Shown here in pieces: positions 1 through 39,446 of a DNA stretch of 39,446 nucleotides. A program made the translations under genes and the position numbers. Each line of letters opens with the position of its first letter. The first letter of the stretch is position 1. Where the stretch lies: the NCBI GenBank assembly GCA_902586695.1, contig CACIIL010000010.1, forward strand, positions 1 to 39,446. The letters are read 5' to 3'. The notes beneath the pieces are model-generated. The model had not been told where the DNA came from and did not search any database. It saw only the letters and a list, made by a program, of their open reading frames with translations. This DNA is from an uncultured Alphaproteobacteria bacterium (GTDB taxonomy: Bacteria; Pseudomonadota; Alphaproteobacteria; HIMB59; GCA-002718135).

Positions 1-1333
1 ATTTAATAACATTTTTTGTATCTGCAAATTCAGAAGAAAAATAGTTACTTTTTCTAAATATTGGCCTAGCTGGAGTAATATCAAATATTGTTACAAATTT
101 TTCTTTAGGAATTTTAAATTCGATATATCCTGTATTTAAGAAAATTGGTTTATAAGAAATTACATCAAATTTATTTTTTATATTTTTTTTTAAATAAGAT
201 TCATGATTTTTTCCCCATACTGAAAAATAATCCCAATTAATAAGTGAAAATCCTTCTGGGCATATTTTAACTTTTGTTAAAGGTAAAAAATTTAATGAAT
301 AAAAATAAAATATTGATTTTGAGCCTTTATTTTTGGCTTCATATGTCCACATTGGCTTATATACAAGTCCATCTGTATTATTAAATGAATAAATTTGATG
401 TAGTTTTTTTTCATCACTAATTTCTACAATCTTTCTATCAACTGCTTCACCTAGTAATAAAGCATGCCACCATCTACCTTTAAACAAATCAAATAAAGAT
501 AATAAAATTGATTTTAAAGCCCAAAGAAAAAAATCAATTTTTTGATTATTTCTAAATCTATAATCAAATTTTTGACCATATGAGTATTCAACATTTTCAA
601 TTTTAAAATTTGGAACATTTTTTAAAGAATGAATAATTGAAGAAAATGACAATTTATTTTTTTTAAAATATAAATAAATAAAAGAAAAATAATTTTCATC
701 AATATTATAATTTTTATTTAGATTGAGTGCTTCTTTAGGAAGGTTTGAAAAAAAAATACCTCTTTTAAATTTTGAATCATAATTTATAATAAACTTTAAT
801 AAAACTAATAAAATTTTTCTAATTCCATTAAGATAATATAAAATAATAAAAAAATACCATAAAAAAAAAGATAATAATTTATTAACTAAAATTTTATTTT
901 TTTCAAAGATAGTAATAAATTTAATATCGATAGGATAAATTATTTTTTTTTTACTTTTTGAAGATTTTAAAATTTCCCTTGGGATAGAAATCTCTCTCCT
1001 CATAGGATGAAAAAAATAAGATATGATAAATTGCTTAATTAATAATTCTTTATCTTTAACGTATTCTCCAAAAATAACTTTTGAAAATTTGTTCTTGTCA
1101 ATATTTAATGATGTATTTTCTATATCATTAATAACTTTAAAGTAAAAATCATCACCATTATTTTTTAATGTAATATCAAAGCCTTTTTGAATAAAAAAAA
1201 GTTTTTTTGAAAAAATTTTTTTTATTTTTTTTTCTACAATAATAGGTAAAAATTTATATAAGTAATTAAAACCATACCAATAAACTTTTCTTTTTAATTT
1301 AATTTTTTCTGAATCAATTTTTGAAAATTGCAT
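1..1333 (-). CDS. Partial polysaccharide-biosynthesis protein, PFTS-motif-like family (C-terminus beyond window)
   Basis: An open frame runs from an ATG at 1333 to the window edge without a stop, giving about 444 visible residues. The part nearest the edge is the most recognisable. It contains GRWWHALLLGEA, then NNTDGLVYKPMWTYEAKNKG followed by FYFYS, and finally DITPARPIF. From memory these match the 'polysaccharide biosynthesis PFTS motif' proteins, which are putative transferases in surface-glycan loci. The N-terminal half is Lys/Asn/Phe-rich and I cannot assign it. A hydrophobic run (LLSFFLWYFFIILYYLNGI) near residues 155-175 could be a membrane anchor. The gene lies 18 nt downstream of the DUF4910 gene on the same strand, which fits one glycan operon. 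The family call is from recollection of motifs; the biochemical activity is unknown. Confidence 0.6.
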   Translation of the reverse strand, partial: MQFSKIDSEKIKLKRKVYWYGFNYLYKFLPIIVEKKIKKIFSKKLFFIQKGFDITLKNNGDDFYFKVINDIENTSLNIDKNKFSKVIFGEYVKDKELLIKQFIISYFFHPMRREISIPREILKSSKSKKKIIYPIDIKFITIFEKNKILVNKLLSFFLWYFFIILYYLNGIRKILLVLLKFIINYDSKFKRGIFFSNLPKEALNLNKNYNIDENYFSFIYLYFKKNKLSFSSIIHSLKNVPNFKIENVEYSYGQKFDYRFRNNQKIDFFLWALKSILLSLFDLFKGRWWHALLLGEAVDRKIVEISDEKKLHQIYSFNNTDGLVYKPMWTYEAKNKGSKSIFYFYSLNFLPLTKVKICPEGFSLINWDYFSVWGKNHESYLKKNIKNKFDVISYKPIFLNTGYIEFKIPKEKFVTIFDITPARPIFRKSNYFSSEFADTKNVIK

Positions 1334-1351
1334 TGTTGTTTTATATAAAAT

Positions 1352-2653
1352 TTATGAAACCATCTTTATTATTTTATTATATTTCAAAATTTTAATAATT
1401 TTGGTAATTTCATAAAAATTTAAAGATAATATTTTAGATAAATCAATTAAATCTGTTTTACCGTCTAAATAAGCACAAACATTTGAAATATTAAGAGAAT
1501 ATTTCTTAAAACCTGTTCCTAATGTATCTGTTCTTAAATTATATTTTGTATAAAAGGGTTCGCCTATAATTAAATTTTTATATATCCTATTATTTTCAAG
1601 TATATCAAAAACTAATGTATAAATATCATATGCACCTTGAAAGCCTTCTGAAGAAATGAAATCCAAATTATCTAATGACGTATGATACTCCTTATAATAA
1701 CCATGTCTTGTTCTCATTATAGATCCAATACTTAAATCAATACCAGGACTATTAAATTGTCTTTCATCAGATCCTCTTTGTAAAAAACTATATTTTTTAA
1801 ATTTTAATTTCTTTAAATTAAATGCAGTATTAGCAATTTTATTTGAAAGTGAGTCCTTATCTTTTGTTTCTAGATAAGAATAATCATTATTATCACCTAC
1901 ACAACTAACAATATATCCTGCAACTACATTTTTTTTTAGAATTTTATAGTTTTTATTAATGTAAGTTATAGCTCCAATTGTTTCAGGAACAAATATTATC
2001 CTATATGAATAATGTAAATTATTTCTAGATAATAAATATTTTGCTAAACGAGTTAATAAAACTGGTCCCGAAACTTCATTATTGCCCATTGAAGGGTGAC
2101 ATATATAGGTAGAAAGTAAAATTTCTTTAGATGATTTACCTTTAATTAAAATTTCTCCATAGTGCATATTTCCTTTTTTTAATGATGAGTCAATTACAAC
2201 TCTATATTTTTGATCTTTAAATTTTTTTAATTTATTGTGTTGAAGACAAAATCCCCAATCTTTTGTATAATAAGAATATCTATAAGGAATAGCATTTGGC
2301 ATTTTTTTAATAGTATGTAATTTTTTCTTAAGATCTTTAAATTGAATAACTTTATTAATTGGTATTGAATAACCAACAAGATGCAAATTATTGTCATTAA
2401 AATTAATTAATTTGTTGCCTTTTAAATCTTCAATATAAGCTTTTTTTACATTCCATTCTAATGGAATAGTCCAATCATAAACTTTTGTTCCTGATTTAAT
2501 TTTTTTGATTTTAAAATTTGGTAATTTTTTTTTTATAAAGTTAAGAGTTTCAACTGTACCTGAGCCAGTTAAACTTCTATTAAATTTAAATATTTGTTTA
2601 GCCCATTTATAGATTTGAAAACCTTCCTTAGAATTTGATATCACTTTAGACAT
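1352..2653 (-). CDS. DUF4910 aminopeptidase-like protein with C-terminal winged helix
   Basis: This 433-residue protein has the layout of DUF4910 proteins: an M28-like zinc-peptidase fold interrupted by a DUF2172 insert and closed by a winged-helix domain. The start contains FNRSLTGSGTVETL, followed by SGTKVYDWTIPLEWNV. The core has LLSTYICHPSMGNNEVSGP (candidate metal His near residue 187), FVPETIGAITYI, RGSDERQFNSPGIDL and EYHTSLDNLDF. The last ~45 residues (CAYLDGKTDLIDLSKILSL) look like the winged helix. Such proteins occur mostly in polysaccharide-biosynthesis loci rather than as housekeeping peptidases, and the PFTS-like neighbour agrees with that. No signal peptide is visible, so it is probably cytoplasmic. 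The substrate is unknown. Confidence 0.82.
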   Translation of the reverse strand: MSKVISNSKEGFQIYKWAKQIFKFNRSLTGSGTVETLNFIKKKLPNFKIKKIKSGTKVYDWTIPLEWNVKKAYIEDLKGNKLINFNDNNLHLVGYSIPINKVIQFKDLKKKLHTIKKMPNAIPYRYSYYTKDWGFCLQHNKLKKFKDQKYRVVIDSSLKKGNMHYGEILIKGKSSKEILLSTYICHPSMGNNEVSGPVLLTRLAKYLLSRNNLHYSYRIIFVPETIGAITYINKNYKILKKNVVAGYIVSCVGDNNDYSYLETKDKDSLSNKIANTAFNLKKLKFKKYSFLQRGSDERQFNSPGIDLSIGSIMRTRHGYYKEYHTSLDNLDFISSEGFQGAYDIYTLVFDILENNRIYKNLIIGEPFYTKYNLRTDTLGTGFKKYSLNISNVCAYLDGKTDLIDLSKILSLNFYEITKIIKILKYNKIIKMVS

Positions 2654-2762
2654 AATAAAAATTAAAATATAAGAATTTAAATTAATATATTTATTTAAAT
2701 AAATTTAATATAAAAAATAAGTTAATTATCATATTATTCATTAATAATGATAAAATTATCAA

Positions 2763-3155
2763 TTATTTTCTAAAATAACTTCTAAATTCGGGTTTTCCAG
2801 CTTGATATAATACAATTGATGAAACTAAAAAAAATAATGGAACAAGATATTCAGATATATTTACATTATTTTTGTAATAAGATACGCTTCCTACTGTCGA
2901 CAAAAAAAACAAAAAAATACCCATGAATTGGATTGGATATAATTTGGTTGATTGATAAAATATGTAACGGATACCAAAATAAGCAAAGGTTGATGCAGTT
3001 CCTAATCGTACTGCTTGTAAACGATGCTCAGGAACATATAAATCATCAGAAAATGTAAAGGGGAAGACTAGCGATCTATCTAAAATGTAACCAAAAACAA
3101 TTGCTAAAGCAAATAAACTTAAAATAATAACAATTAGCTTTGCTACTAACCTCAT
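2763..3155 (-). CDS. Small four-helix membrane protein of unknown function
   Basis: I do not recognise this 130-residue protein. It has about four hydrophobic segments: residues 5-23, 54-66, 74-90 and 104-117. A hydrophilic loop between the first two contains FSDDLYVPEHRLQAVRLG. The C-terminus is short and basic (KPEFRSYFRK). It stands alone, with 107 nt to the DUF4910 gene downstream and 111 nt to the DUF4396 gene upstream, both on the same strand. It is probably an inner-membrane protein. Confidence 0.6.
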   Translation of the reverse strand: MRLVAKLIVIILSLFALAIVFGYILDRSLVFPFTFSDDLYVPEHRLQAVRLGTASTFAYFGIRYIFYQSTKLYPIQFMGIFLFFLSTVGSVSYYKNNVNISEYLVPLFFLVSSIVLYQAGKPEFRSYFRK

Positions 3156-3266
3156 ACCAATATTTCATCATACAGATTATTTATGTTTATTAAATAATTA
3201 TATAATTTTTACCTAAATTTAGACAAAAATTATGACTTTAAAAGTATTGATTTTTGAGAAATATAA

Positions 3267-3731
3267 TTAGTGGCAAGAAATATTATATTTTTTTAATCGA
3301 TAATAATTGTAAGGCCAGGGAGTAAGAAAACCAGCTATTAACATTAGAGGAATGATCCATAAAGTTAGTTTTGCTTCTCCTATTAAAATCCAATCTACGG
3401 CATTCATTGCAATTTCCATAGATATCATTGAAATTAAACTCATTCCAATAGCTGTTTTAAAAGCTTTACTCAAAATCATTTGTCTTGATAAAACAAAAGT
3501 TTCAAGGATTATACTAGAAATTATACCATTAATAATTGCTAAGATCATTATGGATAAAGTTGCCCAAGGTATTTGAGTAAATTGAAAAAATAAAATTGTT
3601 CCAAAATCTCCTATAGAACATCCCAAAAGACACCAAGAAGTATTTTTTGCACTACGTCTCCATGTATGTATACAATTCCAATGAAATTTTACCTTAGACT
3701 TTTCAATATTATTTATCGATGTGTTAATCAT
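3267..3731 (-). CDS. DUF4396 domain-containing membrane protein
   Basis: The 154-residue product carries the usual DUF4396 landmarks in order: HWNCIHTWRRSAKNTSWCLLGCSIGDFG in the first third (shown here in part), AFKTAIGMSLISMISMEIAMNA in the middle (about residues 90-110), and FLTPWPYNYYRLKKY near the end, followed by a terminal Cys-His. It has four transmembrane segments. Conserved His, Cys and Met residues in and near the membrane suggest metal or redox binding, but the family has no established function. The gene is 23 nt upstream of the DmdA-like gene's stop-side boundary without obvious co-regulation. Confidence 0.78.
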   Translation of the reverse strand: MINTSINNIEKSKVKFHWNCIHTWRRSAKNTSWCLLGCSIGDFGTILFFQFTQIPWATLSIMILAIINGIISSIILETFVLSRQMILSKAFKTAIGMSLISMISMEIAMNAVDWILIGEAKLTLWIIPLMLIAGFLTPWPYNYYRLKKYNISCH

Positions 3732-3754
3732 TATTAATATATAATATTAAATAT

Positions 3755-4906
3755 CTAAACTACTAGAGTTTTAGATGTAATTTTTTTTTTTGGATCAACA
3801 AAGGGTTTCATAACAACTTTGGCTCTTTTAGTTTCTTCAAATATTTGTATTTCAAAACAATTATCAATATAAGCATTTTCTATTGATACCATAGCTAAAG
3901 CAATATTTTTTTTTAATCTTGGTGAATATACTGCTGAAGTTACTTTTCCAATATTTTTATTATTCTTAAAAACAGGCCAAAAAGAAGTATTAGGACCTTT
4001 CAAAGGTTTGCAATCTATAATTATACCAACTTGCTTTCTTTCAATTCCGCTTTCTTTAATTTTAATTAGAGCTTCCTTACCTATAAATTTGTTTTCATTT
4101 TCAAGATTAACTAACCTATCCAATCCTAATTCAAAAGGATTTGTATTTATATCAGCATCTGCATGATATGATAACATTCCCCCCTCTATTCGACGAATTG
4201 ATGATGTATGTCCAGGTTTTAAATTAAATTCTTGGCCAGCATCCATAATTGTTTCCCAAAGCTTATTACCTTTAGATCCATCACGAAGATAAATTTCATA
4301 ACCTAACTCGCTCGACCATCCAGTCCTTGAAATAATCAATGGGATACCTTGTAATTCACTTTTAATTAACCAATAATATTTTATATCTTTAATCTTTTCT
4401 CCAAATAACTTCTTCATAATATCTATAGATTTCGGTCCTTGTAATTGCAAAGGAGACACATCAGGCTCACTTATGTGAACATTGAAATCAGAATTTATAG
4501 CAACTCCTTGAGCCCATAAAAGAATATCACTATCACCTAAAGATAACCAATAATGATTCTCAGCTAATCTTAAAAGAACTGGATCATTTAACAATCCACC
4601 TTCATTATTTGTAATAAGAACATATTTGCATTGACCAATAGATAAATTAGATAAATCTCTTGAAGTAAGTAATTGAACAAATTTTGATGCATCTGGACCA
4701 GTAATTTCAACCTGTCTTTCAACTGATACGTCACACAAAATGGCATCATTAATTAAGTTCCAAAAATTTTGCTCAGGATTACCAAAATCTCTTGGTATAT
4801 ACATATGATTGTATACTGAAAAACCAGTAGCCCCCCACCTAACAGTGGAGTCAAAAAAAGGAGATTTTCTTATTTGTGTACCAAATCCAAAATCTTTATT
4901 TGTCAT
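3755..4906 (-). CDS. DmdA/GcvT-type tetrahydrofolate-dependent aminomethyltransferase
   Basis: This 383-residue protein has the GcvT fold. The N-terminal folate-binding domain contains YNHMYIP, CDVSVERQVEITG, LLTSRDLS and NDPVLLRL, and is followed by SPLQLQGPKS, RTGWSSELGYEIYL and the RRIEGGMLSY segment. A GcvT C-terminal barrel occupies about residues 290-383. These motifs place it nearer the DMSP demethylase (DmdA) branch than glycine-cleavage GcvT: ERQVEI and SPLQ.QGPKS are typical, and the usual GcvT partners (GcvH, GcvP) are absent here. Its ELGYEIY differs from the SKQGGYEIY I recall in SAR11 DmdA, so it may demethylate another methylated compound. An AAAGGA ribosome-binding site lies about 6 nt before the ATG. 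The small GNAT-like gene just upstream (18 nt) is probably co-transcribed. Confidence 0.72.
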   Translation of the reverse strand: MTNKDFGFGTQIRKSPFFDSTVRWGATGFSVYNHMYIPRDFGNPEQNFWNLINDAILCDVSVERQVEITGPDASKFVQLLTSRDLSNLSIGQCKYVLITNNEGGLLNDPVLLRLAENHYWLSLGDSDILLWAQGVAINSDFNVHISEPDVSPLQLQGPKSIDIMKKLFGEKIKDIKYYWLIKSELQGIPLIISRTGWSSELGYEIYLRDGSKGNKLWETIMDAGQEFNLKPGHTSSIRRIEGGMLSYHADADINTNPFELGLDRLVNLENENKFIGKEALIKIKESGIERKQVGIIIDCKPLKGPNTSFWPVFKNNKNIGKVTSAVYSPRLKKNIALAMVSIENAYIDNCFEIQIFEETKRAKVVMKPFVDPKKKITSKTLVV

Positions 4907-4924
4907 TTAAATCCTTTATAAAAA

Positions 4925-5401
4925 CTAGACTTTATATTCAAAATTTTGAGTGGTTGGATTAATTTTTATTAATTTAGCTCCATTACGAATATGATAATGA
5001 GTTGCAATTGGTGTCAGCGGAGATAGTGTCATAATACTATCAATATTATTATGTTTTTTCATGTATTTTAATAATTCCTTCATTATTTTTTTACCTGCGC
5101 CTTTTTTTAAAGACCATAATGTATATGCAATTGCAATTTGACTATTTTTAGCTTCTACACTCATCAAATCCAATTCTTTCACAGTGGCTGGTAATTCATT
5201 AGTAAATGCTAAGCATACCACTCCTTCAATTTCATTATTATATTTTAATCCAAAAATTTTTCTACCTCTGGATGTTCTGAAGTCATTATCTAGTTCAGGT
5301 CTAACTGGGTCATCATTAGGATTAATCTCAGTCAATTGAACTAATTCTGTTTTTTTTATCCATTTAAAAAAATCAAAATTGTAAGTATATTTTTTTATCA
5401 C
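4925..5401 (-). CDS. Small GNAT-fold protein resembling the catalytic end of malonyl-CoA decarboxylase
   Basis: The product has 158 residues and starts at a GTG preceded by AAAGGG at good spacing. The segment IAIAYTLWSLKKGAGKKIMK (about residues 89-108) followed by SIMTLSPLTPIATHYH parallels the malonyl-CoA decarboxylase pattern AIFYSISNCQ.GL.GISFGNFLI...TLSP.PGF. That domain is a GNAT fold. The helical N-terminal domain of true malonyl-CoA decarboxylase is missing, and the protein is about a third of the usual length. It could be an acyltransferase or a small decarboxylase. It sits immediately upstream of the DmdA-like gene on the same strand. Confidence 0.55.
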   Translation of the reverse strand: MIKKYTYNFDFFKWIKKTELVQLTEINPNDDPVRPELDNDFRTSRGRKIFGLKYNNEIEGVVCLAFTNELPATVKELDLMSVEAKNSQIAIAYTLWSLKKGAGKKIMKELLKYMKKHNNIDSIMTLSPLTPIATHYHIRNGAKLIKINPTTQNFEYKV

Positions 5402-5472
5402 AAAGACCCTTTATACTTTTAGAATTGTTAGAAAAGTGTATTTTTTAATAATATATAAATAGTGAGTAAAAC

Positions 5473-5670
5473 ATGAAAATAATAAAAGAATTAGAAAATT
5501 TAAAATTGGTTATTGTTGAAATGGAAGTGAATTTAGGAAAAGAAAAAAGGAAAGGTCTTACATTATGTGCAAAAAATAATGATTGTTATTATCCTTTGAA
5601 TACTGCTCATGATGGTAGACCTATTGTATTAAATAAAGAAAATTTAATAAAATCAGAAAATAATTATTAA
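5473..5670 (+). CDS. Small conserved-looking hypothetical protein (65 aa)
   Basis: A short frame starts at an ATG 71 nt from the divergent GNAT-like gene and ends 13 nt before the convergent M29 peptidase gene. The product is hydrophilic, with two Cys (LTLCAKNNDCYYPLN) and no membrane segment. Codon use looks like that of its neighbours and the frame fills the gap neatly, which favours a real gene. I recognise no family. Confidence 0.5.
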   Translation: MKIIKELENLKLVIVEMEVNLGKEKRKGLTLCAKNNDCYYPLNTAHDGRPIVLNKENLIKSENNY

Positions 5671-5683
5671 AATTTAAAAGCTT

Positions 5684-6922
5684 TTAATTTACCCATTCTC
5701 CATTTCGAAATACAGGTATAACATTTTCATTTTGATCAATACCATCTACATCAATTTGATCAGATCCAATCATCCAGTCGATATGAATCATACTTGAATT
5801 ACCGCCTCTATTTGAAATTTCTTCTTTGGTTAAATCCATTTCTCCTTTGAAACATTTTGTATAACATTGACCAAGAGCAATATGTGAAGCAGCATTTTCA
5901 TCAAATAACGTATTATAAAAAATTATTCCACTTTGAGAAATTGGTGAACTATTTGGAACAAGAGCAACCTCCCCTATTCTGCTAGCCCCCTCATCAGATT
6001 TAAGAACTTTTTGTAAAACTTCTTCCCCTTTAGAAGCATGGGCTTCAATAATTTTACCTTCTTTAAATGTAACATTAATATTATCAATTAAAGTACCTTG
6101 GTAGGATAACGGTTTAGTAGATGATACTTTACCTTCAACTTTATAGGCATGTGGAGTAGTAAAAACTTCTTCAGAAGGGATGTTAGGATTACAAATTATA
6201 TTATTTTGAGCTTTTGAGGCTCCTCCCATCCATTCATGCTCATCAGCTAACCCAACTCTTAAATTTGTATTGGGCCCATTATATTGCAGTGCTTTAAAAT
6301 TTTTTTCATTTAACCAACTAGTTTTTTTTCTTAATTTTTCATTGTGAACGTCCCAAGCTTGTATTGGATCATCTACTGATACTCTAGAAGCATCAAAAAT
6401 AGCTTCAGATAATTTAAAAACTGCTTCATCTACTGATACTTCAGGAAAAACTCTTTGAGCCCAAGCTTTACCTGGCCAAGAAATAATATTCCAATTAATT
6501 TTAAATTCTGTAATTCTCTCTCTTGCAGGTTTATATGCTTTTGCCATAGATTTATTTGCTCTTGATACTTTTTCAGGTTCCATTTTAGATAATAACATTG
6601 GATCATCACCTGCGATTGCCATTCTTGCAGTATTATTATCAAAAGCTTCACCCATTCCATTATAAAGCCAATCAGTAGCATTATCGAAAGATTCATCAGG
6701 GGCAAATTTAAATCTAGATAAAGTAATATCAGAATCTGTAAACAATGGTGTTACAATGTGAGCCCCTTCTTTATATGCATACTCAGCAATTTTTCTAACC
6801 AATGTTAAGGACTCAATAGGCGCTGTAATTAAAAGACTTTGTCCCTTTTGCAATCCAACTCCTCTTTTAACTGCTAAATTTGCTAGTTTAGCAATTTTTT
6901 CTTCGTTTATTTGTGTTTTCAT
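5684..6922 (-). CDS. M29-family metallo-aminopeptidase
   Basis: This is a cytoplasmic leucyl-type aminopeptidase of the AmpS/PepS/AmpT (M29) family, 412 residues when started at the ATG at 6922. The longer frame up to 6946 adds only eight residues (MLRWITNI), while the family typically begins with the KIAKLAN..VKRGVGLQKGQ helix. Metal-ligand regions of the family are visible in order: EEVFTTPHAYKVEG, GEVALVPNSSPI, FYNTLFDENAASHIALG and SSMIHIDWMIGSD. It probably recycles imported or turned-over peptides. It is a single gene between a membrane-protein gene upstream and the convergent 65-aa gene. Confidence 0.9.
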   Translation of the reverse strand: MKTQINEEKIAKLANLAVKRGVGLQKGQSLLITAPIESLTLVRKIAEYAYKEGAHIVTPLFTDSDITLSRFKFAPDESFDNATDWLYNGMGEAFDNNTARMAIAGDDPMLLSKMEPEKVSRANKSMAKAYKPARERITEFKINWNIISWPGKAWAQRVFPEVSVDEAVFKLSEAIFDASRVSVDDPIQAWDVHNEKLRKKTSWLNEKNFKALQYNGPNTNLRVGLADEHEWMGGASKAQNNIICNPNIPSEEVFTTPHAYKVEGKVSSTKPLSYQGTLIDNINVTFKEGKIIEAHASKGEEVLQKVLKSDEGASRIGEVALVPNSSPISQSGIIFYNTLFDENAASHIALGQCYTKCFKGEMDLTKEEISNRGGNSSMIHIDWMIGSDQIDVDGIDQNENVIPVFRNGEWVN

Positions 6923-6975
6923 TATATTTGTAATCCATCTTAACAATTTTAAATAAAATAATCAAAGAATTAAAA

Positions 6976-7374
6976 TTAATTTAATTTTTTAAAATTTTTA
7001 ATAATAAAAATGGTGCTTATTAATATTCCAATAAAAAATATGATTGTATTAAATTTTATTGTTTCAATACTTGTTTCTCCAGGACTATTAGTAAAAATAT
7101 ATCTTAAAAAATTTATAAATATTAATAATTGAAATAAAAAGATAGTAACAAATAAAGGAAGTTGTCTACTAATTGATTTTTTAAGAATAAGAAAAAGTGA
7201 AACTGCTAATGATAATAAAATAATACCAATAATTTCACTTAAACCAGCGATTGCATGATTAAATGACCCTAAATTATTTAATGCAAATTCATCTGTAAAA
7301 ATCAAAAGTTGAAATGCATAATAAAGTAAAAAAAAGATGTTCAATATAATTAATAAATTGTTTGTCTTATTCAT
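6976..7374 (-). CDS. Four-helix membrane protein of unknown function
   Basis: The 132-residue product has four predicted membrane helices (about residues 7-26, 43-64, 72-93 and 108-127), with basic residues in the short loops (LKKSISRQ). There is no recognisable motif. It starts 47 nt from the divergent SOUL gene, so both promoters must lie in that short AT-rich stretch. It ends 53 nt before the M29 gene. Confidence 0.6.
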   Translation of the reverse strand: MNKTNNLLIILNIFFLLYYAFQLLIFTDEFALNNLGSFNHAIAGLSEIIGIILLSLAVSLFLILKKSISRQLPLFVTIFLFQLLIFINFLRYIFTNSPGETSIETIKFNTIIFFIGILISTIFIIKNFKKLN

Positions 7375-7421
7375 TTCAGTATAATGAATTTTATTAAAAA
7401 GTTATTATATATCTAATCATT

Positions 7422-8033
7422 ATGATTAAAATATCAAAATATTCTTTAATCATTGCTTTATTTGCAATAATTTATAGTAGTGTATCTATGGCACTTGAAG
7501 AACCAAAATATCTAATACTCAAATCAAATAAAAACTATGAAATTAGACAATATAATGACCGTTTAGCAGTTGAAGTAGAATATTCCAATGAAGATTCGGG
7601 ATTTAGATATTTATTTAATTATATTTCTGGTGAAAATACAAAATCAGAAAAAGTTAGTATGACTGTACCTGTGACTCAATCTGTTAAGATTAATATGACA
7701 GCACCTGTTACTCAATCTACAAAAAACGGGAAAATGGTGATGCAGTTTTTTTTACCATCAAAATTTACATTAGATACTGCGCCAAAACCAACGAATAATA
7801 GAGTAAACCTAGTAGTTTTAGATGGTAAAATTTATGCAGTAATTAAATATTCTGGAAGAGTAACAAAAAAAAATTTTCAAAAACATTATGAAAAATTAAA
7901 AGAATATTTAATAAAGGATAAAATCAATTTTATAGAACCGGCAATTAGAGCAACATTTAATGGGCCATTTACATTGCCTATTTTTCGCAGAAATGAAGTA
8001 ATGATGGAAATAAAATATAATGAGAGAAGATAG
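7422..8033 (+). CDS. Secreted SOUL-family haem-binding-like protein
   Basis: The 203-residue product starts with a Sec signal peptide (basic MIKISKYS, hydrophobic core, likely cleavage after VSMA near residue 24). The mature part is a SOUL domain: EEPKYLILKSNKNYEIRQYN at the start, then two near-repeats, MTVPVTQS and MTAPVTQS (about residues 80-100), MQFFLPSKF, IKYSGRVTKKNF and a closing NGPFTLPIFRRNEVMMEI. The MTAPV and RRNEV motifs are family hallmarks. Bacterial SOUL proteins are presumed to bind haem or porphyrin or to act at the envelope. Its last 14 nt overlap the start of the next gene, so the two are probably translationally coupled. Confidence 0.88.
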   Translation: MIKISKYSLIIALFAIIYSSVSMALEEPKYLILKSNKNYEIRQYNDRLAVEVEYSNEDSGFRYLFNYISGENTKSEKVSMTVPVTQSVKINMTAPVTQSTKNGKMVMQFFLPSKFTLDTAPKPTNNRVNLVVLDGKIYAVIKYSGRVTKKNFQKHYEKLKEYLIKDKINFIEPAIRATFNGPFTLPIFRRNEVMMEIKYNERR

Positions 8034-10587
8034 AATTAAAATAAATTCCTCAAATCTATCTCCTTATATAAATAAAAAAAAATTACGATGGGCTATAAAT
8101 TTTTTTAAAAGTAAATTAAATAAAAATTCTTTATATAAAAATAAAAAAATTGAATGTATTTTAATTGATTACAACTCTAAAAAATTAGAAAAATATCAAA
8201 ATATATATATTGAAAATACAATTGAGGAGAGTTTTTTAATCAATCCAATTAAAAAAGACTTTAGTAAAATTATTTTATATGGATTTGATACTAGGGGTCT
8301 AATTTATGCAATAACTGAAATAGTTGATAGAATTGAAAATAGAAAAGAAAAGAAAATAAATTTTAAAAAAATTTTTCACAAAACATATGAGTCTCCTAAA
8401 GCTAAAATTAGAAGTATTTCAAAATGTTTTGAAAGTGATATTGAGGATCTAAAATGGTTTTATAATAAAACTATGTGGAGAGAATATTTAGATATGTTAA
8501 TTACTAACCGTTATAATCGATTCAGTCTTACTCTTGGAATGCAATATAACTATCCATATGGAAATGAATTTATTAAAGATGTATATTTTTATTTAGCATA
8601 CCCATTTTTAGTAAAACCTCAAGGTTATAAAATTTATGCTGAAGGTATAAATAAAAAAACAAGAGATAAAAATTTAAAAATGTTGAAATTCATTAGTGAT
8701 GAAACTTCAAAGAGAGGACTAGATTTTCAATTAGCAATATGGACTCAACGATATGATTTTAATAATGTACCAAATGCAAATTACCAAATAAAAAAAGTCC
8801 CAAAAAATTATGCTGAATACTGTAGAGATTCTTTAAAAACTATACTTAATAGTTGCCCAAGTATAAGTGGCATAACTCTTAGAGTTCATGTTGAATGTGG
8901 AATACCAGAAAAAGATTATAATTTTTGGAAAATATATTTTAATTCTATAAAAAAAATAAGAAGAAATATAAATCTAGATTTGCATGCAAAAGGTATAGAC
9001 AATAAATTAATTAATCTTGCTCTTAATGTAACACCAAACGTTACTGTATCACCTAAATACATAGCTGAACACATGGGACTGCCCTATCATCAAACCTCAA
9101 TTAGAAAACAAGAAATGCCTCCAAAAGGTAAAATAGATAAAAAATGGATATTTAGTGAAGGAGAAAGAAAGTTTCTAAGATACAGTTATGGGGACTTACT
9201 AACTAATAAAAGAAAATATGGTATTTTATTTCGAATTTGGCCTGGTACACAAAGAATATTAATTTGGGGAGATCCAGACTTAGCTAGAGGATATGGTCAA
9301 CACTCAACTTTTTGTAATTCATTAGGAGTAGAACTATGTGAACCACTATCTTTTAAAGGAAGGATGGGAACAGGTATAAAGAATGGAAGATTTAATTACT
9401 CTGAAAAAAAATTAAGAACAAAATATGATTGGCAAAAGTATATTTATACATATAAAGTTTGGGGAAGGTGCGTATATAATTATGATACAAATGATGATAA
9501 TTATGCAAGATATTTCAGAAAAATTTTTGGCAGAGTATCAGAAGATTTAATTAATGCACTATCATATGCTAGCAAAATATTACCTTTCTTTACATTAGTT
9601 CATGGAGTTTCTGCATCTAACAATTCATATTGGCCTGAAATATATGAAAATATGAGTACTGTAGAAAAAGCACCGAACCTTCCTTATAGTTATGATCTAC
9701 ATAAACCTAGTAGATTTGGAATGGCTACTAGTCAAGATCCTCAATTAATTATGTCACCTTTTGATTTGGCAAATTGTATCTATAAAAACAGTGTTATCAA
9801 AAAGTATTCTCCAATAACAATGTCTAATTGGTTAAAAGAATATTCATTAAAATCTAATAAATTTTTATTAAAAGCTTTTAAAAAAAAAATAAATTTAAAT
9901 TCACAAGAATTTAAAAGATTAGAAATTGATATAAAAATATTATCATCTTTAGGATTTTTTTTTTCTTATAAAATTAGATCATCTTGTTATTGGGAATTAT
10001 ATATAAAAACAAAAAATCAAAATATAGGAAAAAGTGCATTAAAATTTTATAACATGGCATATGATGCTTGGTATACTGCTGCAAATATTTCAAAAAAATA
10101 TTATTTTGATGACCTGACATATGGACCACAAAGTTGGCTTAGAGGCAGATGGGATGATAGATTACCGGCTATAAAAGAAGATATTATTAAAATGAAAAAT
10201 ATTTTAAATAAAAACAAATATAAAAGATTTTTTTTTAGAAATTTGAATAAAATTAAAAATTGGAAGAATAATCAACAATTTAAGACTAAACACATTATTA
10301 ATATTAAAAATAATGGAAATATAGAAATTTATTTAGATTACAAAAAAAGAGCTAATAAAAAATTGTATGTAAATTTTCGAAATGTAAATCAATCTTACAA
10401 ATGGAGGAAAAGTAATTTAATATTAAAAAATAATCAATACTTTGGAAAAATTTTAAAAAAAAATATTAGTAGTAAATTTCCTATTCAATATTATTTTGAG
10501 TTAATTGATAATAATATTTCATTTTTTTGTCCAGGTATTAACAAAAATCTATCAAACCAGCCTTATTATATTATTAATAATGATTAA
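8020..10587 (+). CDS. Large glycoside-hydrolase-like protein of an uncharacterised family (GH67/GH20-like N-terminal domain plus TIM barrel)
   Basis: This 855-residue protein has no signal peptide. The N-terminal ~120 residues end in ILYGFDTRGLIYAITEIVD, the arrangement of the alpha/beta domain before the barrel in GH67 alpha-glucuronidases and GH20 enzymes. A barrel-like core follows with NRYNRFSLTLGMQYNYPYG, GLDFQLAIWTQRYDF, GITLRVHVECGIPE (candidate catalytic region), LDLHAKGID, AEHMGLPYH and FRIWPGTQRILIWGDP. The C-terminal ~130 residues are beta-rich. I recall homologues in Rhizobiales and other alphaproteobacteria annotated only as hypothetical. The substrate is unknown; a role in cytoplasmic breakdown of an imported acidic or modified glycoside is inference. 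The ATG lies inside the end of the SOUL gene. Confidence 0.6.
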   Translation: MREDRIKINSSNLSPYINKKKLRWAINFFKSKLNKNSLYKNKKIECILIDYNSKKLEKYQNIYIENTIEESFLINPIKKDFSKIILYGFDTRGLIYAITEIVDRIENRKEKKINFKKIFHKTYESPKAKIRSISKCFESDIEDLKWFYNKTMWREYLDMLITNRYNRFSLTLGMQYNYPYGNEFIKDVYFYLAYPFLVKPQGYKIYAEGINKKTRDKNLKMLKFISDETSKRGLDFQLAIWTQRYDFNNVPNANYQIKKVPKNYAEYCRDSLKTILNSCPSISGITLRVHVECGIPEKDYNFWKIYFNSIKKIRRNINLDLHAKGIDNKLINLALNVTPNVTVSPKYIAEHMGLPYHQTSIRKQEMPPKGKIDKKWIFSEGERKFLRYSYGDLLTNKRKYGILFRIWPGTQRILIWGDPDLARGYGQHSTFCNSLGVELCEPLSFKGRMGTGIKNGRFNYSEKKLRTKYDWQKYIYTYKVWGRCVYNYDTNDDNYARYFRKIFGRVSEDLINALSYASKILPFFTLVHGVSASNNSYWPEIYENMSTVEKAPNLPYSYDLHKPSRFGMATSQDPQLIMSPFDLANCIYKNSVIKKYSPITMSNWLKEYSLKSNKFLLKAFKKKINLNSQEFKRLEIDIKILSSLGFFFSYKIRSSCYWELYIKTKNQNIGKSALKFYNMAYDAWYTAANISKKYYFDDLTYGPQSWLRGRWDDRLPAIKEDIIKMKNILNKNKYKRFFFRNLNKIKNWKNNQQFKTKHIINIKNNGNIEIYLDYKKRANKKLYVNFRNVNQSYKWRKSNLILKNNQYFGKILKKNISSKFPIQYYFELIDNNISFFCPGINKNLSNQPYYIINND

Positions 10588-10656
10588 TATTTCCTTATTA
10601 TTTTCATATTTATAAAATAGTGTGTTTTTTTTAAAAAATATTATTATAACTAATAA

Positions 10657-11151
10657 ATGATTAAAATAATTACAATAATAACAATCTTTTTTTTATATTC
10701 CTGTTCCAATACTTCGCCAACGACAGTAAAAACTTCAGATACTCAGAAAGTTCTAGCTATAGAATACGGTGTAATTAAATCATCCTCTCCTGTTAAAATA
10801 AAAGGTGAATCTAACTGGATAGGTGCAACTGCAGGAGGAATGATTGGTGGTTTGTTGGGAACTCAAGTTTGTGGTGAAGAAGAAATTATAGGAACAAAAT
10901 GCCAAGATATAGCTGTTATTTTTGGAACATTAGGTGGTGTGGCAGCAGGAACTGTTATTCAAGCAACCCTTGGTAATCATAATGGTTTTCAATATATTAT
11001 AAATATTGATGAGTGTAGTGAAAGTATTAGTTCATGCCAAACTAATCAAGATAAAGCATTTGTTCAGGGTGACAAAGAATCTATTACCATAGGTCAAAGA
11101 GTGGTAATAATTTATGGAAATAACATAAGAGTAATTCCTTATGAAGGTTAA
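10657..11151 (+). CDS. SlyB/Pcp-like outer-membrane lipoprotein with glycine-zipper segment
   Basis: The 164-residue product has a lipoprotein signal peptide with the lipobox LYSC (Cys16). The mature part resembles SlyB/Pcp17: ..VLAIEYGVIKSSSPVKI.., then a Gly-zipper hydrophobic stretch (GATAGGMIGGLLG and later FGTLGGVAAGTVIQATLG) interrupted by a Cys-containing loop (QVCGEEEIIGTKCQD), and a C-terminal beta part ending GQRVVIIYGNNIRVIPYE. SlyB proteins sit in the outer membrane and stabilise it under stress. The two loop cysteines are an addition relative to the SlyB I remember and could form a disulfide. It overlaps the next gene by 11 nt. Confidence 0.75.
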   Translation: MIKIITIITIFFLYSCSNTSPTTVKTSDTQKVLAIEYGVIKSSSPVKIKGESNWIGATAGGMIGGLLGTQVCGEEEIIGTKCQDIAVIFGTLGGVAAGTVIQATLGNHNGFQYIINIDECSESISSCQTNQDKAFVQGDKESITIGQRVVIIYGNNIRVIPYEG

Positions 11152-11995
11152 TATATTTATTTTTTTTTTAATTTTTTTCTTTTTTAATCCTTTAAAAGCA
11201 GAATTAATTTTTGAAAATGAATTTCCCAATAATATTCAAGGAATTTGGAGTCCAGATTGTGAATCGGAACTTCAAGTACATATTATTGGTAAAAATAGTA
11301 GTCTTTGGATTGATGAAGATTATGTGGGTTTGAATATGTCTAAAACTTCTGAAGTTCAGGGTTGGACTGCATACAAATGGGGTGAATTAGATGGTTCTTA
11401 TTATTATTTTTTAAAAAAAAATACTCAAAATCAATTAATGGAACTATCTCCTCCTGATGAATGGGATGGAATAGACTACTCTTTTCTGAATTCTAATGAT
11501 TTTAGTGTTTATGAAGAATGTAAATTTGTTCCAAGTATATATCAAATTATTTATGGTGAAATTGTTAGTTTGATGAATTCAAATCTTATTGAAACTTGCA
11601 CCAATGATTCAAAGCAACAAGAATGTATAAATGAAACATTTGATTTTTTAGATGTATCATCAGATGAAGAATTATCCATTGCGGAACTTACACGAGCTGC
11701 AAGAATTTTAATTTATTTTACATTTATAGATAAAAGAGTTGGAGAGGACAGAGATATAGGGTTTGTAACTTACACAACTACTTCATTATTTTTTCCTGCA
11801 ATTTCTAAAATATTAATTGGTAATTATGATTATGATAACTCAAATACATTATCTTTGAAAGAAATATACACTGACAGAGTAGCAACACTTGATTATCAAA
11901 ATTTATTTAAAGATAATATTAAAGGTTTAGATCCAAGCGAATTAAAAAGATTAATTGAAAATCTTGATTTTTTAAAGTCTATTTTAATAAATTAA
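11141..11995 (+). CDS. Secreted protein with EF-hand-like calcium-binding loops
   Basis: The 284-residue product has a strongly hydrophobic signal peptide (MKVNIFIFFLIFFFF..) ending near residue 20 (PLKAE). The middle contains GIWSPDC and a compact beta-rich region. The C-terminal half has two acidic segments like EF-hand loops: DVSSDEELSIAEL (about residues 171-183) and DYDNSNTLSLKEIY (about 230-243), each Asp-rich with a Glu near position 12. This suggests periplasmic or envelope calcium binding. The start overlaps the SlyB-like gene by 11 nt, so the pair likely works together. Its stop region overlaps the convergent enolase-superfamily gene by 17 nt. No full-length family is recognised. 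Confidence 0.6.
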   Translation: MKVNIFIFFLIFFFFNPLKAELIFENEFPNNIQGIWSPDCESELQVHIIGKNSSLWIDEDYVGLNMSKTSEVQGWTAYKWGELDGSYYYFLKKNTQNQLMELSPPDEWDGIDYSFLNSNDFSVYEECKFVPSIYQIIYGEIVSLMNSNLIETCTNDSKQQECINETFDFLDVSSDEELSIAELTRAARILIYFTFIDKRVGEDRDIGFVTYTTTSLFFPAISKILIGNYDYDNSNTLSLKEIYTDRVATLDYQNLFKDNIKGLDPSELKRLIENLDFLKSILIN

Positions 11996-13100
11996 CTAAA
12001 TATTTACCTATTAAATTTTTATTTAAAGTAAATCCAATTCCAGGTAATTGATTAAGATTAAGTATGCCATTAGATATGCTTAATTTTTCTTTAAATAATG
12101 AGTCTCTTAATGGGTTAGGGTTTAAATCAGTTTCTAATAGTCCATTTTTATTAATAGCACTCATTAAATGAGCAGAAGTTATCATACCTACAGCGCTACC
12201 TAAAAAATGTAAATATAATTTATTATTTATATTTGAATTAAAATTTTTAACAATAAAAGACAAACCACCGTATTTAGTAATATCAGGTTGAATAAATTTT
12301 ATTTTTCTATTTTTTAAAAAATTAATAAATTTTTTTTCATTTGAAATATTTTCTCCAAGTGCAATAGAAATTTTACTTGAATTTATCAATTCTAAATAAT
12401 CACGATCTTTTGTTAAAGCAGAAACTGGTTCTTCAATCCAATATATTGGAAATTTTTGTAAAATTTTTAAATATTTTTTTGCATTATTTATATCCCAACC
12501 TTGATTAACATCAAACATAAGGCTTTCATTTTTATTACAAAAAAGAATTACTTTTTTTATTAAATTTAGGTCTAAGTTATTATTAAAACCTATTTTAATT
12601 TTAAATGATTTAATTCCTAATTTCCTAGCCTTTTCTATACTTTTTGTAGCTTCATCTGGATTTATACCACTAGCATATAAACCAATTTTATTTGTAGCTT
12701 TGTCGTTAATTAATTTATTCAAAGGTTTTTTTTTATTTTTTGAAAATAAATCCCATAAAGCGCAATTGAATCCTGCCAATATTGAATCATAAGAACCAAG
12801 ATCATTTGATTGAACAAATATAGACTTTAGATCTAAAAAAATTTTATAAATATCAGAAGGATCATAAATATTAGTATTCTTAATCTTATTTACGAATATA
12901 TTTTTTAATAAATTAAATTTATATAAAGCACCATCACTAGGAAAATTACACCAAATTTCACCTAATCCTATGTTATTATATTTATCTTTTAGCTCTATTA
13001 TTAATGCAGGTCTTTTTTTCATCACTCCAAAAGAGGTATAAACATATTTCTTTAGTTTATATTCAAGATGATAAATTTTGATTTTATTTATTCTAATCAA
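11979..13100 (-). CDS. Enolase-superfamily (mandelate racemase/muconate-lactonizing type) enzyme
   Basis: The 373-residue protein has the superfamily capping domain (residues 1-125) and barrel. Catalytic elements are in order: the KxK base pair in FKIKIGF, metal ligands in LMFDVNQGW (Asp), YWIEEPVS (Glu) and ALGENIS (Glu), then QPDITKYGG and YLHFLGSAVGM, which supply the Asp/His side of the mandelate-racemase subgroup. It could be a sugar-acid dehydratase or racemase; the substrate cannot be read from sequence. It is the last gene of the minus-strand operon. The only in-frame start near the expected N-terminus is a TTG at 13100, overlapping the reductase stop by 8 nt, which suggests low, coupled translation. 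Its position implies a side branch of the same sugar pathway. Confidence 0.82.
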   Translation of the reverse strand: MIRINKIKIYHLEYKLKKYVYTSFGVMKKRPALIIELKDKYNNIGLGEIWCNFPSDGALYKFNLLKNIFVNKIKNTNIYDPSDIYKIFLDLKSIFVQSNDLGSYDSILAGFNCALWDLFSKNKKKPLNKLINDKATNKIGLYASGINPDEATKSIEKARKLGIKSFKIKIGFNNNLDLNLIKKVILFCNKNESLMFDVNQGWDINNAKKYLKILQKFPIYWIEEPVSALTKDRDYLELINSSKISIALGENISNEKKFINFLKNRKIKFIQPDITKYGGLSFIVKNFNSNINNKLYLHFLGSAVGMITSAHLMSAINKNGLLETDLNPNPLRDSLFKEKLSISNGILNLNQLPGIGFTLNKNLIGKYLVNLLK

Positions 13101-13980
13101 GATCGTTAATTTCTTTTATGTAATTAAACATAGAGGTCCAATCTAAATCTTTATAAGAAGTTTTATCTGCATCTTCGTACACTTTTAAAGCAGTTTTTCC
13201 TGTATTTAAGTTAATTCCATCCAATGAACCTTGTTCAAGTGCGAGTTTAAGATCTTTTAATGCTAGGCTATTTTTAAATCCTGGAGAAACATCATTTTTA
13301 AGAACTTTTATTGGATAACTAACATTTAAATGTCCTTTACCTGCTGCTGTAGTTGTAAGTAGATTTATTGCTAAATCTAAATCTATGCCAGATTTTTTAA
13401 CTAATGATAGAGTTTCAGCAGTAACTATATTTGAAACTATTGACATATAATTATTGATAATTTTCATCTTGCTTCCTGAGCCACTTTTACCACAATACAC
13501 AACATCACTACCCATAGTTTCAAGTAATGGCTTTATAATTTCAAACTTATCTTTATCACCTCCCACTAAAATTAATAGAGTTCCATCAATTGCATTACTT
13601 ACTAATCGAGCTACTGGAGCATCATACATAAGAATATTATGCTTTTTAAATTCTTTGTTTATATCAATAGAATCAGTAGGTAAAATTGTACTCATATCAA
13701 TATAAATATAATCTTTCATATCCTGTTTTAACAAACCATTATCACTTAAACATACTTCTTTAACATTATTTCCATTTGGTAACATTGTGATTATGTAATC
13801 TCTATCATTTAAAAGATCTTTTAATGAAGTGCAATGAATGGCTCCTAAGTCTGTTAATTTAGTTATATTATCATCTTGAACATATGGATCATAAAAATTT
13901 AAATCATTACCTTTAGAAATTATGTTTGTTGCCATGGGACATCCCATTGTTCCAACTCCAATAAAACCAACTTTACTCAT
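13093..13980 (-). CDS. YihU-like 3-sulfolactaldehyde reductase (beta-hydroxyacid dehydrogenase family)
   Basis: The 295-residue protein starts with the NAD-binding motif GFIGVGTMGCPMA. Along its length it follows E. coli YihU unusually closely as I remember it: IITMLPNG, YIDMSTI, DAPVARLVSNAIDGTLLIL, KIINNYMSI, TTAAGKGH and LALKDLKLALE. The key change from tartronate-semialdehyde and hydroxyisobutyrate reductases is Arg125 in place of the PVSGG glycines, matching YihU Arg123. Lys173 aligns with catalytic Lys171 and Ser180 with Ser178. These residues are linked to sulfonate recognition in YihU. It would reduce sulfolactaldehyde to 2,3-dihydroxypropane-1-sulfonate. An AAGGAG ribosome-binding site (13987-13992) precedes the ATG. 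A broader family with an APVAR-type motif exists, so another acidic aldehyde is possible. Confidence 0.62.
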   Translation of the reverse strand: MSKVGFIGVGTMGCPMATNIISKGNDLNFYDPYVQDDNITKLTDLGAIHCTSLKDLLNDRDYIITMLPNGNNVKEVCLSDNGLLKQDMKDYIYIDMSTILPTDSIDINKEFKKHNILMYDAPVARLVSNAIDGTLLILVGGDKDKFEIIKPLLETMGSDVVYCGKSGSGSKMKIINNYMSIVSNIVTAETLSLVKKSGIDLDLAINLLTTTAAGKGHLNVSYPIKVLKNDVSPGFKNSLALKDLKLALEQGSLDGINLNTGKTALKVYEDADKTSYKDLDWTSMFNYIKEINDLD

Positions 13981-13995
13981 TTTTTGCTCCTTTAA

Positions 13996-14922
13996 TTAAA
14001 TTACAGAAATTAATTTAGTTATTCTATTTTTACCTTCATTTTTAATCCAGTTAATAAACATTTCCTGATCTGAATTTGCAAAAATATCAATTGCATCATA
14101 CCAAATTGCCCTTCCACATAAAAAACCCAAAAAGTTTATACCAGAAGACTTGGCTAAAGACAGTGATTTGTAAAAATTATTAAAATTCATACCGGCACTT
14201 AGAAAAACGAATGGAGTGGAGAAGTCCATAAATGTATCTTTTAATAATTTTTCACAATCTTTAAATGAATACCGATTGTAAGAATCATCGTTATCAAAAC
14301 CTTTTACTTCAAATTCATTAAATGGAAATTCAATTTTAATAATATCTATAGAATATTTTAGTTTAGAAAATTCTTTGTAAAAATAAGATACATGTTGAGG
14401 TTTTCTTTTATAAAATTCTTCAATATTGTAACCTAATGAATCATCAAAATATAAAAGTGGTTCAAATAAAAAAGGTAAGTTGTAATTCTTGCAAATTTCA
14501 CTAACTTTTATAATTAATAATTTCTTTTTTTCATTAATAAATCTGTTTGAGTCTGGATTATAATACATAAAAAACTTTAAAGCTCCGAAATTATTCAAAA
14601 GATGATCAAAATTTTTAGTTGGAAGTTTTGTAATTTTTTCTAGATTTTCTATATTGTAGGCATCATCTTCATATGCTATTATTTTTTGAGTTTCTAAGTT
14701 TTTATAAATAGTATCATTTATATAAGTATCATAATCAAATAAAATAGAAGATACATAATCGGATAAATTACTTATAATATATTTTTTAAAATTAAAATAA
14801 TCTTCAGTTAAAAAATTCTTTTTTTTATTTTTTATTAAATTTTTAAGACTTGTTCCTTGATCTATAGCTAAAGCACAAAACTTATTATTTTTAAGTAAAT
14901 GTTCAATATTCTTATTTTTCAT
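13996..14922 (-). CDS. LacD/YihT-type class I aldolase (candidate sulfofructose or sulfofructose-1-phosphate aldolase)
   Basis: The family includes tagatose-1,6-bisphosphate aldolase and YihT, the sulfofructose-1-phosphate aldolase. Matching regions with YihT are CALAIDQGTSLK (YihT AMLAVDQREAM), SSILFDYD, ALKFFMYYNPD, FLFEPLLY, SIDIIKIEFPF with the Schiff-base lysine (Lys196; YihT Lys193), VFLSAGM and FLGFLCGRAIW. Start at 14922 gives 308 residues, close to YihT's 292. The upstream frame to 14958 is rejected because the 14922 ATG overlaps the DhaK stop as ATGA, a typical coupling signal. It probably splits a ketose (or ketose phosphate) into dihydroxyacetone (phosphate) plus a C3 aldehyde. 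The sequence is divergent and the phosphorylation state of its substrate is open. Confidence 0.72.
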   Translation of the reverse strand: MKNKNIEHLLKNNKFCALAIDQGTSLKNLIKNKKKNFLTEDYFNFKKYIISNLSDYVSSILFDYDTYINDTIYKNLETQKIIAYEDDAYNIENLEKITKLPTKNFDHLLNNFGALKFFMYYNPDSNRFINEKKKLLIIKVSEICKNYNLPFLFEPLLYFDDSLGYNIEEFYKRKPQHVSYFYKEFSKLKYSIDIIKIEFPFNEFEVKGFDNDDSYNRYSFKDCEKLLKDTFMDFSTPFVFLSAGMNFNNFYKSLSLAKSSGINFLGFLCGRAIWYDAIDIFANSDQEMFINWIKNEGKNRITKLISVI

Positions 14923-15917
14923 AAATGAAAATAAGGTGCAGAAGTTTTTTGAGACCAAAGATTTCTCATTTCTTCTGTTGACTTTAAAAGTGAAATAGAA
15001 AAACCCGCACTTTCTTGAGTTGTAATGTACTCATTTACTAAAGGTTTATAGGTTTTGATATTATATTTTGTTAAATATTCTTCTAAATCATTATAAATTA
15101 TTAATAATTCCATTAATGTTGTTGCGCCAGAACCATTTACAAATGGTATTAAAATATCACCATTAGAATATGAAAAGTCATCAAATATTTTATCTAACAT
15201 TGTTGAGACAATTTTTCTTGAATTATCAATTTTTTGTCTACCATAACCAGATTCTCCATGCACTCCCATTCCAATAAAAATTTCATCGTCGGCAATTTCA
15301 AAAATTTTTTTTCCACTAATTGGTGATACTCCTGGACTGATAGCTACAGATAAGGTTCTAGTATTATCTCGTACTATTTCTCCCATCCTTATTAAAGATT
15401 CAAGGTCTCCACTATTTTCAGATAGGGCGCCCAAAATCTTATATATAAAAGTGGTTCCTGCCCCTCCTCTTCTTTCATTTTCTTTACCCTTTGGGGCAGA
15501 GGCAATGTCATCATACATTATTAAAGCTTTAGCATTGATATTTTCATCTTCTGCTAATTCAATAGCCATTTCACCATTCATCACATCACCTGCGTGATTA
15601 GAAATTAATAAAAGAATTCCTGGATGTGATTTAAATAATTTAATTCCTTCAAGAATTAAATCACCGGATGGTGCTGAAAAAATATCACCTACCACATTTG
15701 CATCCAATAACCCTTCACCAATCCAACCTAAAGCAATTGGTTCATGTCCAGAACCATTTCCAATTAAAAGAGGAATTTTACTTACATTTTTTGGATTTTT
15801 TCTAATTATTAATCTTTTATTTGGCTCAAAAAATTTAACTTTGTCATAATGGGCTTTGACATAACCATTTAGCATATCATTAACTATGTTTTCTTTTAAA
15901 TTAATTATTTTTTTCAT
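14919..15917 (-). CDS. dhaK: Dihydroxyacetone kinase subunit DhaK
   Basis: The 332-residue protein matches DhaK through its substrate-binding sites: GNGSGHEPIALGWIG carries the His that hydrogen-bonds substrate (E. coli His56), NHAGDVMN carries the Asp (Asp109), and IGMGVHGESGYGR carries the His that binds dihydroxyacetone covalently (His218). The ERRGGAGTTFIYK segment is also typical. It would bind dihydroxyacetone or a similar short ketose for phosphorylation with DhaL. No DhaM/PTS subunit is present, so an ATP-using two-subunit kinase or a DhaM encoded elsewhere must be assumed. Erythrulose kinases belong to the same family. It overlaps dhaL by 17 nt and the aldolase gene by 4 nt. Confidence 0.88.
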   Translation of the reverse strand: MKKIINLKENIVNDMLNGYVKAHYDKVKFFEPNKRLIIRKNPKNVSKIPLLIGNGSGHEPIALGWIGEGLLDANVVGDIFSAPSGDLILEGIKLFKSHPGILLLISNHAGDVMNGEMAIELAEDENINAKALIMYDDIASAPKGKENERRGGAGTTFIYKILGALSENSGDLESLIRMGEIVRDNTRTLSVAISPGVSPISGKKIFEIADDEIFIGMGVHGESGYGRQKIDNSRKIVSTMLDKIFDDFSYSNGDILIPFVNGSGATTLMELLIIYNDLEEYLTKYNIKTYKPLVNEYITTQESAGFSISLLKSTEEMRNLWSQKTSAPYFHL

Positions 15918-16512
15918 TAAATATTTCTCTAAAAAATTCTTTTAAAATTATTGAGGTGGAAAAGGCTCCAGGATCAATTACACCTACTCCCTTTGTTTCA
16001 AGAAATTTTGCCCTGCCAACTTTTGCTTCCATATTCTTTGTATTTTGAAGTGATTTATCAATTGAAGAAAAAATCTCATCAATTAAAAAATCATCTTTAT
16101 TATTTATCTTATCATGTAAAGGATAATAAATATCTAAAATACTTTTATCCCCAATATTAACTTTTCCTCTTTTTTTAATTTTTTCAATAGTTGATGAAAA
16201 AATATTTAAAACAGATTTTTGAGTATTATTAATATTCAAATTAGCAACTTCTTTAATAAAGATTGTCATTAGAATACCTGATGCTCCACCCATAGATATT
16301 CTCATTAACTTAGAAACTTCGGACATAAAATCGACTACATTATTTATATCAATATTCTCGAAACTATTTACAACTTTGTCAAGACCTCTTAAAATAGTAG
16401 ATCCATGATCACCATCTCCAATTTGTTGGTCTAAATTATCAATTTCGTTGTATTTATCTTTAATTACTAAATATGATCTGTGTAACCAATTTTTATGAAA
16501 ATCAATCATCAT
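15901..16512 (-). CDS. dhaL: Dihydroxyacetone kinase nucleotide-binding subunit DhaL
   Basis: The 203-residue protein is a DhaL-type all-helical domain. The metal/nucleotide aspartates are in LDQQIGDGDHGSTILRG (Asp28, Asp33, Asp35), and SMGGASGILMTIF and DPGAFST are also conserved. It supplies the phosphoryl donor for DhaK. In PTS-type systems ADP stays bound and is rephosphorylated by DhaM, while in ATP-type kinases this domain exchanges ATP; the sequence does not settle which applies. Start: two consecutive ATGs at 16512, the first overlapping the preceding gene's stop (ATGA). Confidence 0.87.
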   Translation of the reverse strand: MMIDFHKNWLHRSYLVIKDKYNEIDNLDQQIGDGDHGSTILRGLDKVVNSFENIDINNVVDFMSEVSKLMRISMGGASGILMTIFIKEVANLNINNTQKSVLNIFSSTIEKIKKRGKVNIGDKSILDIYYPLHDKINNKDDFLIDEIFSSIDKSLQNTKNMEAKVGRAKFLETKGVGVIDPGAFSTSIILKEFFREIFNEKNN

Positions 16513-17348
16513 AAATATTGAATTAAATAAGAATAAGATTTTTTAATCGCCTCATAAGGATCTTTCTCAATATTTCTCCAAGTAAATAAGTCTTTACTAG
16601 TCGGGTTATTAGCCTGAATAAACATCTCTAATGTAATATTATTAGAATAATTTATTTCTTTTAAAGTTTTAAAAATATTTTCAAAATCAATACTACCTGA
16701 ACCAGGAATGCCTCGATCATTTTCAGCAATATGGATATGAAATATCTTTTCATTTGCTTTTCTAATTGAAGAAACAATATTTTTTTCTTCAATATTCATA
16801 TGGTAAAGATCTAATAATAAACCAACTTTAAGGTGATTTACAAGAGAGCAAAGATAAAGACCTTCTTCTACAGTATTAATAAAATCTGTCTCATATCTAT
16901 TTAATGGCTCTATTCCTAATTTAATATTTTTTTCATCTAATAAATTGATAATTTTTTTTATACTATCAGCTGAGTTATGAAATTTTCTTTCTTTATTAAA
17001 ACCGCGATCATTACTAACTCCCCATGCACAATGAATTACTCCTGTTAGTAATTTAGAACCCATTAAAGAGGTAATTTCAATAGCTTCTTTTAATTTATCA
17101 ATACCTTTTAAACGAATTTCTAAATCTTCACTTGTAATATCTTCTTCATTAGACAATCCAGTAGTACAAGTAATCTCAATATTTAAATCTTTAGCATATT
17201 TTCCTATTTCTTTTGCTTTATAAAAATCTTGTCCAAGTAAAGATACTTCAACTGATTTATAACCAGCTTCACTGCATTTTTTAATATATGGCTTTATATC
17301 TTCTGACCATTCTTTAACAAATATAGCTGAGTGGACTCCTAATTTCAT
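16509..17348 (-). CDS. Sugar-phosphate isomerase/epimerase-type TIM barrel (ketose 3-epimerase-like)
   Basis: The 279-residue protein belongs to the xylose-isomerase-like/AP-endonuclease-2 barrel family. Its metal site is like that of D-tagatose/D-psicose 3-epimerases: GIEPLNRYETDFINT (Glu), LLLDLYHMNIEE (Asp, His), HIHIAENDRGIPGSGSIDF (His) and NITLEMF (Glu). It would epimerise or isomerise a ketose or a short ketose phosphate; L-erythrulose-phosphate isomerases belong to the same superfamily. It overlaps both neighbours by ATGA, placing it in the middle of a tightly coupled operon. In this context it may feed an unusual ketose to the aldolase. Confidence 0.8.
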   Translation of the reverse strand: MKLGVHSAIFVKEWSEDIKPYIKKCSEAGYKSVEVSLLGQDFYKAKEIGKYAKDLNIEITCTTGLSNEEDITSEDLEIRLKGIDKLKEAIEITSLMGSKLLTGVIHCAWGVSNDRGFNKERKFHNSADSIKKIINLLDEKNIKLGIEPLNRYETDFINTVEEGLYLCSLVNHLKVGLLLDLYHMNIEEKNIVSSIRKANEKIFHIHIAENDRGIPGSGSIDFENIFKTLKEINYSNNITLEMFIQANNPTSKDLFTWRNIEKDPYEAIKKSYSYLIQYL

Positions 17349-18454
17349 TTTAACAAATCTATTTTTTTAAATAGATCATGAAAAATTTCATCTCTATTAA
17401 CACCATAAGCCTCTCTCATTAAATGAGCATTATCTTGTTTAACCCAATAGAGATTATCATCTAATAAAGAAGATTGAATAATAGTTGATGGAACCCAAGA
17501 AGGATTTATTAACCAAGCGATATTAATAACATCCCATATAACCCATGTTCTCCATGTTTGATCAATAATACCTCTTTGCTTATGAAGAGGATTATTAGTA
17601 TATAAATAATATAAATAATTTCCAATTTCGCCTTTTCCTCTTACAAATTCTTTCATATCAGGAAGAGATAAAGTTAGTTGTGCTCCTACATTAAAGCCAG
17701 GAAGATATACATTTGCAACTCCACATTCAAAAAGTAATTGTGATGCATAAACATCTTGAACTAAATTCAATGAATTTTTATTATGATTAAAACTATATGT
17801 AGGAAATCCAGAAGTCCAAACAACAACCATATTTCTAATAATATCAGGCTTAAGAAGTAATGCAGAAGCTATATTTGTAAGGCAGCCTATTGCTGAAATA
17901 TAAATTTTTTCATTAGGGTATTTAAGACACATATCAATTATAAATTGACTAGATTCACTTTCTATAGGTTTATCAAAACTTTCAAGGTACTTTGGTGAAC
18001 CTCTAAATACTTTTCCATTATAATTCATATCTAGTTTATTAAAAATATTTATAATTTCTTGATAACTTTTTTCTACCCCCTCTTCTGGAGTATCGAAGTA
18101 TATTTCATTTGGATGTTTTCTAGATTCTAATAATCCATTTACCCAATTATAATAATCAGAAACTAATTCTTTGTTTGAATCATCAATAATTTTTTTATTA
18201 GTTATTATATCATATGCTTGTTTTAATTCTTCTTTATGATGTTGAAATGAATAAGGTTCAGCAGTAACTCCTAATAATTCTATTTTTTCTTTAGAAAGTA
18301 ATGCCCATGTTAAAGCAAATTGATCATCAATTTCATTAGCAGTATCAGTATCCAGTATCATTTTGTTTTTTCCAATCGGTAAAGATAAATTATATATAAG
18401 CTCTTGATTACTCAATTTAGGAAATTTGTTGATTATATGTTTAGGTATAGACAT
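17345..18454 (-). CDS. Nucleoside-hydrolase-like protein
   Basis: The 369-residue protein has the inosine/uridine-preferring nucleoside hydrolase fold. The N-terminal calcium cluster appears as ILDTDTANEIDDQFALTWAL (residues 33-52), two residues longer than the classical DTDPGIDDA loop. ISAIGCLTNIASAL, FNVGAQLTLSL and the C-terminal WDVINIAWLI (equivalent to HDPLA..) follow. The family cleaves N-glycosidic bonds of nucleosides, but the longer metal loop and loss of the HD pair at the end put this protein in a divergent subgroup, so another glycoside is plausible. It lies between the E1-beta gene (28 nt upstream) and the epimerase-like gene (4-nt overlap). Confidence 0.75.
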   Translation of the reverse strand: MSIPKHIINKFPKLSNQELIYNLSLPIGKNKMILDTDTANEIDDQFALTWALLSKEKIELLGVTAEPYSFQHHKEELKQAYDIITNKKIIDDSNKELVSDYYNWVNGLLESRKHPNEIYFDTPEEGVEKSYQEIINIFNKLDMNYNGKVFRGSPKYLESFDKPIESESSQFIIDMCLKYPNEKIYISAIGCLTNIASALLLKPDIIRNMVVVWTSGFPTYSFNHNKNSLNLVQDVYASQLLFECGVANVYLPGFNVGAQLTLSLPDMKEFVRGKGEIGNYLYYLYTNNPLHKQRGIIDQTWRTWVIWDVINIAWLINPSWVPSTIIQSSLLDDNLYWVKQDNAHLMREAYGVNRDEIFHDLFKKIDLLK

Positions 18455-18482
18455 TATTTATTTAATAATTTTAATAAGCATC

Positions 18483-19490
18483 TTAAAAATTTTTTGCTAC
18501 ATTTATAATTTTTTCTGCAGATGGAATATAATAATCTTCCATTGGAGGACTAAAAGGAACTGGGGTATGAGGTGCTGTTATTTTGGCAACTGGAGACTTT
18601 AAATCAGAAAAGCATTTTTCAGATATTAACGAAGTAATTTCTGAAGCTAAAGAACATTTTGGATTTGATTCATCAACAACTATTACTTTTCCAGTTTTTT
18701 TAACAGATTCGAATATTAACTCTTCATCTAGTGGTGAATAAGTTCTTGGATCAATAATTTCACAATTTATAGAATCTTCAGCTAATTTTTTTGCAGCTTC
18801 TTCAGCAAATAAATTCATTCTCTGAATTGCTATAATAGTTATATCATTTCCTGATTTTCTAATTTTACCTTTACCAAGTGGTATAGGTTTTAAATCATCT
18901 GGAACTTCACATTTAGTCATATACAATCTTTTGTGTTCCATAAAAATTACAGGATCGTCATCTTGAATAGAAGCCAAAAGAAGTCCTTTCGCATCATAAG
19001 CATCATAAGGAGCTACTACTTTTAAACCAGGTATATGTGTGTACAAACTATATAGAGTTTGAGAATGCTCACTACCTGCTCTAAATCCAGCCCCTACAAC
19101 AGTTCGGACTACCATTGGAACTTTTTGCTTACCTCCAAACATATATCTTACTTTAGCAGCTTGATTCATCATTTGATCGAAACAAACTCCTGCAAAGTCA
19201 ACATACATTAATTCTACAATAGGTCTTAGACCAGTCATAGCAGCTCCAACTGCAGCACCAAAAAAACCAGCTTCTGCAATTGTAGTATCTCTTACTCTTT
19301 CAGCTCCAAATTTTGTGAACAATCCTTGTGTAACACCAAATGGTCCTCCCCAAGCATCTTGAGTTCCTTGATATTGCTCTCTTCCTTTACCACCGGCAAT
19401 ATCTTCTCCCATTAAAATTACATTTTTATCATTTTCAAAAGATTGAACTAAAGCATCATTAATTGCTTCTTTAACTGTCTTTATTGGCAT
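18483..19490 (-). CDS. TPP-dependent 2-oxoacid/acetoin dehydrogenase E1 beta subunit
   Basis: The 335-residue protein is an AcoB/PdhB-type beta subunit: MGEDIAGGKG at the start, RVRDTTIAEAGFFGAAVGAAMTG, FDQMMNQAAKVRYMFGG, PYDAYDAKGLL, then a C-terminal transketolase-like domain with IDPRTYSPLDEE and a closing APHTPVPFSPPMEDYY. It pairs with the alpha subunit encoded immediately upstream (stop and ATG abut with no spacer). No E2 or E3 gene lies in the window, so it must borrow them or use another electron acceptor. Why it belongs to this sugar operon is not known. Confidence 0.9.
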   Translation of the reverse strand: MPIKTVKEAINDALVQSFENDKNVILMGEDIAGGKGREQYQGTQDAWGGPFGVTQGLFTKFGAERVRDTTIAEAGFFGAAVGAAMTGLRPIVELMYVDFAGVCFDQMMNQAAKVRYMFGGKQKVPMVVRTVVGAGFRAGSEHSQTLYSLYTHIPGLKVVAPYDAYDAKGLLLASIQDDDPVIFMEHKRLYMTKCEVPDDLKPIPLGKGKIRKSGNDITIIAIQRMNLFAEEAAKKLAEDSINCEIIDPRTYSPLDEELIFESVKKTGKVIVVDESNPKCSLASEITSLISEKCFSDLKSPVAKITAPHTPVPFSPPMEDYYIPSAEKIINVAKNF

Positions 19491-20462
19491 TTAAATATTT
19501 TCCTTTGGGTAACTTACATAAACTTCTTTAAGTGCATCTTCAGGATCTGGCCAAGGTTGAGTCTCAGCATATTTAAAAGCTTCATTAACTTCATTTAATG
19601 CTATGTTTTTTATTTCTTCTAATTTGTCTGCATTTAAACCATGGTTAATCGAATTTTCTATAGCTAATTTTATTGGATCATTATTTTTAGCTTCTTCTAT
19701 TTCTTCTTTAGGTTGATATAATTGTGTATCACCCTCATATTGTCCAGAGAAACGATAATTTTTAAATTCTAAAAAAATTGGGATTTCATTATTTTTTGAT
19801 TCAATAATTGCTTCATTTGTAATTTTGTAAACTTCAAAAACATCATTTCCATTTCCTTGATATGATTTCATATCGTAAGCTTTTGAAATGTCAGATAATT
19901 CTTTGGTGTTTAAATGCCAATCAGTAGCAGTTGCTTCTGCATAGCCATTATTTTCACAAACAAATAACATTGGAATATTCCACAACTGAGCTAAACCTGC
20001 TGCTTCATGAAATGCTCCATTATGGATTGCTCCATCACCAAAAAAGGAAACTGACATTTTTTTTCCATTATTTATTTTTTCTTGCAAAGCTGCACCTAAA
20101 ACAACAGGTGGGCCAGCAGCAACAATTCCAAATGATCCTAACATACCTCTATCAAAGTCACTGATATGCATGCTGCCTCCTCTACCTTTACATATACCAG
20201 TTTTTCTTCCATAAATTTCTGAAGTAATTTTTTTTAAATCACAATCTTTCGCAATAGCATGACCATGATTGCGGTATGTGCTAGAAATCCAATCATCATT
20301 ATTTAAAGCTGCCATTACTCCAACACAAATTGCTTCAGACCCAATGCAAGTATGAAGATAACCAGGTACAGTCTTTTCTTTTGCTATTTTTTTAATACGT
20401 TCTTCAAAAAATCTAATTGTAAATAGTTTCTTATAGATCCAATTAAGTTTTTTTTTATCCAT
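19491..20462 (-). CDS. TPP-dependent 2-oxoacid/acetoin dehydrogenase E1 alpha subunit
   Basis: The 323-residue protein is an AcoA/PdhA-type alpha subunit: FEERIKKIAKEKTVPGYLH, YRNHGHAIAKD, GRGGSMHISDF and the thiamine-diphosphate motif GDGAIHNGAFHEAAGLAQLW..FVCENNGY (Gly-Asp-Gly ... Asn-Asn). It decarboxylates a 2-oxo acid or cleaves acetoin, together with the beta subunit. It is the first gene of the minus-strand operon. A TATAAT hexamer on the minus strand at 20481-20476 lies only about 14 nt before the ATG, suggesting a very short leader. Confidence 0.9.
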   Translation of the reverse strand: MDKKKLNWIYKKLFTIRFFEERIKKIAKEKTVPGYLHTCIGSEAICVGVMAALNNDDWISSTYRNHGHAIAKDCDLKKITSEIYGRKTGICKGRGGSMHISDFDRGMLGSFGIVAAGPPVVLGAALQEKINNGKKMSVSFFGDGAIHNGAFHEAAGLAQLWNIPMLFVCENNGYAEATATDWHLNTKELSDISKAYDMKSYQGNGNDVFEVYKITNEAIIESKNNEIPIFLEFKNYRFSGQYEGDTQLYQPKEEIEEAKNNDPIKLAIENSINHGLNADKLEEIKNIALNEVNEAFKYAETQPWPDPEDALKEVYVSYPKENI

Positions 20463-20602
20463 TTTTTTATTTAATATTATACTAAACTAATCATCTTAAT
20501 AAGAAAATTATTTGAACAGATCAACCATAAAAAAGTCAATACATTATAGCTCTTAAAGCAATTGACAATACAAATATAATAACATTTACTATAATTAATA
20601 TT
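20463..20602. promoter_or_regulatory. Divergent promoter/operator region of the sugar island
   Basis: These 140 nt separate the two operons. On the plus strand a TTGACA box (20562-20567) lies 17 nt before TTTACT (20585-20590), a plausible but weak -10. On the minus strand TATAAT lies at 20481-20476. Possible operator symmetry: TTGAACAGATCAA at 20512-20524, and the inverted pair GTCAAT (20535-20540) and ATTGAC (20561-20566), about 26 bp centre to centre. No regulator gene lies in the island, so any cognate factor is encoded elsewhere. All boxes were read by eye. Confidence 0.45.
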
Positions 20603-22054
20603 ATGAAGAAAACATTAACAATAGGTTATGCGGCAACTGCAATTAGTCCTTATTATTCTGAAGAACAACAAGTTAGAAAAAAATCTGAAGAACACTTAAA
20701 AATAATATTAAAAAATTTTGATGTAGAATTAATGTCATTTCAAAAAACAATTTTTTCAAAAGAAGATTCAATAGAAGCTGGAAAATTTTTTAAAAATAAA
20801 ATTGATTTTTTACTTTTACAAACAAGTTCCTGCAGTGCAGGAGAGCAACTATATCCATTATGTGATATTGTAAATAAAATGGGTTTATGGGCTGTACCTG
20901 ATAATGAAAAAGAGGGAGATGTTAAATTGCATTCTTTAGTATCAGTTAGTCATTATTTAGGTATTATAAAAAAAATTCTTTATGAAAAAAAAATTAAAAC
21001 TAAATGGTTTTATAATTATGGAAACACAAATGAATTTAAAAATAAATTTCTAATAACAATAAAATCTTTAATTGCCCAAAAAAAACTAAGTCAGTCTAAG
21101 ATAGGCTTTATTGGAGGTATTTCACCAGGATTTGATAATATGATTGTCGATAAAGAAAAAATTAAAAAAAATATTGGTTCAAAAATAGAAGAGGCTACAA
21201 TAAAAGAATTAATTGACAAAGCTAAAAATTTTAATCAAACAAAAATTGATAATGAAATTAAAAAAATTAAAAATGCAGCATCAAAAATTGAAGTTTCTAA
21301 TGAAGATTCATTTAATAGAGTAACAAGAGTATATTTTGCTTTAAAACAAATGAAAGAAGAAAATAATTGGGATGCTTTAGCAGTTCAATGCTGGTCTCAA
21401 TTTCAAGAATTATATGATATTGCTCCATGCATGGCTTATGGATGGATGGGTAGTGAGGACGGTGTAGCAGTTTCTTGTGAAGGAGATGTGCAAGGAGCAC
21501 TTAGTATGCTTTTACTAAATTATATTGAAGGTTCTAAAAAATCTTCTACACTTCTTGATTTAGCAACTTTTGATACTGATGCAAATGCTGTATTAATGTG
21601 GCATTGTGGTGTATCTCCTAGACATTTTGCTAATAAAGATGGAATTAAATGGGTGGATCATAGTACTCTTGGAAGAAAAACTGATAAAAAGTACGGTATA
21701 GCTGGAGATCAAGTATTTAAATCTCAATCCTCAACTACTACATATCTTGGAAATAATGGAGAAAGATTATTAATATTAAATTCAGAAATTTTTAATCATA
21801 CAAACAAAGGTTATGATGGAACTAGAGGATGGTTCAAGGAAACAAAATTAAACAGAAAAAAAATTTCAGCAGAAAACCTAATAAATACTCTAAATATTAT
21901 TGGTCATGAACATCATTATGCTGTAGGTCAAGGAGATCAAAGTAAAGAATTGATAGAATTTGCAGCTTGGAATGATTTAAAGCTTGTAGATGAGATTCCT
22001 TTGGTAGATTATATTTCACCAAAGGATAACGAATCAAATAATTATATTATTTGA
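20603..22054 (+). CDS. COG2407-type aldose-ketose isomerase (L-fucose/L-arabinose isomerase-like; candidate sulfoquinovose isomerase)
   Basis: The 483-residue protein has the L-fucose-isomerase-related fold. The C-terminal half is diagnostic: ALAVQCWSQFQELYDIAPC, SEDGVAVSCEGDVQGALSMLLL (Glu293, Asp294 candidate metal/catalytic residues), a downstream Asp cluster LLDLATFDTDANAVLMWHCG, and the late His triplet GHEHHYAVGQGD (His435/437/438). The family interconverts aldoses and ketoses with Mn or Mg. From memory, members called SqvD/SftI isomerise sulfoquinovose in transketolase- and transaldolase-type sulfoglycolysis. With a YihT-like aldolase and a YihU-like reductase opposite, sulfoquinovose to sulfofructose is the leading guess; L-arabinose or another aldose is the alternative. 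It is the first gene of the plus-strand operon. Confidence 0.72.
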   Translation: MKKTLTIGYAATAISPYYSEEQQVRKKSEEHLKIILKNFDVELMSFQKTIFSKEDSIEAGKFFKNKIDFLLLQTSSCSAGEQLYPLCDIVNKMGLWAVPDNEKEGDVKLHSLVSVSHYLGIIKKILYEKKIKTKWFYNYGNTNEFKNKFLITIKSLIAQKKLSQSKIGFIGGISPGFDNMIVDKEKIKKNIGSKIEEATIKELIDKAKNFNQTKIDNEIKKIKNAASKIEVSNEDSFNRVTRVYFALKQMKEENNWDALAVQCWSQFQELYDIAPCMAYGWMGSEDGVAVSCEGDVQGALSMLLLNYIEGSKKSSTLLDLATFDTDANAVLMWHCGVSPRHFANKDGIKWVDHSTLGRKTDKKYGIAGDQVFKSQSSTTTYLGNNGERLLILNSEIFNHTNKGYDGTRGWFKETKLNRKKISAENLINTLNIIGHEHHYAVGQGDQSKELIEFAAWNDLKLVDEIPLVDYISPKDNESNNYII

Positions 22055-22073
22055 TTATTAAATTGGAGGAAAA

Positions 22074-23318
22074 ATGAAACTTAAAATTATTACTTTTACT
22101 ATAATCAGTTTACTTTTTTCAAAATTAGTTACTGCAGAAACTGCTCCTGGATTTAGTTCTTGGGATGAAGTTATAAAAGCAGCTGATGGTGGTCAAGTAA
22201 ATGTTTATATGTGGGGTGGTTCAGATGCAATTAATGGATTTGTTGATGATTTTTATGGAGTACCCTTAAAAGAAAAATATAATATTACACTTAATAGAGT
22301 GCCGTTAAAAGGTACTGTTGATGCTGTTAACCAAGTATTAAGTGAAAAAGAAGCTGGTGTAACTGGTGATGGAGGAAGTATAGACTTGATATGGATCAAT
22401 GGTGAAAACTTTTGGACACTCAAACAAGCTAATTTGCTTTATGGTCCTTTTGCTGCTGGTTTACCAAATAGTGAATTTGTTGCATGGGATAACCCTGCAG
22501 TTAATTTAGATTTTGGAAGACCTGTCGATGGAATGGAAAGTCCATGGTCTAGTGCTCAATTTCACTTCATGTATGATTCAGCAAGAAGTAATTATAATGA
22601 CATGCCAAGAAGCTATGCTGAACTTAGTGATTGGATTTCATCAAATCCAGGAAGATTTACTTACATAAGACCAGGTAAAGGTGGTTTTGTAGGTACTCGC
22701 TTTGTTAAACAAATTTTCTTTGAGTTAAGTGGCGGGCAGGAACAATGGGTTGGACCATTTAATCAAGATTTATATGATAAATGGGCACCTAAAGTTTGGG
22801 AACTATTAAACTCATGGGAAAATGATTTATGGAGAGGTGGAGAAACTTATCCAAAAGATAATGCAGAAATGCATAGTCTATTTGCTAATGGTGAAGTTGA
22901 TTTAGACTTTACTCAATCACCAAGAGGTGCAGGTCCAACAAATACAGCTGGAACCACTCCTCCCACTTCAAGAGCTTTTGCATTTTATGAAAATATGATT
23001 GGAGACTTTAATTATTGGGCAATTCCATACAATGCTCCTAATAAGGCTGCTGCTCTAGTATATGCTAATTTAGTTCTAGAACCTGAATTACAAGCTGCAC
23101 AAGTTCAACCTGCTAATGGTTTTTGTTGTGGATGGGGTATTAGCACAGCTAAAGTAACGGATGCAGCTGGTAAAGCCGCAATAGCTGATGCTCAAAATAA
23201 TCTAGGTGATGCCGCAGAAGATCAAAACATTTTAGCGAAAGCACTTGTTTCAGACATTGCTGCAGAATATCAAGATTTAATTGAAGCAGATTGGGAAGCA
23301 AACGTACTTCTTAAATAA
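22074..23318 (+). CDS. Periplasmic solute-binding protein of a YnjBCD-like ABC importer
   Basis: The 414-residue product has a Sec signal peptide (MKLKIITFTIISLLFSKLVTA, cleavage near residue 22). The mature protein starts SWDEVIKAADGGQVNVYMWGG, the YnjB-type pattern. SIDLIWINGENFWTLKQANLL and FCCGWGISTAKVTD are further landmarks. It is a type II periplasmic binding protein of the iron/spermidine/thiamine-like class rather than a classical CUT1 sugar binder. It has the best ribosome-binding site seen here (GGAGGA at 22065-22070) and a GC-rich hairpin just after its stop, both fitting high expression relative to the permeases. The ligand is presumably the glycoside or sugar handled by the island. 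Confidence 0.85.
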   Translation: MKLKIITFTIISLLFSKLVTAETAPGFSSWDEVIKAADGGQVNVYMWGGSDAINGFVDDFYGVPLKEKYNITLNRVPLKGTVDAVNQVLSEKEAGVTGDGGSIDLIWINGENFWTLKQANLLYGPFAAGLPNSEFVAWDNPAVNLDFGRPVDGMESPWSSAQFHFMYDSARSNYNDMPRSYAELSDWISSNPGRFTYIRPGKGGFVGTRFVKQIFFELSGGQEQWVGPFNQDLYDKWAPKVWELLNSWENDLWRGGETYPKDNAEMHSLFANGEVDLDFTQSPRGAGPTNTAGTTPPTSRAFAFYENMIGDFNYWAIPYNAPNKAAALVYANLVLEPELQAAQVQPANGFCCGWGISTAKVTDAAGKAAIADAQNNLGDAAEDQNILAKALVSDIAAEYQDLIEADWEANVLLK

Positions 23319-23326
23319 ATTTTAAT

Positions 23327-24202
23327 ATGGGCGGGGAAAGATTAAAAATTATATTATCTTTAACCCCGCCTCTTTTAATTATAATTACTTTATTTTTTGG
23401 CGGAATATTTTACGGTTTTTTGCAAAGTCTTGGATATCAACCAGCTATAGGAAAATATGATATTAATTTTTCAGCTTATTATAATGTTATGTTTTCTGAG
23501 CGATATTCTAAACTTTTCTGGACTGGTTTAGGGCTTAATCTGTGGGTTAGTTTTGCTAGTACTTTTTTAGCAGCTGTATTTGCACTATTTGGTGCACTTG
23601 CAATAAGAAAAACTTTTTTTGCTAAAACTGTTTGTAACTTTATTTACTCTCTAAATTTACCAATGCCCCACTTAGTTGTAGCAGTTGGCATGATTTTTGT
23701 TTTTTCACAGAGTGGATTATTAGCTCGATTTGCTTCTCAACTAGGTTTAATAAATAGTCCTGGTGATTTTCCTGTTTTAGTAAGAGATAAATATGGTTTT
23801 GGAATAATTTTAGCATACATATGGAAAGAAGCTGCATTTTTCTTTATTATATTAATGTCTGTTCTTCAATCATTAGGAGAAAATTTTGAAGAACTTGCTC
23901 AGAGTTTAGGGGCAAATAGATGGCAAAGATTTCGTTATGTAATTTTACCACTTGTAATGCCTAATTTGTTTTCTGCATCTATAATTGTATTTGCATTTAG
24001 TTTTGGAGCTTACGAAGTTCCTGCATTATTGGGAGTTATTTATCCTCAAATGTTACCAGTTATGGCATTTGAATTTTTTTTAAATCCTGATTTAAATGCA
24101 AGAAGTGAGGGTATGGCATTAAGCATAATAATAGCACTTATAGTTATGATCTTAGTTGTATTTTACTTTTGGTTAACTCAAGCTAAAATTAGGAAAGACT
24201 AA
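23327..24202 (+). CDS. ABC importer permease 1 (YnjC-like, N-terminal half equivalent)
   Basis: The 291-residue product has six membrane helices and the permease EAA loop ENFEELAQSLGANRWQRFRYVILP (about residues 185-207). LQSLGYQPAIGKYDINFSAYY after the first helix is typical of the YnjC-type subfamily. The start at 23327 keeps the conserved first helix (TPPLLIIITLFF), so it is kept even though the first 15 codons lie within a stable stem-loop. Its stop overlaps the second permease's start as TAATG. The pair replaces the single double-length YnjC protein. Confidence 0.85.
   Translation: MGGERLKIILSLTPPLLIIITLFFGGIFYGFLQSLGYQPAIGKYDINFSAYYNVMFSERYSKLFWTGLGLNLWVSFASTFLAAVFALFGALAIRKTFFAKTVCNFIYSLNLPMPHLVVAVGMIFVFSQSGLLARFASQLGLINSPGDFPVLVRDKYGFGIILAYIWKEAAFFFIILMSVLQSLGENFEELAQSLGANRWQRFRYVILPLVMPNLFSASIIVFAFSFGAYEVPALLGVIYPQMLPVMAFEFFLNPDLNARSEGMALSIIIALIVMILVVFYFWLTQAKIRKD
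23329..23376 (+). terminator. GC-rich stem-loop with T-rich tail at the binding-protein/permease junction
   Basis: Left arm GGCGGGGAAAGAT (23330-23342) pairs with right arm ATCTTT (23356-23361) plus CCCCGCC (23364-23370), with an AA bulge. This gives 13 base pairs, seven of them GC-only, around a 13-nt AT loop, followed by TCTTTT. It lies 11 nt after the binding-protein stop. The shape suits a rho-independent attenuator or a 3'-end stabiliser, and it also covers the permease start. It stands out because nearby sequence is overwhelmingly A/T. Confidence 0.65.
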
Positions 24203-25065
24203 TGAATAATAATTTAAAGAAAATTAATGTTTATGCAATTTATTTAGGTGCTTTAATATTGATCTTACCACTTATTGCTTTTTTTATAAATGCATTTTCT
24301 TTTCGTTGGTTCTATCCTCAAATTATACCAAAAGAATTAAGTTTGCAGGCTTGGGTAAGATTAAAACTAATTCCTAAGCCTGGACAAAGATCTATAGAGG
24401 GGTTTTTAGATTTATGGACAAGTAATCCTGCTGTAATTAAAGCTTTAATGAATAGTTTAACTATAGGTATTCTAGTAACTATAGTATCTATTATTATAGC
24501 ATTGCCAGCTGCTAGGGTTTTGGGATTACTTAATTTTCGTTTTAAAAAATTAATTATATTTATAATGGTGTCACCTACTATTTTACCACCTATAGCCTTT
24601 GTTCTTGGTTTAAATATTAATTTTATTTCCCTTGGTTTTTCTGGAAGTTTTTTTGGAGTTTGTTTAGTTCATTTAGTTCCAATAATGCCCTATGTAGTTT
24701 TAACTATGACAGGTATTTTTGCAAACTATAATCCAGATTTTGAACATCAGGCAAGAACTCTTGGTGCAAATAAAACAAGAACTTTTTTTCTTATAACTTT
24801 ACCAGCAATAGCTCCTGGCATGGTAGTTGCAGCGTTATTTGCTTTTCTTGTATCTTGGAGTCAATATTTATTAACTTTTTTAATTGGAGCAGGAAAAGTA
24901 ATGACTTTACCTTTACTTGTATTTTCTACAGCATCTTCAGGTAATCCTGCATTAACTGCTGCAATTTCAATAATATTTATATTTCCAGCAATACTGATAT
25001 TATTTTTTACTTCAAAATTTGTTTCAGGTGAATCAGGTGCAACAAGTGGATTTGGGAAAATATGA
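24202..25065 (+). CDS. ABC importer permease 2
   Basis: The 287-residue product has six membrane helices and an EAA loop (PDFEHQARTLGANKTRTFFLITLP, about residues 176-199). AFLVSWSQYLLTFLIGAGKV in the fifth helix is typical of YnjC/thiamine/Fe-type permeases. It overlaps the upstream permease by 1 nt (TAATG) and the ATPase gene by 4 nt (ATGA), so all three are coupled. It forms the heterodimeric membrane channel with permease 1. Confidence 0.86.
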   Translation: MNNNLKKINVYAIYLGALILILPLIAFFINAFSFRWFYPQIIPKELSLQAWVRLKLIPKPGQRSIEGFLDLWTSNPAVIKALMNSLTIGILVTIVSIIIALPAARVLGLLNFRFKKLIIFIMVSPTILPPIAFVLGLNINFISLGFSGSFFGVCLVHLVPIMPYVVLTMTGIFANYNPDFEHQARTLGANKTRTFFLITLPAIAPGMVVAALFAFLVSWSQYLLTFLIGAGKVMTLPLLVFSTASSGNPALTAAISIIFIFPAILILFFTSKFVSGESGATSGFGKI

Positions 25066-26117
25066 GTGATTTAAAAATTATAAATTTAGTAAAAAATTTC
25101 GTTGGTATGGATAGACCTGCTGTTAACAATGTAAATTTAAAAATAAATAGTGGTGAACTTGTAGCATTTTTAGGACCTTCAGGATGTGGTAAAACTACAA
25201 TTTTAAAGATGATTACTGGATTATTTGCACCTGATAATGGTGATATTGTTCTTGATAATAAATCATTATTACCAATACCAACTGAAAACAGAGGTGTTGT
25301 AATGGTATTTCAAAACTATCTTTTATTCCCATACATGAATGTAAATGAAAATGTTGGATTTGCACTCAAAATGAAAGGAATAGATAAAAATGTTATTGAA
25401 AAAAAAGTAAGAGAGATGTTAGATCTAGTGAAACTTCCTGATATAGGATTCAGAAAACCAAAACAATTATCAGGTGGCCAACAACAAAGAGTTGCTTTAG
25501 CTAGAGCTTTGATAGCTAGTCCTCGATTACTTTTATTAGATGAGCCATTAAGTAATCTTGATGCACATTTAAGAGATGAAATGAGAGATTTAATAGTAAC
25601 AATACAAAAAAAATTAAATGTAACAACTATATTTGTAACTCATGATCAAGAAGAAGCTGTTTTATTAGCTGATAAAATAGCTTTAATTTTTGATGGGGAA
25701 TTACAGAACTATACCTCACCTAAAAATTATTATGAGCAACCAAAAAATATAAAAGCTGCTAAATTTTTTGGTGGAGTTAATTTTATTAAATCTAAAAAAA
25801 TAAATAATGAGTTTATATCAGATATTGGCAAAATAAATTATGTAGGAGAAAATATTAATGATTTAAATGATGAAATTAATATAACTATTAGACCTGAAAA
25901 TATAAAATTATCTAAAACAAATGATTTCGATCATAATTCTTTTAAAGGAAATATTAAATCAATTATTTTTTCAGGCACTCATACAAGATATAAAATTATT
26001 ATTAATAATTTAGAACTAGAATGCTCATTACAATCATTAGGAATTAAGAATATAAATCAAGGTGACGAAATTTTTGTTCATTTACCAAAAGATAAAATAT
26101 GGGGAATGAATGACTAA
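25062..26117 (+). CDS. ABC importer ATPase with C-terminal TOBE-like domain
   Basis: The 351-residue protein has Walker A GPSGCGKTT (38-46), Q-loop MVFQNYLLFPYM, signature LSGGQQQRVALARAL, Walker B LLLLDEPLSNLD and H-loop FVTHDQEEA. The segment after residue 235 is a TOBE-like regulatory domain (ITIRPENIKLSK). The architecture is that of sugar/polyamine/iron importers. It would energise the two permeases. Its last 8 nt overlap the start of the GH51 gene. Confidence 0.9.
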   Translation: MSDLKIINLVKNFVGMDRPAVNNVNLKINSGELVAFLGPSGCGKTTILKMITGLFAPDNGDIVLDNKSLLPIPTENRGVVMVFQNYLLFPYMNVNENVGFALKMKGIDKNVIEKKVREMLDLVKLPDIGFRKPKQLSGGQQQRVALARALIASPRLLLLDEPLSNLDAHLRDEMRDLIVTIQKKLNVTTIFVTHDQEEAVLLADKIALIFDGELQNYTSPKNYYEQPKNIKAAKFFGGVNFIKSKKINNEFISDIGKINYVGENINDLNDEINITIRPENIKLSKTNDFDHNSFKGNIKSIIFSGTHTRYKIIINNLELECSLQSLGIKNINQGDEIFVHLPKDKIWGMND

Positions 26118-28056
26118 AAATATTTCTTCAATATCTTTTTCTAAAGATAAAATACTAACAGAAATATCGGAACATATGTTTGGTACAAATCTTGAACATA
26201 TTGGTGAGGCAATTTATAGAAACGGAATTTGGGCAGAAATAGTTAAAAATAGAAAATTTTGTGGACCTGATAAACTTGTTTGGAATAATGGATTAGAACA
26301 TGATCATTTAGATTTTGGAATTGTCCAACCTTGGAAAGGACTTAATGCTTCAGCAAAACACGTTATGTATGCTCATTCTAATTCAGAATATATTGTTAAA
26401 GGTGAAGAAATAATAAGTAGATATGGAAGTGGTAAACAATCTCAACAAATAACTATAAGAGAAAAAAGTAAAACTAAAAGAGGGATAGAACAACAATTAA
26501 AATTGATTGATTCCAAAGATTATTATGAATTTAACATTATAACTAAAGGCGATAATCAAAAAGTATTTATTGAAGTTGGAGAAATAAAATTCTCATTTAT
26601 TGCAAAAAAAAAATGGACTAAAAATATTAAGAGATTCAAATTTAAAAAATATAATAAATTAAAAAAACTTAAAATTTCCATTCTGTCAGGTAACATTTAC
26701 ATAGCTAATTGTTCCTTAATGCCAAAAAATACAATTTTTGGATTTAGAAAAGATATAACTAATATGATTAAAGAATGGACACCGAGTTATATACGATGGC
26801 CCGGAGGTAATTTTTTATCTGGTTACGATTGGAAAAACGGAATTGGCAATAGGGATTTTCGTTTACCATACTATGATCATGCTTGGTATCAATGGGAAGA
26901 TAATGATGTTGGTACTGATGAATTTATGAAATGGTGCGAATATATAGGAAGTGAACCTATGATTACTGTTAACACTGGTGATGGATTAATCAAGGATGCC
27001 CAAAATTGGATTGAATATATTACAGGATCTGAATCAACAAAATTTGGAAAACTGAGAATTAAAAATGGAAGAATAAAACCTTATAAACTTAAAACAGTAT
27101 TTATAGGTAATGAAATGTTTGGCGGTTGGCAAATAGGTCATACTGACCCAATCACATATGCAAATAAATATGACAAATTTGTAAAAGGTATAAAAAAAAT
27201 TAATAATAAATTACGGTTCATTGCTGTAGGTGCATGCTCTGATCACTTTGGTCATTGGAATGAACAAATTTTAAAAAATATAAAAGAAAAAATTGATGAA
27301 ATAAGTGTTCATTATTATTCTATTAGAACTGAAAAAGATAAAAAACATCCAAATTATAAATCTCGTTATTTACCGACTGTTGCTGCTTCAACTGAAGTTA
27401 GACTAATGTTAGACAGAACTATTAAAGAAATAAAAAAAAATACAAAAAAAGATATAAAAATAGCTTTTGATGAATGGAATACTTATGTTGAGGCACATTC
27501 GCCCTATTTTATTGAAAATTATAATATAGCTGATGCAATTTATGCAGCCTCTTTATTACATGCATGTATAAATAGAGGTGATATAATTCGTAATACAGGA
27601 ATATATCATCTAATCAATGTAATGGGAAATTATAGAATAGAAGGAAAAAACATATGGAAAACTCCAACTACTTTAGTTCTTGAATTATTTACGAAATTTC
27701 ACAAAGGTTCGATATTAAAATCTAAAGTTATTAGTGAAAAATTTTCTTCACCTAGATTAGGTAAGCAACCAACTTACAATAACAATAAATATTTAGATGC
27801 TTCAGTAACTTATAAAGATAATCAGATTTGTTTATCTGTTGTCAATAAATCTGAAAAGCATAGTATAAAATTTAAAAATATTAATTTTAATAAAATTAAG
27901 GAAACTTTTACTATAAATGGTCAAAATAAAACTGACTTAAATACTTATAGAAATAATACAAAAGTGAAAATAAAGAAAAATATTTTAAATAAAGGAAAAG
28001 ATTATATTATATTGCCTCCACATTCAATAAATGTCATTTTACTTGATTATAATTAA
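26110..28056 (+). CDS. GH51-type alpha-L-arabinofuranosidase-like glycosidase
   Basis: The 648-residue protein follows the GH51 order: GTNLEHIGEAIYRNGIW and NRKF near the N-terminus, YIRWPGGNFLSGYDWKNGIG (228-247), acid/base Glu335 in IGNEMFGGWQ, SVHYYS (399-404) and nucleophile Glu455 in AFDEWN. A beta-sandwich follows to the end (VVNKSEKHSIKF.., PPHSINVILL). No signal peptide, so it acts on imported substrate in the cytoplasm. Typical GH51 enzymes release L-arabinofuranose; RWPGG in place of the commoner RYPGG is a modest difference. As the last gene of the importer operon it most likely releases the sugar that the isomerase uses. In a sulfosugar pathway it would be a non-canonical replacement for sulfoquinovosidase, which is speculative. 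Confidence 0.82.
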   Translation: MTKNISSISFSKDKILTEISEHMFGTNLEHIGEAIYRNGIWAEIVKNRKFCGPDKLVWNNGLEHDHLDFGIVQPWKGLNASAKHVMYAHSNSEYIVKGEEIISRYGSGKQSQQITIREKSKTKRGIEQQLKLIDSKDYYEFNIITKGDNQKVFIEVGEIKFSFIAKKKWTKNIKRFKFKKYNKLKKLKISILSGNIYIANCSLMPKNTIFGFRKDITNMIKEWTPSYIRWPGGNFLSGYDWKNGIGNRDFRLPYYDHAWYQWEDNDVGTDEFMKWCEYIGSEPMITVNTGDGLIKDAQNWIEYITGSESTKFGKLRIKNGRIKPYKLKTVFIGNEMFGGWQIGHTDPITYANKYDKFVKGIKKINNKLRFIAVGACSDHFGHWNEQILKNIKEKIDEISVHYYSIRTEKDKKHPNYKSRYLPTVAASTEVRLMLDRTIKEIKKNTKKDIKIAFDEWNTYVEAHSPYFIENYNIADAIYAASLLHACINRGDIIRNTGIYHLINVMGNYRIEGKNIWKTPTTLVLELFTKFHKGSILKSKVISEKFSSPRLGKQPTYNNNKYLDASVTYKDNQICLSVVNKSEKHSIKFKNINFNKIKETFTINGQNKTDLNTYRNNTKVKIKKNILNKGKDYIILPPHSINVILLDYN

Positions 28057-28069
28057 AGATAGATCTAAT

Positions 28070-28480
28070 TTATTTTTTTATAAAAGCTTCTGGATCACAT
28101 AATTTGCAAACCATCTTACCTGCACTACCTTTGTTATCAAATGTTTGATAAAAAATATCTGAAGATATAATATTATTAATTGCTAATTGTTTTTCAATTT
28201 CCCAATAATACAAATCACACTTTGAACACTTAGCTGCTTTTCTTAAATGCTCAGGCTTATAAAATGATTTCCATATTTTTTTATTATCTTCAATATTTGT
28301 GTTTTTATCAATTAAAAAAATATTGGCAGGTATATCCATAAAACATTCAGCACACTGAATTTCTTCTGTAACATGTGAGTAGGCATCATTTTTATTTCTA
28401 TTATTTACCTTAAATTTAAATCTAATGTTTTTTGATTCACACTCTGGACATTGATATTTTTCTTTATTTTCATTGTTCAT
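28070..28480 (-). CDS. Zinc-ribbon protein of unknown function
   Basis: The 136-residue product has four CxxC knuckles: CPEC, CAEC, CSKC and CKLC, enough for two zinc ribbons. The rest is charged. ATG at 28480 is preferred; a longer frame begins with a TTG at 28489 and adds three residues. It is convergent with the GH51 gene (13 nt between stops) and divergent from the channel gene. I recognise no family. Confidence 0.6.
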   Translation of the reverse strand: MNNENKEKYQCPECESKNIRFKFKVNNRNKNDAYSHVTEEIQCAECFMDIPANIFLIDKNTNIEDNKKIWKSFYKPEHLRKAAKCSKCDLYYWEIEKQLAINNIISSDIFYQTFDNKGSAGKMVCKLCDPEAFIKK

Positions 28481-28551
28481 ATAAAACAATATAAATTATG
28501 ATTGTAAAATTACTATTTAAAACTGCATTATTATAAGTATAAGAAAATATA

Positions 28552-29241
28552 GTGAGAGAATATTTATTTAAATTAAATTCATCAAGAATTTTTCAATTTT
28601 CTGTAATATCTATAATTATTCTTAATGCAATCACATTGGGTATAAGTACTTATGAATTAAATTCTATATTAAAGAACACGATTCAAATATTAGACTACGG
28701 TATAACTGTTTTTTTTGTTATTGAAATATTAATACGGTTTATTAGTGAGCCAAAAAAGATAAATTTTTTTAAAAGTGGTTGGAATATTTTTGACACAATT
28801 ATCGTTTTAATTTCATTAATCCCCATACCTAACAATTCCAGTTTTTTACTATTAAGACTATTACGTGTTTTTAGAGTATTACGTTTGATTTCAGTAATTC
28901 CAGAATTAAAAAAAATAATAGAAGCTCTAATTAATTCTATCAAAAAAGTTTTTTATGTAAGTTTATTACTTTTTATTATTCTTTATATTTATGCAACCAT
29001 AGGATCTATTTTATTTGGAGAAGTTATCCCATACAGATGGAGTGATGTAGGTGTTTCATTGATTACTTTATTCCAAGTTTTAACTTTATCAAGCTGGGAA
29101 ACAGTTATGCTGCCTCTTCAAGAAATATTTTGGTGGGCTTGGATATACTTTTTTAGCTTTATTATTATTTGTGCAATTACAATGATGAATTTATTAATTG
29201 CCGTAATTGTTGATGTTATCTTAAATCAAAAAAAATTATAA
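28552..29241 (+). CDS. BacNav-like voltage-gated cation channel
   Basis: The 229-residue protein is a single six-helix subunit of the NaChBac/NavAb type that would assemble as a homotetramer in the inner membrane. S2 has a conserved Glu (VIEILIR, Glu58), S3 the Asp (WNIFDTIIV, Asp81), and S4 four arginines at three-residue spacing (Arg102, 105, 108, 111). The pore loop ALFQVLTLSSWETVM-like segment (172-186) and S6 MMNLLIAVIVDVI close the pore. The filter reads TLSSWE instead of TLESWS/A: the key Glu is Ser and an acidic residue sits after the Trp. The start is GTG, with no good ribosome-binding site and an almost absent C-terminal tail after S6. Confidence 0.82.
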   Translation: MREYLFKLNSSRIFQFSVISIIILNAITLGISTYELNSILKNTIQILDYGITVFFVIEILIRFISEPKKINFFKSGWNIFDTIIVLISLIPIPNNSSFLLLRLLRVFRVLRLISVIPELKKIIEALINSIKKVFYVSLLLFIILYIYATIGSILFGEVIPYRWSDVGVSLITLFQVLTLSSWETVMLPLQEIFWWAWIYFFSFIIICAITMMNLLIAVIVDVILNQKKL

Positions 29242-29904
29242 TTACTTACAAAACTTCATAACAAAATAAATACCAATAGACACTGATGGCCCTATTCCAA
29301 ATGCAAATAATAATGTACCTATTCCCACTATACCTCCTAAATAAAAACCTACCATTACTGCAGAAACTTCTATAATCGTTCTTATAATTACAATTGGTTG
29401 ATTGGTTAAACAAATTAAACCAGTCATTAGTCCGTCTCTTGGACCAGGACCTAAATTAGCAATCAAATAAAAAGCACTACCAAAACCAACAACAAGTACT
29501 GCAATAATTGATTGCAATATTTGATAAAATAAAGTCTTGGGGTATGGAAGAATTGGAATAGATAAATCTATAACTACTGAAATTAATATTACATTTAGTA
29601 TAGTTCCTAGACCTGGTTTTTGTTTAAGAGGAACCCAAAATAATAAAACAGTTATGCTAACAATAAAAGTGGTAATACCAATTGATAAATTTGATTGAAA
29701 AGAAAATCCTTGAGCGAGAACAGTCCAGGGACTAACACCTTGATTTGCAGTAATAAGTAATGTTTCACCAATAGCAAATAAAGAAAGTCCTATTATAAGA
29801 TATATAAGAGTAATTAATTTTGGTTTAAAATTAAGAGGATTTTTAGAACTCCAAGAAAGATTTGGAATTTTTTTTATTTTCAAAATGTTAAATAAAAAAT
29901 TCAT
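29242..29904 (-). CDS. YczE/YyaS/YitT-type membrane protein
   Basis: The 220-residue product has five to six membrane helices. The first carries GETLLITANQGVSPWTVLAQG and the fourth NLGPGPRDGLMTGL, the two family signatures. Function is not established; Bacillus YczE has been linked to lipopeptide production. The N-terminal ~28 residues are extra and basic. A stem-loop ends 2 nt before the ATG. It is convergent with the channel gene with no spacer. Confidence 0.8.
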   Translation of the reverse strand: MNFLFNILKIKKIPNLSWSSKNPLNFKPKLITLIYLIIGLSLFAIGETLLITANQGVSPWTVLAQGFSFQSNLSIGITTFIVSITVLLFWVPLKQKPGLGTILNVILISVVIDLSIPILPYPKTLFYQILQSIIAVLVVGFGSAFYLIANLGPGPRDGLMTGLICLTNQPIVIIRTIIEVSAVMVGFYLGGIVGIGTLLFAFGIGPSVSIGIYFVMKFCK

Positions 29905-29906
29905 AA

Positions 29907-29938
29907 TTAAAGCAAGTAATAAAGATTACTTGCTTTAA
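29907..29938 (-). terminator. Perfect 14-bp inverted repeat between the NTF2-like gene and the YczE gene
   Basis: Arms 29907-29920 and 29925-29938 (core AAGCAAGTAAT / ATTACTTGCTT) pair perfectly around a 4-nt loop. On the minus strand it begins about 8 nt after the NTF2-like stop and ends 2 nt before the YczE ATG. It may be a rho-independent terminator, with a modest TTTAATT tail, or a structure that hides the YczE ribosome-binding site. Confidence 0.6.
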
Positions 29939-29946
29939 AGATATAT

Positions 29947-30267
29947 TTATTTAGGCATATTAGTTGCACCAGTCTCAAGAGAAATAATTTTGCCATCTTG
30001 AAATTTGAAAACAGCCATTACAGCCTGTGTATTACCGTCACTAAAAGTTACAAAAGAATGCTCTACACCTATTTCATCATTTTCATAGACTATTCTTACT
30101 TTGTCTCTATTTATATCATCACTTAATGCCCATTTAATAACATCTTGCTTTGATAAAACATTGCCAGATGCATGCATTGTAAATTTATAGTCATCATGCA
30201 GTACTTCGTTCATTGCAGCTTCGTCTTTATTCATAAATGCATCACTGTATTTTTGTAGAATTGACAT
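29947..30267 (-). CDS. SnoaL/NTF2-like small protein
   Basis: The 106-residue product has the fold pattern of SnoaL-like proteins: an N-terminal helix (LQKYSDAFMNKDEAAMNEVL), then HDDYKFTMHASGNVLSKQDVI and alternating beta strands ending AVFKFQDGKIISLETGA. Such proteins serve as small isomerases, hydrolases or ligand binders; the activity here is not predictable. A strong AAGGAG ribosome-binding site precedes the ATG. It starts 53 nt from the divergent DMT gene. Confidence 0.72.
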   Translation of the reverse strand: MSILQKYSDAFMNKDEAAMNEVLHDDYKFTMHASGNVLSKQDVIKWALSDDINRDKVRIVYENDEIGVEHSFVTFSDGNTQAVMAVFKFQDGKIISLETGATNMPK

Positions 30268-30320
30268 AGTTTCTCCTTAAAAAGTTAAAAAATTGATTAA
30301 ATTATCTATATATATATGAA

Positions 30321-31169
30321 ATGTTAAACTTTTTTCCATTTTTATTTGTGTTTTTTTGGAGCTCAGCTTTTGTTAGTGGACAAATAATCGTTCAATCAGC
30401 TAGCCCCTTTGCTTCACTTTCATTTAGATTTATTATTGTAGCATTTGGATTTTTATTATTCGCATATTTTTTTAAAGAAAAAATTTTTGTTAAGAGATCA
30501 TTGATTTTTCAATCAGCTGTTACCGGTATATTCTTTCATGGATTTTATCTTGGAGGTGTTTTTTTTTCTTATAGTGTAGGTTTATCAGCAACTCTATCAG
30601 CTTTAATTGTTGGATTACAGCCAGTATTAACAAATATTTTGTGCGGTCCTATTTTAAAAGAAAAAGTCACACTAACTCAATGGATAGGAATTTTATTAGG
30701 ATTAGTAGGTGCGGCATTAGTTATTGGTCTTGATATAGGAAAGTCAATTCCAATACTTGGTATTATTGCTTCTATTGTTGCTTTAATAGGTGCAACTACT
30801 GCTACAATATGGCAAAAAAAATTTACTAATAAATTACCTCTTTCAATAAATAATTTTTATCAAGCTGTAGCTGCAGCAATTTTTTTGTTTTTTATTTCTA
30901 TTTTTTTTGAAGTTCCATATATCAATTTCACTAATTCTTTTATATTTTCAATGAGTTGGCAAATAATTATGGTTTCTTTTGGCGCATTTACTATCTTAAT
31001 GTATTTAATTAAAATTGGTTCTGCATCAAAAACTTCAAATTTATTCTTTCTTGTACCACCAACTACTGCAATTATGGCATGGTTAATTCTAGGTGAAGAA
31101 TTATTAAGAAATGACTTTATAGGATTATTTATTGCAGCAGTTGGTGTTTATATAGCCACAAGAAAATAA
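30321..31169 (+). CDS. DMT-superfamily (EamA) transporter
   Basis: The 282-residue inner-membrane protein has about ten helices in two EamA halves. FFWSSAFVSGQIIVQSASPFASLSFRF, FFSYSVGLSATLSALIVGLQPVL and GLVGAALVIG mark the first half; FLVPPTTAIMAWLILGEELL and FIGLFIAAVGVYIA mark the second. Members export amino acids or metabolites. In this neighbourhood the substrate is unknown. Its stop abuts the convergent MutT gene. Confidence 0.87.
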   Translation: MLNFFPFLFVFFWSSAFVSGQIIVQSASPFASLSFRFIIVAFGFLLFAYFFKEKIFVKRSLIFQSAVTGIFFHGFYLGGVFFSYSVGLSATLSALIVGLQPVLTNILCGPILKEKVTLTQWIGILLGLVGAALVIGLDIGKSIPILGIIASIVALIGATTATIWQKKFTNKLPLSINNFYQAVAAAIFLFFISIFFEVPYINFTNSFIFSMSWQIIMVSFGAFTILMYLIKIGSASKTSNLFFLVPPTTAIMAWLILGEELLRNDFIGLFIAAVGVYIATRK

Positions 31170-31188
31170 TTATAAATATTTTATAATT
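31168..31188. terminator. Possible bidirectional AT-only terminator hairpin
   Basis: AATTATAAA (31168-31176) can pair with TTTATAATT (31180-31188) around a 3-nt loop, exactly where the DMT and MutT genes converge, followed by T residues. It has no GC pairs, so stability is poor. Confidence 0.3.
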
Positions 31189-31541
31189 TTAGAGTCTCCA
31201 GGGGCTAACTTAAAGTTTAATAAATTTTTTTTAAAAACCCATTTCATATCTTCATGCTCAGATAAGATAATTTCTTCATCAAGTTTTTCACATAAGAAAT
31301 AATGTACCTCTACATTTATTTTTTCATCTCTAAATCTTTCTGATGATATTTTATTATTTATTTTAATATTTATTGATAGTTCTTCAAGGATTTCTCTTTT
31401 AAGTGCATTCTCAAAACTTTCATTATTATTTACTTTGCCTCCTGGAAATTCCCAATAAAATGCAAAATGTTTATCTCTATTACGTTGAGCAATTAAATAT
31501 TTATTATCTTTTTTAATAACTGCAGCAACAACATCAATCAT
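31170..31541 (-). CDS. MutT-type NUDIX hydrolase (8-oxo-dGTP or related)
   Basis: The 123-residue protein contains the complete Nudix box, GGKVNNNESFENALKREILEEL (first 20 residues: 36-55), with Gx5Ex7REx2EE all present. VVAAVIKKDNKYLIAQRN at the start and FYWEFPGG are MutT-like. It would sanitise oxidised nucleotides. It lies 10 nt after the Asp/Glu-racemase-like gene, likely the same transcript. Confidence 0.88.
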   Translation of the reverse strand: MIDVVAAVIKKDNKYLIAQRNRDKHFAFYWEFPGGKVNNNESFENALKREILEELSINIKINNKISSERFRDEKINVEVHYFLCEKLDEEIILSEHEDMKWVFKKNLLNFKLAPGDSKIIKYL

Positions 31542-31551
31542 ATATTGCTTA

Positions 31552-32331
31552 TTAATTAGTTAATTGATAATTAAATAATTTTCCAAAACCTAAAACATTA
31601 TCTTTAACACCAGCTCTTCTTAAACAACTCCACATTTGAGCCTGATTACTTGTTATGACTGGTTTTCCAATTTTTTGTTCAATTTTGTCTATAACTTCTG
31701 TAGATCTAATCCCGCCACAACTAAGAAAAATAGCATCTGCATCATCTTCATCTATCTCTTCTGCAAATTTAATCCAGTAATCTGGTGTAACTGTTCCAAA
31801 TTCAATACCTTTTGTTAAATTTAATCCTTGAATATTTAAAACTGAAAAACCTTTTTCATATAAAAATTCAGCTTCTTTAATATTTATTTCATCCAAATAA
31901 GGAGTGCCTACAACGATTTTTTTAATTTTTAATTCTTTTAATGCGTCTATTACTCCTGTAACTAATGTCATAGGAATTGAATATGGGGCTCCTTTTTTAA
32001 TTTCTTTCTTTATTATTTCTTCTCCAATCACAATAGAACCTGATGTGCAACTATAACTGATAACATTAGGTTTTGTATCAGGTTGTATCCTTGAGGCAGC
32101 ATCAGCCATATATTCTATATGCCTAGATAAAGTTTCATTTGTAGTATAATCATCTGTTTTAAGTCTTGTAATGTGCACTGCTACATCCTTTGGTGCCATA
32201 TCAAAAAAATCACTTTCAGCAGCAAGATCTGTAGACATAAGAATAAAACCTAATTTAGCCCTCCAATGTCTACCTTTATCCATTTCAGGATTTCTTTTTT
32301 TAGATTTTATTTTTTCTCCTGGTTTAAACAT
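31552..32331 (-). CDS. Aspartate/glutamate racemase-superfamily enzyme (maleate isomerase/arylmalonate decarboxylase-like)
   Basis: The 259-residue protein has the two catalytic cysteines of the superfamily: Cys in SYSCTSGS (about residue 94) and Cys in FLSCGGIRS (about residue 205). KLGFILMSTD, VVGTPYLDEIN and ITSNQAQMWSCLRRAG match the maleate isomerase/arylmalonate decarboxylase branch. The substrate is probably a dicarboxylate or a related compound such as a hydantoin, but it cannot be chosen from sequence. It is followed by mutT and preceded by the MacB-like permease gene (38 nt). Confidence 0.8.
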   Translation of the reverse strand: MFKPGEKIKSKKRNPEMDKGRHWRAKLGFILMSTDLAAESDFFDMAPKDVAVHITRLKTDDYTTNETLSRHIEYMADAASRIQPDTKPNVISYSCTSGSIVIGEEIIKKEIKKGAPYSIPMTLVTGVIDALKELKIKKIVVGTPYLDEINIKEAEFLYEKGFSVLNIQGLNLTKGIEFGTVTPDYWIKFAEEIDEDDADAIFLSCGGIRSTEVIDKIEQKIGKPVITSNQAQMWSCLRRAGVKDNVLGFGKLFNYQLTN

Positions 32332-32369
32332 ATCAAAAGTTATATCTTAAAAATTAATAATATATTAAA

Positions 32370-33596
32370 TTATTCATATCTAAGTGCATCGATTGGATTA
32401 AGATTTGCAGCTTTTCTTGCTGGATAAAAACCAAAAATTATTCCAATTGAGGAAGAAAAAACAAATGATAAAACTAGTGAAATATAATCGAGACTCATTT
32501 TCCAATTAAAGTATTCACTAACACCAAAAATTACACCCAGACCTAAAGCTATTCCAATACACCCACCTATTAATGATATCATCAAAGATTCGATTAAAAA
32601 TTGAAGCAAGATATCTCTTTTTTTAGCTCCTACTGACATACAAACACCAATTTCTTTAGTTCTTTCTGTAACTGTAACTAGCATTATATTCATTATACCA
32701 ATACCTCCGACAATAAGAGATATTCCTGCAACTGTTGCTAATAAAATAGACATTACTCTTGAAGATTCTTGTCTTGCATTTAAAAATTGAGCATAATTTC
32801 TAATTACAAAATCTGGATTTCCATTAGCTGAAATTTTATGAAGTTTCCTCATTACTGTATCAATATCTTTTTCAGTTTTGAAAAGTAATTCAGTAGAGGA
32901 AACATTAATTGTCATACTACGTATTTGGTCACCAGGAAATTTTTTTCCAACTAATCTTTGTTTAGCTGTTTTTAAAGGAACTACAATTGTGTCATCTAAG
33001 TCTGCCCAAACCGTGCCACCTTTAGCTTCTAATAAACCAATTATTGTAAAAGGTACTTTGTTTATTCTTATAACTTCATCAATAGGACTATCTGTGCCAA
33101 ATAAATTTTTTTGAACTGTTTTACCTATTACTGCAACTCTTGAGCCTTTGTTCAATTCATCTTCTTGAAATTTCCTACCCAATTCAAAATTCCAATTACT
33201 TAAATTGAAATGATCATTTGTGGTTCCGGTAACACTAGTAAGCCAGTTATTTCCATTTGCTACTATTTGAGTACTAAGACTAACTCTCGGTGCTATTGCG
33301 GAAATTGCAGGTAATTCTTCTTTTAGTGCTTCCATATCTTTTAAAGTTAAAGTATTTACAGAATTAGCACCCATAGAAACACCTCTAGATGATGAACTTT
33401 GTGATCTAACAATTAAGTTATTTGATCCAAATCTTTCTATTTGCTCTTCAACTTCTTGTCTTGCTCCAGTTCCTATTGAAATCATTGTTATTACAGAACT
33501 AACTCCAATTATAATACCTAAAGAAGTTAATACACTTCTCAAAATATTAGATCTCAAACTTTTTTGCGAAAGATAAATTAAATCAGTTAGAGACAT
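32370..33596 (-). CDS. MacB-like ABC permease (FtsX fold)
   Basis: The 408-residue protein has an N-terminal helix (SNILRSVLTSLGIIIGVSSVI), a large periplasmic domain (about 45-280) and three C-terminal helices with GGIGIMNIMLVTVTERTKEIGV and RKAANLNPIDALRYE at the end. This is the MacB permease half without a fused ATPase. It overlaps the ATPase gene by 14 nt. With the adaptor and ATPase upstream it forms a tripartite exporter of peptides, lipids or envelope compounds; an outer-membrane TolC partner is not in the window. Confidence 0.88.
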   Translation of the reverse strand: MSLTDLIYLSQKSLRSNILRSVLTSLGIIIGVSSVITMISIGTGARQEVEEQIERFGSNNLIVRSQSSSSRGVSMGANSVNTLTLKDMEALKEELPAISAIAPRVSLSTQIVANGNNWLTSVTGTTNDHFNLSNWNFELGRKFQEDELNKGSRVAVIGKTVQKNLFGTDSPIDEVIRINKVPFTIIGLLEAKGGTVWADLDDTIVVPLKTAKQRLVGKKFPGDQIRSMTINVSSTELLFKTEKDIDTVMRKLHKISANGNPDFVIRNYAQFLNARQESSRVMSILLATVAGISLIVGGIGIMNIMLVTVTERTKEIGVCMSVGAKKRDILLQFLIESLMISLIGGCIGIALGLGVIFGVSEYFNWKMSLDYISLVLSFVFSSSIGIIFGFYPARKAANLNPIDALRYE

Positions 33597-34266
33597 TTTT
33601 CTTATCCTCTATAATTTTACCATCTTTCATTTTAATAATTCTTGATGCATGTTTAGCTATATCATCTTCATGAGTAACTAAAATAATAGTTATACCTTTT
33701 GAATTTAATTCATTGATGATTTTCATAATTTCTAAACTAGTCGTGCTATCTAAGGCCCCTGTCGGTTCATCAGCTAAAATTAGTTTTGGAGTACCAGCAA
33801 TAGCTCTAGCAATTGAAACTCTTTGTTGTTGACCACCAGATAATTGATTTGGTCTATGATGAGTTCTATCTTTTAAACCAACACTTTCTAATGCATTTAG
33901 TGCAAGTTTGTTTCTTTCTTTTGAGTTTTTTCCTGAGTATAAAAGTGGTAAAACAACGTTTTCAAGGGCATTTAACCTTGGCAATAAATTAAAATTTTGG
34001 AAAACAAAACCAATTTCTTTATTTCTTAATTCAGCTAATTTATTAGAATTTAAAGAAGATATGTTGTTATCTTTAAAGAAATAATCACCACTAGAAGGTG
34101 TGTCTAAACAACCAATAATATTCATTAAAGTTGACTTACCTGAGCCAGACGAGCCCATAACAGAAACAAATTCACCTTCTTTTATTAAAACATCTACATT
34201 ATTAATAGCTAAAAGTTTGTTATCTCCCATTACATATTCTTTAGAGAGAGAATTAATTTTTATCAT
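33583..34266 (-). CDS. MacB/LolD-type ABC ATPase
   Basis: The 227-residue protein has Walker A GSSGSGKST, Q-loop FVFQNFNLLPRL, signature LSGGQQQRVSIARAI, Walker B LILADEPTGALD and H-loop VTHE. The start is set at the ATG at 34266, 1 nt after the adaptor's stop; a longer frame to 34332 would run into the adaptor gene and adds a basic, non-homologous leader. It powers the FtsX-type permease. Confidence 0.9.
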   Translation of the reverse strand: MIKINSLSKEYVMGDNKLLAINNVDVLIKEGEFVSVMGSSGSGKSTLMNIIGCLDTPSSGDYFFKDNNISSLNSNKLAELRNKEIGFVFQNFNLLPRLNALENVVLPLLYSGKNSKERNKLALNALESVGLKDRTHHRPNQLSGGQQQRVSIARAIAGTPKLILADEPTGALDSTTSLEIMKIINELNSKGITIILVTHEDDIAKHASRIIKMKDGKIIEDKKNVSN

Positions 34267-34267
34267 T

Positions 34268-35845
34268 TTAAAATAATCTAAGTGCTTTTTTAACAGAAGT
34301 TTCAATTTTAACTTTAGAGATAACTTGATCACCTTCTTTAAGCTCGCCTTTTACAATTTCTGTGTATCCACTAGAATTTAAACCAGTAATTAATTCAATC
34401 TTTGTATGTTCGCCATCAACTAACTTATAAACTTTTTTAACATTTAAAGATTCTTTTAGTGAGAAGTATTTATTTTTTTGCTCGTCACTAAGTAAATCAA
34501 TTAACGCATTTTCAATATATAATTGCATTTCTTTTCGAATTTTTTCTGGTGATAAATTTTTAGCAGTTAAAGATTCTCGAACTTTACCTAATTTAGGATA
34601 TACACTTCTCATTTTATTTTGTTGTTCTTGCGACATATTTAATTGACCCATAATTTCTTGCATTTGTGATGGTCGACCACTTCCCCACTGACTTCCAGTA
34701 CTTCGTGAATTTTCTTTTGGTTTTTGATCTAATTTTACTGAAAGAGCAGTATTTTTGACTTTTAAAATATCTTTTTTATCTTCGATGATAATATCAACAT
34801 TAGCTGTCATTCCAGGTAAAAGGATATTATCAGGATTTTCAAATGAAGCTATAACTTCATACGTAATTACATTTTGATCATCTATTGGGGAGTAACGTAT
34901 TTGAGTTATAGTTGCTTTTAATTTTCGATCTGGGAAAGCATCTGTTGAAAACTCTACTAATTGGTTATTCTGTATATTTCCAATATCTGACTCATCAATA
35001 AAAATTTCAATATTCATATTCGATAATGTTTCAGCAATTGTAAACATAATAGAATCTTTTTGATAAGCTCCCAGAACATCGCCTACACTTATATGCCTAT
35101 CTAATATGAAACCATTTATTGGAGAGATAATTTTAGTTTTAGTTAAATCTAATCTTTCACTTTCTAATTTAAGTTCAGTTTGCTGAATTAATTTTTCTAC
35201 TTCCTCAATTTCAGCATTAATAATTTTTATCTGAGCTCTTCTAGAATCAATAATTGCATTTAATGAAAGTATTTCAGATTCCAAAGAATTTAATTGATAA
35301 ATTGCACTTTCATATTCAAAAGTTGCATCTTCAAATTCTTTTTTGGAAATAAATTTATTTTTGAATAATGTTTTTTTATCTTCTAAATTTTCTTTAAGTT
35401 TATTAACATATAAAATAAAATCATTTAATTTAGATTTAGCTCCAGATGAATTTGATATAGCATTATTTAGTTCTGAATTAGCTTTTTCTAAGCTTGCTTT
35501 TTTTTGCTTTAATTTAGAATTTGAAATATCTACTGAGGTTTGTGTTTCTTTAACATTAAGTACAAAAGGGTTTTGATCAAATGTAGCCAAAACATCACCA
35601 GCTTTAATGGTTTCATTAAAATCTTTTTCTATATTTACAATTTTACCTGAAATTTCTGACGATAATATTAATGTTGATGTTGGTATAATTTTACCTGTAG
35701 CTGATATTGTTTTTCTAATATTTCCTTTTTCTATTTGAATATATTCGTATGAAGTTGTAGAGATTTGATTATTATTTAAATTATAATAATAAAAACCTCC
35801 ACCACCTAACAATATAATTACTAATAAAAATATAATTTTTTTCAT
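34268..35845 (-). CDS. MacA-like periplasmic adaptor with a helical insertion
   Basis: The 525-residue protein has an N-terminal membrane anchor (IIFLLVIILLGGGGFYYY), a lipoyl/barrel part (ATGKIIPTSTLILSSEISGKI), a long coiled-coil hairpin (about 100-235), and lipoyl second half SPINGFILDR. The beta-barrel and membrane-proximal domains follow, ending GLNSSGYTEIVKGELKEGDQVISK. Between residues about 373 and 468 there is a polar, helical insert with LNMSQEQQNKMRSV and LLSDEQKNKYFSLK, resembling the L(S/T)xEQ repeats of Spy/CpxP-type proteins. The adaptor links the inner-membrane exporter to an outer-membrane channel. First gene of the three-gene operon. Confidence 0.86.
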   Translation of the reverse strand: MKKIIFLLVIILLGGGGFYYYNLNNNQISTTSYEYIQIEKGNIRKTISATGKIIPTSTLILSSEISGKIVNIEKDFNETIKAGDVLATFDQNPFVLNVKETQTSVDISNSKLKQKKASLEKANSELNNAISNSSGAKSKLNDFILYVNKLKENLEDKKTLFKNKFISKKEFEDATFEYESAIYQLNSLESEILSLNAIIDSRRAQIKIINAEIEEVEKLIQQTELKLESERLDLTKTKIISPINGFILDRHISVGDVLGAYQKDSIMFTIAETLSNMNIEIFIDESDIGNIQNNQLVEFSTDAFPDRKLKATITQIRYSPIDDQNVITYEVIASFENPDNILLPGMTANVDIIIEDKKDILKVKNTALSVKLDQKPKENSRSTGSQWGSGRPSQMQEIMGQLNMSQEQQNKMRSVYPKLGKVRESLTAKNLSPEKIRKEMQLYIENALIDLLSDEQKNKYFSLKESLNVKKVYKLVDGEHTKIELITGLNSSGYTEIVKGELKEGDQVISKVKIETSVKKALRLF

Positions 35846-35963
35846 TTAAATTTAATATATTAATTTGATATTGGGATATAGTTCATAACAGATAAAATAA
35901 TAGCTAAAAATATTAAAAATACTTGAATATTTTATTATTTTAAATTTAATAACATTATAAAAA
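35846..35963. promoter_or_regulatory. Divergent intergenic region with a weak plus-strand promoter candidate
   Basis: This 118-nt AT-rich spacer must hold promoters for the MacAB-like operon and the DMGDH-like gene. On the plus strand TTGAAT (35923-35928) precedes TTAATA (35946-35951) with 17 nt between; this would give a very short leader before the ATG at 35964. No clear minus-strand box or operator is seen. Confidence 0.35.
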
Positions 35964-38366
35964 ATGGAAAATTATGCAAAAGTAGTAATCATAGGGGGCG
36001 GAGTTGTTGGGTGTTCTATACTTTATCATCTTTCAAAATTTGGATTAAAAGATTGTATCTTATTAGAGAGAAAAGAGCTCACATCAGGATCTTCTTGGCA
36101 TGCTGCAGGGAATGTTCATGTTATATCTAATGATCCTAATATTTCAAGATTAATGGCCTATACAATAAATCTGTATAAGGATATTGAAAAAGAGTCTGGC
36201 CATTCAATTGGATTTAAATCAAGTGGTGGATTTTATCTTGCTTCAAATGAAATATGGGATGATTATTTAAAAAGGGAAAGATCTAAAGCTAGATATATGG
36301 GTTTAGAACAAGAATTTGTATCTTTAGATGAAATAGCAAAAAAAAATCCTTTAATTGATCCTAAAAGATACATATCTGCTCTATGGGATCCAATTGATGG
36401 AGAAGTTGATCCATCTGGTGTAACTTATGCATTTGCAAAAGCAGCAAAAAAAAACGGAGGTAAGTACTATACACACACATTAGTAAAAGAAACAATTAGT
36501 AATAAAGATGGAAGTTGGAATGTAATTACTGATAAAGGAAATATTAAAGCTGAAATAGTCATTAATGCTGGAGGTTTATGGGCTAGAGAAGTTGGATTAT
36601 TAGCTGGTATTAATTTACCTGTTCAACCAATGGAACATCATTATTTAATTACAGAAAGTATTCCTGAGATAGAGGCAATGGGTGATAATAAGAGATTACC
36701 AGTTGGAACAGATTTTGAAGGAAACATATATTTTAGACAAGAAGGAAAAGGTTTGCTTTTAGGAACTTATGAAAGAAAATCAACTCCTTGGAAAATAACT
36801 GGAACACCTCTTGATTTTGGTCATGAATTACTTGAACCTAAATTAGAAAATATTCAGGATAGATTAGCAATTGGTTTTGAAAGAATGCCAGCTTTGCAAA
36901 AAGCAGGAATTAAAAATATTGTAAACGGTCCATTTACTTTTGGTCCAGATGGAAGTCCACTCATTGGACCAATCCCAGGTTTAAAAAATTATTGGGTTGC
37001 TGTTGGTGTAATGGCTGGATTTTGTCAAGGTGGAGGAGTTGGAAAATGCATTGCGGAATGGATAATAGATGGAGAACCTTCTATCGATGTATGGGCAATG
37101 GATGTTGCAAGATTTGGAGAATATGCATCTCCACATTATGGAACAATAAAATCTTCTGAAAATTATGAAAGAAGATTTATAATGACATTTCCTAATGAAA
37201 GCCTTCCTAAAGGAAGAAAGCAAAAAACTACTTCTTTATATGATTATTTTATAAATATGGGAGCTGTTATGGGGGATAATTTTGGTCTCGAACATGTGCT
37301 TTGGTTTTCTGAAAATAAAAATGATGCTTTTGAAGAACCTACTTTTAAAAGAAACAAATCTTTCAAGTACGTAGAAAAAGAAGTAAAAAATGTAAGATCA
37401 AATGTAGGGTATATAGAATTAGCAAATTTTTCTAAACATTATTTTACAGGACCTGATGCTTATAAGTTTTTAAATTTTGTTATGGCAGGAAAAATTCCAA
37501 AACCAGGTAAATTAAATCTATCTCCAATGTTATCTCCAAAGGGGAAATTAAATGGTGATTTAACTATAGGTTGCTTAGATAATAATAATTACTATGTTTT
37601 TGGTTCTGGTGCATCTCAAGAGTTTCATAGAAGGTGGTTTGAATTAAATTTAGATAATTATAATCTAAGATACGAAAACAGATCAGAAAAATTAAATGGT
37701 ATATCTATTGCAGGACCAAAATCAAGAATAGTTCTTCAAAAAATAGTTAGAGAAGATGTATCTAATGAAAATTTTAAATTTAGAGATATTAAAAAAATAT
37801 TTGTAGGTGGTGTACCAGCATTAGTTTGTCGTTTATCATTTACTGGTGAACTTGGTTATGAAATTTATGTAGAGCCTCAATACTTAATTAAACTTCATGA
37901 AGAAATATTAGATGCTGGTAAAGAGTTTAATATTAAACCTTTTGGTGCACGTGCACTTATGTCTATGAGATTAGAAAAGAGCTGGGGGGCATGGACTTTA
38001 GATTTTCGACCTGATTTTACACCACAAGAAACAGGTTTGGATAAATTCATTGATTGGGGAAAAAAATTTATAGGAAAAGAACATATAATAGATAAAAAAA
38101 TAAATTCACATCTATGCGTATTAGAAATTATAGGATCAAACGTTGATGTTACTGGAAATGAAGCGATTTTAAATAATAAAAATGCTATTGGATATGTTAC
38201 ATCTGGTGGTTTTGCCCACTATACTAATAAAAGTATAGCTTTTGCCTACATTTTCAAAGACAAAAATTTAAATGATATTGAAGTAGAAATAAATGGTGAA
38301 TTTTATAAAGCTAAAATAATTAATGAACCTTTATACGATCCTCAAGGATTGCGTATGAAATTATGA
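35964..38366 (+). CDS. Dimethylglycine/sarcosine dehydrogenase-like flavoprotein fused to GcvT domain
   Basis: The 800-residue protein has an FAD domain (GGGVVGCSILYHL, 11-23) and SGSSWHAAGN with His46, the position of covalent flavin attachment in dimethylglycine and sarcosine dehydrogenases. GEVDPSGVTYAFAKAAKKNG, INAGGLWAREVG, QPMEHHYLIT and FGPDGSPLIGPIPGLKNYWVAVG follow. From about residue 430 it is a GcvT-like folate domain (FTGELGYEIYVEPQ, RALMSMRLEKSWGAW) with a terminal barrel. It would demethylate an N-methylated amine, passing the one-carbon unit to tetrahydrofolate and electrons to ETF. The exact methylamine is not determined. Confidence 0.85.
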   Translation: MENYAKVVIIGGGVVGCSILYHLSKFGLKDCILLERKELTSGSSWHAAGNVHVISNDPNISRLMAYTINLYKDIEKESGHSIGFKSSGGFYLASNEIWDDYLKRERSKARYMGLEQEFVSLDEIAKKNPLIDPKRYISALWDPIDGEVDPSGVTYAFAKAAKKNGGKYYTHTLVKETISNKDGSWNVITDKGNIKAEIVINAGGLWAREVGLLAGINLPVQPMEHHYLITESIPEIEAMGDNKRLPVGTDFEGNIYFRQEGKGLLLGTYERKSTPWKITGTPLDFGHELLEPKLENIQDRLAIGFERMPALQKAGIKNIVNGPFTFGPDGSPLIGPIPGLKNYWVAVGVMAGFCQGGGVGKCIAEWIIDGEPSIDVWAMDVARFGEYASPHYGTIKSSENYERRFIMTFPNESLPKGRKQKTTSLYDYFINMGAVMGDNFGLEHVLWFSENKNDAFEEPTFKRNKSFKYVEKEVKNVRSNVGYIELANFSKHYFTGPDAYKFLNFVMAGKIPKPGKLNLSPMLSPKGKLNGDLTIGCLDNNNYYVFGSGASQEFHRRWFELNLDNYNLRYENRSEKLNGISIAGPKSRIVLQKIVREDVSNENFKFRDIKKIFVGGVPALVCRLSFTGELGYEIYVEPQYLIKLHEEILDAGKEFNIKPFGARALMSMRLEKSWGAWTLDFRPDFTPQETGLDKFIDWGKKFIGKEHIIDKKINSHLCVLEIIGSNVDVTGNEAILNNKNAIGYVTSGGFAHYTNKSIAFAYIFKDKNLNDIEVEINGEFYKAKIINEPLYDPQGLRMKL

Positions 38367-38396
38367 TTATACAATAAATTCAATAATTTAAATAAT

Positions 38397-39377
38397 TTAT
38401 TTAAAGTAAGATCTATATTTTTTAATATTTAAATTATGTTTAGCTTTAATATGTCTTACAGTATTGGTTTGAGATCTCATTACTACTGATTCTGTATGAG
38501 CCATATCATTCTTAATTCTAACACCTTTTAATAATGTACCATCAGTAACACCAGTTGCTGAAAACATAACATCGCCACTAGCTAAATCATTAGTTTCATA
38601 TATTTTGTCTTTATCCAAAACACCCATATTCTTGGCTCTTTTAAAACTTTCATCACTATCATAAATTAATTTAGTGTAAATTTTACCTCCTAAACATCTT
38701 AATGCTGCAGCAGCTAAAACACCCTCTGGGGATCCTCCAATACCCATGTAAATGTCAATTCCACTATCTTCTATTGAGGTAGCTATAACTGCACTTACAT
38801 CACCATCTGGTATGAGTTTTATTCTTGCTCCAGTAGCTCTAATTTCACTTATTAATTTTTTATGTCTTATTCTGTCAAGAACACATACAACTATATTTTC
38901 TTGTCTAATTCCAGAATATTTAGAAAAATCATTAATGATTTTTTTTGGTTCATCATTAATGTTAATTTCTAAATCTTGATATTTATATCCATAAGCAACT
39001 TTTTGCATATAAATATCAGGAGCATGTAAGAAACTACCCTCTTCACCAATAGCTAAAACCGACAAAGCATTTTCCCCACCATGTGCAGTTATTGTAGTTC
39101 CTTCTAAAGGATCAAGAGCAATATCTACATTTATACCACCCTTTCCTACCATTTCACCAATATAAAGCATGGGAGCTTTATCTCTTTCACCTTCTCCAAT
39201 TACAACTTTACCATTAATATCAAGATCATTTAAAAAATCTCTCATTGCGTTTACAGCTGATTGATCAGCAGCTTTTTCATTACCTCTACCCATATGAAAC
39301 GAACTTGCAATTGCTGCAATCTCAGTAACTCTAACAGCCTCTAATGCTAAATTCCTATCTAATAATAAAGATTTCAT
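38397..39377 (-). CDS. glpX: Fructose-1,6-bisphosphatase class II (GlpX)
   Basis: The 326-residue protein has the GlpX metal/phosphate motifs GRGNEKAADQSAV, VIGEGERDKAPMLYIGE (45-75 region), DIALDPLEGTT and GIGGSPEGVLAAAAL. It hydrolyses fructose-1,6-bisphosphate in gluconeogenesis. The ATG at 39377 is chosen because it follows the upstream gene's stop by 1 nt and begins the conserved helix (SLLLDRNLALEAVRVTE). An extended frame to 39428 reads out of frame through the enoyl-CoA hydratase tail and is rejected. In many alphaproteobacteria glpX follows hom; here it follows a crotonase gene. Confidence 0.93.
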   Translation of the reverse strand: MKSLLLDRNLALEAVRVTEIAAIASSFHMGRGNEKAADQSAVNAMRDFLNDLDINGKVVIGEGERDKAPMLYIGEMVGKGGINVDIALDPLEGTTITAHGGENALSVLAIGEEGSFLHAPDIYMQKVAYGYKYQDLEININDEPKKIINDFSKYSGIRQENIVVCVLDRIRHKKLISEIRATGARIKLIPDGDVSAVIATSIEDSGIDIYMGIGGSPEGVLAAAALRCLGGKIYTKLIYDSDESFKRAKNMGVLDKDKIYETNDLASGDVMFSATGVTDGTLLKGVRIKNDMAHTESVVMRSQTNTVRHIKAKHNLNIKKYRSYFK

Positions 39378-39378
39378 T

Positions 39379-39446
39379 TTAATTCCATTTTGGTTTTCTT
39401 TTGTCAATAAATGCTCTGATCCCTTCATCAGAATCTGCTTCCATCA
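39379..39446 (-). CDS. Partial enoyl-CoA hydratase/isomerase (C-terminal tail)
   Basis: The last 21 codons of a gene entering from the right edge read ..SDEGIRAFIDKRKPKWN then stop (TAA at 39381-39379). The pattern S.(D/E)..EG..AF..KRKP.W is the usual crotonase C-terminus. It ends 1 nt before the glpX ATG, so the two are coupled. Only the tail is visible, so the substrate cannot be inferred. Confidence 0.7.
   Translation of the reverse strand, partial: MEADSDEGIRAFIDKRKPKWN

Follow-up and report, generated by a model that had tools for sequence, protein, structure and literature searches.

The window analysed here, 39,446 nt in length, is contig C10 (CACIIL010000010.1) of the 1.12 Mb assembly GCA_902586695.1 from an uncultured alphaproteobacterium. 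The assembly is 75% complete and claims of absence are therefore weak for this genome. A minus-strand operon runs from position 20462 to position 11979. It starts with the alpha (19491-20462) and beta (18483-19490) subunits of a TPP-dependent dehydrogenase E1 component, both identified by NCBIfam profile matches, and continues with a nucleoside-hydrolase-family protein (17345-18454; PF01156, 68 bits) and a protein resembling the ketose 3-epimerases of the psicose/tagatose 3-epimerase family (16509-17348; NF051856, 220 bits), whose matches in the PDB are ketose 3-epimerases. These are followed by a DhaL-type (Dak2) ATP-binding subunit (15901-16512), barely above the threshold of its profile (TIGR02365, 138.9 bits, cut-off 138.3), a DhaK-type (Dak1) kinase subunit (14919-15917; Dak1, 312 bits; PDB 3ct4 and 1oi2) and a LacD-like class I aldolase of 308 aa (13996-14922; NCBIfam NF009498, 225 bits, cut-off 184). 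A beta-hydroxyacid dehydrogenase resembling sulfolactaldehyde reductase (13093-13980; NF012005, 270 bits, below the equivalog cut-off of 348) and an MR/MLE enolase-superfamily protein (11979-13100; PF13378, 117 bits) close the operon.

Divergent from the operon, the plus strand encodes an SftI/AraA-like aldose-ketose isomerase (20603-22054), which scores 142 bits against the sulfoquinovose isomerase SftI profile NF048012, far below its cut-off of 700. It is followed by an ABC transporter composed of a solute-binding protein, two permeases and an ATPase (22074-26117; Pfam), kept in relatives, and by a GH51/GH39-like glycosidase (26110-28056; PF06964; 246 bits against NF051901, arabinosylfuranosidase ArfA), of which a relative is present in locus L028. 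Just past the glycosidase gene lies a gene for a voltage-gated-type ion channel (28552-29241; Ion_trans, 157 bits). The genes for E1 alpha and beta adjoin dhaK also in the Trueperaceae loci L027 and L030, and the clusters are devoid of E2 and E3. The preliminary description had remarked that no PfkB/YihV-type kinase exists in the island, and this was borne out: contig C10 has no match to the PfkB family (PF00294), and DhaKL is the only sugar kinase that Pfam scans revealed among the island genes. The island dhaK is the sole Dak1 gene in the 75% complete assembly.

The genes for DhaL, DhaK and the aldolase are tightly interlocked. As previously described, dhaL and dhaK overlap by 17 nt and dhaK meets the aldolase gene at an ATGA junction with a 4-nt overlap, both exact on the window sequence; the epimerase/dhaL junction is an ATGA too. 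The true start of the aldolase is the ATG at 14922, and the TTG at 14958 chosen by the ORF caller falls within dhaK. Overlaps of 17 and 4 nt were also observed in loci L008 and L014, and of 4 and 4 nt in the Rhodobacterales plasmids L035 and L036, and because the same overlaps recur in relatives the junctions are not a product of chance.

Relatives of the locus come mostly from marine single-cell genomes (SAGs) labelled as uncultured Alphaproteobacteria, and the island counts as an accessory trait of an uncultured genus of marine alphaproteobacteria. Gene order is the same in the nearest 20 loci, save two where the aldolase is replaced, and the nucleoside-hydrolase-family gene accompanies the DhaKL-aldolase pair in most relative loci. 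In phylogenetic trees the DhaK sequences form a clade of 14 members (support 100/100) and the linked aldolases one of 13 (98/95), sister to LacD; the two trees are congruent and show the same splits, with members from marine SAGs, Rhizobiales and Rhodobacterales. DhaK proteins about 50% identical to that of the window are found in Bauldia, Tateyamaria, an uncultured genome of the Rhizobiaceae group and Rhodobacterales plasmids, where DhaL and DhaK are directly followed by a LacD-like aldolase. An ABC transporter belongs to these clusters too, as do an epimerase (except in Bauldia, where none was found) and, save in the Rhizobiaceae-group locus, where neither was found, an SftI-like isomerase and a nucleoside-hydrolase-family protein. 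Marinovum algicola DG 898 and Paracoccus seriniphilus are cultured bacteria that carry the pair. A functional pairing of DhaKL and aldolase thus has strong support: from marine alphaproteobacteria to Rhizobiales and Rhodobacterales the genes stay adjacent and coupled in translation, and their trees agree.

The arrangement has variants. In a Paracoccaceae locus (L031) the aldolase is 7 kb distant. In two loci DhaKL is kept and precisely the position after dhaK that the aldolase holds elsewhere is taken by an aldehyde dehydrogenase (10993-12429 in L024, genome G030; about 7130-8565 in L025, genome G127). A LacD-type aldolase was found in neither genome; both are of the same genus, with records labelled as gammaproteobacteria. 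Locus L009 has its aldolase (10960-11923) and enolase (12813-13938) genes each split in two frames, by decay or sequencing error. A further pairing of DhaKL with an aldolase occurs on a Citrobacter freundii plasmid (L053, 3291-5948), which encodes a class II aldolase/adducin protein, DhaK, DhaL and HPr behind a PTS, and its Dak1 kinase has no K104 (E. coli numbering).

The aldolase had been named YihT-like in the preliminary description, a label that the comparisons rule out in favour of LacD. The protein is 30% identical to LacD of an E. coli plasmid and 21% identical to YihT; phmmer searches against the PDB match LacD entries and not YihT; and the AF2 model (pLDDT 88.4) has its best Foldseek matches in LacD, which occupies ranks 1 to 21, with YihT appearing from rank 30. 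Several features of LacD-type class I aldolases are present, namely the Schiff-base Lys196 (in KIE), the catalytic E154 and the C1-phosphate motif formed by L241-S-A-G244 and C269-G-R271. Across ten DhaKL-linked aldolases, which share 28-63% identity with that of the window, D21, K116, E154, K196, S242-A-G244 and G270-R271 are invariant (10/10), and the phosphate motif (LSAG, CGR) is kept in further linked sequences, including the plasmid members. It is as intact in the linked aldolases as in those associated with PfkB kinases, i.e. LacD, YihT, an aldolase on contig C9 of the source genome (see below) and one from Shinella. S242 and R271 correspond to S226 and R253 of YihT and, as we take it, to the C1-phosphate residues S271 and R303 of muscle aldolase. 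The C1-phosphate pocket is therefore intact at the sequence level, which counts against an aldolase acting before the kinase; the C1 half of the enzyme looks ready for phosphate, although the motif could also be kept for reasons of fold. What is absent is the Arg after Asp-Gln, replaced by Gly (Gly23 in the window copy) in every DhaKL-linked aldolase compared, whereas the PfkB-linked LacD, YihT, C9 and Shinella aldolases keep the N-terminal Asp-Gln-Arg. By analogy with muscle aldolase this Arg presumably belongs to the C6-phosphate or aldehyde side, and its loss therefore informs on the aldehyde half and not on C1.

The kinase appears to be a working member of its family. Both Dak1 and Dak2 subunits are encoded, with the covalent His, the Asp base and the Asp metal site; the GDGDHG metal motif of DhaL is intact, and the AF2 model of DhaK (pLDDT 84.9) has the E. 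coli and L. lactis proteins as its best Foldseek matches. The equivalents of H56, D109 and H218 (E. coli numbering), earlier read as a sign of dihydroxyacetone (DHA) binding, are indeed present, but they are shared by every Dak1 kinase compared, including one adjoining a D-threitol dehydrogenase. The triad thus marks a functional Dak kinase without identifying it as a DHA kinase; since control kinases of other pathways have it too, it was discarded as evidence of specificity for DHA. More discriminating are G52, H60, S80, K104 and Y106, which are kept in the DHA-kinase controls, namely E. coli, L. lactis and two Dak1 kinases adjoining glycerol dehydrogenase and DhaM (L051 and L052). In 14/14 members of the island DhaK clade these positions read N, A, A, S and H. 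Three of them, K104, S80 and H60, we take from structural work on E. coli DhaK to contact DHA. K104 and H60 are absent, with the triad kept, also in the kinase linked to D-threitol dehydrogenase (L047) and in those of sugar-ABC clusters (L039, L046, L048 and L050). Judged by these residues, the island DhaK clade looks like one with a substrate other than DHA. Erythrulose was considered and rejected, as the clusters carry no RpiB/TpiA-type isomerases and the residues differ from those of the threitol-linked kinase. To our knowledge, no Dak1 kinase solved or assayed acts on a C5 or C6 ketose, the C4 erythrulose being the largest substrate, a point against phosphorylation of such a ketose by DhaKL. 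PTS Enzyme I was found neither in the source genome nor in four related genomes, and on this ground DhaKL would use ATP directly.

Indications on the substrate come from the reductase. Its best PDB match is YihU (6sm7), with 198 bits, the next match scoring 143, and in the alignment it keeps R123, K171, N174, N175 and S178 of YihU together with the TAAGKGH stretch, so that the sulfonate pocket of sulfolactaldehyde reductases is present in a protein that misses their equivalog cut-off. Since this pocket is kept, sulfolactaldehyde is the likely substrate of the reductase, which suggests that the marine clade uses a sulfo-ketose. The Rhodobacterales clusters have an aldehyde dehydrogenase or an SDR instead of the YihU-like reductase, and some add a thiolase and an AMP-ligase. 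On the plasmids L034, L035 and L036, the epimerase-DhaL-DhaK-aldolase genes are preceded by those for a thiolase, a zinc-ribbon protein, an AMP-ligase and an MFS transporter, which perhaps serve an acyl aglycone. Candidate sugars are sulfohexose, arabinofuranosides (via L-arabinose to L-xylulose) and modified ribosides, and the hydrolases and varying aldehyde-handling genes fit several of these alike.

The absence of a sulfofructose kinase, claimed earlier, holds for the island and not for the genome. A YihV-type PfkB kinase is encoded on contig C9 (13075-13980); along its full length it shares 30% identity with YihV, and its best PDB match is sulfofructose kinase 7ag6. It lies in a cluster (C9, 3701-18431) comprising a GalM-like mutarotase, the alpha and beta subunits of sulfopyruvate decarboxylase (alpha above and beta slightly below the curated cut-off), a D-2-hydroxyacid dehydrogenase, a Gfo/Idh protein, an SftI-like isomerase (303 bits; that of the window scores 142) and an aldolase which keeps Asp-Gln-Arg and has sulfohexulose-1-phosphate aldolase 8tnf as its best PDB match. 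From this gene content the cell possesses, in addition to the DhaKL island, a sulfosugar cluster of the classical kinase-then-aldolase kind, and with its own isomerase and aldolase the C9 pathway is separate, so that the kinase found is linked to that cluster and not to the island. A relative of the C9 kinase is present in 16/18 island carriers, mostly at 51-53% identity. A full C9-type aldolase is present in only four, and in most others the island aldolase is the sole full-length LacD-type enzyme, which makes cross-feeding from the C9-type kinase conceivable. G030 has retained a remnant of a C9-type aldolase, 39 residues long (contig C1, 142016-142132), close to its C9-type kinase, suggesting gene loss. 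Other genes were considered and set aside. A DeoC-family match on C2, next to an aldehyde-dehydrogenase-like gene of 786 aa, was interpreted as deoxyribose-phosphate aldolase and not as a sugar partner; in related genomes, the small class II aldolases apparently neighbour methylthioadenosine- and inositol-type genes and not DhaKL; and the PfkB genes on C2, C17 and C33 resemble, by eye, a ribokinase (frameshifted), an HldE-like fusion and the pseudouridine-kinase type.

Read from gene order, overlaps, clades and residue patterns, the substrate, the order of steps, the use of ATP and the identity of the aldehyde would be as follows. The island would enable the cell to take up and degrade a sugar or glycoside, from which the glycosidase and/or the nucleoside-hydrolase-like enzyme would release the sugar. 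The SftI-like isomerase would convert it into a ketose and the 3-epimerase would alter C3. DhaKL would then phosphorylate O1 of the open-chain ketose with ATP, its C2 carbonyl being held as a hemiaminal on the equivalent of His218, and the LacD-type aldolase would cleave the resulting ketose-1-phosphate, yielding DHAP and an aldehyde. This aldehyde would probably be sulfolactaldehyde in the marine clade, reduced by the YihU-like enzyme, and in Rhodobacterales an aldehyde dehydrogenase or an SDR would take it. DhaKL would accordingly be a Dak-type ketose-1-kinase ahead of a LacD-type aldolase, in place of a PfkB/YihV-type kinase, a proposal to which we give about even confidence. Its extension to the whole clade, as ketose-1-kinases that act on a C5 or C6 ketose, perhaps a sulfo-ketose, have an obligate LacD-type aldolase partner and replace PfkB kinases non-orthologously in an EMP-like route, is offered a shade more tentatively.

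The preliminary description had proposed the reverse order, with the aldolase releasing free DHA and an aldehyde from an unphosphorylated ketose or sulfo-ketose and DhaKL then making DHAP. Tight coupling of dhaK to the aldolase, an island with no other kinase and a conserved catalytic triad would all suit it, and a precedent exists in Faecalicatena, where a DHA kinase is suggested to salvage DHA (PMC11659671). The sequences disfavour it nonetheless: the C1-phosphate motif is invariant, the nearest aldolases all act on phosphorylated ketoses, and the DHA-kinase positions are lost in the whole DhaK clade. Phosphorylation before cleavage is favoured by that same motif, by the loss of those positions and by the congruence of the clades, and is further supported by aldolases of the same family pairing with a PfkB kinase (Shinella L063, the C9 cluster and LacCD) and by Trueperaceae L030, where another DeoC/LacD-family protein, encoded upstream, is the candidate aldolase and reads GRNVW at the same place. 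Prior release of DHA is thus regarded as rather unlikely, though it is the stronger of the competing explanations.

The most telling fact explained by neither order is the aldehyde dehydrogenase in the aldolase slot of G030 and G127. DhaKL retained beside it without an aldolase would agree with a kinase acting on some other small carbonyl, such as a downstream tetrose, triose or hydroxyaldehyde, independently of the DHAP half of the aldolase products, and Dak1 kinases tied to other pathways are common. Coupling of dhaK to the aldolase in most members and the agreement of both trees speak against such independence, which we consider improbable. Still less probable is a supply of ketose-1-phosphate to the island aldolase by the C9 YihV-type kinase, with DhaKL as an accessory for DHA salvage. 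It would account for the many carriers that have a relative of that kinase and no C9-type aldolase, but the C9 cluster is self-contained, Rhodobacterales keep DhaKL and aldolase with no PfkB kinase between them (a KDG-kinase gene is near in L035), and the DHA-kinase signature is absent from DhaK.

Were DhaKL to phosphorylate a ketose, the substrates of the Dak family would include a class other than trioses and erythrulose, and the annotation "dihydroxyacetone kinase" in sugar clusters would be misleading; were the aldolase to act first, the breakdown of sulfosugars or ketoses would have a new order of steps. With either order, the DhaKL island shares its genome with a separate YihV-type cluster. 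A literature search found no published pathway with a "sulfofructose aldolase"; no DhaKL-linked route features in the available portion of a 2026 SQ review, and a marine SQ survey makes no mention of DHA.

Among known systems, the sulfo-EMP pathway of E. coli (YihS-YihV-YihT-YihU) likewise combines an isomerase, a kinase, a class I aldolase of the DeoC/LacD superfamily and a YihU-like reductase with the same pocket residues. The island differs in having a two-subunit Dak-type kinase and no YihV, an aldolase nearer to LacD than to YihT, an additional C3-epimerase, an isomerase that is SftI-like and not YihS-like, and nucleoside-hydrolase-family and GH51-like hydrolases instead of YihQ. With the LacC-LacD tagatose-6-phosphate pathway it shares the aldolase family, fold, Schiff-base Lys and C1-phosphate motif, whereas the kinase there is the PfkB-type LacC, and the C6-phosphate side of the island aldolase differs from LacD because the Arg of Asp-Gln-Arg is lost. 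Compared with DhaKLM, the Dak1/Dak2 subunits, covalent His, Asp base and fold (TM 0.9) are alike, but DhaM and a PTS are lacking and the five positions of the DHA-kinase controls are replaced clade-wide. The erythrulose-type Dak kinases of threitol/erythritol clusters have also lost K104 and H60, kept the triad and become tied to a sugar pathway; they carry G104 and F60, however, form a separate clade and have no aldolase partner. In Faecalicatena a DHA kinase is induced on sulfoquinovose and produced together with sulfosugar cleavage genes, but the suggested source of the DHA is F6P, through a putative F6P aldolase, or glycerol, in a transaldolase/transketolase pathway (PMC11659671). Finally, the C9 cluster of the same genome follows a parallel isomerase-kinase-aldolase logic, and differs from the island in its PfkB kinase, its Asp-Gln-Arg aldolase and its sulfopyruvate decarboxylase genes.
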